Below, one piece after another: positions 1 through 64,000 of a stretch of DNA of 64,000 nt. The notes under the pieces were generated by a model. That model worked only from the letters and a program-made list of their open reading frames with translations. It did no database searches and was not told the DNA's origin. Positions within the stretch are counted from its first letter, which is position 1, and each line of letters begins with the position of its first letter. A program made the translations under genes and the position numbers. This stretch comes from [Phialemoniopsis] sp. UDSM-2020 (taxonomy: Eukaryota > Ascomycota > Sordariomycetes > Thyridiales > Thyridiaceae): NCBI GenBank assembly GCA_018873225.1, contig JAEILZ010000005.1, forward strand, positions 558,001 through 622,000, in the 5' to 3' direction.

Positions 1-369
1 TGCTTGCGTGAAAATGATGGCCCTCGCATCTTCCGATACTGGCAGAGTGCGCTGCTCTGATCGTTGCCCCTGTCTGCCCAACATGCAGCCCAACAACCTG
101 ATTTGTCACACAGCCACCTGCAGTTGATTGGACGAGTGCAGCTGAGAAGGCTGGCATCGCACATTTAACATCGAACCCCGCACGTCCTTGTGGTAGCCAG
201 CTCCGTCTCCATCACGAATATTCACAGTCGAATACATGCACTGTCGATAATGCTCCGCTAGAACTGGTTGCAGGTGTGATTCAAAACGCACCAGGCATCT
301 GCCTGCGCCCAGTTTGGACTACCAAAATCCAGATCACATCTCACGCTGACAAGCTTGCTGCATAACGCC
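1..369. other. 5' flank of the first STAND gene
   Basis: No gene is visible here. The reading frame of the downstream STAND gene is open from a TTG at 355, but the first in-frame ATG is at 370, so this stretch is read as promoter and 5' leader. Confidence 0.5.
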
Positions 370-3264
370 ATGGACCCCCTGAGCATCCTGTCTGTCGCAG
401 CTGCTGTGGTCGCCTTTATCGACTTTGGCTCGAAGCTGCTCAATGCAACGAAGGAGGCTTTGGGCTCCGAGTCGCGCCAGCTTCATTTCAAGCTGGCGGA
501 CTTGGAACGTATGGCAGCTAGCCTCACACAGCAGAGCAACGACATTGAAAATGTCTATGGATATCCCGAGAATGCCCAGGGGCGTGAGGAGGATACTAAG
601 CTCATCCAGGTCTCCAAGGAGTCCAAAGAAACCGCCAAGGAAGTGACGCAACTTATCTCAGAGATACGATACCAGCAAGACGACAAGTTGAACGGAGTTA
701 CCAAAGTCTTCAGAAAGTTGGCCAATGTTTATAGGCCAGTGTCAACTGAAAACAAGACTCGGGAAAAAAATGTTTCTACAATGGGGTCCAAGAGCTTTCA
801 TGACCGGGCTGTCAAACTACAAAGCAGGCTACACCTCCTACAGGAAGAGATAAGCTGGACAGTACAGTCGTGCCTATGGTAAGAAGTCAGTCAACCTACC
901 TCATACAAGGCCAAACTCATATATTATAGGGCCAACACGCGAGATACTCTGGACGGTCTCAAGGACATTTCATTGCAGCTCCAGAAATTGCATCAGAACT
1001 TGCCACCATCAATTTCGGAACCTACGCGAAATGAACATAATTTCGCTTTATGCGCATATTCTAATCCGCGACAAGCTTTATTTGACAGGATATGGGCTCG
1101 GGAAGATGCCAACCTTGAGGTCAAGCCATTCGAGGTATCCACCCTCAATGGTAGTGGCATATTACGTTTGGACTTTGAAACTCAACAACAAACCTATTTG
1201 ACATTGGATTTCACAGAAAGATGTAAACGGGAATTAGCTATTAGCGAGCCGGACACCGGCACGTTCGAATGGATCTTTCCACAGACTCCTTCAGATCCAT
1301 CTAGTCGGGCTTGGAATGATTTCCCAGCCTGGCTTGAAGAGACTTCGCAGCGGATCTATTGGATCACTGGGAAGCCTGCCTCAGGAAAATCCACTCTTAT
1401 GAAGCACATCACCAGACATCAAAAATTTCAAACTATCTTGAATAGATGGGCTGAGGGGAAGCCGTGGCACTTTGCGGCATTCTTCACCTGGAATGCCGGA
1501 ACGGATTTGCAAAAAACCGAGGCTGGCATGAAGCGAAGCCTACTCTGTCAATACATGTCAAAATTGGCGGCTTACACACCCCATGTATTCGTCAGACGAT
1601 GGGCATTCTTCAAAGTACTCGCCGCCCATGGCCCTGACCTTCTAGTCCCGCCTTGGACCGACCGCGAACTGGACGACGCTTGGCAGACCTTCTGCGAACT
1701 GGTTCGCGTGTCGGGGCGTAGGTTGGTCCTTTTCATCGATGGTCTGGATGAGTTTCAGGTAAACGACAATCACAAATCCATCCTGAGCTTTCTCAAAGGG
1801 GTTCTCGCCACCGGTATTGCCAAGGTCTGCGTCAGTAGTCGCGAATGGACTGCATTTCACGACGAGTTTCGCACTCAGCCTAGCCTCAAGATGCAAGACC
1901 TGACAGCGCATGATATTTCTCTGTATATCAAAACCCATCTCGATCAGTGTGCTGCTTATCACGACCTCAAGGCTTCAAATGCTATGGCGATGGAAGAAAT
2001 GCCGAAACAAATCGCGGAAAGATCCGACGGCGTCTTTCTATGGGTTACCCTCGTAACACAGGAGCTGATCGAGCGCATGTCGCTTGGAGATTCCGCACTA
2101 GAGCTTTACAGTGTTCTTGAAAATCTTCATACTGACTTGATTAAGCTCTTCGATGGAATTTGGGACAGTCTGTCCCAGGAGAACAAAGTCAACGCTGCGA
2201 GATTCTTCAGGCTTGTAGAAGCTGAACACGACTCAATCTCTACACATAGGATGTTTATAGCAGATCAACCAGACATGGCCGCTGCCGCCGCTATGAGACG
2301 GGAAGACCAAACCAAGCAGCTATCACGCCGACTACGAAGCCGAACGAGAGGTTTCCTTGCAATTGCTGTCAGCGGATATGTCACTTATTTGCATCGCACA
2401 GTAAAAGAATGGCTGGCCATACATAAGCCGTCCATGTCTGAGATCACTCCCTCAGATTTTGACCCGCACCTATGCCTCCTGGAGGCCGAAGTTGCTGTCA
2501 TCCAACAGCCACAATTTTGGGAAAACATCAAAGCTCCTTCCCTTTGGTCACGCATATCATATTGTCTCGGCCATGCCGGTCGGTGTGCACACGTTGCAGA
2601 TACGGCGGGCAAACACTCACCCATGGTACTGAGACTGGTCACCGCATTGGACACGTTGGATGATCAAGTCGTCGAGCATCGACAAATACTAGAGAGCTCT
2701 GTGCCGCAACATCATTCCTTAGAGGGCTTGAGGCAGCTCCCGTGGCCTAGTCTTCAGTTCATGCGTTTGTGGCCAGGGAAGCCACTCACGAATTCATTTT
2801 TGGGACTGACAGCACAATATGGCATTGTGTCATATGTCAAATACAAGGTTGAACGGCAATTATCGTCGGGAAGACCTAAAAAGGGACGGCTAGATATCAG
2901 CCTCCTCGAGAACGCCGTGTTTCAGCCTAGTGATATCATGGTCTACACCATGGTTTCACAGGATCTATACGACGAGGAATATAACTTGCACCAGGCGTGT
3001 CCGCTAATTCATGCTCGGTTCATAAAGAAAAAAGAGCTTGTCACATTTCTTCTTGAGCATGGAGCAAATCCTAACCAGAAGTCCCAATTTCTATGGAAGA
3101 CCACAGATATGGACTGGTGCAACCTACATCCTGGCAGCAGATCGTCGATTTCACGATTCATCTCACGGGGACAACCTACCGTAAAGCAGCTCGTGAGTGA
3201 GGTTGTGAGGGCCAGGGAGGACGATTCCTTCTCAGAAATAGACAGTCTATTTCAGAAAAGGTAA
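370..3264 (+). CDS. NACHT-type STAND (NLR-like) protein
   Basis: Two exons, 370-878 and 930-3264, with a 51-nt GTAAGA...TATAG intron; joined they give 947 aa. Residues 1 to about 170 resemble the N-terminal domain common in fungal STAND proteins (it begins MDPLSILSVAAAVVAF). A NACHT NTPase follows, with Walker A at residues 317-324 (GKPASGKS) and Walker B at 437-444 (LFIDGLDE). The C-terminal half is helical, with only one ankyrin-like stretch near the end (LLEHGANPN). Such proteins act as oligomerising NTP switches in non-self recognition or heterokaryon incompatibility in fungi (family knowledge). The ligand and output of this one cannot be read from the sequence. There is no long WD40 or ankyrin array, so the sensor part is short or diverged. 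The start at 370 is the first in-frame ATG. Confidence 0.85.
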
Positions 3265-4237
3265 TTACCTGTAATTTGGCAGCGATCGCAGGTCATGTTT
3301 CACTGGGGATAATTTACTCTCTCATGTTGAGTATTTTAGTACGGTTTGCGGAACGATCGGAATCATTGGTTCAAACCGAAGTTCATTCGCGATGACTTAG
3401 TTCCGGTAGACGGACGATCATGAATAGAAATGAGGCAGAAAAACGAGGAACAGAGAAGTAACTGGGTGTCAGAAAGGCTGACGTTTTGATTGATTTCAAC
3501 CCAAATTACTAACGGCTTGAATGACCCATTTATGCTTAGGTAGTGGGAGAATTTGAGTTGTTCGTTCAATGTTCGAGGAGAACTGCCAAACAACACAAAG
3601 GTGTGGATCATCGATGTAGGGGTCCAAATCGCCGGACCAGCGCATGTTACGCACGTTACTTATCAATCGCCGAGCATCTAGCCGACTTGCATCACAGAGC
3701 AGACGCCAATGCGGGCATCAACCATTAGGTCAGCTTTTCAGAGCTCGAGCGCTGTTCTGGGCTCCACAGCTGCTTGGTCGGTGGTCGATTGCTCCGACCC
3801 TCGACCTGCGCTGACAAAGAATCAATCGATGGATCCTCTTTTCTGCCCCGCATTCACGTCCAAGTGCCTGCATCACGGCACAGGCGACTGGCGCGCGTCC
3901 CCTGAGCCTCGAATGGCTCTGCTCTGCACCTTCAGGGCTGTCTAAGCGCGCATCAAACGGGATTCGGGACATAGCTCTGATTATGTGATGGAGCGGATTT
4001 CGCAACAGCATCGGGTGCTTCGAGATACCCGGATGGAGTTCTGTTGATGAGGTAGGTTTTGTATAAGAGGTCGTGATGATCGCTGGTAAGCTGGTGAGTG
4101 AGAGCTAAGTCATTCTCGCATCCTTCATCGCATTTCACATCCATCAATCGCATCACATCTTTCCAAAGTAAAGTTATTAAGACTGCCATTTGAATCTATC
4201 ATACATCATCAAGGCGCGAACCTCCATCAAGACCATC
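3265..4237. other. Intergenic region, no gene seen
   Basis: About 970 bp between the STAND gene and the NmrA-like gene. Open frames reach only about 90 codons, lack recognisable domains and overlap each other on both strands. The last 200 bp before 4238 probably hold the NmrA-like promoter and leader. Confidence 0.5.
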
Positions 4238-5155
4238 ATGGCTCCCCAAAAGCAGTCCCGCAAGATCACCATCGCCGGCTCCGGCGGCAACGTCGGCTCC
4301 CAGATCCTCAAGGCCCTGCTGGCCCAGGGCATCCACGAGGTCAGCGTCATCACCCGCGCCGAGTCGACCTCGACCTTCCCCGACGGCGTGCACAAGGTCC
4401 ACCGCGGCTCCTACGACGACGAGGCCTTCCTCGTCTCCGCCCTGCAGGGCCAGGACGTGCTCATGACGCCCCTGAGCTGGGCCGCCATCGACGCCCAGGT
4501 GCCCCTGATCCGCGCCGCCGCCAAGGCCGGCGTCGCCTACGTTGTACCAGACGAGTTTGGTTCCGACCAGGCTAACGAGAAGCTGCGCGGCGAGCTGCAC
4601 GTCCTCGCGCCCAAGGACAAGTACCGCGCCCTCGTCGAGGAGCTCGGCGTCAGCGCCTGGGTCGGCATCGTCAACAACCCCTGGGTCGACTTCCTCGTGC
4701 CCATGGGCTTCTGGAGCGGCGACTTCAAGGCGCGCAAGGCCGTGCTTTACGATGAGGGCGAGTACAAGGCCAATTTCTCGACGCTGCCCGACGTCGGCAA
4801 GGGCGTCGCCGCCATTTTCAGCCTGCCCGAGGCCGAGCTGGCCGCGTACAAGAACAAGTACGTCTACCTGAGCTCCTTCCACGTCACGCAGCGCGAGGTG
4901 CTCGCGAGCGCGATGCGCGCCACGGGCACGACCGAGGCGGACTGGACGGTCGAAAGGGTGAACCTGGAGGAGGACCTCAAGGCCGCGGCCGAGGAGGCCA
5001 AGAAGGGCAACATGCTGGCTGGTGTAATGGTGCTCCTGGGAAACACGTTCCGGCCGGGCTACGGCGGCGATTACCAGCACAAGGTTGTGGACTACGCCCA
5101 CCTTGGCGTGGAGACCGAGAAACTTGACGATGTTATGAAGCGTGTGCTTGCCTAG
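4238..5155 (+). CDS. NmrA-like / isoflavone reductase-family oxidoreductase
   Basis: Single exon, 305 aa. The N-terminus has a Rossmann NAD(P)-binding motif at residues 14-20 (GSGGNVG), and later segments such as VVPDEFGSD are typical of the fungal isoflavone reductase/CipA-like branch of atypical short-chain dehydrogenases. These bind NADPH and either reduce small aromatic substrates or act as redox sensors; the substrate is unknown. The frame is open upstream to 4190, but the ATG at 4238 has a better context (CATCATGGC) and starts at the expected distance from the Rossmann motif. The gene is very GC-rich with C/G third positions, which also produces a long spurious antisense frame. It is convergent with the kinase gene, with only 24 bp between stop codons. 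Confidence 0.85.
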   Translation: MAPQKQSRKITIAGSGGNVGSQILKALLAQGIHEVSVITRAESTSTFPDGVHKVHRGSYDDEAFLVSALQGQDVLMTPLSWAAIDAQVPLIRAAAKAGVAYVVPDEFGSDQANEKLRGELHVLAPKDKYRALVEELGVSAWVGIVNNPWVDFLVPMGFWSGDFKARKAVLYDEGEYKANFSTLPDVGKGVAAIFSLPEAELAAYKNKYVYLSSFHVTQREVLASAMRATGTTEADWTVERVNLEEDLKAAAEEAKKGNMLAGVMVLLGNTFRPGYGGDYQHKVVDYAHLGVETEKLDDVMKRVLA

Positions 5156-5179
5156 ATTTAGACAGTGGGATAACCGTGT

Positions 5180-6627
5180 TTAGGTTGCCGTATTATGAAC
5201 TTGCTTTTCCTCATGATCCATCTCCTGAATACCCGTTTCTTGTATTCCGTGCATGAGATTGCCCCAGCGCAGATGAGGGTTATCCCGCCTAACGTGAGCC
5301 GGACTCTCGTTCAAGTACAGAAGTGCCTGATGGAAATTAGCATGCGATATCAAATAGCGATAACATGAGGTTGTTAATTCTTGCGTACCTCGTCAGCCGT
5401 GGCTCTCTTGCTGTAGGTCACCAATTTCGCGACCAAGCCGCGAAAGTCGGGCTGCACATCTGAAAGAACGATCTCCCAAGGTTTGCGCTCAAACACCTGA
5501 TACACCTCAAAAGGTGGCGTCTTGAACGTGGCAGCCTCGGGCCAGGTTTCAAGACTAGGCGTGCCAATTGTCTTGAATATGCTTAGGATCAGACCAAGCT
5601 GGTTGCCGTCCTCGTGGGCTGCTCTCGACTCGAAGAGCGGCTTTGGTGGGTTGCGACACGCCTCGGCAAGCATCGCACCAGCACCCCACATATCCAGGGC
5701 AGTGTCGTAGGCCTTGTTTCCAAAGAGGGCCTCTGGCGCACGGTAAGGTCCAGTACCGACGTCGAGGATTTTCTTGTCGGCTGGCTCGGTATTTGCTGAC
5801 AGCATCGGGTGCCATGCAGTACCGAAATCCGAGAGGTAAGCAGGGCCATCGGAACTCTCGAGCAGAATCGCGGACGGCTTGATATCCCTGTGAATAATCC
5901 CATGGCCGTGGATGTACCGCAGTGCAGCGAAAGTGTCGTTGAAGTAGGCACGGATGCGTGCCTCGGAGAGCGCTTCTCCTCTGTCGAGCACGTTGGCCAT
6001 CGTCAAGGGCATGTACGGAAATACCAACACAAGGCGCTGCTCCTGGTCCCTAAATGTCTCGAGGAGCTGGATGATGGCTGGTCCCTCGAACGTCGTAAGG
6101 ATTGTGGCCTCCCGCCTGGGGTTGTGAGGCTCGATGGCGTGAGTCTCGGTGATGACTTTGAGAGCGCGTGCTTCGCATCTGTAGACTTCGGCCGTGACCC
6201 CACTAGCAACATATTGACAGTTCTGGTAAGATCCTATCCTGATGCCTGGGCCATCGCCCTCATTCTCGGAGGGGTTGAACCACTCTGATGCGCACTTTTC
6301 GCTTGGACGCGAGGGTCTGGCCAAAGTGTCGATCGCCGCATCATACTCTTGCTTCAAACAGTTCTTGATGAGCAAACCTTACCACGAGATGGATAATATG
6401 AAGAAGACACTTACCCGAGACGAGGAGTCACTGTAAGCCTGGGTTTCCAGCTGGAAAGGGCTTACATGAAAGCCATGTCCCACGTCGGTGTGGTGGTTCT
6501 GTCTTTTGTTCTCATGGTTAGCAATGGATATTTGTAGGTGGGATGAAGTGACTTCTTACATCCTCTCGACGTTTTGATATCTCTCGACTGCCGTCAACGA
6601 CGATTTCCAGTCGTCGGAGGCGGCCAT
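5180..6627 (-). CDS. csk1: Csk1-like CDK-activating protein kinase
   Basis: Four exons are inferred on the minus strand: 6560-6627, 6415-6430 (16 nt), 5389-6363 and 5180-5326, giving about 401 aa. Exon 1 encodes MAASDDWKSSLTAVERYQNV, which looks like the usual start of fungal Csk1-type kinases. The kinase domain shows a degenerate glycine loop (ASGVTAEVY), a lysine in ALKVI (about residue 97), HRDIKPSAILL (186-196), DFG (207-209) and GTGPYRAPE. The catalytic-loop Asn is replaced by Ala (KPSA). S. cerevisiae Cak1 is known to lack the glycine triplet, and fungal Csk1/Cak1 kinases phosphorylate the T-loop of CDKs. The last exon is needed because the frame otherwise stops inside a GTACGC donor. 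The exon-3 acceptor could instead be at 6351 (397 aa). A CDK-like kinase of other specificity remains possible. Confidence 0.7.
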
Positions 6628-7447
6628 GGATACTCAGTATTAACGCGGAACCCAAGCTACCCTATTTGGACATGGATCATTGTCCTCGAGGACAGTTGCA
6701 TTTCGAGTTGGAGGTGAGGGGGCGGCACAATTGGATCAATTGACCGATGTCACCCTTCTAGGTTAAGCTTGGACCACCCCTGTAAGGGAAGAAGTTCGGG
6801 GTGTAGCTTGGTGATCCCACAGGTACCTCTTCAGCGGACTAGCACTGGCTTTTGGCTCTGTTCCACCCCAGACTGTGGTGGATGGTGGCTTGAATGGTCC
6901 CGGGTCCAATTCGGAAGTAATGTGATATCTTGAACGAATCCGTATGTGTGTTCAAAGAGGTCCAAGGTTGGGAATTCCTTTATTACTTTGAGGGGAGCAG
7001 CTCTGAGGGTTAGGACTCAGAACAACAGTGTCCGATGCTACAGTTCGGAGAGGCACAATTATGCACAAATTAACGATCGCCCACAGGCATGCTCCCGAGG
7101 GACATCTAAAGCTAAAACCCAGTGGAGCCCAAAAGAGGCGGCCAACCTCCCGCCCCCCAGATTGATTCGAGTGAGCGCCTCCTCCACTTTCTTGGGTTTT
7201 GTTTAGCTTTAGCTTGGTGCGTGCGTGCGTGCTTCTGTGTGCGCATTGAGGTTCTTCGGCCAAAGCTGCTCCAGATTGACTCTCTCACGACCGACCCCAG
7301 GACCCAGTCGCATTCGCTTCCTCACGCCCATTGCGAGCATGCTCACCTCTCCCTCCACACCCGCTGCTATGTTATTATAGACACCGCGTCATCATCGTCA
7401 TTTGCTCTTTGTTTCCCCATCTCTAGTCGCTCCAGGCAGCCGGCACA
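6628..7447. other. Divergent promoter region between csk1-like and syp1
   Basis: 820 bp with no gene seen. It holds the 5' regions of both divergent genes, pyrimidine-rich stretches before 7448, and a short GTGC microsatellite (four units, 7217-7232). Confidence 0.5.
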
Positions 7448-10400
7448 ATGGACGACCTCTCACGAGCCGAGTACCCGGCCATGCTGGTGAGCTCCTCTCC
7501 CCGAGTCGGATGCCTGCGCAAGCTTCCCCGACACTCTGCTGCTGTCGGGAAGCGCAGGCACTGCTCGTGTACCCTGCAAGCAAACATCTACTGACCGCCA
7601 TTCTCCTCCCGCAGGGCCATTTGCAGCCGCAGCAGGCCGTCCTCACCTTCCAGGAGCGCGTCAAGCGGATCAATCGGATCAACCAAGAAGTCGCCGAATG
7701 GCTTCAGGTACGATGCACTAGGCCGGTCGAGCATCCTCAAGGGAAGGATATTTGAATGCTGAATGTGGATACAGGAGCGCCGCAAGGTCGAGGATCAGTA
7801 TGTCGCCGGGCTCAAGAGGCTGATGACCCATCGGGTCCCCAGCTCTACGACGGATCTGGGGTATGTTTAACATGATGTTCAAGACCGGGTTGCCACCGTT
7901 GCTGACCCTGCTATCTACTCGCAGCATCTTCCAAACCCCTTGGGCAAAGGTTCTGTCGTCCGTCAACGCAATCGCCATGTCGCACCAGCTGTACGCCCAG
8001 CGCATCGAATCCGACGTCGAGGCATCGCTGCGCAATTTCCACAATAAGAAGGAGATGCAGAACGCCAACAACATGGCTGGAAACCTGCAATTGCTGGCTA
8101 AAGAGCTGGACGAGGCACAGGCAAAGTCGGACAAGCTCACCAAGAAGGGTGGAAAGGCCAGCGCTTCCAAGGTCGACGCCGCCACTTCGCACCTCGAAAG
8201 CGCATCGCAACAGTGGGAGTCCCAGGCACCTTTCATCTATGAGACACTGCAGGCTCTCGACGAGCAGCGCATCAACCACTTGCGCGATCTCTTGACTCAG
8301 CTGGAAACCCACGAAGTCGACCAGGCAACCCGCACGCAGGCTGCGGCAGAGGATGCTCTGAACACCATGTTGGAGATAAGCACTGCAACAGAGATTCTCA
8401 GCTTCTCTACCCAAGTCACGAGCAGCCGACCCAAAATCGAGAAGAGAAGCACTACGCGCCAATCGAGCGTCGCCGGAGGCTCGAGCCTGGCCCCTCCTAG
8501 TATCAGGAGCCATGACGACAATGCAAGTGAGCATTCCGCCCGGAACGAACGAAATGAACGGCCTGAGCCTCCTGCACCGGGTAAGTTGCAATTATCTTCT
8601 TTGCTATGGCTTGTAAAGCCACCATCGCTAATCACGGCATCACAGAGAGCGGCAAGCTAAGAAGCCGGATTGGTACTATGCTCGGCCGGCGGAGACAGAG
8701 CATTCACGGCGGTTTCGGTCCGCTTTCGCCGTCAAAGGGCTCCGGTCCTTTTGGTCGAAGCCTAGGTAGCAGCCATGGCAGGTCCATCTCGCCTCGCGCC
8801 TCATCTCACAACCTGAGTGAAACCCACGGCCGCCTTTCATCACTCGCGGAGACTCCTGACTCGCCAAAGGGCACGAGCGCGGAGGAAAGTGCCCCGAAAG
8901 AGTCTCAAGAGGAAACGAACGGTCATGCTCTCGGGTCATCACAGGACACGCCTAAGCCACGGACCGTTGTCAACGGCACGACCACGGCGGAGGACATCTT
9001 TGACGCGCCCGCCCCTGCCGGACCTCCGCCATCTCAGCAGAAAACCGAGGCCTCGAACGAGCCGACAAAGGACGCCGAGGGCTTCACAGTGCCTGCTGCC
9101 TTCAACGACCCCATTTCCCAGGCCCAGAAGGAGGCGGCAGAAACGGGCGAGGAGCGGGATCAACTGTTCAGCCTCAACATCAAGAACGAGCCTGTCGCAG
9201 AGGAAGATGCTGATGCCAAGAAGGCCGCTCTTTCGAATGTGGCCAACACTCTTTCCATGGCGATGCCTTCTCGAAAGACCGGAACGATCCGCGGCCGTCG
9301 CGATGTCCGCAACACGATCTACGTCCCGTCGGCTCCCATGCCTGAGACGTCATCTGAAAGCCCATTCCCCATCCCGAGTCCATCGCTGTCAACATCGGTC
9401 TCCAATGTGTCCAGACCCCCGGCCGTCGCCGCCCTTCAATCCGAAGCGAGCATTGCTGGTACCTCGGACACACAATCCGTACGGTCCGCCACCTCGCTGG
9501 GAAGCCTTGTCCACCTGAAACATCCAGAATTGCACAACCCGGGCTTGAACTCGTCCATCATCGAGACGGTGTCTGCCACCTTGGGCGACAGGGGCGTGCT
9601 GAGTAGCGCCAAGGTCTCTGGCGAGATCGCTTTTGCATATAACTCTACTGACGATACCCCATCTAAAGGTATGCATGCCAATTTCGCGCACGAGTAGACA
9701 CATTGCTGACCCGAATCGCAGATCATGAAACAATCCGTATAAACAACTTCCCCGCCCTCGAGGTCATCGGCCCGAACCGCATCTTTGTCCAAAACACGCC
9801 CAGCCCGGACGAATTCACCCTCGACGTGTCGCACCTGCAGAGGACGGCCGTCGCCTTCAACTACCGCGTCCACGCCGACTCCGACGTCGCCCTCGCGCGC
9901 CACTGCCCCGTGTCCTTCTTCCCGACCTGGAAGCCCCAGGGCGACAAGCTCGGCCTGCTGCTGCAGTACCGCCTCGCCGACGACTACGCCGGGCCCAAAC
10001 CCGTCACGCTGCACAACGTCGCGTTCGTCGCGTTCTACGAGGGCGCGCGCGCACAGGCCGTCCAGAGCAAGCCTTCCGGCACGCACCTGCGCGACAAGCA
10101 GCTCGTCTACTGGCGCATGCCCGAGCTGACGCTCACCGAGGAGTGGGCCAAGATCGTGTGCCGGTTCGTCGCTCCTGCGGGCGAGGCCGCGCTGCCGGGC
10201 CGCATCGAGGCGCGCTGGGAGTACGCCGTGCCGGCGGGCGGCGACGCTGCGTCCGCGGGCGTGGGCATCTCGGTGAGCAGGCTTGTCGAGAGTAAGGGCA
10301 AGGAGAAGGCGGCGACGATCCCTGAGGAGGACGAGGATGACCCTTTCGCTGACGAGAGCACTACGCCGCGGACGGCCGAGGCCGGCGCGGGCTCGTGGGT

Positions 10401-10452
10401 CGAGGTGCCGCTTGTGAAGAAGTTGGTTAGTGGGCGGTATGAGGTGAAATAG
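7448..10452 (+). CDS. syp1: Syp1-like F-BAR / muniscin endocytic protein
   Basis: Six exons: 7448-7486, 7615-7707, 7775-7860, 7925-8580, 8646-9668 and 9722-10452; all junction phases agree and give 875 aa. Residues 1 to about 260 form an EFC/F-BAR module (SRAEYPAML, RVKRINRINQEVAEWLQ, QERRKVEDQY). A Ser/Pro-rich disordered linker follows (about 280-630). The last exon encodes a C-terminal mu-homology domain (INNFPALEVIGPNRIFVQN). This is the architecture of yeast Syp1 and animal FCHo proteins, which bind membrane and cargo at early endocytic sites and affect septin and actin organisation. The first coding exon has only 13 codons, common in this family. The 3' end is very GC-rich. It is convergent with mad1. 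Confidence 0.92.
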
Positions 10453-10981
10453 AGCAGGGGGTGATCTAGGCATGGTTCTTTCTGCTAGATTTGAAAGAGA
10501 GATGTTTCTCCAGTGTCTTGTTATTGTCTCTAGTCTACATCGCAGGAGTGTGGGACAGTGTTGCGCAGGAAGCCAGAGGAGAGGGGAAGACAAAGATGTC
10601 GATTTGCATCCGTTTCCTTGTTTCTACTCTTCGGGAGGACGGCCCTACTAAGGGATTGTTGACTCCCCGACTTTGTATATCCAGCGGAGGAAATGGGAAA
10701 GCAGAGCAGGCAGATGTCATGGACGAGCGTGAGTCGGACTAAAGTAGTTTGCAGTGTTCAAAGATTAGCATTTACTGGGAATGAATCAGACATTCAAGCA
10801 GCTCTTTTCTTGGTAGCAGCCATCGATGTATTGCATTATCGTTCTCATGATATCGTCCCAGCCACTATGATACAGAATCCGTTGGCATGCTCAAACGGAC
10901 CTTGGTATCCTCCCACCCGGTCTAAAGATATGTACATTTATGCGTATATAAAACGCCTCTCTCCCTCAATTCTGGCGCATC
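10453..10981. other. Convergent 3' region between syp1 and mad1
   Basis: 529 bp holding only the two 3' untranslated regions as far as can be seen. Confidence 0.5.
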
Positions 10982-13421
10982 TCAGACATGCTGCGCCCGC
11001 GTGTTCTCTTCATAAAACTCGAGCGTCAGCGCCGCCAGGAATCCCGGGATGCAGCCCTTCTCGCGCACCCAGAAGCCGATCTGGTCGCCGATGCGCTGGG
11101 CAAAGGGGCTGCGCGGCCCGCCGCTGACCTTCATGGTGCCGCGCTCGCCGTCGAAGACGATCGAGTTCTCGTGCTCGTCGGTGGCGCTCGGGTTGTAGAC
11201 GCTCTCGACGCGCATCTTGCCGTTGGGGATGAAGGTGACGTTCCAGCCGAGCATCGAGAAGACGGCCTCCTTGAACTCGGCCGACTTGGACGCCCAGACC
11301 TCCTTGAGGCGGCGCGCCGTCTTGTGCGCGCTCGCCGTCTCGGCCTTGGCGTCGGCGATCTCGCGCTGCGCGGCCATGAGGACGGACACGGGGATCGTGG
11401 GGTAGACCGACTCGCCCTTGCCCTGGATGTGCGCTAGCAGCTCGACGTTCTCCTGCTTGAGGGCCTTGATGGTGGAGAGCTTGACGGCCTCAAAGTCCGA
11501 GGTCGGGTTGGAGCGCAGCGAGAGGATGCGCGTCTTGGCCGATGCCTTCTCCACGGCGAGCTGCTCCTTGGTGACGGACAGCTCCGTCTCCAGAAGGCGG
11601 TGCGCTGTCGTCGTCTTGCTGACCTCCTCCTGAAGCTTGCGGACCTTGCGTGCGAGCTGGCCCAGCTGCTCATTCTCTTCCTCGCCGGTGGGGCGGGAGC
11701 GCTTGACACCCGCAGCTATAGCAGGGCTCGAGGTCGAGTTGGAGGACTCTACTGACGAGAGCTCAGTGTGCAGATTCTGTACCTCGACCTTGTACTTGTC
11801 AACCAGACCCTCGAGCTCCTGGATGCGTTCCGCCTTCTTCTGATCAAAATTGTCGGGCTGGAAGGTGATGTCCTCGGCGTCAAAAGTCTTCAGCTGCGCC
11901 CGGAGGTACTCTACTTCTTTGACAGCAAGGGCGCGTTGCCGCTCGAGGCGCATGCGAGCCTTGTCGACGCCGCCTACTGGCGTAGAGTTGCTGCTACCAC
12001 CGGAAGCCTTGAGCTTATCGACCTCATCGGCTAGCGACTTCTTCTCGTCCTCCAGTGTCTTGATTTGGCTGTCTCTTTGCGAGATTTCCGGTTCCAGCGC
12101 ACCTAGTCGCTCCGTAAGTGATGCCGAATTCAGGCGCTCCTGGACAAGAGCTTTGGCCACCGCCTCGGGTGAATCGAACTCGGCCTGCTCGTCGTCGCCA
12201 GCCACGCTGCGAAGGTAGGACGCCCAAGAGCGCTTCTCATCCTCGAGTCGCTGTCGCTGAAGGCGCTCTTCTGCCAGCTCCTTTTCAACTTCTTCTGCAG
12301 CAACCAATTTTCGCTGCAGTGACCGCTTCTCTTCCTCTGCGACCTCGGTCGCTTTGTGGACCTGACGCAGGTGCTTGAGCTCTGTCAATTGCTCGCGGTT
12401 TGTGGCCTCGAGCGCTCTGATATGGTTCACCTGATCGGTCAGCTCGCGACGGATGACATCCATAGTGGCTGCATCGCCAGTCTGGGCCTTGAGACGCAAG
12501 ACCTCTGCTTCGAGATTTCCGATGGTCGCGTCTTTGTCGGCGAGCTGCTCCTGAGTCTTTTGCAGCACCGACTCCCTGGTCTGATTCTCGTGCTCGGCTT
12601 CTTGGATAGTCCTTTGCGCAGACGTGATTTGTGCTTGCAGATCGGCGATCTTACGGTCGTTCATGCGCGCAGCATCCTCCTTGGCGGCGTTGAGGTCCTC
12701 GAGCTGCTCTTGTAATAGTCGCGCCTCATCCTCGGCCTCTCGCACCTTCTTCTCCAGCTCTTTCTGCTTGCTGTCTTGCTCGCCGCGGAGGGTCTCGAGC
12801 TCCTGCTGCAGCGCCTCCACTTGCCTCTCGGCGGCTGCTTTGTCGCCCTCGGCAGATTGCTTCTTCTTGAAGTCTTCTTCGGCCCGGCGTCTGGCATCAC
12901 GCACCTCACTCTCCTGTTGCAGCCGGGCCATATCCCTCTCCTGCTCGAAGTTGCTGATGGTGTACTTCAGCGTGCCGACCTCCGCCTTGAGCTCCTCGAT
13001 GCGCCGCCGCTGCGTCTCGTACTCCTCGGCGTCTGGAGGAGCCATATTTTCCTTGCTGCTCTCGCGCGAGGTGGCCCTCTGTGATTGTGCGTACGGGGTT
13101 TCGCGATCGATGCCCTGGCGCGAAGCAGGTCGCGCGGGTTGGCCACTGTGGCCCTCGCCGGTGATGATATCGTAGCCGGATTGAGAGGTGCCGCGTAGGG
13201 ATCTCATCTATCGATTTGTTCAGTTATGGGTCATTGTCAGGGACGACGCGCGCGTGTGTGCTTTAATTAGGACTCACCCTGCTTTCGCGCAATGATGTTT
13301 GGGGTCGTGGGCCATTGCCAAAACTGGCTCGAAATCTGCTGGCACCAAGAGAGGTTCGCCTGGGACCGTTGTTTCCGGCGGTGCTGGCGTCGCCTTGGCC
13401 CTGGGGCGTATGCGCCCTCAT
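10982..13421 (-). CDS. mad1: Spindle assembly checkpoint protein Mad1
   Basis: Two exons, 13278-13421 and 10982-13207, with a 70-nt GTGAGT...GATAG intron; 789 aa. Nearly the whole protein is predicted coiled coil. The C-terminal domain is diagnostic: SMLGWNVTFIPNGKMRVES, an IVFDGERGTMKVSGGP block, and a final FLAALTLEFYE. Mad1 dimers sit at unattached kinetochores and nuclear pores and recruit Mad2 to delay anaphase. The first exon (48 aa, starting MRAHTPQGQGD, ATG in CAACAAAATG context) is easily missed because the second exon itself starts with ATG. Its SLRESR end continues in phase into the Arg/Ser-rich N-terminus seen in other fungal Mad1 proteins. If exon 1 is not used, the protein is 741 aa from 13207. 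Confidence 0.92.
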
Positions 13422-14466
13422 TTTGTTGGTCGTCGATGCAGAGAAAAACGCGCTTCCTCTTCAATTCCAGTCGCGAATGTTTGATGGTTGCCCCAGGTGT
13501 TTTCGTTGATGTGGGTGGAGTCAAAGTCAACAATCGCCGTGAGTGCTGGAGAGGGGGCCCCTCACGTGATGGCTTCAGGTGGTTCCTTGTCACTGCCTTG
13601 AGTGCTGGAAGGTGAAGTTCAAGACAGAGAAGAGTGATCAGAAAATCCTCTCAGTGTTGTGATTGCACATTTTGCAAAGAGGGCAAAATGGCCAAGTGGT
13701 CAAAATCTCTCGAAGCCCAGGTTTTCAGGACAACAAAGAACAAGTACCATCTTCGGAAACAAAGCACCACTGGTTCTTCCACTTGCACGAATACCATACA
13801 GTCGCTTTAAGCACTCAACCACATCAGAAGAGTTGTTGTAGCGTCCAGTAATTTCACACAATTTTGCTCAGCTTTGCCTGTCCCAATCTCGTTCATTATC
13901 TAGATAAGGGACCCTCTTCTTCTACCGAGTTCATCGCTACTTCGCCGGCCGCCTTTCATTCCAGTCACTGGAAGACTATGTTTACCATCACACCACACAG
14001 ACTACCGGCTGTTGATCGCCTGCCGTTCTCTGGACCTTGGGCGGCTTAGCTCCCTGATTATGACGCTGCTTGTTCCCCACAGCGAACCCTTTTTGCGGCT
14101 CCTGTCCCAGGCACAGAGTGAGCACTTGAGGCCTCGGCCACATCGCCATTGGCTCTTGGCCTGCCTGGCCCACCCAGCGAAGGCGTCTTCCGGCCTGTGC
14201 CTCGCTTCGGCCAGTGATGTGATGGCACTGGCCTGCCAAGCTGGAGGGACCCTTTTAGCTCGGCCAAAGCTTCTTTCGGAGCTTCCAATCTTCCATCATC
14301 TTTTCCCCCAATCCCTCCTCACCTCGAATTCGCATATGGAGATTTGTTCCAGCTGATCACACTGCAGCCTGGCTGCTCCCCTTCAATCCCCTTTGTTCCG
14401 ACTCGACTACCGTTCAAGGCACCGTATTCACCGTCCACAGCGCGAGGCAGCGCTACTATTCCCAGG
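13422..14466. other. Divergent promoter region between mad1 and tam41
   Basis: 1045 bp with no gene seen. A stretch near 13690-13760 has a superficially tRNA-like D-arm sequence but lacks a T-arm (see rejected items). The last 200 bp before 14467 are pyrimidine-rich. Confidence 0.5.
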
Positions 14467-16216
14467 ATGCGGTCCGCCATGGCTTCGCTCCGACTGCTGG
14501 TAAGCTTGGGTCGCACCGGGTAGCTTCGGACGTCATAACTGACCAGGCCTCTTCATACGCCAGCAAGCCACTCCCATGCGCATCGCATCGCGCCGCGCCC
14601 AGCTCATTGCGACGCCCATCCCCACGACCTTCTCCCCGAGACTCGCCGGCTACCAATCCCTCAACTTCCGACGCACCTATGCCGATGATAAAAAGGGCGG
14701 GGCTCCCGAGAATGCGCAGGAGAGCGCCGCCAAGGAGCAAATTTCCGATGCTTCAACCGACAATGCCTCAAAGGCTTCTTCCTCTTCCTCTGCCGTAGCC
14801 TCCGAGGCATCCTCGTCGCCGAACTCGACCCCGAAGTCTTCGTCGTCTTCATTCACCGCGCCCTACGAGGACTGGGAAGAGAACCCGAACTTCAACATTG
14901 AGAAGTTCTCCGAGCTCCCGCACTCCAATTTTGGAATCAACCAGCACATGATCATTAATGATGAGTTCAAGGAGGCACTCCGTCAGGTGCTTTGGCAGTT
15001 CCGAGCTCCCATCCGCTATGCATTCGCATACGGCTCCGGCGTCTTCCCCCAAAGTAAGAGTGACGGTCGCGTTCCCACCGACGCGGAGATCAAGGCGATA
15101 CACCCCAAGGCCCCGCTTAGTGTGCAGAGGGCGCAGGACGGCACGCCCAAGATGATTGACTTTATCTTTGGAGTCACCTTCACCCAACATTGGCACAGTC
15201 TCAACCTAAACCAGCACCGAGACCACTACAGTGCACTGGGCTCCCTCGGCTCCGGCGCAGTGTCATTCGTCCAAGATCAATGGGGCGCGGGCATGTACTT
15301 CAACACATATACCGTCGTCAACGGCATTCTGATTAAGTACGGCGTGGTCAATCTCGACACTCTTTGCAAGGATCTGAGCGAGTGGGACACACTTTATCTG
15401 GCTGGCCGTCTGCACAAGCCTGTCAAGATTCTGCGCGACGATGCTCGTGTCAGGCTCGCGAACCAGATGAACCTTCTCTCGGCTCTACGTACCGCATTGC
15501 TCATGCTGCCGCCCAACTTTACCGAACAAGAGCTCTACAGTACGATCGCCGGCATTTCGTACCTCGGCGACCCCCGTATGGCATTCCCTACCGAGAATCC
15601 TCGTAAGGTCTCCAACATTGTGAGCAACAACATGGCCAACTTCCGCCGCCTGTACGCACCACTCATCGAGACGCTCCCCAACGTCGAGTTTGACGATCCA
15701 AACTGCCGCACGCGCGACTGGCTCGCCAACCCGGAGGCCAACCTACAGCTAAAGCAGGACATGGATCCCGTCAAGCGGGGCAACATGGTTAGGCGCCTAC
15801 CCAAGGCCTTCCGCAGCCGTCTCTACTTCAAGTACCAGAGCAAATTTGGCATTCCCCAACTCGAGTTCAACAAGATGATGGACGAGTCCAAGAACGAGGA
15901 CTCGACTGGTTTCAAGCGCCAGCAGGGTGGCGGCTTCGAGCGTCGCATCGCTCAGGACGAGCCCGAGCAGCTCCGTGCCTATGTCCGCGACGTCATCAAG
16001 CAGACTATCAACTGGCCCAGCACTACGCAGAGCCTCAAGGGCCTGCTCACGGCTGGCTTTGGCCGGACGATTCGCTACCTTGGCGAGAAGCTAGACAAGT
16101 ATCGCGAGGGCAAGAAGCCAAAGGAGCCAAAGAAGCCTGTTACGGCTCCAAAGGAAGACACCGTCAAGGCTGACGAGGAGAAGTCTCCCAAGGCCGATGA
16201 CAAGAGCTCCAACTAG
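14467..16216 (+). CDS. tam41: Mitochondrial CDP-diacylglycerol synthase Tam41
   Basis: Two exons, 14467-14499 and 14564-16216, phase 0; 561 aa. The N-terminus is rich in Arg/Ser/Ala with no acidic residues (MRSAMASLRLL, RIASRRAQL), as expected of a mitochondrial presequence, followed by a low-complexity Ser/Ala linker (residues 65-110). The Tam41/Mmp37 domain shows FAYGSGVFPQ (about 165-174, nucleotidyltransferase GS motif) and KMIDFIFGV with its acidic metal ligand (about 207-215), then HWHSLNLNQH. Tam41 makes CDP-DAG from phosphatidic acid and CTP on the matrix side of the inner membrane, the entry step to cardiolipin. It is longer than yeast Tam41 because of the linker and a Lys/Pro/Glu-rich tail. 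The 11-codon first exon was placed by the ATG at 14467 and a GTAAGC donor. Confidence 0.93.
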
Positions 16217-16901
16217 GGCGCTCGTTGTACATATTTGGAACATCGGAAAAGGAGTTTGACTGGTCATTTAACATTTGCAAAGTTGCTTTTCAAAATCATG
16301 AAAGGGGGGAGGATACGTCAGCATTTGGCAGCGATGATTTTCTTCATTTCGTTTTGTACTTTTGGCATCCATCTACAGGTGTCGCAAGCACCCCGACACT
16401 CGCTTTGTCCGCATTCTTCTCTCGTACACTTCCCATCTACTGTGGACGAGAGATCTCAAAACAGGAGACTGCCAAGGGCGCAGCCTCTCTACGATGATTT
16501 TCATTTGTCACATGCGATGATCTAGAAGGAGCGGCGGTTGGACCGGCCTTTCGATGGGAGGCTCAGGGACTGCATCACCATATTTGAGCTAGCGGTTTGC
16601 TATCGCGATGCGTTGTTGTATGATAGACTAGGCTCGTGTGAATGACACGTTCGCCTGCTTGCAGAACAATCGAGAACAAATTCAAACACACGCTGGTACT
16701 CAAGTCAACATGTCTGCAAACAAGGCTGAGCACGGGTTCCGCCCTGTAACTGGCTGCATCATGTGGAAGGAGAGCCATTCGAGAGATTGTTCATTGAGCG
16801 CACCACCTCTTTCCCAGAGCGAGCTCACTTATCGTTCATCGCACCTTGGTGTCTAAATTGTAGGTAAGTTGAGAGAGAAAGGCATTTCATCTGTTCCTAT
16901 T
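16217..16901. other. Convergent 3' region between tam41 and GH72 genes
   Basis: 685 bp; only short overlapping frames, and no domain or RNA recognised. Confidence 0.5.
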
Positions 16902-18657
16902 CTACCAAGGGTCCTCGGCCATATGCTTGAGGAACGAGCTCTTATCTCCCGAAGACGCCTCCTCCGACTGCTCCTCCTTCGCTCGGATTGGGATCGTAGT
17001 ATCGGCCGTCTCTTCTCGCTTCTCTTGCTTAGACTCTTCTTCCCTGCCCGCTGTCCCCGAACCCTCAGCTACGACGGCCCCGACAGCAGAACCCGTCGAG
17101 ATCCTAGCGCCAGTCGAGCCAACCAGGTCGTCGACCATCTTCTCCTTCATGTCGTCCACCACGTCGATCCACTCCCTGTCCTCCAGCCTCGCCCGCACTG
17201 CCTCCCAGTCCACCGGGCTCGCGGGCACGCTCTCGGCATCTGCCTGCCAGAACGTCGACTTGGCCGGCATCCTGCCGAGGTCGACCGCCGTCTCCGCCGT
17301 GGCCCACTCCTCGAGCGTCTTGGGCCTGTACGTGCGGCCCTCAGCGAGCTTGTCCCTGAAGTTGTCGTAGTCGGGCAGGCGCTCGACGATCTCCTCGCCT
17401 TCACCGGCCCCGCCCGGCAGGAGGCGCACGAGGCCATACTGGTTGGCGCCGTAGTGCAGCTCGTAGGCGATGCCGCCCGAGAAGACGGCCGTCATGGGCG
17501 GCGAGTAGAGCGCGCTGGTCTCCTGGAAGAGGCGGGGCTTGGGCTCCTCGTCCTCGTCTGCGCCGTAGATGATCTTGCCGCCGTACTCGGAGAGGAAGAC
17601 GGGGATGGGGGTCTTTTCGAAGGCTTGGACCTGTGTCGTAGGCACCATTCCGTTAGTATCGATGATAAACAAGGTCAGGGGGTGTGTGTACCATGTGGTT
17701 CCATCCCGAGATTTGCATGGACGCCTTGCCGATCCAGCTGTAGTCGTTGAACTGTGTAATGCATCAGCCCCACTCCTTCGAGACCGGTGCGTAATCAGCG
17801 GATACTCACGCAATAGAAGTCCACAGCCTCCTCCTTCTCCCCTGCAGAGAGGAACTGGAAAGCAGGCATCCTGCTCGTCTTCTCGTCGGCGTGGCTGTAC
17901 CCGACAGGCAGGATCCTGCGCGGCCTGTCCCCGCCGGCGCCCGACACCTCGGCCTCGAGGCGCATGTAGCGCTTGAGGTCGCGCACCACGGCGCGGATGG
18001 TGCCCGCCGCGGCGCTCGAGGCCGCCGAGTTGATGACCTCGTTGCCGGCGAGGACGCCGAGGACGTTGGGGTAGGCGGACAGGCTGTCAATGCTGGCGAA
18101 GTAGCGGTCCATCAGGGCCGGGGTATAGGATTCGAGGGGCGCGGAGCGGCTGATGACGTTCCAGGGGTCGCCGAGGCACTGGCGTGATGGGCATGTTAGT
18201 TCACTGGACTGCTCTTGTCGGTGGGCTAGCCATCATGCTTACTGTCAGGACGTGGATGCCGGCCTCAGCGAGGAGGGACATGGCGGCGTCGTGAGACTTG
18301 GTTGGGTCATGGTGGACTATAAGTGCAGGTTAGTGGACGTTTGGAGATAAATGCATAAATGTGCCGGATAGGTCTGACATGTGTAGATGGTGTTCAGTCC
18401 GAGTTCCTTGAAAAGCTCGACATCTCTTCGCAGGGACTTGATCCGATCATCCACTAGAGGATCCCTACGTCGGTCTTCCTTGAGCGGCGGCGCCTGATAT
18501 ACAACTCCCTTGATCAAGAACTGTTATATTTGAGTTAGCTCAACCTCATTCTATGCGTGAAAGGTCAATGCGGAGAGGTGGAGACTGCACATACTCGCTT
18601 GTCACCTTTCCACATGTATCGGCCCTTGAATGTGACCGGCTCGAAAGAGGATGCCAT
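16902..18657 (-). CDS. GH72-family beta-1,3-glucanosyltransferase, no visible signal peptide
   Basis: Six exons: 18595-18657, 18379-18520, 18243-18316, 17810-18178, 17692-17751 and 16902-17630; phases agree, 478 aa. GH72 hallmarks are FLIKGVVYQ, LGLNTIYT, DPTKSHDAAM, LAGNEVIN (acid/base Glu140) and VFLSEYGGK (nucleophile Glu251). GH72 enzymes (Gel/Gas) cut and religate cell-wall beta-1,3-glucan, usually outside the cell with a signal peptide and GPI anchor. This one starts MASSFEPVTFKGRYMWKGDK, with no hydrophobic N-terminus and no upstream in-frame ATG, and ends in a charged tail (HMAEDPW) with no GPI signal. The tail after about residue 400 is acidic, Ser-rich and probably disordered. The exon-2 donor (GTCAGA) is weak but keeps phase into FHHDPTK. 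Residues around the active site suggest it is catalytically competent. Confidence 0.85.
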
Positions 18658-18918
18658 CCTGATGGATTCCCGACAGATGAAGATATCTGATGTTGTCCTG
18701 ATGAGGCTGGCTTGGGTTGAAGTATGATGGTCGTTGAAGGGAGGCTGAAGCTGGTCCTAAACTGCGGTGTAGGATGACGTCAAGTGTGGCAATCCACAAC
18801 TGATGCCTATTATTTCTGGGGCCGTCAATCAACAACATCACGATTGATGCCGTTTGTAAAGTTGTATCTTCAAATGATATATCTCTATAGAAATGGAGAG
18901 CTGAACCCATTTTAATGA

Positions 18919-21144
18919 TCATACCATATTGAACTCCCCAACCCAGCTCTCAAACTCCTGCTCCATATTCCTGTTATTGTCAAGGTCTAATATCACATCT
19001 GATAGTAGATCAGGTGTCCCTAGAGAAAAGGAGCCGTCCAATACGTCTGCGCCCGTCAGTGACGAAGTCTCCTGATCCATCCCATTATCATCATGCTCCA
19101 CAAACATTCCAAGGTCTAAGTCGCAGTCTGCTATCCTCGACGCCGTCCTGGGCGTCATGGGTTCGAGCCCCTGGCTCAGCACCGCCGACACGTCGGTGTG
19201 GTCCTGCCTGTTGAGCTCAAACACGTCCATGACCGAGCCTGCGAGGACCGGCCGCGCGATGCTGCCGCCGACGCCGCTGCCGCCAAACGACGCGTTGCGC
19301 AGGACGAGGTCGAGGTAGTTGATGGTGATGTCAGTCGTCGAGTAGGTGCTGCGCAGCTTCTCGATCGTGCGCATGCACACGCGGAAGCTCGAGGCCGCCG
19401 CGTCGCGCACAGCGGCGCTGCTGCTCTTCATGCTGAGCAGGTTCATGGCGATGGCCGGGCACAGCACCGTGATGGTGCTGACGGGCAGGTCCGAGTCGAG
19501 GTCGTGGCGCTGCAGCTCCGCCGTCAGGTAGGTGATGCGGTTGGCCGAGTCGAGCACGTGGGAGCGCGCCGCGTCGCGCGCCTGCTTGGGCACGCCGAAG
19601 GTGGCCATCTGGTGCGGCGAGTCCGGCAGGAAGCGCGGCCGGTAGAGGGTGTAGACGGCGGTGTAGTAGGCCATGTGGAGGAGCCGGCGCCGCACGTAGT
19701 TGGAGGCGGCGAGGGCGTCGTTCTGGTAGTCGACTGCGAAGGACTGCTGGCAGCGGCAGGATTTGGGCAGAAGCATGAGCCACGACTTGAGTGCAAAGTC
19801 CACGCCGTCGACTTCGAGAGAGGCGTCAGGAATAGTGCTGAAAGGGTCGTATGATATCTGAGACAGCCCTCGCTGCACATTGAGAACACGGTCGATCAGC
19901 AGCGAGAGCTTCACCTTCTCGACACAGAGCTCAGCTGACTCGGTGTGGGAGAGGATATTATAAGGCCCAACTGTATCATGACCTAGGAGCACGTGGCTAC
20001 TCGTGAGCAGGTCCAGCTCCATATCTGTCATTTGTAGCACGTGGACTGTGCTGTCCTCTTGCTTCATCCTGGCCGGCCTGTTGGTCGCGAGTGCCAATAT
20101 CTTGTCACGCACATAAGCACCCCACCAGACGCGGCGAAGAAGACTCGCCTTGGCACCGGTGATACCCCTAGAGGAGGGATCTCGATGCAAGTTGATACTA
20201 TATGCGATGGTCATAGCCGTGTTGAGCCAGTGCCACGCGTCCTTGCGCGTCTGCTGAGAGACCCCTTGAGCTGTGAGCAACAAGGCTGTTTGTATAAGGA
20301 CAACGCGATCCTGCTCTACATCAAAATCGAAGAGCAACTGAGAAGTGACGATTAGCTATGCCGTTCCCGGAAGCGAAGTGATTTCTGGTGTACTTACCAC
20401 TATCCGTCGATATAGATCTTTCCTGAGACTAGGTCTATCTGCAAAACCAGCAGCCGAAAGCGCTTCCAGTCTTACATGGGCAGATCCCGCAAAGAGTATG
20501 GCCATGTAGAGCAGCAGGCTTACTTGGCTGCTCATACCGTCAACTGACCGCACATTCTCGCAGAACGTTCTGAGGTCAATGATGGGCATGCGGCCATATC
20601 CAAACTCGATGAACGATTTGACCAGTGCGAATTGTAGAGGCACCGGGGGAAGTGTGAAAGCACCCTGTGAATGCAGGAACTCCGTCTTTGCTGGATCATC
20701 TGTACATGGTCGTTGAATGAATGACGGGAGACGTGAAAAGGCATCAGCTGATGGGATGACTGCATCCTTCTCGGATGGCCCTGTTGATGACCCTGGCGAT
20801 GTACTTCGTATCTGTGTAAATCTCTCAGGGCCCTTGCCATCTTGGCTCATCTTCTTGATATCGCAATACACGGCCCGCGGCACCTCTGAGTCGCCGTCCA
20901 AGTCGACGGGATCAAAGAGGATTTTCCTGCATTACCGATGAGCACACGAAAGGAGTTCGCAGTTGCAGAACACAAACCTGCTGCGGCGTGATCGAGGCAC
21001 GACACATTGGATGCGGTCCCATTTGCAATTGCTGCACGGACTTGACTCGACGACATTGCAGCGGACCTTTCTTGCCCGGCAGCCCAGGCATGCTCGTCCA
21101 GCTCTTGATATCTTCTTTGGCTTCTGTTCTTCCTGAGAACTCAT
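18919..21144 (-). CDS. Zn2Cys6 fungal-specific transcription factor
   Basis: Three exons, 20978-21144, 20398-20926 and 18919-20337, phases consistent; 704 aa. The Zn2Cys6 cluster uses Cys19, 22, 29, 37, 40 and 47 (ACLGCRARKVRC, SSPCSNC), followed by KILFDPVDLDGD. The middle has the fungal_trans homology region (DAWHWLNTAMTIAYSINLHR, LLRRVWWGAYVRDKILAL), and the C-terminus is acidic. The overall look is that of the cutinase-activator CTF1-type group, but the target genes are unknown. It reads in the same direction as the GH72 gene, whose ATG lies 261 bp beyond its stop, so GH72 control is conceivable but not shown. The stretch 19190-19740 is much richer in G/C third positions than the rest of the gene. 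Confidence 0.88.
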
Positions 21145-21678
21145 CGCATTGGTTTTGTTTGAGCTGCACGGCCGTGTATTGTGAATGAAGAGTTGTGGAC
21201 GAAGGAGAAAGTGGCAATTGCAATTTGACGCAATTTGATCAGCCGCTGGCGTACAGTGTCAAAATGCGGGGTTATGGGGAGTCTTAAGCTGGCCCCAGAC
21301 CCGGATAGCTCAGGGTATGGGCGGACATTTTGCAAGACTAGCGAGGACGGTCTTCAAGGCTAACAAGTAGGGGGTGTGGTCAACATGTCGGGATCACTGT
21401 GTGCATTCTCAAGCAGAACAGTATTCAAACTCAAGCTTTTTACTCGATTATGGCAAAAGACTGCTTGTTAGATTCCCCGCTTGAGGACCACTTCGTTGAG
21501 GAATGCCACTAACGGCTACGTCGTGATTAGTACTGCCGGGAGCTCCAGAGTTCCTACATCATTCATGCATTCTACATCTATGGCATACAATTGAGTGGCT
21601 AGGCGAGAAAAGAAACAAAAAGGCCTAGCAGGACTGAGCTGCCACCCAGATTATCCTTTCGTCTACCTTATGGTAGTT
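21145..21678. other. Intergenic region upstream of the Zn2Cys6 gene
   Basis: 534 bp between the dld1-like stop codon and the transcription factor ATG. No additional gene is seen; it probably contains the regulator's promoter. Confidence 0.5.
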
Positions 21679-23655
21679 TCACTTTTTAGACCCATGCGTT
21701 TGGAAGACCTTATCACAATTCAGCAGACACAGAGGGTCATAGGCGCGTTTGAGCTGAGTTCATGACCGGTCAGTCTCCAACTTGCACTCAGGATCTGGTT
21801 GGCTGGTCATGGACTTACCCTTCTCATCGCTGCTACTGTGTCCTCGCCGAGCTCTTGAAGGAGAGCATCTCGCTTTCCTAGACCGACCCCATGTTCTCCC
21901 TGCACCATGAAGTATGTGTTAGTCATCAGTCCTCTTGAGATCTGCTACCCATGACCTGAACTTACCGTGCAGGTGCCTTCAGCTTCCAGAGCTCGATCAA
22001 CCATCTTGTGGAGAAAGTCGTCGGCATCCGCCCTCTGGCTCTCGTTGAAAACTACAAGGGCTAACCCAAACATGTTAGCGAGAAAGCTTGCAGAGTCAAA
22101 GCACAGACAAATGGCATACTATGAAAATTGCCATCACCGGCGTGGCCAACAATCGATCCTCTCAGACCATGTGACCTCAAAGAGTCCTGTGCCTGCTCAA
22201 TCGCCTCTGGGAGACGTGATACAGGAACCGCCACGTCGGTAGTGAGGACGTTGTCCCCATCTTTCATGATGCTCATGGCCGACCAAAGAGCATCACGACG
22301 CGCTGACCAGAGTTCAGCCTCCTCCGTCTTATTACGCGCAAGCTCAAAGGAGTGACAGCCGTTGTTGTTGGCTAGCCTTTTCACGATCTTCAGCTGCTCC
22401 TGGACACCATCAGGGGTGCCCCCGAACTTGAGGAAGAGGGTCGGGGCTTCGATCCAGGCACGTGAGCCTGATGCCCGGAAGTTGTTCATGAACTTGAGTT
22501 GCTGATCGTCCAGGATCTCGATGGCGGCGAGCGGGAGACCTTGGCCAACGATATTGGCAACACAGTCTGCTGCCTGTCGGATGGAGCTGAAGCTGCACAC
22601 CGCTACCGATGTGCTCTGTGGTAGTGGTGTGACCTTGAGGGTGGCTTCGGTAACAAGGCCGAGTGTCCCTTCGCTTCCCACAAATAGTTGGGTCAAGTTG
22701 TATCCGGCTGAGCTTTTTCTTGGCCTCTGTCGAGTCTTGATCACCGTTCCATCAGCTAGGACCACGGTCAGATTGATGACCCAGTCTCTCATCGTTCCAT
22801 AGCGGTACGCATTCGTCCCACTACAACCCGTGTTCACCATACCGCCGATCGAAGCCCCCGGGCCCGGATCAGGTGGGAAGAGCAGTTGGTCATCACCCAG
22901 GAGCTTGTTCAACTCGGTCCAGTTCACAGCCGGCTGGACTACAACGTCGAGGTCTTTCTGATGAACCGCCAGCACCTTGTTCATGCGCGCAAAGTCGATG
23001 GAGATCCCGCCATTCGTGGGAGTGTACCCTCCTTCCAGACTGGTGCCGCCACCGAACCCCGCCACTGGGATCCTTCTCCCGTGGCAGATCTTCATGATCT
23101 TGGACACCTCTTCGGTCGTGGCAGGGAAGATGACGCCGTGGGGTTTGTGAGCCGGATCCCACTTGTGAGTGGCCCAGTCGGATGTCGAGTGGTGCTCCAG
23201 ATCGCTCTCTTCGATCGTCAAGTTGTCCTCGCCCACAACGGCTGCGAATTCGGGCCAAGCAGCCTTGACATTGTCATTGCTTCCTCGAGCTAGGTTTGTC
23301 GCGGGGTCTTGCAATGGAAGGGTGGATCGGACGTCGATCGTTGGGGATGTCGACTTGCCTGCCCAGTAGCTACCGACAGCTATGGCAAAAGCAGCTGATG
23401 TCCTTGTTGTTAGTGAGGCCAAATATTTGGTTCACTGCATTAGTACCGAGCATGCCTACCTGCTGAGTACATCAACGTAGCTCCTTGACTGGGCTTGGAA
23501 GAGCTCGCCCCGGATTGAGGACTGGATCTGGGCGGTTGGTTGGAGATACTGCGGATGAAGCCAAGACGGTTGTGCCTAGGCGCCCCGAACGAGGACTTCA
23601 CGGTGACACCCGCCCCCCTTGTCAACAGGCGACCAGATCGCATTTTGCTAGCCAT
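21679..23655 (-). CDS. dld1: Mitochondrial D-lactate dehydrogenase (cytochrome), FAD-linked
   Basis: Five exons: 23460-23655, 22120-23394, 21966-22051, 21819-21899 and 21679-21753; every junction keeps phase; 570 aa. The N-terminus (MASKMRSGRLLTRGAG...) fits a mitochondrial presequence, followed by a possible membrane stretch (AFAIAVGSYWAG). The PCMH-type FAD-binding domain includes FGGGTSLEGG, PDPGPGASIGGM and VGSEGTLGLVTEA. The C-terminal FAD-oxidase domain carries GHAGDGNFH and GEHGVG, whose coding sequence is split over exons 2-4, and it ends AYDPLCLLNCDKVF. Family members oxidise D-lactate (or related 2-hydroxy acids) in the intermembrane space and pass electrons to cytochrome c. Glycolate or D-2-hydroxyglutarate specificity cannot be ruled out. 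Confidence 0.9.
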
Positions 23656-24547
23656 CTTGACGCGACCTTGACGACTTCGAACCCTGCCGAACTCATCGCC
23701 ATGAAAGATCCCTTACCGACTGGACAACTTTTATGGTGCATCTGGCACTAGCTCCCCAGATTTCGAAGAGATCCGGGGTCGCAACATCTCGCCATGTCGG
23801 GGGTTAAGCCGGCCTTGGTCGACGCCGAAGTTGACTTTCGGCGTTGGCCATTGCCGAGCCCGGACGCAATGTCCTTTCCAAATTGAAACATGTACAATAA
23901 GCACGCCTCACTGTTCGGCCCATATGCGGAGAGTTGTTGCGCTGGAAGTGTAGTTGCTGACCTCATCCTGAGTTCTGGTCTGGACGGAGCCTTGCTCCGA
24001 GTACAGCCGAGTACAGCCCCAAGCAGGCGATTTGCGAGCACAATCGAGCAGAACCGAGTACAGCCGGGAGGCTAGTGTTAGTGGCACGATCTAAGGCGCG
24101 AATCTTGTGTACTCCAATGCACATTCCCCACGAGGTGTGCCATGCTCCACACTAAATCGCACTGTAAGACGACCCAGAGCCAGAGCTGCCAGCGTCGTGA
24201 CTGTGTTCGAGATAGATTAGCGAGGGGAGGGGGCCACTTCCCAGAGACCAGCTTCGACGAGCTGGCGTCCATGCTGTGTCTTCGTCTCGTGAAGCAGAAA
24301 TGTTTGGCCAGAGGAGATCAGACACTCGTGCAAAAGCTAGCCACAGGGAATGTCTTGCTCAAGTGCATGGCCCTACCGCCATCGTTTCCCGAGACGGAGG
24401 TTGAACTCTATAGGCTGACGACGGAGATTGGAGACCCGAGGTTGCATTTCACAGCAATATGATTCCATTCGTCATTGTACTTTCGATCTCGTCTGAATAG
24501 AATGATACAATTTCTGTTATGCTATCTCTTACGTGATTCGGCTAGAT
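23656..24547. other. Intergenic region, dld1 upstream / sulfatase downstream
   Basis: 892 bp. A 106-codon plus-strand frame (24142-24462) has no recognisable domain. Three copies of a 12-bp motif lie at 23997-24065 (separate entry). Confidence 0.5.
23997..24065 (+). repeat. Three copies of CCGAGTACAGCC
   Basis: The 12-mer CCGAGTACAGCC occurs at 23997, 24007 (overlapping by two bases, so a 10-bp direct repeat) and 24054. A fourth exact copy is on the opposite strand at 26609-26620. The block lies about 340 bp upstream of the dld1 ATG, on that gene's promoter side. It could be a transcription factor site or a dispersed fungal repeat; function is not known. Confidence 0.5.
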
Positions 24548-26408
24548 TTAAATGGCTAGAATCCATTCCGCTCCGTGGTAGTCAAAACCGCCAGAGCGCT
24601 CTCCCCTGTACTGGTTGACCGGCTCATTGCTTTCCTTCTCCTTGATGAAAGCAGCCTCGCAGCTTTCAAAGTACATCTTGGGCTGCTTCTTGTAGAAGCT
24701 GTCGAACTTGGTGTTCAGGGAGTCGACCAGGGCGGCAACGTTGCCCATCGGGTGCAATGTTCTCCAAGGGCGTGAGCATGCCGTGCCTTTGCAGTCCTTC
24801 ATCGCCATGATGAGAGCATCCAGGCGGTCAACAATAGCGCTCGTAGGTCGCTTACCAATGCTGAACCGATTTGCTGCAATTCTGGCGTCGTCCGAAGCCG
24901 AAAGCAGGTTGAGGGTTTGCTCGGGATCATCCTGCAGAGCCTTGTGTTAGTTGCTAATACTAGGAGCCAGATGTCCGGGGGTTGACTCACGCGGAGGTTG
25001 AACAGTTCCCTCTCGCCCGTACACCAGACTGAGTAGTAAAGGCTGAAGTCCTCTCCGGCCATGCGCAGACCCTTGTAGGTGTTGTTGACGTAGTAGTTGA
25101 CAAATTTGCCAGCCTCAAAGTTCTCGTCGCTATGGAACCCGTAGTGGCCTTCCGGCATGCCGTGGCCCCAGTACTCAATGGCAGCATGCTCAAGCCTTCC
25201 GTCAACTTGCTCCTGCTCTTCCAACGGCATGATCTCTCCATCCGTCTGCTTTTCTACTCCAGCAAGCTTGAGGATCGTGGGGGCGACGTCGGTATGTGTG
25301 GTAACGACGTCAATCTGTCCACCTTCCTTGATACCAGGCCCGCGAACAAACATGGGGATGTGAATGTCTGTGTCGTAACCACATTCCTTGCCTGGGTGCA
25401 TGCTGTGTTGGCTGATGTGGTAGCCGTTGTCGGTAGAGTAGAAGATGTAGGTGTTGTCCATTTCACCAGCGGCTTCGATCTTCTGCACTAGCTCGTGCAG
25501 CATCTCGTCAACAGCCTGCAGGGCTCGGAGACGCTGCCGCTGGTAGTGGTCGTTGTATGCAAGAACGCTCTCGTTCAGAGCTGGCAGACTTCCTGGCCAG
25601 CCGGCCCCGCCTTGGATCGCCTTGTTGTAAGACTTTCCGCGAGGGATCTTGTAGTCGTGGAAGAGGTGTTCGTGCCGATATGCGCTTTGGGGGGTGGAGA
25701 GGTAGGTGATGTTGTGCTTTTGGTCAAAGACCCAGTTCGAGTGGGGAGCGATGGGTGCCACGGTGAGGAACCATGGCTCGTCGTGGCCCATTGCCTCGTC
25801 CAACAGCGCGTAAGCCTTATCGGCAACCACATCAGTGCTGTACTGCCCAGCGTAGCTCACAGGAGGCTCGCCATTGTGTGTCATCTTGGAGTCCCAGTAG
25901 CGGTAAGTGAAGGGGTCGAGGAGGAAGTCGGACGAGTTGAAGCCGCGGGCAAAAGGCCGGTCGTAGTTGGAGACGCCGTGAAAGTTCCACAGTTTTCCCG
26001 AATAGTAGGTGTTGTAGCCGGCATCCTGCATCCAGAGAAAGAGGTAGTCATCATTGATACCCACGTCTGCGATCTTGGGATATCCGCCGTGTGGGGGGGA
26101 CACATTGGTAATATTGTGGTTGTGTGCGGCCTGACCGGTCCAGAGTGTGGCACGAGACGGACAGCAGAGCGCAACAGTACAGTAATGTTGGTTGTATGTG
26201 GTACCCTTGGTCACGATGTCTGACTGTCGTCATGGTTAGTCGAGTGTTGTCTGCCGGTGTTGGCAATGTGGGCTCGTACCTTCAAATATTGCATATGATC
26301 AACACTTTCCATGTGCCAATCCTGATCATCAGTGAGCACGAAGAGGATGTTCGGTCGTTTGGCTTGGGCCAGACTGGCCAAGAGCAGCCAGGAGGTGAAA
26401 GCCTTCAT
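24548..26408 (-). CDS. Secreted type I sulfatase (arylsulfatase family)
   Basis: Three exons, 26280-26408, 24991-26223 and 24548-24931, phase 0 at both junctions; 581 aa. Signal peptide MKAFTSWLLLASLAQA, then KRPNILFVLTDDQD with the metal-binding Asp pair. The sulfatase signature is CCPSRATLWTGQ, with Cys63 of the C-x-P-x-R motif expected to become formylglycine. The STDNGYHISQHS segment and several N-glycosylation sequons fit an extracellular enzyme. It hydrolyses sulfate esters; the substrate (aryl, choline or polysaccharide sulfate) is not determined. For exon 2 the acceptor GACAG|TCA was chosen because the next AG (CAG|ACATCG) runs into a stop. It is divergent from the MFS gene starting at 26850, so co-regulation is possible. 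Confidence 0.9.
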
Positions 26409-26849
26409 CACGAAATGCACTCTTCTGCAATTTCTTCGGTGAAAAAACCCAAGTCCGTCCGATTGACAGCTGTGAAGAGATGGAGGACTGCTTAAAGAAA
26501 TCCAATGAAAGTTATTTTGCTTTAAATCTCCAATCATCGATCTTGCGGAGTCCTTGCGGAGAAGTGTGGAGGCGGCCAGGATCTCCGCTCTCAAGCGCGC
26601 AGTGAGCCGGCTGTACTCGGCTTGATCAAGCGTGCGGTCACCACACCTGCTTCAGAGTGCGGTATGCTTCCTTGCCTAGCATTGTGGGGGAAGACTGCTA
26701 GTCCGTTATTTCAAACATCATATCGAACTAGGACAATGTATTATTTCTGATCTCCTTGCTATATTGGAGACATGTTCTATGACCTGGCGTAATCCCCGGG
26801 TTGAACAAGAAATTCTGTCGAGAGTCATACTTCTACATCTCACGATAAG
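26409..26849. promoter_or_regulatory. Shared divergent promoter, sulfatase / MFS carrier
   Basis: 441 bp between the two divergent ATGs. It contains one inverted copy of the 12-mer CCGAGTACAGCC (26609-26620), the same motif that is clustered at 23997-24065. No other gene is visible. Confidence 0.4.
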
Positions 26850-28976
26850 ATGATTTCTCAGAACGCCGCTGAAGTGGACGAAAGAACACCTCTCATACCA
26901 GGTCCTGCGGGTCTCGATGATCAGGATGCGCCCAAGAAAGACCCTGATAATGCGACCTTGACCATTGTGTGGGCGGTGCTCCCAACTTTACTTCTTGGTC
27001 GGTCTTCTCTCTTACTTCCAGTTGCTTGCTTCTGATTGTATCTCTCTTATGATGTGGCGGCTAATCGTGTCACACAGGTGTCTTCATCGCACAAGCGGAC
27101 TCGTCTATCGTGTTGGCGACCAGTCAAGAGATCGCGTCCGAATTCGCAGCGTTATCCGACGCTTCTTGGCTCATTACCACATACGTCTTGGCTCAGGCGG
27201 CGTGCCAACCATTGGTCAGTCTCGAAGTTACTGTGTTGAGTATCAAATTTCAGAACTAACTGTCTAATGTTTTCGGATGACAGTATGGGAAAACAAGTGA
27301 CATCTTCGGAAGAAAGCCCGTCCTGGCCTTCGCCTATGCTATCTTCTCGTTAGGATGCGTTCTATGGTTAGTAAACACTATCCAGTCCAGCAGAACCGTG
27401 CTCACAGTGTTTCCAGTGGAATAGGTAGTCAATACTGGCATGTGCTAGCTGGACGGGCCATCAGTGGCATTGGAGGTGCAGGAATGGTCGGCCTTGTGGC
27501 TGTCGTCATTGCAGGTGAGCCATTGATAGGGAAAGGGAAATGACCATAACCCGAGACATAAGCTGATTGCCTTGCATAGACCTCCTCCCTCCTCGTCAAG
27601 TTGCAGCATGGCGAAGCTATGTGAATGTGATAGCTACGCTCGGTCGATCTTGTGGAGGTCCTACTGGTGGATGGCTGGTGGACAACGTTGGCTGGCGATG
27701 GTTAGTCCCAGTATCCCCCGAAAGGGAAATTTTTCAAGCTGACAAGTAACTCTAGGTGCTTTCTTGGGCAGTGTCCTGTTGCAGGACTAGCAATACTACT
27801 AATTATCTGGCGGCTCCCGAGCAACATCAACCCGGACCTGCCAAACCAGGAGACGAGAAGTCTATCGGAGAAACTTGCAAGAATCGACTGGGCAGGATTT
27901 CTCACCCTTCCCGCTGCTCTTGTGGCGGCATTCGTGGCACTCGATCTCGCTGGCAAGCTCCTACCCTGGATGTACATCGCTCCGCTGGCTGTCGGTGCTG
28001 TCGTTCTCTTTGGTCTGTTCTATTACATTGAGCGGTACCGTGCTGCCGAGCCGATCATACCTATTGATCTGATCAGCAATAGGGATGTCTCTGTCCCGTA
28101 CCTCCTGGCAGCATTGCAGACAGCTTCTCAGTTCATTGTCAGTCTAAGTCTCTTCTCCCATTTCGTGTGGGCCCCGTCTTACCCTGGAGCAGATCACGTA
28201 CACCATTCCAATCTACTTCCAGATCGTTTCCGGGATGTCAGTCACTGCTGCAGGCAGCCGAATCGTCCTCATAGTCATTGGTAACACTCTAGGTGGACTG
28301 TTGACGGGCTGGTTCATCCACCGAACCGGACAGTACAAGATTCTTATGTTCATCGCAACCCTCTTGGGTAATATCTCATATTTACTGATTCTAGTCCGAT
28401 GGCACGGTGCATCGGGTTGGCTCGACACATGGTACCTGATCTTGGGAGGAATCGGCATGGGCAGCACTCAAAACACAACCTTCGTGCACCTGGCGGCAAG
28501 TCTGGACGCAAAGGACATTGCTATTGCAGGAACGACCTGGTTCCTGAGTCAGAGCATCGGCATGTTGGTGGCGGCCAATCTTTTCAATGTAGTCCACAAC
28601 GTTGCCCTTGTCCATGTCCTTCAATCTGCGCTCGAAGGCATATCCAACAAGGAGCAGGTAGGCCAAATTCCCTCTTGTCAACATCATTGTTCAGCATGAA
28701 TCTCATGGGCCTTCTCTAGATCATCAAAGGGATTTCTTCCAGTGTGGAATACATTCACTCGTTGCCACCGACCTTACAAGCTGTCGTCAGAAAGGCATTT
28801 GTGAAGAGTCTCATCCCGACAAATGGTATGTTTACATTCCTTTGCCAACTGGCATCAGCACATTTGCCAGACAGGAGTTACTTATTCTGACCTGTATAGC
28901 ATTTGCATTGGCATTTGGGGTACTAGCCATGTTTACAGGGCTATGGATACGTGAGAGAAGACTAGAAAAGCAATAG
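26850..28976 (+). CDS. MFS transporter, DHA2-like (multidrug/toxin efflux type)
   Basis: Nine exons: 26850-26997, 27078-27214, 27284-27366, 27408-27514, 27580-27700, 27756-28137, 28193-28657, 28720-28825 and 28900-28976. All phases agree; 541 aa. The cytosolic N-terminus has a PLIPG segment common in this group. MFS motif A is GKTSDIFGRKP, and a motif C-like segment is GRAISGIGGAG. WLITTYVLAQAACQPL is a typical TM2 of 14-TM drug:H+ antiporters. Substrates are unknown; relatives export drugs, toxins or siderophore-related compounds. It is divergent from the sulfatase gene. The ORFs look broken only because of the many introns; I found no frameshift. Confidence 0.88.
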
Positions 28977-29836
28977 ACATCTACCAGAAGGGTCTGGAAG
29001 GGATGAAGAGTATCAGATGATGGAGTATCGTAGTAGGCGTAGCCGGCGAGACCCTTTGTAGCATAATACAATAGACCAAACTTCCTGGGCTTAGCAACTA
29101 TCTTGGCACAACAATGGTGATCCGTGACTCTACCTGATTATCCGAGTTGAGAGCACGTCGATCAAGAAAGGTGCCGAGTATAGACGATTGTCTCGTACTT
29201 CCACGTTCCAGACAACTTCCAAGGAAAATAGAGGCATTGTCCAGCGAGGTCAGTTCCGCACCAAGTCAGGCTGTGGCGGAAAGCACGGATGGCAAAATCG
29301 ACCGAGTCCAGGGATGATGAAGTTAATGGCAAACCCCGCTTGTACTCGGTATGAAGGCTTGGTGTGTATATCACATTGCATTTCATTGGCCTCCACGGAG
29401 TCGAGAAAGGAGCCCATGTCCGGGGCCTGGATCAAGATTTGCGCGTAGGATGCTGTTCTCAGTGGAGACATCTCATTTCACGCGCAGTACCATTGGATAC
29501 TTAGCTCGCGCCATTTTTTGACGATGCTAATGGCGCACACTGTGCTTGCCCTAGCCTGTGTGGAGAGTTTGTACTCCGCACTTTCTACCCCAGATGCCCA
29601 GACTAGTGAGAGAAGTGAGGGTCAAGGTTCGATTTGGTTTCTTCGCAACCCTCCAGGATGAAGGCGTGATCGAAGAAGCCCTTGGCGACAGTACTTAAGT
29701 TGGTTACAGGTCTGCGGACTTGTCATGGTTTATTGCATGTTCGTCTTCTCTTCATAGCCTTGACCTGCGCTGTGGTTGAGTCTTTACAAGCCCTTCCAGT
29801 GCCTTGAAAACGCTTCAGATCCTGCCCCTGACCACA
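28977..29836. other. Intergenic region between two MFS genes
   Basis: 860 bp without a convincing gene. It holds one copy of the 8-mer GTACTCGG (29342-29349) about 490 bp before the next ATG. Confidence 0.45.
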
Positions 29837-31507
29837 ATGGCCAACGTTCGCGAGGACGAGAAGCCCACGACCATGGAGATCTCGGAGGCTCAAGGGGTTG
29901 TCAGCCTCTGCAGCAAGCCCGAGGAGGCTGCCGTGCCAACTCAGGACTGGACAGATGCAGAGGAGAGAAAGGTCAAGCTCAAGTAAGCCACCGACTGATG
30001 CTCTCTGTGTCTTCAAACAAAAATACGCCAGCGGACACGATGCTAACTTGTTCACCAGACTTGATCTTGTCCTAGTCACAACTCTCATGCTGGGCTTTTT
30101 CGCCTTGCAGTTGGACAAGACCAACATCAGCAGTGCGATCACCACCGACTTCACCAAAGATCTCGGCATTACCAACAACATCGTGAACAACGGCAATCAA
30201 CTGCAGTTTGCTGCCATTGTCATCTTCGAAATCCCTTCCAACATGATTCTCTCGAAGATCGGCGCGCCAATGTGGCTCACCATCGAGTGTTTCTGTTGGG
30301 GCATGGTCGCCACGTTTCAGGGGTTCATCACAAACCTGCCTTCCTTCTACGCCACCCGCTTTCTTCTGGGCACATTCGAAGCCGGATATCTTGCCGGTTC
30401 GCTTGTGGTGATTGGAACCTTTTACAAGAAGTCCGAGATTGGCCTGCGCATGACAGTGCTGTACACGGCGAACTATCTTGCAGCTGGAACCAGTTCTCTC
30501 ATCGCTGCCGGTATCTTCAAGTTGGACGGCGCTGGTGGCCTTCATGACTGGCAGGTATGTCGCTACTAGTACCACTATTATGACAAGAACATGAAGCTAA
30601 TGTCTTTGTCTCACAGTGGCTCTTCATCATTGACGGTCTCTTCACCGTTCTGGTTGCATTCTCCTTCTTCCTGTTCCTCCCAAGAAAGCCCCAGTGGACG
30701 CGGCCGCTGATTGGTATCCCCAAATTCGACATGTTCTCTGACCGTGACCGCCACATCATGTCGAGCCGCATCGCCCTGGAAGACCGTGGACGAAGTGCTG
30801 AGCTTACAGCCGTCGGTTTTCGTGAAGTGGGCCGCCAACTTCTTACCAACTACCTGATATGGTTTCATTCCATCATCGCCATCATCTCTCTGACACCCAA
30901 GGGCGGGTTGCTGCTTTACGCTCCCACCCTGATCAAGAACTTGGGCTTCAGCAAGATCAACGCCAACCTTTTGGCATCAGTGCCCAACTACGCCCTGATC
31001 GTTCTGTCTGTCTTGGCGGCCCGCATCTCCGACAAGTTCAAAAACCGTGGACTAGTGTGCATTGTTTGTACCATCTACGCGTTGGTATTTGCGGGAGCCC
31101 AGTATGCGCTGGTGCTGAGTACAGACAGATGGGCCAAGTACGCTGTCTTTGTGCTCTTCATGGCTGGTAACGCCACTTTCCAGGGCATCAATAGCGCGTG
31201 GCTGTCCTCGAATGTCCGAGACCCCAGAGCTCTCGTCGTGGGACAGGCTTTGATCGTGATGGCAGCCAACTGTGGCGGTCTGGCTGGACAACAGCTGTTC
31301 AGAGACGAAGATGCCCCGAAATACACGAATGGCTTCTTGGGCATCATGTGTCTATATGCCGGAACACTAATTTTACTGGTTGCTCTGTGCGCCCTGTACT
31401 TTTTCAAGAACCGTAACCTGGTTAGGACTTCGGTCGCTCGTCGCGATGATGGCACCATGGATGCTGAGGCCGAGAGGGAGTTGAGCGAGCAACGGTACCA
31501 GATGTGA
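29837..31507 (+). CDS. MFS transporter, anion:cation symporter (Dal5/Tna1-like)
   Basis: Three exons, 29837-29982, 30059-30554 and 30617-31507; 510 aa. A hydrophilic N-terminus is followed by TM1 with LDKTNISSA, the signature of the allantoate/nicotinate/pantothenate ACS family. Further marks are VIFEIPSNMILSKIGAP, TRFLLGTFEAGY and a C-terminal GNATFQGINSAWLSSNV segment. Family members import organic anions such as allantoate, nicotinate, vitamins or small sugar acids with protons; the substrate is not predictable. The start at 29837 has a good CACAATGGCC context and is the first in-frame ATG. Confidence 0.9.
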
Positions 31508-31646
31508 GATAGTTAGGTTATGTGAGATAGTTAAGACAAGTCGGAGGCACCTCCTCCCGAAGTAGTCTGAAAATTCTAGAAATACTACCGTGGCTAGATA
31601 CGCGATTAACCTAGCCCTACCCTGTCCATAACTATCTGTGCTCATC

Positions 31647-33494
31647 TCATTGTCGACGAGGCCCAGAGATAGCCTCCCGGAAACGGAAATGAAGCAAGTG
31701 TGACATTGTCCTGACACTGCTCTGTATGTTTTCTCGCACCACCTGCCGAGTTGGCTTTGAAAAGACCAGGTCAATTTCCTCGAGTGTCAGGTTCTTCGTC
31801 TCCGGCATGAAGAACAGCTGATAGAACCAGCCGAGAACGGCGATGCCACCAAAAAATCCTAGTGTAAGACCCATCTTCGTCATAGCGTCTTGCATGGCGG
31901 TAAAATTGTAGGTGATGATGAACGATCCAAGGAAGACCATCGCGTCAGACGTAGACATGCCATAGCTGCGGAGATATGTTGGATACACCTCTGACGGGAT
32001 GACCCATGTCAGGCAGGCATAGGGGCCGTAGAACCCCATGTAAATGATGAGTCCAGTGAGGTACAGCCCTTCAGTCTTCTTGGGGAACTGTTCAGGGTCA
32101 AACAGGTAACTGCATCCGGTGATGATGAGTCCAATGAAGAAGCCTGGTAACATTGTCATGGCCCAGAATCTCCGCCCAAATCGCTCCATTGTCAGAATTG
32201 CAGGGATGGTGCCCAGAAATAGAGCTCCACCACCCACCATTGACATGTAAGTAGCCTCGGCCGCATCAAATCCGATCTGTCGCATCAGGATGCTCATGTA
32301 ATACATGATGCCGTTGATACCAACAAATTGGCCAAGGAGGATCATGATATTTGCGTAGACAAAAGCACGGCGAGCACGAGGGACACTTTCAAGTGATTTG
32401 GTCAGCATGCAGGTTGTTGTACATGGAGAGAGACGTGAGACTTACGTGATGAAGTCGAAGAACATGAAACGAGAGGCCGCACCCTTGGCCTCCATTTCTC
32501 TCACTTCGTTCGTGACCGTCTGCTTCATGACGAAGAATTCAGCCCTGGCCTCATCGTTGTCGATGTCACGAATGCGCTTCCACACTCGGAAAGATTCCAA
32601 TGGCTTGTCCTTGTACATTAGAAAGCGCGGGCTTTCGGGGAGAATCAACATCCTAGAGTGGTGGGTTAGCCACTTGCAGATCGCAAGGAGAGGGCGGGTG
32701 AGACTTTACCCCAGGAACATCGCGATCGAGAAGACAACAGATGAGCCAAGAATATAGCGCCAGTTCCCCTTGACGTGAAGGAAGATGGCAGCCACAACGA
32801 AACCAAGGACTTCTCCTAGTGCAATGTTGAACTGATACAGAGAGACTAGGTTTCCTCGCAGCCGCCTGTCCACCGTCTCAGCAACATAGACCGGGACAGT
32901 TCCTGTCTCGATTCCAACTCCCAAGCCTAGGATGAGCCGTCCAACGATCATGACGGCGTAGTTGTCGGCACCCGCCTCGAGTGCCGCACCGATGGTGTAG
33001 AGAATCGTTGCGAGGATGATAGCCATACGGCGGCCCAGATACTCGTTTGCCGGAGAAAGCAGAACGGCACCTGCGACGGCTCCTAGAGGCATGCTGGAGT
33101 TGACCAAGCTGACCTGACGCGCATCCAAGCCAAGCGCGTCCGGCATGAAGAGGTTGGCACCACTGATCAGCGACTGATCCAGGCCGAAAAGAAGTCCGCC
33201 CATGGACGCGAAGGCGACCATAAGCCACGTGAAGTGCTTTGGGTTGGCATGAGAGAACTCAAGGAATCCCTTGCGATTGCCGCCGGCAGCCTCGAGCTCG
33301 CGTTCCATGTCGGCGATACAGGCATCTACGCGCCACTTCTCGTCTTGGGCGACGCGGATGGCCTCGGCCTCGGCGACATCAGTGACTTTCGGGGCTTTGA
33401 CATGTTGCTCCTGGCTTAAGTCGACATGTTGCCCCTGGCTTAAGTCGGAGACGGACTTGTCACTTTGCTGGGCAGGTATGTTAGGTAAGGCCAT
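31647..33494 (-). CDS. MFS sugar porter (sugar/inositol transporter family)
   Basis: Three exons, 32710-33494, 32446-32652 and 31647-32385; 576 aa. Sugar-porter marks are FGLDQSLISGAN after TM1, GRRM, VPVYVAETVDRRLRG, PESPRFL and PETKNLTLEEID at the end of TM12. These carry hexoses, pentoses, oligosaccharides or polyols by proton symport. The second intron (32386-32445) ends GAAAG with a CTGAC branch site; it is the only phase-conserving choice. The start is ATG 33494; the frame upstream is open but implausible. The cytosolic N-terminus has a 24-bp tandem duplication (33399-33446) giving two DLSQxQHV units. It is divergent from the Zn2Cys6 gene at 34220. Confidence 0.9.
33399..33446 (-). repeat. 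24-bp tandem duplication in sugar porter N-terminus
   Basis: Copies 33399-33422 and 33423-33446 match at 23 of 24 bases and encode DLSQGQHV and DLSQEQHV. It is in frame, so the reading frame is kept. Confidence 0.85.
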
Positions 33495-34219
33495 TGTAAA
33501 CGGCTGAATAAGGTCCAAAAAATTAGAAGAGTAGAACACGATCATGGGATGACCCGCATTACCTTAACCCATGGCAAGGCGTTGCTCATATACATTATGC
33601 TTCTCTAACTCTGTCGGGATGCTTTCCCCGCCATACAATGTGCAAAGAAGGGTTCCGACGCCTGGATACACAATTGGGGAAGCTTTCTGGGGGAGAAGAA
33701 CAAGTGCGGAGAATATGGGTCCCATGCATTCAAGAATGCGAAGGATATGCCGGCGTGAGATAATTTCAAATGGGCTGATACGAACTAGTATGCTTTGGGT
33801 AAGATTTCGGAGAGAAATTGCCTTTTCAGTGTGAGGCTGGCCGAGATCGACAGGGCACTACGTTAAATGCTTAGGGTGGGAAACAGTCGATGCGGGTCCG
33901 GCTCCAGAATCAGGTTTATCACTCACTTAGTCTTGTCCGACCCAGGTCGTTCGGGGTCAATGCGACCGCCTCTGGATGTGCTCCGGGGCATGACCCGTTC
34001 GCATCCCACAGTCATCGCGGCAATACTGGGTAAGGGTGGGATCACCTACTAATGAGACTGAGGAGCTGCGAGGTAAAGTATAGGTATTCATTGGCTCAAT
34101 AGCGAGGTTCGTTACCATCATCAAAGGCGCGCTTTCCATGAGAATCTCATATGAAATTCATCCTGGCGGATTTCGTTTCTTCTTCTTTTGATTAAACCTC
34201 TTTTGGCTCCTTGTAGATC
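33495..34219. promoter_or_regulatory. Shared divergent promoter, sugar porter / Zn2Cys6 factor
   Basis: 725 bp between two divergent ATGs and no gene in it. A transporter divergent from a pathway regulator is a common arrangement for a substrate-responsive locus; I identified no specific operator. Confidence 0.4.
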
Positions 34220-36051
34220 ATGCCTGCCGAGGCCTCGTCGCGATCCAAAGTCGGCGCAAAACGTGTTCCCGGTTGTCAGCGTTGCCAGGAACGACACGTT
34301 AAATGCAGCAAAGACAGACCGAAATGCGAAAACTGCCGCAGGGCTCGATATACGTCTCCTTGTGTCTACGAGCGCAAAAGAAGCATTCGATTTCGACAAA
34401 GCAGCTATACCTTCGACACAGGGCGGACTGCGTCTACTCCCAATCGATGCGAGAACTCCGACGATGATGATGGTGACTCTGTCGATCTGAACTACTCTGG
34501 TGAATCCCCTGACACTGCCTTCGACATCATCAATGTGGAACGTCCAATTATACAAGACACACCGGGCTCATTTCCTGGCCAGCGTGTCAATGCCAACACC
34601 AGTCGAGCTCGAGCACGACACCACGATCCTCAGTCTATGAGTCCTTCTACCGACCCTTTCTTTCACGCCTCCCAATCGAGCTCAGGGGAAGCCTCGATCT
34701 TGACTCCCAGTGAATGGGAGGTTGGCCATGCGTTATCGCCTATCTACAGGCCAGCTAGCATTCCTTCAACATCGCCGCGATATCGACAGTCGCCGCGTCG
34801 GACATTGACGAGTGAAATTGACAGCAAGGTGTTCTCATTCTATGTGCGAAGTGCGGGATATTGGGTGAGTTGAGTTCTCTGCTCAGGGTTCCGTCAATAT
34901 ACGTGGATACTGACTAATCGTGTGAAGCTGGACGTAGGATCTCCGAATCATTACTTCCAATGCCATATTCCCCAGATGGCAATGTCAGAACCATTATTAC
35001 TTTACGCCTGTCTAGCATGTGCTTCTCACATCATGTCCATTACTGGGGAAATCGAAAAGTCTGTCGAGGAGTATTACGACAGTAAAGTACTCGAACTCCT
35101 GATACCTCTTTTGTCATCCGAGCTTGCCACATCGTTCAACGAAGTGCTCTTGGCAACCACTGTGATACTCCGGATGTCGGAGCAGTTTCATGACGTTTCC
35201 GAGGATGCTCAGAGGCACTTGAATGGCGCGGCATCCTTGTTTGACGGCACGAATTGGTCTCCACGGGAAAGCAACCTAGCTGTGGCTTCCTTTTGGACTC
35301 ATTTACGAGAGAGCATTCGCGTATGCTTCCTCCATGAACGCCCTTGTTCAATGAATCTTGACCATCTTGTTGAAATAGAGAAGGGGATATTGTCCACATC
35401 AAGTTCTACAAATGACGAGTGGTGGACAAACAAGATTACCTATCTGCTGCTACGGGTGTGTGGTTTCTGTTGGGGCTGCGAAGAGGACGGCCTGTCTTGG
35501 ACTGCGCAACGCCTACAAGTTCTTCTTGATTCTTGGAAAGAGAGCCTGCCAGCTTCATTTCAGCCATGGTGCGTCCGCGAAGTTGTAGGACGGCCCTTCC
35601 CTGAAGTGCAGTACTTTGAGCCATGGCATGGTAAGTGATGCTCGCCCGTGATGCCAATTTGACGACTTTGCTCATATATTGAATCGCAGTGATCGCGTGG
35701 CAGTTCTACTACACAGCAAAGGTAATGCTGGCTGTGAATTGCATCAATGACCAGCATAAAATCAGTCTGGTAGCCTTCCGGCGGTATGTGGAGATTGAGA
35801 TCAATGCCCCGACACGATGGCTCTGCGGCCTGTGCATTTCAGCGACTGCAAACGTCGGGACCAACTTGAATGGGAGTCATCTTGTGGCTTGGTGTGGCCA
35901 ACATCTCTCTGGGAGATACGAGCAGAAAGAAGTATACGAATTTCTCCACAACTTTGGTACTCGCACTGGTTGGCCAGTCAAAGCTAGCTGCCAGAAGCTG
36001 CAAGGGGCTTGGAGGGAATTGGGGACGGGCTTATATGAATGTGTTGAATAG
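34220..36051 (+). CDS. Zn2Cys6 fungal-specific transcription factor
   Basis: Three exons, 34220-34864, 34928-35630 and 35690-36051; 569 aa. The Zn2Cys6 cluster is Cys19, 22, 29, 36, 39 and 48 (GCQRCQERHVKC, PKCENC). A Ser/Asp-rich disordered region follows, then a fungal_trans_2-like domain starting near SEIDSKVFSFYVRSAGYW and running through HYFQCHIPQMAMSEPLLLYA to an LCGLCIS...TGWPVKAS segment near the end, as in ARCA-like regulators. The last exon frame was chosen because it continues that family pattern; overlapping frames at 35870-36097 are shadows. It is divergent from the sugar porter and may regulate it (inference from position only). Confidence 0.88.
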
Positions 36052-36461
36052 ATGGGTGGTCTATCAGGGCGAGCTAGCGCAATCACTGGAAGGGTAGTCT
36101 TGACCAAGATGCCTGAGAGCCATAGACGGTCCGTATTGACCGTCTGTTATTGGCAGATCAAAGATGGTCGTCGTCAGTGATACTGTGGCCACCTACAAAC
36201 GAGCCAAGCAACTGCCTGCCTACTTATCAAGATTGTCTGGTTGCACACATAGCTTAGTAAGAGATTCTGGTCACTATGGTCCACCATTTAGGAGGGCGGG
36301 TACTGCCACAAGTACCGAGTACAAGAGTTGCCTGGCCTACATATGAACGCACGTGTCTCATTTGCGAGATAAATGATCTAGCTCTCTCGATACTGTTGCA
36401 TGCTGTTCGCTCGCATTTTGCCCTTCACGTTGGCAGATTTCCTAGCCCAGCACTATCATCA
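36052..36461. other. Intergenic region upstream of the GT31-like gene
   Basis: 410 bp; the frame of the downstream gene is open from 36276, but without family similarity. Contains the 8-mer CCGAGTAC at 36315-36322, about 145 bp before the ATG. Confidence 0.45.
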
Positions 36462-37982
36462 ATGATGGAATTGCGTCCCTTACACTCTCGCACGACGTGC
36501 GCGCTGCTCACTACCGCCGTTGTCACTGTCTTGCTTTTCATCTCAGCTATACAGTCATGCCCTGGCAGTTCTCCCTCTCTATTTTTCCATGGCCGCAGAC
36601 CAAAGTCTTATGATCTCCCTCTGTTTTCAAGACCACTGTCCAACCGTTCGTCTTCAGCTCCAAAAGGATGTGCAACCGATCTCGAGGCGTTGCGTGGACT
36701 AGAACTCTCTGACAACTTTTATTACTCTCGAAGATGTATCAAGTCGATGGCCACGCCGTACTTCGATCGGAGCACGGTCGCCAATAGTTCCCGTCCTCTC
36801 ATCACCCATAGAACATTGGTGAACCTAACGTCGTGCCCATCGGCGGGAACGATACCATGCAGCGCGTTACCAATGTACACGCCCCCGAAATATCCGCCGA
36901 AATCATACGCTCATCTTCTCTTCGGCGTCGCCTCCACCGCCCAGCGTCTCAATGAGTCGTTGCCAGCATTTGCCCATTGGCTATCCGGCACAAACGCTAG
37001 ACTCGTTGCTGTTGTTGCGGATGCGTCTGAGGAAAGTGATGACATAGAGAGACTTGAGAAAAAGTACATATCACAGGGCGTTAAAGGGTTATTCATGCCG
37101 CCAAGATTACAAGAGCTTCCTCAGGCAATCGGCCTGGACGTCCCAATCGAGTACCACCATTTTGCTTTGGTTCGCGATTTATTGGACTCCGCAACTAGTG
37201 AGACGCGTTGGCTGGGAGTTATTGATGACGATACATTCTTCCCGTCGCTCTATACTCTCGACCAGAAGCTATCACAACACGATCACAATAAGCCAATGTG
37301 GCTGGGCGCTCTATCGGACAGCTTTAACAGCATCAAGCAATGGGGATACATGGCCTACGGAGGAGCAGGAGTCTTCATTTCGCCTCCTCTAGCTCGAGAA
37401 ATCGAACCCAATATCCAGAGGTGTATCCAGGAAGTAGCAACCGGTACACATGCGAACATCACCGGTGACGGTCTACTACGGAATTGCATCTATGCCCATA
37501 CACACGTCAAGCTGACCACTGTCCAAGGTCTCCACCAGCTTGATGTCCATGGCGACATGTCTGGCTTCTTCGAAAGCGGAATTCAACCTACGAGCTTACA
37601 CCATTGGAAGAGTTGGTTCAATGAGCCTGTGCCTCAAATGGCAGCGATCACCCACTTATGCGGGAGTTGCTTCCTCTCCAGATGGATGTTCAAAGACAAC
37701 ATGATGCTGGTCAATGGTTACAGTGTCACTGAGTATCCAGAGGGCCTTGACAAAGTTGATCTCAGCCTAATGGAAGGCACCTGGAATAACTCATTTGACA
37801 ACAATGATTATGATATAAGCTATGGCCCATTGAGGCTTCCTCTGGGTAAAGAACAGAAAAAGAGCTATCGGATATATGATACGATTGTTGGGTCTGATGG
37901 GTTCCTTCGGCAGGTGTATGTGTACAAGGCAGAGAGGACAATTGGCCAAGTGGACGAGGTAATCGAACTCATATGGACATAA
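36462..37982 (+). CDS. GT31-like (DUF604/Fringe-like) type II membrane glycosyltransferase
   Basis: Single exon, 506 aa. A short cytosolic N-terminus is followed by one transmembrane segment (about residues 12-30), the classic type II Golgi topology, and then a Ser/Pro-rich stem. The catalytic domain resembles fungal GT31/DUF604 proteins: HLLFGVAST, then WLGVIDDDTFF with the DxD-type metal site at 255-257, then YMAYGGAGVF and DGLLRNC. Such enzymes transfer sugars from UDP donors onto glycans or glycoproteins in the secretory pathway. Donor and acceptor are unknown. The ATG doublet at 36462/36465 is the chosen start because the signal anchor follows directly; the longer frame from 36276 would bury it. 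Confidence 0.85.
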   Translation: MMELRPLHSRTTCALLTTAVVTVLLFISAIQSCPGSSPSLFFHGRRPKSYDLPLFSRPLSNRSSSAPKGCATDLEALRGLELSDNFYYSRRCIKSMATPYFDRSTVANSSRPLITHRTLVNLTSCPSAGTIPCSALPMYTPPKYPPKSYAHLLFGVASTAQRLNESLPAFAHWLSGTNARLVAVVADASEESDDIERLEKKYISQGVKGLFMPPRLQELPQAIGLDVPIEYHHFALVRDLLDSATSETRWLGVIDDDTFFPSLYTLDQKLSQHDHNKPMWLGALSDSFNSIKQWGYMAYGGAGVFISPPLAREIEPNIQRCIQEVATGTHANITGDGLLRNCIYAHTHVKLTTVQGLHQLDVHGDMSGFFESGIQPTSLHHWKSWFNEPVPQMAAITHLCGSCFLSRWMFKDNMMLVNGYSVTEYPEGLDKVDLSLMEGTWNNSFDNNDYDISYGPLRLPLGKEQKKSYRIYDTIVGSDGFLRQVYVYKAERTIGQVDEVIELIWT

Positions 37983-39412
37983 TTTGAATTGGTCAGCAGT
38001 AACTTTCCAGTCGACTCCTTGCAGCAGGTCAAATATCGTAACCATGATCTATTTAGGGTTCATTGTCCACTATGAAGAGGTCGAAATGCAGTAGTTGTGA
38101 CGTGGGCTGACTCAGTCTGCACCTGCAGACCAATCTACGCCCCGTCCGGACCATTGCGCAGCCAACCAATCTTCAATCACAGTCGCTAGAACAAAAACAC
38201 TTCTTGCAATTGGCGATGATGAGTCAATGCCTCTAGCTATCAGGACCAAACTTCTAGCGACGCCGCCCCTGCAGCAGGATAGGGGTTGAGTTCAAGACCT
38301 TATGCTGGGCTTAAATGCAAAGAGGGTGTCATATGCCTTGGCGCCCTTCGAAACGCGACAGTCCAGGTTTCCCTTGCACTAATGCCGCAGGTTCTGTATG
38401 GTGAGTCAGCCCTAGACCGTAAAGTCGTTGGTGTACGGAGTACTGGATTGTCGACCCACTCGGCTTTGCCGAGTGATAGGTTTTGCGAGCAGAATCCGAG
38501 GGGCGTGGCACAAAGCATGGCTGGCAATGCTTCAGTCACCTCGGATCCATGTCAATCCAAAGCAAGGCGTGAAGAAAGAACTGCTTGTTCGGTAATTACA
38601 GACGCTAGCTATGTGGTGTAGCCCCTTCAAGACACTAGGCGTAGATCTTCGAGCTTGTTGGTATCGCTCAAAAAGCAAGGAACTTGAAGTCAGGGATCTT
38701 TGCATGGGCGGCCATTCGTGAGTAGCTCCGCAACAAGAACGCCATATTTGGAAAGATTTCGGCGATTTGGCGGTGAAACTTCCGAAGGATGATTCCCGGG
38801 ACCATACCGGCCAAGCATCCTATCGTGTGCTACTATCCCCAAACGCAGCGATAGCACCGAGCTAGTCATTCGGAAAAGCAAGAGGGATTGAAATCTCTGG
38901 AGTAGCGAAAAGTCTCCGATACGAGCTCGTGATGTCGCTTTCTCTTTCGGTCTTTCAGTTCCGGAGGCTTGTGGCATTTGATACCGTTATAGCGCTTGCA
39001 AGGGAATCAATTATGTTTTAAGCTGACCTCTTGAGCTGCTGTGTCTCATTCACGTAGGCTTAAATATCTCGTACATGGGTACATAATATTCAATCAAGGT
39101 GTAGAGCTCACATAAACATAGTTCTAACACAAAGTGGCCGTTTGGATAATTTGAACACTGATGTAGGAAAGATGCCCTTTGATATGACCATGTAGAAGCA
39201 CCGCTAGTATCCGATTTCGTAGATCTCAAATCGGCTTTCCTATGAAAGTGTCTCGAACTAGTCTGACTTGGACTAGTAAAGTTTGATGGACTACTGAAGA
39301 TTGACCTTTACGTTGGCTAGCACATCATCAGGGACTACAGCACATGTATTTCGCCAAGCTCTGTGGACTAACGGTGCCTTCGCAGGCAAGCTTATGATAC
39401 TGAGGTGTGAGC
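37983..39412. other. Convergent intergenic region with a short perfect hairpin
   Basis: 1430 bp between GT31-like and acyltransferase genes. The longest frames (about 110 codons, 38286-38621) have no recognisable domain. It includes a perfect hairpin at 38457-38475 (separate entry) and the GTACGGAGTAC motif at 38433-38443. Confidence 0.5.
38457..38475. repeat. Perfect 8-bp inverted repeat (hairpin)
   Basis: CACTCGGC and GCCGAGTG are exact reverse complements separated by a TTT loop. Its role is unknown; it might be a remnant terminus of a small mobile element. No T-run follows it on either side. Confidence 0.6.
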
Positions 39413-40867
39413 CTAGCCTCTTTTCAGACATGCCATCTCAAGCTTTCGAGCCAGCTTGATCATGGGAATATCAATCATTCTCCAAAAGATGTCTGCAATC
39501 CAGATCACGACTGATCCTATGATCACAAGCCCCACGAACCAGCTTGTCAGTCGTTGCATTGGCGTGACAGTGCCAAACAACCCTTTGACACCTGTTTGCG
39601 CGATTGGCGGTCTAAACATCTTAGTGCCCTGCTCCCCGATTGAAGGCACGAAAACACTACCGATCACCTCTTGCTGTAGAAGTTCAAGTATTGGTCCATG
39701 GACAATGTATACAGCATAACTGATACGGCCACAATACTGAGCAAGGCGACTTTCTAGTAGCCGTCTTAATGGTCCAAGCTCTCCACTCGACCGGACCATA
39801 AGTACGGCTATAAGAGCGAACCAGAATTTCTGTGGTGCCAGGTTGTCCATCATTGCAAATGATTGTGGCGTGTTCGCCAAAAGGTAGCTGATTCCTGGTG
39901 CCCTGTCGGCATCAACATTGGGCCAACCCCCGACAAAGAAAAAGGCCATGACTGCAGCAACATGCGCAGAGGAGTGGCCCACTGAGCTCCAGGAGGTGTA
40001 CTTCTGCACACCAGCAGACGGCTGTGAGATCTTGGGTTGACCTGCTTCTTTCACATGCATTTCAGCCAAGAACATCCCAGCTAGGAACTCAAACCCTGCC
40101 CACTCGCCACAGGCGAGACAGTAGAGCATGAGGACGAGAGTGCTGACTCCTCTTGCCAACGAATGCAACTGAGAGAGCCCCAAGATAACCACAAAGAGAA
40201 GCATAGAGTGTGCAAACTCGATTGGGATTGTCCACAAGTGCACGTCATACATTGGACGTAGATCTGTATCCCAAGCCCACGGCCACAGAATCCCGTAAAA
40301 CAATGCACCAACCCAGGTGCGAAATTGTATTGCGTAAGAAGGGGCAGGTTCATGTATCCAACCAGTTTGAATAAGGATCATGACCAGAAACGTCGAGACG
40401 ACACAGGGTCCATAAAGGCGTAATGGTCTACGGAATACTGATGACGACAGTATTAAGAAGCAACGTTCGAAATCCAGGGAATATATCGCTTTGAGGGGTT
40501 TATATGAAAGAGCAAACCCTGAGATGACGAAAAAAACATGAACCATCGGGCGTCCGGAGAAGATGACTCGTATGAACGGTAGTTGAATTATGGATGACGG
40601 CGTTCCCTCGGGGCCGAGGCCGTAGTATGGCAGCAGATAGTCATGATTTTCCTCTGTGTAATGGCAGATGAATACGACAATTGCAGCAAGACCACGGAGG
40701 CCGTCGAGATAGGAAGTTGAATGACGCGGCCATTCTGCTTGGTGGTCAGAAATGGCGAAGCTCGGCAGTAGGTACCGGAGCTTGTGCCCCCTTTGTGAAA
40801 GCCATATAATCAGCCAGCCTAGGCCGAACGAGGCAGTTTGCAAAGGTTTAGATTGCGCAAAAATCAT
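39413..40867 (-). CDS. Acyltransferase 3 family membrane protein
   Basis: Single exon, 484 aa from the first in-frame ATG (40867). The frame upstream is open only from a TTG. The family signature YLDGLRGLAAIVVFICHY is near residue 55, followed by RPMVHVFFVISGFALSY and about ten hydrophobic segments, ending with YCGRISYAVYIVHGPI. Acyltransferase-3 proteins O-acetylate (or otherwise acylate) sugars, lipids or small molecules at membranes, and fungal ones are often near glycan or secondary-metabolism genes. It is divergent from the carboxylesterase gene and near two glycosyltransferases, which suggests glycan acetylation (inference). Confidence 0.88.
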   Translation of the reverse strand: MIFAQSKPLQTASFGLGWLIIWLSQRGHKLRYLLPSFAISDHQAEWPRHSTSYLDGLRGLAAIVVFICHYTEENHDYLLPYYGLGPEGTPSSIIQLPFIRVIFSGRPMVHVFFVISGFALSYKPLKAIYSLDFERCFLILSSSVFRRPLRLYGPCVVSTFLVMILIQTGWIHEPAPSYAIQFRTWVGALFYGILWPWAWDTDLRPMYDVHLWTIPIEFAHSMLLFVVILGLSQLHSLARGVSTLVLMLYCLACGEWAGFEFLAGMFLAEMHVKEAGQPKISQPSAGVQKYTSWSSVGHSSAHVAAVMAFFFVGGWPNVDADRAPGISYLLANTPQSFAMMDNLAPQKFWFALIAVLMVRSSGELGPLRRLLESRLAQYCGRISYAVYIVHGPILELLQQEVIGSVFVPSIGEQGTKMFRPPIAQTGVKGLFGTVTPMQRLTSWFVGLVIIGSVVIWIADIFWRMIDIPMIKLARKLEMACLKRG

Positions 40868-41500
40868 TGTATGTCGATGTATTTGAAGATTCGGGAGCTT
40901 GGAGAGCAGCGCGAAAAGAATAAGGACAATGCGGTAACAGGATGTTAATATGTTCAATGGGCGAGAATCATGATGGTGGTGCCGGCTAAGTTCTCAGTTA
41001 TGAACACAACTTGCGCGTTCAGGGATGAGTTGCATCTGACATGGTCAGCCCGAGTTCCCAGATCCTTCGTCACAGCGTTGTACTCATGACCAAGCTCCTC
41101 TGTCATTTCGCTCAGTCCGATCACACATGCTTCATCCATCTTCGAAAGTACCGAAGAAGTCATATGGATCCACAATACTTACAGGGCACTGCCGCCGATC
41201 AACCATGAATAAATTGCTTACCAAGAAAATTAGTCTTGGTAGGATAGACCCTCTGCCCCGGCGCAACAATGTACGTAAGGACCTACTGTCAAGCCGAAAG
41301 AGAACGTTTGCCCCTGATCGTCAAATACCTGGTCCCTTATCTGCTTCCAGCCTGTCTGACACCTACTCTTATTTGTGGGATCCGAAACAAGAAATACTGG
41401 CCACTGCAAATTGGCTAGGATTGTCCGTTCTTTTCAGTCTTCTTCAGCAATTGCATTTCCCCTTCTCAACAGAAACTTCAACCCTCCATTTTTCGTCAAC
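40868..41500. promoter_or_regulatory. Shared divergent promoter, acyltransferase / carboxylesterase
   Basis: 633 bp between divergent ATGs, no gene seen. Opposite chemistries (acyl transfer and ester cleavage) share this region, so joint control is possible. Confidence 0.4.
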
Positions 41501-43424
41501 ATGGACGTCATGATATACCAAAGACTCAGGCCACATGAGAACCTCTCAAATGAGGATTGTAAGGTCGTGTCAGATGGCCGCAAGCGTAAATCCTGCGTGG
41601 CATTTTGCATTCCGCTTGCGGTGCTCATATCCATTCTGACCAGCCTCTCATTCTGGAGTTGCTACCAATCAACGAAACAAACCTACAACGGCTCCATACT
41701 GGCGAAAACAGTCAATGGTACTTACGCAGGTCGATATGACGATGCCTACAATCAACTTCATTTTCTCGGTATGCCGTATGCAACTCCCCCAACTGGTGAG
41801 CTTCGATTCAAGCCGCCGATCCCTTGGAATGTTTCATGGAATGGTGTACGTGATGCGACGAGTTATGGCTCCACATGCGTCACTTACGGTGTAAGTCCAC
41901 TTCCCAAGATACCTGACTCCATCGGGCACCAAAGGACCAAGACTTAGCCATCGTATCAAGAACCACGTCCCTCGATTTACACAGGATGAAGACTGTTTAA
42001 CGATCAACGTTCTTGTCCCGAAACTTGAAGGTCGAAGAATGCCTCTTCCCGTTGCAGTTTTTATTCATGGTGGAGCCAACTATGGATTCTCGTCGCGGGA
42101 TCCAAACTATAACCTAACGTACATTGTGTCCAGTGCGGCACAGAGCGGGATGCCTTTCATTGCCGTCTCTTTGAATTTTCGCGCTTCGATATGGGGATCG
42201 ATTGGCGGCCATGAGGCTTTGGCGACTGGCAATGCCAATCTTGGACTTCAAGACCAGCGACTGGCATTACATTGGATCCAGGAGAACATAGGGCGATTCG
42301 GTGGGGATGCTCGCCAGGTAACTATTTGGGGAGCAAGCTCTGGTGCAAGCAATGTTGGACTACACCTAACTGCGTACGGTGGGAGAGACGATGGTTTGTT
42401 TCGCGCTGCGATACTTCAAAGTGGCAACGCCATAGTGAGAACTCGGTTGCCCCAAACCACGTCCCAGGAAGCATTCGACAATATAGCTTCCTCGGTTGGT
42501 TGCGCAGGAGCAGAAGAGGGGTCCCTTGAATGTCTTCGCCATGTACCCTTTGACCGATTAAATGCGTCCTTCGATGATGGATCAGGGGGCACAAGCAGGA
42601 ACATGACTCCATTCGCAATGCCGTCTATTGACGGAGGTATTGTAAGTCGCTATGGAAGTGTGGCAATGGAAGAATCTAGGTTTGTCAAGGTGCCAATTCT
42701 CATTGGGATTACCACCAACGAAGGTTACGAGTTTGTCGACCCTGGCATACAGTCCTATTCAGGAGATGGACTGGTAAACTATCTACAACGTAAGAACTGC
42801 CCTTTTCACACCGCGGAAGTCATCTAAGATTTGCAACCAGGTGTCTACAAATATCCCTCGGGCTTTATCAAGACGCTACTGTCCTTTTACCCTCCTCGGT
42901 CCAATGCAAGCGAAGAGCCATTGTCTCCTGCGATAAAAGGGATCACAAGTTTCGACCTGTACTCTCGCGCGGAACAGGTACTCGGTGATCTTGAGATGAA
43001 CGCTGCCCATAGGTTGATGTGCGAGGCATTTTCACGGGTGTCTACTTGTTACAGCTACCGTTGGGATGCAGTCGCATTTTATGACTCCGGCAACCCACGA
43101 GAAGGGATTCGACACAGTGCCGAGACTTGGCCCGTTATGCAGAACTTCGATGGTGTAGGTTTCACCAGGAACCCATTTGAGGGTAGAGGGGCCGGGTATT
43201 TCGAAATGGCGAGGGCCGCTGGACTTATGTGGGCAGGCTTTATCACGGCACGAGATCCGAATTTGGCTTTTGGGGACAAGTCTCCTTGGCCCAAGTACAC
43301 CGTCGACTTGCCTCAGAATCTGGTGTTCAATGAGGATGCGACATACTGGGTTGAAGAGGACACGAGAAGACGCTCAGCAACAGAGTATATCCGTAGCAGT
43401 ATGGTGGGTGTTTTACAGAAATAA
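41501..43424 (+). CDS. Membrane-anchored type B carboxylesterase
   Basis: Three exons, 41501-41890, 41985-42789 and 42841-43424; 592 aa. A cytosolic N-terminus is followed by a strong transmembrane segment (about residues 32-54, [18 protein letters not shown]) instead of a cleavable signal, predicting a type II, lumen- or surface-facing enzyme. Esterase marks are [34 protein letters not shown] and the nucleophile elbow WGASSGAS (Ser248). The elbow reads GASSG where GESAG is usual. It could cleave acetyl or other esters. The 3' end is uncertain: splicing from 43404 to an open, coding-like exon at 43529-43648 would give 625 aa instead. Confidence 0.83.
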
Positions 43425-43528
43425 GTATCACCTGGCAAATCCACGTCGTGCTTCACAAAAACAATTTGAGAGTCCAAATAGAGTTTTCGGACCACGTGAA
43501 TCACCAAATTCATTGACCACTTATCAAG

Positions 43529-43648
43529 GTCGCCGGAGCTTACGAAGTATTGTACCCAGTGCCTGCAGATACTCCAGTTGCCTCCATGGACGCTATCGAG
43601 GTCGAATTTTCACGAAGAGACATCGAACCTCATGTGAGGCTCAAGTAA
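43529..43648 (+). other. Possible terminal exon or gene relic
   Basis: Thirty-nine codons followed by TAA, preceded by an ATCAAG acceptor-like sequence and a TTGAC branch-like site. The peptide begins VAGAYEVLYPVPADTP and contains SRRDIEPHV; its composition looks like real coding sequence, not random frame. It may be an alternative last exon of the carboxylesterase or a leftover of another gene. I do not recognise the family. Confidence 0.3.
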
Positions 43649-43678
43649 GGACAGAATATTTATCGTGATTCACTCTAT

Positions 43679-44766
43679 TTAGTTCTGACTAGTGATCGAG
43701 CCGTCCCCCTCGCCGCATGTAACGAGCTCCCTTGACATGCTATTACATCGGGCACTATACCTGATATTTCTGCTGTAACCAAATTCTGGTGGTGCTGCCA
43801 AATCGTCCCATCCTTCCCATACAGCAATTTCACTGCTTATTTCTCCAGCCTTCTTATGGTGATGGAACAACTCAGGGAAGACAGTAACACAGTTTAACTT
43901 GCCCTGATGACACCACCAGCCTAGCTCGTTTGTGATGATATCATACTTGCTCCCCCGTGCTGCTTGGTATATCTTGCTCGCTGCTGAAGCGGTGATAGCA
44001 TACGCATAGGTACACCGTGGCGAAATTGATCGATAGACAAGACGTAGTTGGGATGGATGATAAACAGATTCGCCGTGGCGATTCCGGTAGATCGGTTCTT
44101 CTGGCAAAGACCTATCCACTCGGGATAGTACAGCCTGAGAGCCTGGTTGAACAATGTCATCTCCGCAGTGACCAAGCCACAATATGTCCCAAGAATCACC
44201 GTAAGGGGAATTCGGAGAGGATAACGTCTGGTTCGTGAGCTGACGTATCATCGGTCCAATTGCGGCCAACTGAAACCTGATCGATATATCCCAATCGGCG
44301 TCATCTTCCATGATCAGGACTGTGGACCAGCCGCTCATTAGCATCTCACGCAGTGCGTTAAGATGTCCCAACCAACACCTCGCTTGCCCGGGGCCGATTC
44401 GAGGTTTTCTTCCTTTGACCGAGGCTCCTCTGAAACGATCAACATCCTGGACTGTCCAGTTTGGCTGCATGGGAGATGTCAGCTTCAGAGATGTCCTCTC
44501 CGCGGCTTTGTAAAGTCCCTCAGATCTCCATGACGGCCCAGCTGATACAACCACAATTTTCTCGAACTGCAATTCGAATTAGTATATAAGTTAGACTTAG
44601 CATCAGGAATATGACATACATTCAAGGTTGAATTGACATGCTGACAATCTTCCAGACCAGGTTCTCTGTGATATAAATCTCCCCAAACCAATAGTCCTAT
44701 GATTATTAAGATAAGACCTGAATACAACTTGACTTGTCGATAGGAACTGAAACTTATTCGGGTCAT
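43679..44766 (-). CDS. GT25-like type II membrane glycosyltransferase
   Basis: Two exons, 44620-44766 and 43679-44566, phase 0; 344 aa. A single transmembrane segment lies at about residues 14-30 (YSGLILIIIGLLVWG), then a short stem. The GT25 (LPS-biosynthesis-like) domain has KIVVVSAGPSWRSEG, GQARCWLGHLNALREM, VLIMEDDADWD (acidic metal site), DILWLGHCGDD and TYAYAITASAASKI. Family members transfer hexoses to glycans or hydroxylysine; the fungal acceptor is unknown. The topology points to the Golgi lumen. It is convergent with the carboxylesterase and about 1.1 kb upstream, in the opposite direction, of the repeat-protein gene. Confidence 0.85.
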
Positions 44767-45888
44767 ATTTGCTACTCAGGTAGGAGATACAAGGAATGAA
44801 CCGATAATAATAGAGCAAGCAACAATCCAAGATGATATTGACCAAGTGTCCGGCTATGGTGCCCTGGCTGACGAAGGTTTTCAACATTGAAAGCGGCCGA
44901 CCAGTGTCATGCTTGTGGCGATAATTTGCATTGGCTGGTTCGGACCGACATAATAGGGACGCTCGCTGGTAATCCTACTGTCTCGGATTCTATCAACCTG
45001 ACAAATGTGTTCCTTATGTGGATCGTACTAGGCCGAACTAACGAATGGAAACGAGCACTCTAGAGGAAAGTTTTCGCCGAATTTTAGCTTGTTTTGCGAA
45101 CCATATTATTTAGGGGCTGACGCCCAGGGATTCACTAGCTGCGTTGAGGCCTCAATCCTAGTTTAAGTACCTATGCGTATCAAATACATTTGCCTACAGC
45201 ACAGTCAGGAGATGAGCATTCAAGCTCATTCGGACCGAGGTCGACTTACCAGAGCTCAATAATGCAACCCTGCCCGGGCCTAAACCCGTTAAGATGTCAA
45301 GGCACAAGGTGAACAATGACCGCAAGTAGAAAAACGTAGATCAAGGATACATTTTCATATGCAATTATGAAACGACGGAAGATCCCTTGTTAATGGATGT
45401 AAGATTCATAGACATGATAGTAACGCTGACAAATTCTTTTCGTCTGGGCCTGTTCAAACAATCCTGGAACGAGGCATCGAGACAACTACCTGAAGTATCA
45501 CATGGTGCATGAAGTAATTCAAGCAAGAAAGCAGTAAGCAAAAAGTTAGTTACGCCGTACAGACCACTTTCAGTATTGTTGATCATCCCAAAATTGGACA
45601 AGATTGTTCACCGAGGAAGTAGATTGGCATGGCTCAAGCTTTCCAGGTTCGAAACCATGGTCTTTCTGTCAGCATGAACAAATTGTTTTATCTACTCTGG
45701 GAGGAACTCAAAACTGTCCAGCCTCGACATCTGTTAGGTCAAGGTGAACATATATGTATAAGTATTTACTTTGCACTTTACACCTCATCAGCTACTCTTA
45801 GGTGGTTCATTCTATCAGCTTTACCTTTTCCATATCCGGACCCATTCAGCCTTCCAAGCCACAACTTTCTCAAGTTCCTTTATCAACA
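44767..45888. other. Divergent region between GT25-like and repeat-protein genes
   Basis: 1122 bp, moderately AT-rich, no convincing gene. A TATAAGTA sequence at 45757-45764 lies about 125 bp before the repeat-protein ATG and could be its TATA element. The segment between is pyrimidine-rich, as in many fungal core promoters. Confidence 0.4.
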
Positions 45889-46410
45889 ATGAAGCTGCGA
45901 ACCCACACCGTCGCCAGTGCGTTCCTGCTAGCCGTGAGTGGTGCGCTCGCTTTGCCTCTCAATGAGGGTGCTCTAAGTGTTGGAGACCGGGCTACATCTG
46001 CGGCGGCTTTGGTTAGTAGCCAGATCGGTGCCACGATTGCCACGCGCAACCCCGACGGCCCCCTCGTCGCTGAGCGCGATCCCGACGGCCCCCTCGTCGC
46101 TGAGCGCGACCCCGACGGGCCCCTCGTTTCCACCCGCGATCCCGATGGCCCCCTCGTCGCTGAGCGCGACCCCGACGGGCCCCTCGTTTCCACCCGCGAT
46201 CCCGATGGCCCCGTCGTCGCTGAGCGCGACCCCGACGGGCCCCTCGTTTCCACCCGCGATCCCGATGGCCCCCTCGTCGCTGAGCGCGACCCCGACGGGC
46301 CCCTCATTTCCACCCGCGATCCCGATGGCCCCCTCGTCGCGGAGAAGCGCGACCCTGGCGGGGTAGTAAACACTTCTGGACTGCGTGCTGTTATGCCGGC
46401 GGAGTATTGA
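45889..46410 (+). CDS. Secreted tandem-repeat protein (10-residue repeats), candidate peptide precursor
   Basis: Single exon, 173 aa. Signal peptide MKLRTHTVASAFLLAVSGALA, then a short spacer, then ten tandem repeats of (N/D)PDGPLV(A/S)(E/T)R (residues 54-154), an eleventh degenerate DPGGVV unit and a short tail ending PAEY. VAER and VSTR units alternate from repeat 2 on. There are no cysteines. Every unit ends in Arg; only the last full unit ends in Lys-Arg, a Kex2 site. The layout (signal, spacer, near-identical repeats with basic ends) resembles Kex2-processed repeat proteins or RiPP precursors, but dibasic sites and crosslinkable aromatics are missing from the repeats. It could equally be a structural surface protein with O-glycosylated Ser-Thr. 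I recognise no family. ATG 45889 was chosen because the signal peptide starts there. Confidence 0.75.
   Translation: MKLRTHTVASAFLLAVSGALALPLNEGALSVGDRATSAAALVSSQIGATIATRNPDGPLVAERDPDGPLVAERDPDGPLVSTRDPDGPLVAERDPDGPLVSTRDPDGPVVAERDPDGPLVSTRDPDGPLVAERDPDGPLISTRDPDGPLVAEKRDPGGVVNTSGLRAVMPAEY
46048..46350 (+). repeat. Ten 30-bp tandem repeats, 60-bp higher-order period
   Basis: Nine 30-bp units plus one 33-bp unit. From 46078 an alternating pair (GCTGAGCGC type and TCCACCCGC type) makes a 60-bp period with very few substitutions between copies, pointing to recent expansion or gene conversion. Long open frames on other frames and on the minus strand here are only by-products of the repeat. Confidence 0.95.
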
Positions 46411-48386
46411 GGGCTGAAAGATTTGTCTGAACTTTATTCCGATGGCAGCCGAGATCGCAATCTCTCTGCTGGTGGGTTGACAGGACAACTACAAATCATA
46501 CTAAGGTTCCGACTTATTAGGCACTCATCTTTCATTCTTTTTTCTATACATCTCTTTTATGTGTCTAGTGTCATGATGGTCAAACATTAGAGTGGCGGGC
46601 ACCACTTAAAGTTGAATTACTCCGTGTATCGTTAGAAACGTACATTTCAGATAATCAATCAACCACATCATGGCAACGCCCTCAATGGTAGTGGAGCGAA
46701 TGCTCGAGCTTTGATCAGAGCAAGTACTGTTTATTCACACTTTTGCTGTGCGACTTTGTGTGGTGATTGTGGTTTTTTCTCATTTCAAAATCTGTGAGTA
46801 AACTTGATCCAGTTTCTGTCCGCCATAGATGTTATCAAGTCATTGCAGCCCTGCTAGCTTAAATCCTTTTTTATATCAATAGCTTGTTATACATGTTTAT
46901 TAGTTGATATTCATATTCAATTTAGTGTTGGGCCTTATACTGTTGAATTCTTTATAACTGTTCTACAAGCTGTTCATAGTAAATCTCTTCTGACCTCAAT
47001 TCAAATTAAATATAAACTTATCTTATCCTATAATACTGAATCAATCAACAGTTCTCTTTATTATTGGCATTACCACTCTCTAGTGTATTTCCATAATGCT
47101 ACTCTTGGCCTACTGTATACTCCGAAGTGATGCCTATCAATATATCTATTACAACATAGTATAGCTGTCGCTACGGCGGGTGTACGTACACACAAAGGTA
47201 ATACGTGGTTCTTGGGGTTTGGTTCATATGATTGTTGTTCGGTTGTCTAAGGAAGGGAGTTACGCACGGCGCCCCTGAGCTAAAAGGGGGCCGCACATTG
47301 ATGTGGGCCCAACCATTGCCCGCATGGTGGCCTACCGTGTGAGAAATTTAACGCACTGTGCGATCACACTGTGCCTACGTGCTGATATATCCACAGTAGC
47401 TGCCTTGCCTTGGGCCGAGGAAGTCGGGCAAACAGTCTGAAATCGCTTTTTAGCTACGTTAAGTGATGAGCATTATAATAACATAAAATGAATCTCTAAG
47501 CAGCATGTTGCAATGACTAAATTGCGGAAACGGTCTATCTAAAAGAGTCTTCAAGTTGCAAAGTCTAGGCGTTATTATTCAGACTACGAAATTACAACGC
47601 AGACCTATATTTCGGAGATTGCTCTTTCTTGACAAAGGCAAGTAATGCTAGGTATCAGGTCTGCATTGATACGACTTCCAGCAGAATTCGCCCCACTTGA
47701 TGAACCTTGGAACAAAATCTGTGGAGATGCCTTCCATCACATTTCAGAATGTCAGTGAGGTCCATCGTCGCTTAATAGGTTCTTAGTACGGAACGGAGTG
47801 CAAAACCCCCCAACCTGATCCCTTACACGCCCACCTATGACAGCTCTGTTTCGGCTGCGTGAGCCGGGCCTATCAAGAATATTGCTACAAGTAGAGGCCA
47901 CGAATTATGGACATGACGAGCTACTGTGCTGTTGGGTCCGACTAGCTCTGCCGTGTGGAGAGCATCAAGCTGATCGATCTACTAGTCCTTGTTGATGGCC
48001 TATTTCCTTCCACCACCTACACGAGATGGACCGAAGCTAATAAAGAGCTACAGGATCTATTGTTTTATGGTGCATCATGAATTTCGGGTTGTGTGAGATG
48101 AATGTGAACGATGAGCATTGGCACGGGCGGCTTTCGCAAGACATGGTTGTGAGAGCTAGAAGAATCTCGAGGGCGTCGCCGAAAATTAGCCAAATGTGGT
48201 AATAACACTTGTGAACTCGTGGGGATGCTCGCGATGACCTGCTATTGATATGTTCCGGCAACAAACCCCCTGGTAGGTGTTCAGCATGGTGCTATATCTA
48301 AGAGATGCTCGTGGCTCTGTTTAGATGCCAATGTGACAGTTAGGAACCCAAAATGCCGGCTCTCTTCATACTCGAGAGCGAACATC
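46411..48386. other. AT-rich gene-free island
   Basis: Nearly 2 kb without a supported gene. The part at about 46860-47040 is close to 77-80% A+T by hand count and has no long frames, which fits mutated repeat DNA (RIP-like) or a relic element. A GC-rich patch at 47267-47310 contains adjacent imperfect inverted repeats. No complete transposon or LTR pair could be recognised. Confidence 0.5.
47267..47310. repeat. Adjacent imperfect inverted repeats
   Basis: CGGCGCCCCT (47267-47276) can pair with AGGGGGCCG (47285-47293), and GGGCCGCACAT can pair with ATGTGGGCCC across a TG centre (about 47288-47310). The two stems overlap and are mutually exclusive. The surroundings are AT-rich, so this stands out; the role is unknown. 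Confidence 0.45.
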
Positions 48387-50058
48387 ATGGCTCTACTTGA
48401 AGCTTTTACTCCCACCTCGATGAACGGAGACTTGGTATATCAAGCTCTATATATCCTTATCGTCCTCTCAATTGCAATCTCGTTGCCAGCTGTGTATTGT
48501 ATTTGGAATTATGTCACAGATCCGAAATCACTGCGACGCTTTCCTGCACCCTCTGTGGCAGCATTCACGCCCTTCTGGATGATCTGGCATAACGCCCACG
48601 GCCGAAGAACCAAGGCAATCGCAGACGCACACAAAAGACTAGGCCCCATCGTCCGAATTGGACCGAACAGTCTCTCCTTTTCCGACCCTAAAGCATACAA
48701 GGACATCTACGGCCACGGCTCCTCCATCATCAAAGACGTTTTTTATGACAACTTGGCGCAGGACACGCCGGCGATGGCTGACACGTCCAGCCGCGAGCTC
48801 CATTCCATCAAGCGCAGAAACGTCTCCCATATCTTTTCTGCGAAGAACATCACAAGCATGGAGTCCAAGGTCATCAAAACGGTCAAGACGCTGCTAGAGG
48901 CCATCAAGATCAAATCAGGAGGAGGGATGGTGTCTGACAAGGACACGTTCGCAGTTATCGATGGCCAATTTGACCTCCGCCCATGGATGAACATGTTTTC
49001 CTTTGACGCTTTTTCGAGTATGCTATGGTCCGATTGCTACGGCTTTCTCGAGCGTGGGAATGACGAGTGTCAGTCAATGGCTGAGGATGGCACTGTCAAG
49101 ACAGTCAACGCCATGGACAGCTTTCAGACCGGAGTACACTTCAACACTATGTGTGCCCAGCTTGGGCCATGGGCGTATCTGGTATCGCGATACATCACTC
49201 AGTGGACGTATCGGAAGAAGGCCGCAGACTACTTCACTGGAATGGCTCGGTACGGTACCGTGAAACGGCTGAAGCAAACACCGAATGAGATTGACTTCTT
49301 CTCATTCTTCCCGTTGGAGGCTACCGAAAAGCGCCCACTGCCTATGGGAGTGCCTGAGCTTGTGGCCGAGTGCACAACTTTCCTCAATGCTGGCAAGTAT
49401 TACGATGAAGTTGACCAGCTTGAGAGCAGCAGCTGACGAACTGTTAGGTAATGATACTACCCAAATCTCGCTCACAAACACAATGTACGAGCTCGCGTGT
49501 CATCCGGATAAACAACAGAAGCTCTACGAGTTGCTCATGGAGACCCTGCCAGAGAGCTCACGGCCAATTGCCTCTCATTCTGAACTCGTCAAGATACCAT
49601 ACCTGGCTGCATGTCTCGATGAAACCTTCAGACTTCTTCCCCCAGTAAGATTTGGCCTGCTCAGACGCACCGTCAAGGACGGCTCAGTAATCAGTGGTCA
49701 GCACGTCCCTGGAGGAGTCACGGTCTCCATGTCGGTCGAGACGATGCACAAAGACAAGAGCCTCTTCCATAGGGCAGGCGAGTGGGTACCAGAGCGTTGG
49801 GTTCCCGGCAGCGCAGGGTTCTCCGAGGCAGAGTGGAAGAACTTGAAGGAGTTTGTGCTGCCCTTTACTCTGGGTGGCCGGGCGTGTATCGGCAGGAACC
49901 TAGCATACATGGAGTTGAGCATTTGCCTCGCAGCCCTTGTGATGGCATTTGAGTGGAAGATCTCGGAAAAGGCTCGGCGAGAATATCGCCACTTTGAACG
50001 TCTCAACTCGAGTCCTGTCAGCTTGCAGATTTCCGCTCGCCCTCGAGCTGAGGTCTAG
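48387..50058 (+). CDS. Cytochrome P450 (benzoate 4-monooxygenase-like)
   Basis: Two exons, 48387-49392 and 49448-50058; 538 aa. N-terminal membrane anchor (ALYILIVLSIAISLPAVY), then LGPIVRIGPNSLSF. The I-helix motif AGNDTT is created across the splice junction. ETFRLLPP is the ExxR motif, and FTLGGRACIG the heme loop with Cys482 as iron ligand. The overall pattern is closest to CYP53-type benzoate hydroxylases, but substrate cannot be assigned. The intron (49393-49447) has a GC donor (GCAAGT) and TTAG acceptor, and it is the only choice that restores AGNDTT. Without it the frame stops soon after the I-helix. It lies in the ER membrane and needs a P450 reductase. Confidence 0.9.
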
Positions 50059-50494
50059 GCACGGCAGTGGTAAGTTGTACCTAGTCGATGGGGATACGCT
50101 CCAATAGTGGTTTTTAGCGCAGAAAGGGAGTAGAGTAGTTTTCAACACAACTGTTCTCACATGGGGTTTTGTTGTAGTGAAATAATCACGAAGCGACGTT
50201 TCCATTCCATGCACGCTGATGGAATGGACAATACTCGGCCTTCAGGCGCTCTGACCCGAGAGGGGAGCGGCAGGGTTCCGTTGTCCTGCATCCTGGATGT
50301 CTATGCCCGGTTGTACTCGGTTCGGGTATAAGCGCGCGAACTAGCATGACATATGCTAGCGGCTTTTCGATGTCAGTCTACTTGCGGCGTGTAAATCACT
50401 TCCCGACACCTATTTCCAATGTTATTTTCAAAGATCATCATCATAGAGAGTAATTGCGTGACGACTGGGCTCTAGGGTCCGCACCGGAGGCGTG
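50059..50494. other. Intergenic region upstream of the SulP gene
   Basis: 436 bp, no gene seen. One GTACTCGG 8-mer at 50313-50320, about 175 bp before the next ATG. Confidence 0.45.
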
Positions 50495-52500
50495 ATGCAC
50501 GCCTCGTCTACTGATCGTGGCATCATGACCCGCCTGAACAGCGTCCAGCAGGTCGACCAGCCAGCCAGCTATGGGTCTTTCTCTTCTTCGTCTTCGTCCT
50601 CCTCAGAAAGCGATTCCTCCGACCGTGAAGAGCATTTCCGCCTCCCCATCTCCGAAACTCACTGGACTGCCCCCGCTCATTCGACTCAGTCTGCCTTTCG
50701 AAAGTGGTTGAACAAAGTCTCCCCCAGCTCATACAAGTTACGATGGAGCCGCTCGTTCCACCGCCATACCATTAAACATGATCTCGTAGGCGCACTCACG
50801 GTCGCATCGCTATACATACCGCTCAGTTTTTCCTTCGCCGCGATAGGTCATGTACCACCAGCCAGCAGCATTTACGCATTCGTATTCCACGCGCCCATAT
50901 ATGCGCTTCTTGGCTCTTGTCCGTTAATGGTCGTTGGGCCAGAGGCGACCGGCTCTCTTCTTGTAGGGGCTGCCGTCCGTCAGATGCATGCTGGAAAAGT
51001 GGATGATCTAGCTGCAAACGCACTCCTTTCCGGTACCATCACAGCGCTCGCAGGCTTGTTTTCACTCGCAGCCGGGTTGCTGAAACTTGGCTTCCTCGAC
51101 AACATCCTGACACAACCCCTCATGAAAGGTTTCATTGGCGGTGTAGGCTTCACGCTCGTCATCGAGCAGGCTCTACCAGGTCTGGGGCTGATACCCTTGG
51201 CAAAGGAGCATGACGTCCTTCAGGGCACTGCTGTGGAGAAGTTGGCATTCCTACTCAGCAGCTTGAACAAAGTACACACCCTGGCCACGACGATTGCTGT
51301 ATGCTCTCTGGTATTCATCCTGGCTTGCACGTAAGTCTTCCGTTTCCTTCTTTGCTACTGATACGGTACTGACCATCATGCAGTTCTGCGAAGAGCATAC
51401 TGAGACAACGACATCCTTGGACCATTCTGTTCCCCGACCGACTCCTGGTCATCTTGATAACAGCGCTACTGGCCTGGCGTCTTCGACTGGATGAGCGTGG
51501 GGTAGACATATTGGGGTCGGTGGGACCTTCCGGACCGACACTACCAACCTTGCACTGGCCGTTTGGCAGCGCATCGAGCCTTCGATCTATTGCGAGCACT
51601 TCTCTACTCATGGCTGTCTTTGGATACTTCGAGTCGTCAGTCACAGCCAAAAGTTTACCCAGACCAAAGCGCGACAACAATGAACACGATGACCAACACT
51701 GCGCAAACACCGAGCTCGTCGCTCTCGGTTTTGCCAATGTCGTCGGTGGTTGCTTTGGGACTTTGCCTGCCTTCGGCGGCTTTGGCAGAAGCAAGCTGAA
51801 CGCTCAGGCCGGGGGGCTCACGGGCCTGAGCAATATCTTCCTTGGCGGCATCAGTCTCATCTGCGCTCTCTTCATCAGTCCATGCCTCTACTACGTTCCC
51901 AAACCGACACTCGCGGCAATGAGCTGTGCCGTCGGCATCTCCATGATGGAGGAGTGTGAGCACGACATCCGCTCGTTCCTTCACATGAGGGCATGGCGAG
52001 AACTCGGACTGATGGCGGCTGTCTTCTTTGCTATCATTCTACAATCAATGGAACTTGGAGTAGAGCTGGGGCTGGGGCTGACACTACTTATGATCATTCA
52101 CGCTTCCAAGCAGGCACGGGTGCGAGTCTCGATTCCTACATTGGTGGGCACACGACGACCGGACATGCAACTCGCCTCGACTCAATACGAGACATCCGTT
52201 GTCGTACGGATTGGAGAGACACTGAACTTCGCAAATTGCGGCGACCTCCTCGCCCATATACATCAGCATATGACTGAAACTCATAGCTTGGTTCTGGACT
52301 TTGGGGAAACTAGTGGTATTGACGCATGTAGCATTCAGAGCTTGGCCCAAGTGCTAAGAAGTATGAACGGGAAGAGAAGGCTCGTGATCCGTCCACCAAG
52401 ATCAAAGAGACTGACGGACTTGCTTCAAAGGGGAGGCCTGCTCGAGATTGCAGAAGTTGAATCATCAACAGAGATGGTTTATGGGAGTTATGATTATTGA
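50495..52500 (+). CDS. SulP-family anion transporter with STAS domain
   Basis: Two exons, 50495-51330 and 51384-52500; 650 aa. A Ser-rich cytosolic N-terminus precedes the SulP core (HDLVGALTVASLYIPLSFSFA, PLMVVGPEATGSLLVG, GFIGGVGFTLVIEQ). TSLLMAVFGYFESSVTAKS and GGCFGTLPAFGGFGRSKLN match the later transmembrane part. The C-terminus is a STAS domain (LVLDFGETSGIDACSIQSL). SulP proteins move sulfate, bicarbonate or other anions. Fungal members of this subtype are not always sulfate permeases and can be vacuolar. The preceding GTG at 50492 is not used. It is convergent with the TAP-like hydrolase, with 56 bp between the stops. Confidence 0.92.
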
Positions 52501-52556
52501 GCATAATTATGATAATCGAAGGGGAGAGAATACACTTCTCGACCACATTCAAGCGT

Positions 52557-54340
52557 TCATTGCACAGTTGCAGGAGGCGCGCATCCCTCTTCATGCCACG
52601 GCTGGCAGTCAGTGTGGCACTTGGTCCCCTTTTCAGGCAATGTTCCAAACTCGAGATAGTCCCTGATGATGTCGTTGGTGCACTCGCTCCAGCCACATCC
52701 AAGCGCACTGTGTCCCATCGAATCTTGAACCACCAGAACAGATCCCGGATGGGCTGCTTCGACCTTTTGGGCGAGGGCGATCGGTGTGACGGGATCCAAG
52801 TGAGATCCGAGAAGGAGCATTGGAGCAGCGGGAGCATCGGGACTCAAGTTCGGGTCCGCCTCCGGGGTCGTCCACGGGCCTGCAAACCTCCACTTGGCGG
52901 GAACCTTCCACCCGGAGCACGTCAGACGAATGTTGGCCCACGTTGGACCCGTGGAGATGGACTGGTTTTTGAGCTCGTTGACGTAGTCGATGTAAAAATC
53001 TGCATCGTGGCCTGTCGCGTCTGTCGCGTCGCCGCAAGCAATACTGGCCTTGGCGTCCTCCATTTGCAGAGCCACTGCCGTCTCCGACGTCGAGTTGCCG
53101 GTCTCCGCGGCGCAGTCGCTCGGCAGGCTGACGGTGCCGTAGATCTGCGTGATGAGACTGGTCCAGTTGCCCGCCATCGCGTCGGCGAAGAGCTGCGCCT
53201 GGCCGCGGAAGCTGGCACCGGGCGTGTTCACAGATAGATAGAAAGTCTGCCGTAGCTCATGGCCCGTGACGACGAAGGCTTGTCCGTTGTAGGTGACCGG
53301 GATGGGTGTCTCGATCGCATTTTCGATGAAGTTGTCGACCCGCTTCTTGATATCAGCACCGCTCTGGTCCTCCTCGGTTTTGAGGGCGCATTGGTCCCCA
53401 GCCTCGAAGCAAGTGTCGTAGAAAGCGGTCACGACAGTCTCGGTATCTAGAAGGTTGGTGAGCCACCACTGCAGAGCCGCGTTAGCATCAGACCCCCGTC
53501 AATGAATTTCAGGGAAGAACTGACTCCTTTCGTGAAATCTTCCAGGTCCGCCACTGCATCCAGTATCATGCGTCCAACGCGTCCAGGGTACATGGCAGCG
53601 AACGTATTGTGCAGTATGCTACCATACGAGACCCCAAGACTGTGGAGTCGGGGCAGCGGGCGCTTCTCAGCAGACGCCGTCCCGTTGCCACTGGTCTTGT
53701 GCCTCAGCTCATCTACGCGGTCCACGATCTCGAGCATATCTCTGGCGACCGCTGGGGTCGAGACGTGGGCCAAGATGCCCGTATCCTCATTGGTCTCCTT
53801 GCAGACGGATCCATAAGCTTGGCTGAGGGTGTACCGCTTGATGACCGCATCCGCACCACCGGCAAGCGAGCCGATGCCTTGCTGGTTGAGGAGCATGGCG
53901 TCCCTGGCAAGCAGGCTCTGGAAACACTGTACGCTCGGAGTCGTGTTCTTGATGCCGCGAGGGTCGAAAGCAAGGTACTCGTAGTGCTTGTTGCGGTCCG
54001 CGATCTGCTGGAAGACCGGCCCAAAGCCCAGGCCGAAGTCCACTCCAGATGCGCCGGGGCCACCGGGGCTGATGACGATTGTGCCGCCGAAGCTTGGGTC
54101 GTCTTCCGGAACTGTGGCTGGCAGCACGGTGATGGCGATTGCGACGGTCGCATTGTTCTCTGGATCGTTCCAGTCCATCGGTACCTTGAGCCTTGCGCAC
54201 TTGAAACCATCGTAGCATGGATGGTACTGCAGGTCGGAAGTTGGCTCAATGGTCGTCCAGTCGAAAGTAGCCGGAGCCGCTGTCGCGATGGACGCGACCG
54301 CGCTCAGCAGCACTGCACTTTTCGCAATTCTGTTCGCCAT
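52557..54340 (-). CDS. Secreted TAP-like alpha/beta hydrolase (tripeptidyl aminopeptidase family)
   Basis: Two exons, 53525-54340 and 52557-53468, phase 0; 575 aa. Signal peptide MANRIAKSAVLLSAVASIATA. Oxyanion region VISPGGPGASG, nucleophile elbow GVSYGS with Ser238, the Asp in LLGSHLDPVTP and the His in SMGHSALG complete a catalytic triad of the TAP C-terminal family. Relatives (S33-type, SCO7095/TAP-like) remove N-terminal peptides or act as esterases; the substrate here is not known. The intron 53469-53524 (GTCAGT donor, GCTAAC branch) was chosen because it joins DFTKG to WWLTNLLDTE as in homologues; read through, the first frame stops. Several sequons suggest N-glycosylation. Confidence 0.88.
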
Positions 54341-55820
54341 TGTGTTGAGTACAGGATGGAAAGCTGTGTCCCAGGACACCGAGGACACCGGGCCGAACAG
54401 TTATTATACCATTTGCGTCTGTAGAGACTCATTTTACGGCCATTTTCGTCGCGAATGATGTCTCCCCGGCAGGAAATGGAAATCGGGCCATGACGTGCGG
54501 CGGGAGTGTTGATGGATACCGGGCTTCCTCTTCGGGCAACGATCCGCTTATAAGCTGGAGACAACACTACTCCATCATTTCGAGGCAACTTCAGAGCCTA
54601 ACAATTGCATCGTTGATTGAAGTGTTTAGATCTCTCAAAAACGGGTATTTCCCGTCGTGCGCTGGTAAACCAGTGTCGGAACTTCACAAACACAGAAGTC
54701 AGATAGGTTTAAGCTTAAAAATCCCAAGATTGAGTCCTTCAGTGCTGGCCACGGCCTGCATCGGTAATTGTGCGATTGCTCGACTTTAGCTGTGGAAGCT
54801 TGCTGTAAAGGGTAGCATTCTTCATCAGTCGGACCGAAGATTGGCGTGGAGAAAGCTGACGGCATGCCAGGCTTTCGCACCTTGGCAAGCTTAGTTACCT
54901 TATTTCCGGGTCCGGGGGATGCGGGGCAGGATTTACTTCATTCCAATGCCTAGACTGCTGGCTTCCATTTGTTCAGTTCAAGGCTTCTAGGCTGACTGGT
55001 CCTCGAATCGTCCAGTCGGGTTCTTTGTCGCATGGCCGTTCTTCTCGGAAGCGCAGGAATTCGCGGAGGATTACAAGGTTCTCCCGTCGTTCGGAAGAAC
55101 GCTCCTCGCATTGCTAGACTCACTGCGTTCCCCCACGTTCAGGGGCCCTGTGAACTGCCACTGACTGATGGCCCGCCGTTCTGTACGCATCACCACAAGG
55201 ACTCACGAACAGGAGGTCAATTCTCTGAGTGATTGGAACGACATATAACCTGATACACGAGCCAAGAGGCCGACCAGATTTAGCTACCGCACCCTCTCGG
55301 CTGGGACTGTGTCAAGTGGTAAGGCCTGAAGTCGGTGCAGTGAGCGATCAGACCTCTGGGGCAGGGGACTGTGCTTCAGATGCCTGCACCCTCACCTTTG
55401 CTCACCACCATGATCTTCGCGACCGTGTCTCAGATCCGTATGCGACCGCACCAACGCAGTAGTTCATCTGTACACTATCCGTGCGGTGTGTGATGGAGCA
55501 AAGGGTTTCTTTCCTACTCTACCGCCCATGCCGCTAATTCCTCTGAACTCGAGTGTCGGAGGTGAGCCGATCCGCCGTGCAGAATGGGTGGACAAACAGA
55601 GCGGTACCAAGTTTCTCGGTTCTCCTGTGATTTCGATGCTGCAGGATGTAGGCCCGGGGTCCGGCTCATTGTGCTAGGGTCTTGTATCAGGACTGTGCTC
55701 AAGATCGACCATTCTCCAGAGATTCTCGATTTCCGAGATCGAGTGCACCTTCTCTTCTCTCCTTCCATCTCCTAGAGATGCCAAAGTTGATCTCTCCACA
55801 GATGCATTCACGACTTCAAC
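54341..55820. other. Intergenic region, no gene seen
   Basis: 1480 bp between divergent genes. Only short frames (under 100 codons) without domains. The left part carries the TAP-like gene's promoter, the right part that of the PAN-domain gene. Confidence 0.5.
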
Positions 55821-56846
55821 ATGCGATGTATGTGCCTCTTGTACGCGGTGTCATGGGTACTAGGCGATGCGATAGGCCAGGTCAGGGCGCTGCCACCTCG
55901 TGATGTGGCGGCGGGGATGGACGCTTCTCCTGAGCCCAAGAGCGACAGTGGAGGAATACTCGCTATGAGACAGGCTGTCAGTCCATGTCCAGGGCAGGAC
56001 AACACGACACTCAATCAAACATCCGGACAACGATTCCAACTTTTCTGTGGTGCCGACATCACCGGCACGCCGCTTTTCCAGACGGCGATGAGCGGGTTAC
56101 TAGACTGTGCCGACCTTTGTACATCTTTTCACCCCAGATGCGACGCCGCTACGTTTGCGAGCAACACCGGTCAGTGTGCTCTCAAGGCATATCTCCCATC
56201 CAATGCCTCGTCATCAACAACACCAAGTACTTTCGACACCGTCATCGCGATACCTCGAGAAGCAAAGTCGAACTGCCGGTCCCTGCGAGGCAACCAGGTC
56301 GTCCGTGGAACGGGGTTCAAGATGTTCTGCTCCATGCTCAGCAATGGTAACGACCTCATACAAACCTTTGCGCCCAACTTCCAAGACTGCATGGGGCAAT
56401 GCGTCTCCAATTCGCTTTGCAAAGGCATCTCTTACGAGGCGGCACAGACAAAGGGGCTCAAGAATTGCTATCTCAAGACGTCCGTCAACGCAACGGATCT
56501 GCAGCAGCTCGACGGCGTCGACTCTGCTCTGGCAATCACTCGGTCCAGGAACGATGGAGGCCGAAAAAATAACAACGATGACGATGACAACAGCGGCAGA
56601 AATAACGGCAACGGTCGGACACAACGACCGCAGGATGACCGACAGAATGTGGCACTTGGTGTGGAAGGATACGACTCGATTGACACGAAGCCGTGGATTA
56701 TTGCCAGCGCGGCGGGTTCCAGTGCCGTGGTCGTCTTCATCATGGTCATGGTGTGTCTGCGTAGTCGAGAACGATTCTCACGAAGGCAGCGGGGGAAGGT
56801 ACTGGATCCGGGATACTACGACTCAAACAAGCCACCGTTACCATGA
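55821..56846 (+). CDS. PAN/Apple-domain single-pass membrane protein
   Basis: Single exon, 341 aa. Signal peptide at about 1-23, then two cysteine-rich modules (Cys about 56-119 and 152-216) with spacing like PAN/Apple domains (FQLFCGADITG...DCADLC and FKMFCSMLSNG...DCMGQC). A polar Asn/Asp/Arg-rich stalk (about 243-275) follows, then one transmembrane helix (292-313) and a basic cytosolic tail. PAN domains bind proteins or carbohydrates, so this is probably a cell-surface binding or sensing protein. No enzymatic motif is present. Three or more N-glycosylation sequons occur in the ectodomain. The start at 55821 is the first ATG of the frame. Confidence 0.8.
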   Translation: MRCMCLLYAVSWVLGDAIGQVRALPPRDVAAGMDASPEPKSDSGGILAMRQAVSPCPGQDNTTLNQTSGQRFQLFCGADITGTPLFQTAMSGLLDCADLCTSFHPRCDAATFASNTGQCALKAYLPSNASSSTTPSTFDTVIAIPREAKSNCRSLRGNQVVRGTGFKMFCSMLSNGNDLIQTFAPNFQDCMGQCVSNSLCKGISYEAAQTKGLKNCYLKTSVNATDLQQLDGVDSALAITRSRNDGGRKNNNDDDDNSGRNNGNGRTQRPQDDRQNVALGVEGYDSIDTKPWIIASAAGSSAVVVFIMVMVCLRSRERFSRRQRGKVLDPGYYDSNKPPLP

Positions 56847-57107
56847 GATGAATATATGGATGTTGACTATGCCACGACTAAGAGGCTAGCAAGGCCGTAG
56901 GCAAAATGGTAGGGTCATGCTCTAGGCAGGCGGCGTTTCATGGCTATCATTTACATATGGGTTTCAAGCAAGGGTTATTTGTATCATCATAGGGTAATTA
57001 CTTCTCATAATCTGAGATGTTAGAGTCAAGCTTGCAATATCAATTGGGGATATTGCTCCCATTGAACCTGTCTTGTATCCTTCAGACCCGATTCATTCCA
57101 CTAGCCT

Positions 57108-60100
57108 TCATTGAACCTCACTCTCGGGCAGTGTCTCGAGGCAAACCTTCTCGGCATAGTCATAGCCACCCTTGATGACGGTCAACCCGCCGTCTCGACT
57201 TAGGACAATGTCACTATCTACTAAACAAGAGACTACGCCTCTACTCCCTGCAAACCAATCAGAAGGAATGAAGAAATGTCTGAATATGTCCAACGAACGA
57301 CGGCGTTGTTGCTCAGCATCTGAAACACATTGGTACTGGCTCAGATTTGCGGAGCAAACCCAGCCGGATGCATCGAGAAATACCAATCTTCCAGCAGTAG
57401 TAATCCCGAAAGTGTGACGAATATCCGAGATCGTCGTGCGCAGCAGTAATCTCGCCGGTATGCTTGAGCTGTCCTGGATTTGGGAATCTTGGGCTACCCA
57501 GGGTGGATCAAATATCGCTATACTGTTTGTGTGGGATAACCCATTGCGATTCAAGAGTGTGAGAGCCATCCAACCTGAGGACACGAAACAGTCCATCAGT
57601 CTTGCATCAGTCTGTAGCGATGGCAGTGCGATGCGAGCGACCATTGCCAGATCAGCCCAGCTGAAGATGCAGACATTGGCATCATCAATGCAGACTATGT
57701 TTTCGGGTTGAGATGGATGAGATACCCATTTGGGAACGCCTGAGTCTACCTCTGACTCCCGGAACTTTTGCTGTGAAATAAGTTCGCAGGTACTCAGTCG
57801 GTACAAGTAAACCGTCTCACGGGTCGACACCATGATTCGATCCACATCCTCGCCTACCAGCACATCGACTACCGCACTGTCACACTCGAGGCGGGAGTCG
57901 AAAATCTTCTCGACAATTCCGGTCTTTTGCACTGAGTAAAGCAGCATCCTATTTGCGTAGTCGATACTGAGCAGGGTAAGGCTCCGCGGACACCACCTTA
58001 AAAGACGGACTGAGCACTTGTGGCTCCAAAGAATCCCAGACAAGGTCGCGGTCTTTCGGCTGTAAAGTGAGACGGTCCCGTCGTCCTTGCCACAGAATAT
58101 GGCATCAGCAGAGTGATGAACGGCCATAGCTGTTACTCTCACGTCGGAGACTAACGCACTGGTCTTTGCGGTCGGCGTCGAAGAAGAGTCGTCGCTTCCT
58201 TCGCTCAAAGAGTTCAGTAGGATTGTTTCGGGATTCCACACCGTACATTGAGCACCTCTTATGCCAGCAAATAGAAGGCTGTCAGGCGAGAATATGATGT
58301 GTTTGATGAATGATTCTGATGTCTTGACACGGTACAGAAACCTCAATGTCTCGAATTGGTAGACGCTGATGAGACCATTCGCGCCACCGGCAGTGAGAAG
58401 ACGGCCGTCAGGACTCGCAGCGAGCGTCTGACAGTTGGCGCGAAAACACTGTAACTGCTGGTCAGAGAATGGATCAAATAGTGCGAGATCGCCGTCAAGG
58501 TAGGCGACGGCCAGAAGTCCAACGTTTGGATTTGGGTTGAAGGCCAGGTCGACAACGACGAAGGAGCTGGGATCCCCATTGAAGAGTCTTTTCCCGCATT
58601 TTCCTACATAAGACTCTCCCTCAAGATCCCAAAGCATAATTGCCTTTCCGTGATAGGCAACAGCAAGCAATTTTTGGCTGACAGACAGAGCAAGGGCACT
58701 AGGGGATCCTCGCGATGGTTCAGGTCCAGTTGCAGGTCCATCCCTCCAGTGAGTTTGACTCGGCTCTGAGGAAAGGTCATTTCCAAGCTCCCATGACGCC
58801 AAATAGTTCTTGCTAGATGAAATCAGAAGCTTGTGGCGGTCAAAGTCAATGCTGAGAGGCCGAGGAGGACTCTTGAAGCTGCACAACATGTCACCGTTGC
58901 TCATATGCCAAACTTTCACAAACTTCAGCCCACACGTTGCCATGAGGTCTGACTTGCTGTTAAAAGCAATAAGCTGAATTGCCTCACCATGGGCCAGTGT
59001 CATGTGCTCCTGGTACGACGTCGTGTGGTATACGATGACTGATCCAGATAAGAGTCCCACAGCTAAGAAGTCCACTCCATAGGCCAATGCACTAGGGCGA
59101 CTCTCTCGGAAGTTGACAAGGAGAAGTTTGTCGTCCCATTGCTCTTTCTTAGAGCCAGTGACTATGACTCTGCGGCCCATGATTTGGGTGTTGTGTACCA
59201 TGTATCTGGTGGGACAGAATGGCGGGATCAAAGAATATATCGCAGATGGGCAGGTGACAAGTACATCCGAAAATATAGCCGGTATGTGAGTAAGATCCAC
59301 CGTCCATTGTCTGAGCGACTGTATCCGTGGATTCAAAGAGGGGCTTACGATATGATAAGCGTCGATATATGCCCTCAGATATTTTGAAGTACGTGTGAAT
59401 TGCTCCAATTGGTATGACTTCGCGACGGTTTCAATCCAAGACAAGACGTTCTGTTTGAAGAATTGCTCGACAAGTTGAAATATTGCGGGATCTTGGGACT
59501 TGGACTTGGCGAGATGGTACGAAAAGGCTGTTTGAGCGTATGCAGCGAATGGCAGCCGTGAGGTGGGTGGACTTGCAGACTCAGCTGAGGGAGGTAGGGT
59601 GCCTCTTGGAGGCTTCATCTCGCCTCCTATCAGGTAAGACAAACACGTCCGAGCCATGGCTGTATGTGCCAGATTTCGACGCACTGAGAATTCTGAGTCA
59701 TTCTCTTCGTCAAGAAAGAACTCTCTGGCAGTTTCGTGAACTAGTAGTAACCTCTGGCGCCTATCGACAACCACCAGTTGGCCGCAGAGTGATGCTATAG
59801 TGTTCTCAAAGTCTGGAACATCGTCCCCGATATCCAAGAACAGGGCTCCTTGGAGCTCTTCTGTCGTCATTGGACGAAATGCACATGTTGCCCACACAAG
59901 GATGGTCTTTGCCAGCTTTTTGCCCCTTGTTAGAGTCGCCATCGTGGTAAGTGTTTGCCTGTACAGTGGCACCATGCCCTTGGGAACATCTCTTAGTACC
60001 TGATCGATCTCCCTCTTACTGTGACAGAGCTGCAGTTCTTTGAGAACTAACACCGTCCACAGAAATGAACCTCGAGAGCGAGCAAGAACCTTATCAACCA

Positions 60101-61769
60101 ATGATGGACGGTCGGCAGGTCCCACGGACTCGAGAAGCTGAGTTCTGGTTTCAACCAGCAAGCTGATGTCAGGCAAGGTGTCTGCTTCTGATATGGTGAT
60201 TGTCTGTGCCAGAACCTTTGAGAATGCTGTATTCAACTCTGTCGCATCTCTCCCAGCAACGAAAATCCTCAGGTCGACAGAGTCGTGAATGCTGGCCAAA
60301 AAACTTTCAACGAATGTCAAACCGTCGGAGCACTCGTCTAGGGCATCTATGATCCAAAAGTGGCGCTTTGATGTACTTTTGAGGATCTTGGACATGAAAA
60401 TCGTCCTCCAAAATGTCCGTTCATCGACATGGTCGACATCAAGGCCATCGGTCTTGAGTTCCATCAGTGCATCACCAACCTGATTGTCCGCACACGCCAT
60501 CTGGAAGGCAATGGACTTCAGACAACGGCCGAGGTGAGATTTTGAATTGTCTCCATGCTTGAAAAAGAAGTAGCTGCAAGAGTTCTCGTCTTGTTGACAC
60601 TGATTGATGATGTACCCTGCGAGGACAGACTTCCCAGCTGCAGGCTGACCTTTCAACCATAGAATGCGGTTGCTTGGCGAGGTGTCATCTCTCCATTGTC
60701 TAAACTCAATCTTGTCCGAGATCCACTGGCAAGATCCTGGTATTCGAGCTTCACAGGCATTGATGAGATCATCGTCAATGACATCTGGTATATTCAGGTA
60801 TCTCCTAAAGATTATGGCTCGGTCGCGTTTTTCTCTCAGCTCTCGCTTTGAAATGATGGCCGCCAAGTTGTTCAAAGTTGAAGAAAGCGCATTTCGTAGC
60901 AGTATGTAGTTAGGGTCGGATGGCGTGTTGTACTTGCAAATAGATCGATGGTCGGCAGTCATGGGTATTTGCTTTTCTTCACGGTATCCCAGAACAGCAG
61001 ACTCTGGATCCACAATGAGCGAGCCAAACAGTCCCATGTTCTGTGTTTCGTAAAACGACCAAAGCTCAAGCTCCGTGGAGAAGTTCCGGAATTCGTCGTT
61101 AATGATCTGGACTGTTGTAGAGTTTCTCTCTAGATCGGCCACATAGGCCCGGTCATATGCCACCTTCAATAGCTTCTTCAGCGTCCTTGCCGAATCCGTA
61201 CCACGATGTGGTGTTGCAAGAAAATATACTGCAACGAATCTCCGAGCCAACTGCTTGTATGCTGAGTCTTGCTTGGCCAGAATGATCGCCTTTTTGATCA
61301 CCAGACCCCCCATGCTGTGTCCGACAACAATGATGTTTGTAGCGGACCCAATACATGGTGACGTGCTGACTGCAGCTAGAAACGCCTTGCCAAAATGGTG
61401 TACGTTGAGACAATCCCCTTTGCCCCTTAGATAGTCGGAGTTGTAGCCATAGCTATGAATACGTGCATGGGCAAGGTCGGGATCTTTCGGTAGCCACTCC
61501 TGAGGCCAATAATGGGACCGCTGGGCTGTCTTACTCCATGTCTTTCGAGATCCTCCGCCCAGACCGTGCACGAAAATGATATCCACCTGGGGCTCGGATG
61601 GAGAGTGGAGAAGATTCAGACCAAGCGGCCCTTTGACATCGTCCACAACATCGTTGGCAGAACTGAGCGAGTTTCTGAACAAGACTGTTGATAGAGAAAA
61701 CGGACTCCTGGATCGTGCAATCGTATTATCACTGTTTGGCACGTCTTCGGACGCATCGTTGGTCTGCAT
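57108..61769 (-). CDS. Hydrolase-NACHT-WD40 STAND protein
   Basis: Uninterrupted 1553-codon frame. Residues 60 to about 260 form an alpha/beta-hydrolase (SesB/DUF676-like) domain: DIIFVHGLGGG and GHSMGG with Ser152. A NACHT domain follows, with Walker A GQPAAGKS (374-381) and Walker B WIIDALDE (472-479). From about residue 850 the C-terminus has at least six degenerate WD40-like repeats (for example KVWHMSNGD, IMLWDLEGE, CTVWNPETI). In fungi such proteins work in heterokaryon incompatibility or non-self sensing; the hydrolase is thought to be the effector. The degenerate WD repeats differ from the near-identical ones of fast-evolving NWD genes, so this may be a conserved sensor. The start is the ATG at 61769; an extra upstream exon is possible. 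Confidence 0.87.
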   Translation of the reverse strand: MQTNDASEDVPNSDNTIARSRSPFSLSTVLFRNSLSSANDVVDDVKGPLGLNLLHSPSEPQVDIIFVHGLGGGSRKTWSKTAQRSHYWPQEWLPKDPDLAHARIHSYGYNSDYLRGKGDCLNVHHFGKAFLAAVSTSPCIGSATNIIVVGHSMGGLVIKKAIILAKQDSAYKQLARRFVAVYFLATPHRGTDSARTLKKLLKVAYDRAYVADLERNSTTVQIINDEFRNFSTELELWSFYETQNMGLFGSLIVDPESAVLGYREEKQIPMTADHRSICKYNTPSDPNYILLRNALSSTLNNLAAIISKRELREKRDRAIIFRRYLNIPDVIDDDLINACEARIPGSCQWISDKIEFRQWRDDTSPSNRILWLKGQPAAGKSVLAGYIINQCQQDENSCSYFFFKHGDNSKSHLGRCLKSIAFQMACADNQVGDALMELKTDGLDVDHVDERTFWRTIFMSKILKSTSKRHFWIIDALDECSDGLTFVESFLASIHDSVDLRIFVAGRDATELNTAFSKVLAQTITISEADTLPDISLLVETRTQLLESVGPADRPSLVDKVLARSRGSFLWTVLVLKELQLCHSKREIDQVLRDVPKGMVPLYRQTLTTMATLTRGKKLAKTILVWATCAFRPMTTEELQGALFLDIGDDVPDFENTIASLCGQLVVVDRRQRLLLVHETAREFFLDEENDSEFSVRRNLAHTAMARTCLSYLIGGEMKPPRGTLPPSAESASPPTSRLPFAAYAQTAFSYHLAKSKSQDPAIFQLVEQFFKQNVLSWIETVAKSYQLEQFTRTSKYLRAYIDAYHIVSPSLNPRIQSLRQWTVDLTHIPAIFSDVLVTCPSAIYSLIPPFCPTRYMVHNTQIMGRRVIVTGSKKEQWDDKLLLVNFRESRPSALAYGVDFLAVGLLSGSVIVYHTTSYQEHMTLAHGEAIQLIAFNSKSDLMATCGLKFVKVWHMSNGDMLCSFKSPPRPLSIDFDRHKLLISSSKNYLASWELGNDLSSEPSQTHWRDGPATGPEPSRGSPSALALSVSQKLLAVAYHGKAIMLWDLEGESYVGKCGKRLFNGDPSSFVVVDLAFNPNPNVGLLAVAYLDGDLALFDPFSDQQLQCFRANCQTLAASPDGRLLTAGGANGLISVYQFETLRFLYRVKTSESFIKHIIFSPDSLLFAGIRGAQCTVWNPETILLNSLSEGSDDSSSTPTAKTSALVSDVRVTAMAVHHSADAIFCGKDDGTVSLYSRKTATLSGILWSHKCSVRLLRWCPRSLTLLSIDYANRMLLYSVQKTGIVEKIFDSRLECDSAVVDVLVGEDVDRIMVSTRETVYLYRLSTCELISQQKFRESEVDSGVPKWVSHPSQPENIVCIDDANVCIFSWADLAMVARIALPSLQTDARLMDCFVSSGWMALTLLNRNGLSHTNSIAIFDPPWVAQDSQIQDSSSIPARLLLRTTISDIRHTFGITTAGRLVFLDASGWVCSANLSQYQCVSDAEQQRRRSLDIFRHFFIPSDWFAGSRGVVSCLVDSDIVLSRDGGLTVIKGGYDYAEKVCLETLPESEVQ

Positions 61770-62243
61770 ATGTGGCTGCGATCTGGGAAACTACAGCATA
61801 AGTTTCGTGATCAGTAATGATTCGACGTAGACAGAGGGCCAAAATACAAGGGCGCCCACCATCATGCGTTGCAGTCATATGGCGATCAACATTATCAACC
61901 AAGACGCAATTCTGGGTGTTCATGATCAAACCACAAGGAACAGAGGCAGGTTTCTTGGGTGCCTGAGCGCCCTGCGCGGTTAATGAGATCCAGTCTAGAA
62001 CTCCGCTTCCATGCATAACAATATCGAACCCACCACAGAGCCACCAATCAACCAGCTGCTTAAGCGCTCGCAATCCCTCGGGCCCACCTGAACCAGAGCA
62101 GGAGATGAGGCAATCTTGTACAATTTCATCAGACTGTGTATCCATCGGAGGAGCCGATTCTCTGAGATGATTTTTATCTGCTGTTTGCTATACTTCGAAA
62201 CTTAACCAAGTCATTGGCGCTTCTTGATCTTTCACTCAATGCA
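61770..62243. other. Divergent region between STAND and deaminase genes
   Basis: 474 bp between divergent ATGs. A 138-codon minus-strand frame (61729-62145) fills most of it and overlaps the first codons of the STAND gene in another frame. It has an ATG and ordinary composition but no recognised domain, so it is left uncalled. Confidence 0.4.
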
Positions 62244-62825
62244 ATGGGCTCGCTAGAGGAACTGCCCTCCTATCCTGTCGATGATCATGAAAGGTTCATG
62301 AATCACGCCCTGGAACAAGCCCAGAAGTCCCCCCCTGGGGAGAATAAGTTTTGCGTCGGGGCTGTGCTGGTCGATGGGGACACAGGAAAAGTCCTGTCCA
62401 CAGGTTACTCGTTAGAGTACCCTAGGGACTACAAGGGAGATGAGGGAACAACACATGCAGAGCAGTGCTGCTTCATCAAGATCGCCGACGCCAACAACGT
62501 CAAAGAGGAAGAGGGGATTGTCGAATACCTCCCCAAGAACACCGTCTTGTATACGACAATGGAACCTTGTAACGAGAGACTGAGCAAAAAAACGACATGC
62601 ACGACCAGAATCATTGGACTCAATGGTGCCGTCAACACAATATACGTGGGCATTCGCGAGCCGGGTACTTTTATAAAGAATAATGACGGGCAGCAAAGAT
62701 TGGAAGCACATGGTATTAAGGTCGAGTACCCTGTCGAACATATGAAGAAAAGGATTATAGAGGTGTCTTTGACCGGACATCCATCGTCCGTGATTGCAGA
62801 GGTGCTGAAGGCGGCCGGACTATAG
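62244..62825 (+). CDS. Rib2-type (DRAP deaminase-like) cytidine deaminase-fold protein
   Basis: Single exon, 193 aa. The CDA-fold zinc site is THAEQCC (His71, Glu73) plus MEPCNERLSKKTTC (Cys109, Cys119). The surrounding pattern (TVLYTTMEPC, RLS, REPGTFIKNN) matches the deaminase domain of yeast Rib2, which deaminates a pyrimidine intermediate of riboflavin synthesis. The pseudouridine synthase part of Rib2 is absent, so this is a stand-alone deaminase. It could act in riboflavin synthesis or on another aminopyrimidine. The frame is open from a TTG at 62214, but the ATG at 62244 is the first real start. Confidence 0.85.
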   Translation: MGSLEELPSYPVDDHERFMNHALEQAQKSPPGENKFCVGAVLVDGDTGKVLSTGYSLEYPRDYKGDEGTTHAEQCCFIKIADANNVKEEEGIVEYLPKNTVLYTTMEPCNERLSKKTTCTTRIIGLNGAVNTIYVGIREPGTFIKNNDGQQRLEAHGIKVEYPVEHMKKRIIEVSLTGHPSSVIAEVLKAAGL

Positions 62826-63284
62826 TCACTGATAGATAGAAACCCATCATGTACACGAAGGGAGAGATGCATATGAGAAACGTTTTCAAATGAGCACGGC
62901 GCTCGATTCTTCTAGTCAGGAGATAAAATCCTAGAACGGTGTCTTGTTCCGGTGCGGGAAGATTAGATCATTAACGATAGTACAGAAGGCAGTCATGACG
63001 GATGAAAGACAGTGCTATGCCAATATCGGTTCTACCAGTCCCGAAGCAACATTTATCAACGCCGTTGTTAGACATTGTGACTTATTGACAAGGCAGAAAG
63101 AGCTCTTTGACGACTATCAAGTATGTGAGAGTCAAGCTATACAACGAGCAAACGGAGGGCCTCATCTAAAGCATTCAGCGCCCTTAAGGTACTGTTCTTG
63201 TCTACGCTACTTAGCCGCCGAGGTTCAAAGCGCTTCAAATTCACTGAAGGATCAAAGATCATTACTAGTCTAATAAACGATGAT
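62826..63284. other. Intergenic region, no gene seen
   Basis: 459 bp between the convergent ends of the deaminase gene and the ankyrin gene. A 109-codon plus-strand frame (62944-63273) has no domain and is considered spurious. Confidence 0.5.
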
Positions 63285-64000
63285 CTAGGCATACAAATTG
63301 AACAGCTTCACAACCGGCTCCAATCCTTTACGAGTGGCATACCAGAGCGGCGTTCGATCATTCTTATCCTGCAAATAAACATCGGTCTTGCCGGTTTCAA
63401 GGAGAAGTCCCACAATGTCTTCCTCTGCATTCCAAGCCGCATATGACAGTGCCGTTCGTCCGTTCTTGTCCGTCGAGTCCACCTCAACCATGCCCGTCTC
63501 AAGCAGAAGCTTGACCACTGACTGTTTCCCACTAGTAGCATATGACAATACAGACCTACCATCATTGCACCTGGAGTCGATGTCGACTTGACCCGTTGCT
63601 AGAAGTCGTCTGACTAAGGGTTCATATCCTCGTTCAGCTGCAAATGAAAGCGGCGTCCGTCCATCAAAAGCCCTTACATCAATCTCGACCTGGCCTGTGT
63701 CAAGCAGCAGCCTCATTACAGTGTCTCTTTGTGCTTTAGCTGCATAGCACAACGGCGTTAGGCCTTCCTTGTCTTTCGAATCAGGATTGACCTTGCCTGA
63801 GTCGAGCAAAATTTTGACCACCACATCGCTGTCGATCCCCCATCTAATAGCATGTAATAGTGGCGTCTCCCCACGATCACACGTAGAGTCAATCGCAGCA
63901 TGGCCTCGTTCCAATAAGACCTTTACCGCGGCGACATGGCCCCTTGCGGCAGCCTCAGCGAGAGGCGTAACGCCACCTCTATCTCTGGATTCGACATCAG
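63285..64000 (-). CDS. Ankyrin-repeat protein, C-terminal part (runs off the window)
   Basis: The frame is open from the window edge to the stop at 63285, giving 238 residues. It contains about seven ankyrin repeats of 33-36 residues with the pattern DGRTPLSxAAxRGxxxVVxxLLxTGxV (for example DGRTPLSFAAERGYEPLV). The first visible repeat is incomplete at 64000. The last repeat is degenerate and ends KLFNLYA. The GQVDID-type linkers are typical of ankyrin arrays at the C-terminus of fungal NACHT or purine-phosphorylase STAND proteins, but the N-terminal part lies outside, so the full architecture is unknown. The apparent start inside the window (63914) is a TTG, not a real start. Confidence 0.85.
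   Translation of the reverse strand, partial: DVESRDRGGVTPLAEAAARGHVAAVKVLLERGHAAIDSTCDRGETPLLHAIRWGIDSDVVVKILLDSGKVNPDSKDKEGLTPLCYAAKAQRDTVMRLLLDTGQVEIDVRAFDGRTPLSFAAERGYEPLVRRLLATGQVDIDSRCNDGRSVLSYATSGKQSVVKLLLETGMVEVDSTDKNGRTALSYAAWNAEEDIVGLLLETGKTDVYLQDKNDRTPLWYATRKGLEPVVKLFNLYA

What the first reader, a model, noticed from the sequence alone, without database searches (positions are those of the whole stretch)
45889..46410. Secreted protein made of ten near-identical decapeptide repeats
Seen: signal peptide, ten (N/D)PDGPLV(A/S)(E/T)R units with VAER and VSTR alternating, no Cys, each unit closing with Arg, and one Lys-Arg site at the end of the last full unit. Known: Kex2-processed repeat proteins and fungal RiPP precursors share the signal-plus-repeat layout, but they usually have a dibasic site between every copy, and the dikaritin type needs an aromatic residue in the core. 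Inferred: either a new precursor class cut at single Arg (the following Asp-Pro would suit an X-Pro dipeptidyl peptidase) or a surface protein with regular Ser-Thr glycosylation sites.
Basis: partly seen in the sequence, partly recalled or inferred. Interest (0 to 1): 0.8.

Follow-up and report, generated by a model that had tools for sequence, protein, structure and literature searches.

The report
Secreted decapeptide-repeat precursor of a fungus
A fungal gene encodes a probably secreted protein that looks built to be cut into ten small, nearly identical peptides at an unusual single-arginine form of a standard cutting site, so searches for the usual two-residue site would miss it.

Summary
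In detail: 45889-46410 (+) is a 173-aa ORF with a signal-peptide-like start, a 32-aa pro-region, ten (N/D)PDGPLV(A/S)(E/T)R units and a 19-aa tail. The host is a filamentous ascomycete. Best reading: a Kex2-type repeat precursor whose copies are separated by single-Arg Kex2 sites. All 11 repeat boundaries (IATR, VAER x5, VSTR x3, ISTR, AEKR) fit the published extended Kex2 motif, against 0 of 3 other arginines in the protein and 82 of 742 in 29 neighbouring ORF pieces. P1' is Asp at 10 of 11 cuts and X-Pro follows all 11, as in Ste13 signatures. Selection evidence is weak: the unit core shows 4 silent and 3 replacement changes (p about 0.06). No UstYa match lies in the window and the units have no aromatic residue, so it is no dikaritin. 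It fails the published dibasic criteria for KEPs: it works like a KEP without meeting the definition. No homologue was found, but close relatives seem unsampled. Expression, cleavage and function are unshown; an uncut surface protein is the main rival.

The parts
45889..46410 (+). ORF of the 173-aa repeat precursor (stop codon included)
45889..45951 (+). signal-peptide-like start, residues 1-21, presumed cut ALA|LP
   Evidence: inspection and crude filter
45952..46047 (+). pro-region, residues 22-53, ending in the extended Kex2 motif IATR
46048..46350 (+). ten decapeptide units (N/D)PDGPLV(A/S)(E/T)R, residues 54-154; the last unit ends VAEKR
46345..46350 (+). the only Lys-Arg site, at the end of unit 10 (residues 153-154)
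46351..46407 (+). C-terminal tail DPGGVVNTSGLRAVMPAEY, which begins like a decayed unit
   Evidence: inspection
45934..46023 (+). possible alternative in-frame 90-nt intron (GTGAGT...CAG), not favoured because it removes the presumed signal-peptide cut site

Best explanation
The gene encodes a precursor of small secreted peptides that works like a Kex2-processed repeat protein (KEP). The protein enters the secretory pathway; Kex2 cuts after the Arg that ends the pro-region (IATR) and after the Arg that ends each unit (VAER, VSTR, ISTR, AEKR), using the extended Kex2 motif (aliphatic P4; P2 Thr, Glu or Lys; P1 Arg; acidic P1') instead of a dibasic pair. This releases decapeptides DPDGPLVAER and DPDGPLVSTR; Kex1 probably trims the C-terminal Arg and a Ste13/DPP-IV enzyme the N-terminal X-Pro dipeptide, leaving about DGPLVAE and DGPLVST as linear, unmodified peptides. 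Shown: the ORF, the array, the motif at every boundary, one kexin match and two DPP-IV matches in the genome, no UstYa match in the window. Inferred: expression, secretion, each cut, the trimming (Kex1 was not searched for), and a signalling or effector-like role.
For: 11 of 11 boundary arginines fit the extended motif, 0 of the 3 other arginines do, and 82 of 742 (11%) do in 29 ORF pieces of the window. The residue sets are those printed in the Fig. 1 legend of Outram et al. 2021, PMC8528282, not tuned here. Counting three independent boundary origins gives a rough chance of 0.001-0.004. Acidic P1' is over-represented at cleaved Kex2 sites, and a KR/D to KR/A change is cited as blocking processing of ScPir4 (PMC2515848 passages); here P1' is Asp in 10 of 11 and Asn in 1. 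X-Pro/X-Ala after the cut is the Ste13 signature (PMC6339444 sections 9 and 24). Products that appear to come from cuts after single Arg were reported when KEPs were expressed in Pichia pastoris (PMC9769878 passages). One kexin match with the motifs DDG, HGTRC and GTSAAAP in two open pieces; two DPP-IV matches.
Against: No transcript, peptide or homologue seen. Glu at P2, present at 5 of 11 boundaries, is only fourth of the five listed alternatives to Lys, so VAER may be cut poorly. P2' is Pro after every cut; I found no test of its effect. Boundaries are copies of each other, so 11 of 11 is not 11 independent events. Evidence for selection on the peptide is weak: the consensus of the two unit types differs by 4 silent and 0 replacement changes in DPDGPLV (p about 0.0025), but counting the single-unit changes gives 4 silent and 3 replacement (p about 0.06), and only two silent differences hold across all units of each type; the count cannot tell the sense frame from one antisense frame. 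Repeat frames near UstYa matches of the same genome (3 of 8 fetched regions) have dibasic sites, so this gene departs from local habit.
Confidence: 0.55

Rival explanations
1. Uncut secreted or wall-bound repeat protein: the array stays intact as a proline-rich, O-glycosylated spacer or coat, with Kex2 at most removing the pro-region at IATR and perhaps the tail at the Lys-Arg.
For: Only one dibasic site, placed at the end of the array; Ser-Thr in four of ten units; acidic (pI 4.3), Cys-free, no confident fold. Near-identical arrays are common in surface proteins (recalled).
Against: Every boundary fits the extended Kex2 motif, 10 of 11 with Asp at P1'; no Ser/Thr-rich stalk and no hydrophobic C-terminal (GPI-type) tail is visible, and the only Pfam match is RHS_repeat; six of ten units have no Ser or Thr at all.
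Confidence: 0.22
2. The array folds: (N/D)PDG is a turn and PLVAER/PLVSTR a strand, so alternating units would form an antiparallel beta-meander, somewhat as in Rhs/YD-repeat shells.
For: [quoted passage not shown] Pfam RHS_repeat scores 36.2 bits over a cut-off of 22; the 9 weak PDB hits (E 0.004-0.45) are five designed beta-trefoils and four toxin or Rhs-type proteins; alternation would place unlike strands side by side.
Against: AlphaFold2 on the single sequence gave mean pLDDT 43, pTM 0.10 and no strand (weak evidence without an alignment); no single RHS stretch passes on its own; no aromatic residue in the units, where YD repeats carry Tyr (recalled).
Confidence: 0.08
3. Not a working gene: an expanding GC-rich 30/60-bp minisatellite that happens to be open in several frames and sits behind a chance signal-like start.
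For: Another + frame and two antisense frames are also open; no homologue; array GC is 0.75 against 0.42 and 0.43 in the flanking intergenic stretches; silent and replacement changes in the core are 4 and 3, only marginally different from chance.
Against: Signal-peptide-like start, A at -3 of the ATG and TATA-like sequence upstream; the extended Kex2 motif also at the pro-region boundary outside the array.
Confidence: 0.15

Closest known systems
Kex2-processed repeat proteins (KEPs; Le Marquer et al. 2019, Umemura 2020), linear type such as ascomycete alpha-pheromone precursors
   Same: Signal-like start, pro-region, compact near-identical repeats, Kex2 motif at each boundary, X-Pro after the cut, no UstYa match nearby.
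   Different: One dibasic site instead of one per copy; units without Trp, Tyr or Cys; alternating two-peptide array; both published screens, as described, would reject it.
Kex2-processed pro-domain (K2PP) secreted proteins with LxxR-type sites (Outram et al. 2021, PMC8528282)
   Same: Pro-region ended by an extended single-Arg Kex2 motif (IATR).
   Different: K2PP proteins lose one pro-domain and release one protein; here the motif recurs every 10 residues.
Dikaritin/ustiloxin-type RiPP precursors with UstYa (DUF3328) enzymes
   Same: Secreted repeat layout.
   Different: No UstYa match in the 64-kb window, no aromatic residue in the units; candidates of that type lie elsewhere in this genome.
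Rhs/YD-repeat proteins (PF05593)
   Same: DPDG turn-like motif; the 20-residue double unit is near the YD period (recalled).
   Different: No Tyr in the units, basic period 10, no single stretch above threshold.

Membership tests
KEP (published pipeline definition) | Signal peptide | tested here: met
   Crude hydrophobicity and -3/-1 filter only; SignalP was not available.
KEP (published pipeline definition) | At least 3 repeats of 8 or more residues between KR, KK, RK or RR (Umemura), or at least 4 fragments after cutting at KR/RR, else at KK (Le Marquer) | tested here: not met
   One KR in the whole protein; criteria read.
Works like a KEP, with the extended Kex2 motif | Extended Kex2 motif at every repeat boundary | tested here: met
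   11 of 11 boundaries, against 82 of 742 background arginines; motif from PMC8528282.
Works like a KEP, with the extended Kex2 motif | Actual cleavage into peptides | not testable with these tools
   Needs a protease assay or peptidomics.
Works like a KEP, with the extended Kex2 motif | Kexin and X-Pro dipeptidyl peptidase genes in the genome | tested here: met
   PF01483 1 match, PF00930 2 matches; kexin catalytic motifs seen. Kex1 not searched.
Dikaritin RiPP precursor | UstYa/DUF3328 gene nearby | tested here: not met
   34 PF11807 matches in the genome (31 over the cut-off), none within C7:558001-622000; nearest on C7 at 1225856.
Dikaritin RiPP precursor | Aromatic residue in the core | tested here: not met
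   No F, Y or W in residues 54-153.
K2PP protein | Disordered N-terminal pro-domain ending in KR, RR or LxxR-type motif | tested here: inconclusive
   IATR ends the pro-region (Ile, not Leu, at P4); disorder was not computed, only a low-confidence model with one helix at 31-41.
Rhs/YD-repeat protein | YD-repeat stretches above threshold | tested here: not met
   0 single stretches pass although the summed score is over the cut-off; no Tyr in the units.
Ascomycete alpha-pheromone precursor | Pheromone-like core with Trp and Cys (recalled) | tested here: not met
   No Trp or Cys in the protein.

The most novel reading that the evidence does not exclude
A class of secreted fungal peptide precursors whose copies are separated by single-Arg extended Kex2 sites rather than dibasic ones, systematically missed by the published surveys; here with two peptides released in near 1:1 ratio from one alternating array. 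The one Lys-Arg in the last unit may be a relic: loss of its AAG codon in one unit, followed by amplification of that unit, would have turned a dibasic precursor into a single-Arg one.
Probability: 0.33. Interest if true: 0.65.

Novelty: new variant of a known kind. Interest (0 to 1): 0.5.

Why it matters
KEPs give fungi pheromones, surface-active peptides and mycotoxins, and both large surveys read here define them by dibasic sites. If arrays with extended single-Arg Kex2 sites are real precursors, the catalogue of fungal secreted peptides is incomplete in a predictable way, and one search rule ([LIVAP]x[KRTPEI]R at every boundary of a secreted repeat) would find the rest. The alternating array would also be a natural test of Kex2 P2 choice (Glu, Thr, Lys) within one substrate.

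Tried and rejected
Protein homologues: two searches of 5.8 billion proteins with the whole protein, E up to 0.001 and up to 10: 0 hits among 88 candidates each time. As a check that the database holds fungi, the neighbouring GT25-like protein gave 185 hits (120 listed), among them named filamentous ascomycetes; the best listed is 65% identical and the best named one 60% (Thozetella). So the orphan status means 'not seen outside a poorly sampled lineage', not 'unique'. Own-genome search: 3 matches, namely the gene itself, its antisense and an unrelated low-complexity stretch on C9. Folding gave no usable model, so no fold search was made. RHS_repeat membership rejected. Dikaritin reading rejected. 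Selection test: the first form (consensus of the two unit types) looked strong, the recount over all ten units is weak; I therefore lowered the best explanation from 0.58 to 0.55 and raised the no-gene rival from 0.12 to 0.15. Literature, in the held library: no paper holds DPDGPLV, PDGPLVA, PDGPLVS, GPLVAER or NPDGPLV; the listings (15 of 23 papers listed; 14; 0; 8) show no title or abstract start that announces single-Arg repeat precursors; I read passages of only some of the listed papers, and supplementary tables of the KEP surveys could not be read. Bevan et al. 1998 was not held, so the P2 ranking is second-hand from PMC8528282. Background: I used 29 of the 31 ORF pieces that had a Pfam or homologue match (28148-28696 and 41360-41944 were left out without a reason); the pieces run from stop to stop and some overlap.

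Full report
What is there. The ORF 45889-46410 (+) encodes 173 residues: a signal-peptide-like start (MKLRTHTVASAFLLAVSGALA|LP), a 32-residue pro-region ending IATR, ten units of (N/D)PDGPLV(A/S)(E/T)R, and the tail DPGGVVNTSGLRAVMPAEY. The array is 30 bp x 10 or 60 bp x 5, score 518. Units 1 and 2 are VAER; from unit 2 on the AE and ST types alternate. Unit 10 has one extra codon (AAG) and so ends VAEKR, the only dibasic site.

Where it is. The window is C7:558001-622000 of an assembly of 44,176,824 bases in 11 contigs. The upstream neighbour (43682-44578, -) is a GT25-like glycosyltransferase whose best named relatives are Thozetella (60%) and Seiridium (57%), so the host is a filamentous ascomycete, probably a Sordariomycete (inference; the class of those genera is recalled). 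Other neighbours by Pfam: carboxylesterase (41360-42827), P450 (48249-50058), sulfate permease with STAS (50462-52500), a TAP-like alpha/beta hydrolase (52560-54400, -), a PAN-domain protein (55791-56846) and an NLR-like NPHP3_N/WD40 protein (57108-61790, -). I see no biosynthetic cluster around the gene: there is a P450, but no UstYa match.

Chance and coding. The repeat cannot be chance, but openness of the frame inside it proves little, since other frames are open too. A crude signal-peptide filter passes 9 of 203 ATG ORFs of 60 or more residues in the window, and this is one of them. The evidence for selection on the peptide is weak. The consensus of the two unit types differs in DPDGPLV by 4 silent and 0 replacement changes (5.7 silent and 15.3 replacement sites; p about 0.0025), while the next two codons carry 5 changes and replace Ala-Glu by Ser-Thr. 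Counting every distinct change among the ten units gives 4 silent and 3 replacement (p about 0.06), and only two silent differences separate all units of one type from all of the other. The count cannot separate the sense frame from one antisense frame either.

The cleavage sites. Both large KEP surveys read here cut at dibasic sites: at least 3 repeats between KR/KK/RK/RR in Umemura 2020 (PMC7329392: abstract, section 13 and passages) and at least 4 fragments after KR/RR, else KK, in Le Marquer 2019 (PMC6339444: abstract, sections 9, 10, 24; the authors say that unusual Kex2 sites cannot be excluded for the catalogues they discarded). This protein fails both. But the Kex2 motif is wider: Outram et al. 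2021 (PMC8528282, parts 1-2 of 3 read) give P1 Arg, P2 Lys then Arg, Thr, Pro, Glu, Ile, P3 free, P4 Leu or Ile, Val, Ala, Pro. Every boundary here fits: IATR, VAER x5, VSTR x3, ISTR, AEKR, 11 of 11; the three other arginines (MKLR, VGDR, SGLR) do not; in 29 of the 31 Pfam- or homology-supported ORF pieces of the window 82 of 742 arginines do (11%). Because copies are related I count three independent origins, giving about 0.001-0.004. PMC2515848 (passages) found acidic P1' over-represented at cut sites and cites loss of processing when KR/D became KR/A; here P1' is Asp in 10 and Asn in 1. X-Pro after the cut is the Ste13 signature (PMC6339444). PMC9769878 (passages) reports KEP products that appear to come from cuts after single Arg in Pichia pastoris. 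PMC10942635 (passages) uses KR, RR or LxxR as the Kex2 motif for pro-domains.

Machinery. The genome has one P_proprotein (kexin) match, with DDG, HGTRC and GTSAAAP motifs in two open pieces, and two DPP-IV matches.

Within-genome comparison. From the loci of the 34 UstYa matches I fetched 8 regions; 3 of 8 hold repeat frames with dibasic sites: L006 (five SEAQSPDILYNNAAGWGRKR-like units behind a signal-like start), L009 (eight AADYIYPIP units, most ending PEKR) and L010 (less regular). These frames contain aromatic residues; extended-motif counts are 0 (L006), 7 (L009) and 0 in both L010 frames, so an aliphatic P4 is not general where P2 is Lys. The fungus thus seems to make ordinary dibasic KEPs too, which counts mildly against the present reading and clearly against filing this gene with the UstYa type. 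The sample is biased towards UstYa loci.

Rivals. An uncut surface protein is not excluded: Ser-Thr occurs in four units and only one dibasic site exists. A folded beta-array is suggested by the DPDG turn, the RHS_repeat sum score and weak PDB hits, but AlphaFold2 gave pLDDT 43 and no strand (single sequence, so weak evidence). A non-functional minisatellite is made less likely by the signal-like start and by the Kex2 motif at the pro-region boundary, but not by much.

Verdict. New variant of a known kind: it most likely works like a linear KEP but through extended single-Arg Kex2 sites, with the one Lys-Arg perhaps a relic of a dibasic ancestor (this polarity is a guess). Expression, cleavage and function are unshown, and the lack of homologues says little about close kin, since the best listed relative of a neighbouring gene is only 65% identical.

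Noticed in passing
L006:5396-5788 (G000:C1:514395-514787): A dibasic repeat precursor (signal-like start, five SEAQSPDILYNNAAGWGRKR-like units) flanked by UstYa matches: a likely dikaritin-type locus.
   Followed up: partly
L009, minus strand, 2603-2118 (G000:C9, about 490117-490602): Frame with eight AADYIYPIP units, most ending PEKR, about 2 kb from a UstYa match; its start was not checked.
   Followed up: partly
G000:C8:1881109-1886362 (in L005): Four UstYa matches within about 5 kb; the repeat scan of the fetched 9.9 kb listed no repeat frame there.
   Followed up: partly
L002, about 1500-1810 (G000:C9): An unrelated 30-bp repeat (APADPEQDTP-like) inside a long open frame that continues into a GCGKTT (Walker-like) motif (translation by eye).
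   Followed up: no
window 52560-54400 (-): TAP-like alpha/beta hydrolase in two open pieces with a signal-like start; the family includes secreted aminopeptidases (recalled), so a link to peptide trimming is conceivable.
   Followed up: no
window 62166-62825 (+): Deaminase scoring 172 bits to the Pfam model named invertebrate AID/APOBEC (PF18785) in a fungal genome.
   Followed up: no
window 46840-47100: An AT-rich stretch (GC 0.295) just downstream of the gene, against 0.43 for the whole downstream intergenic stretch.
   Followed up: no
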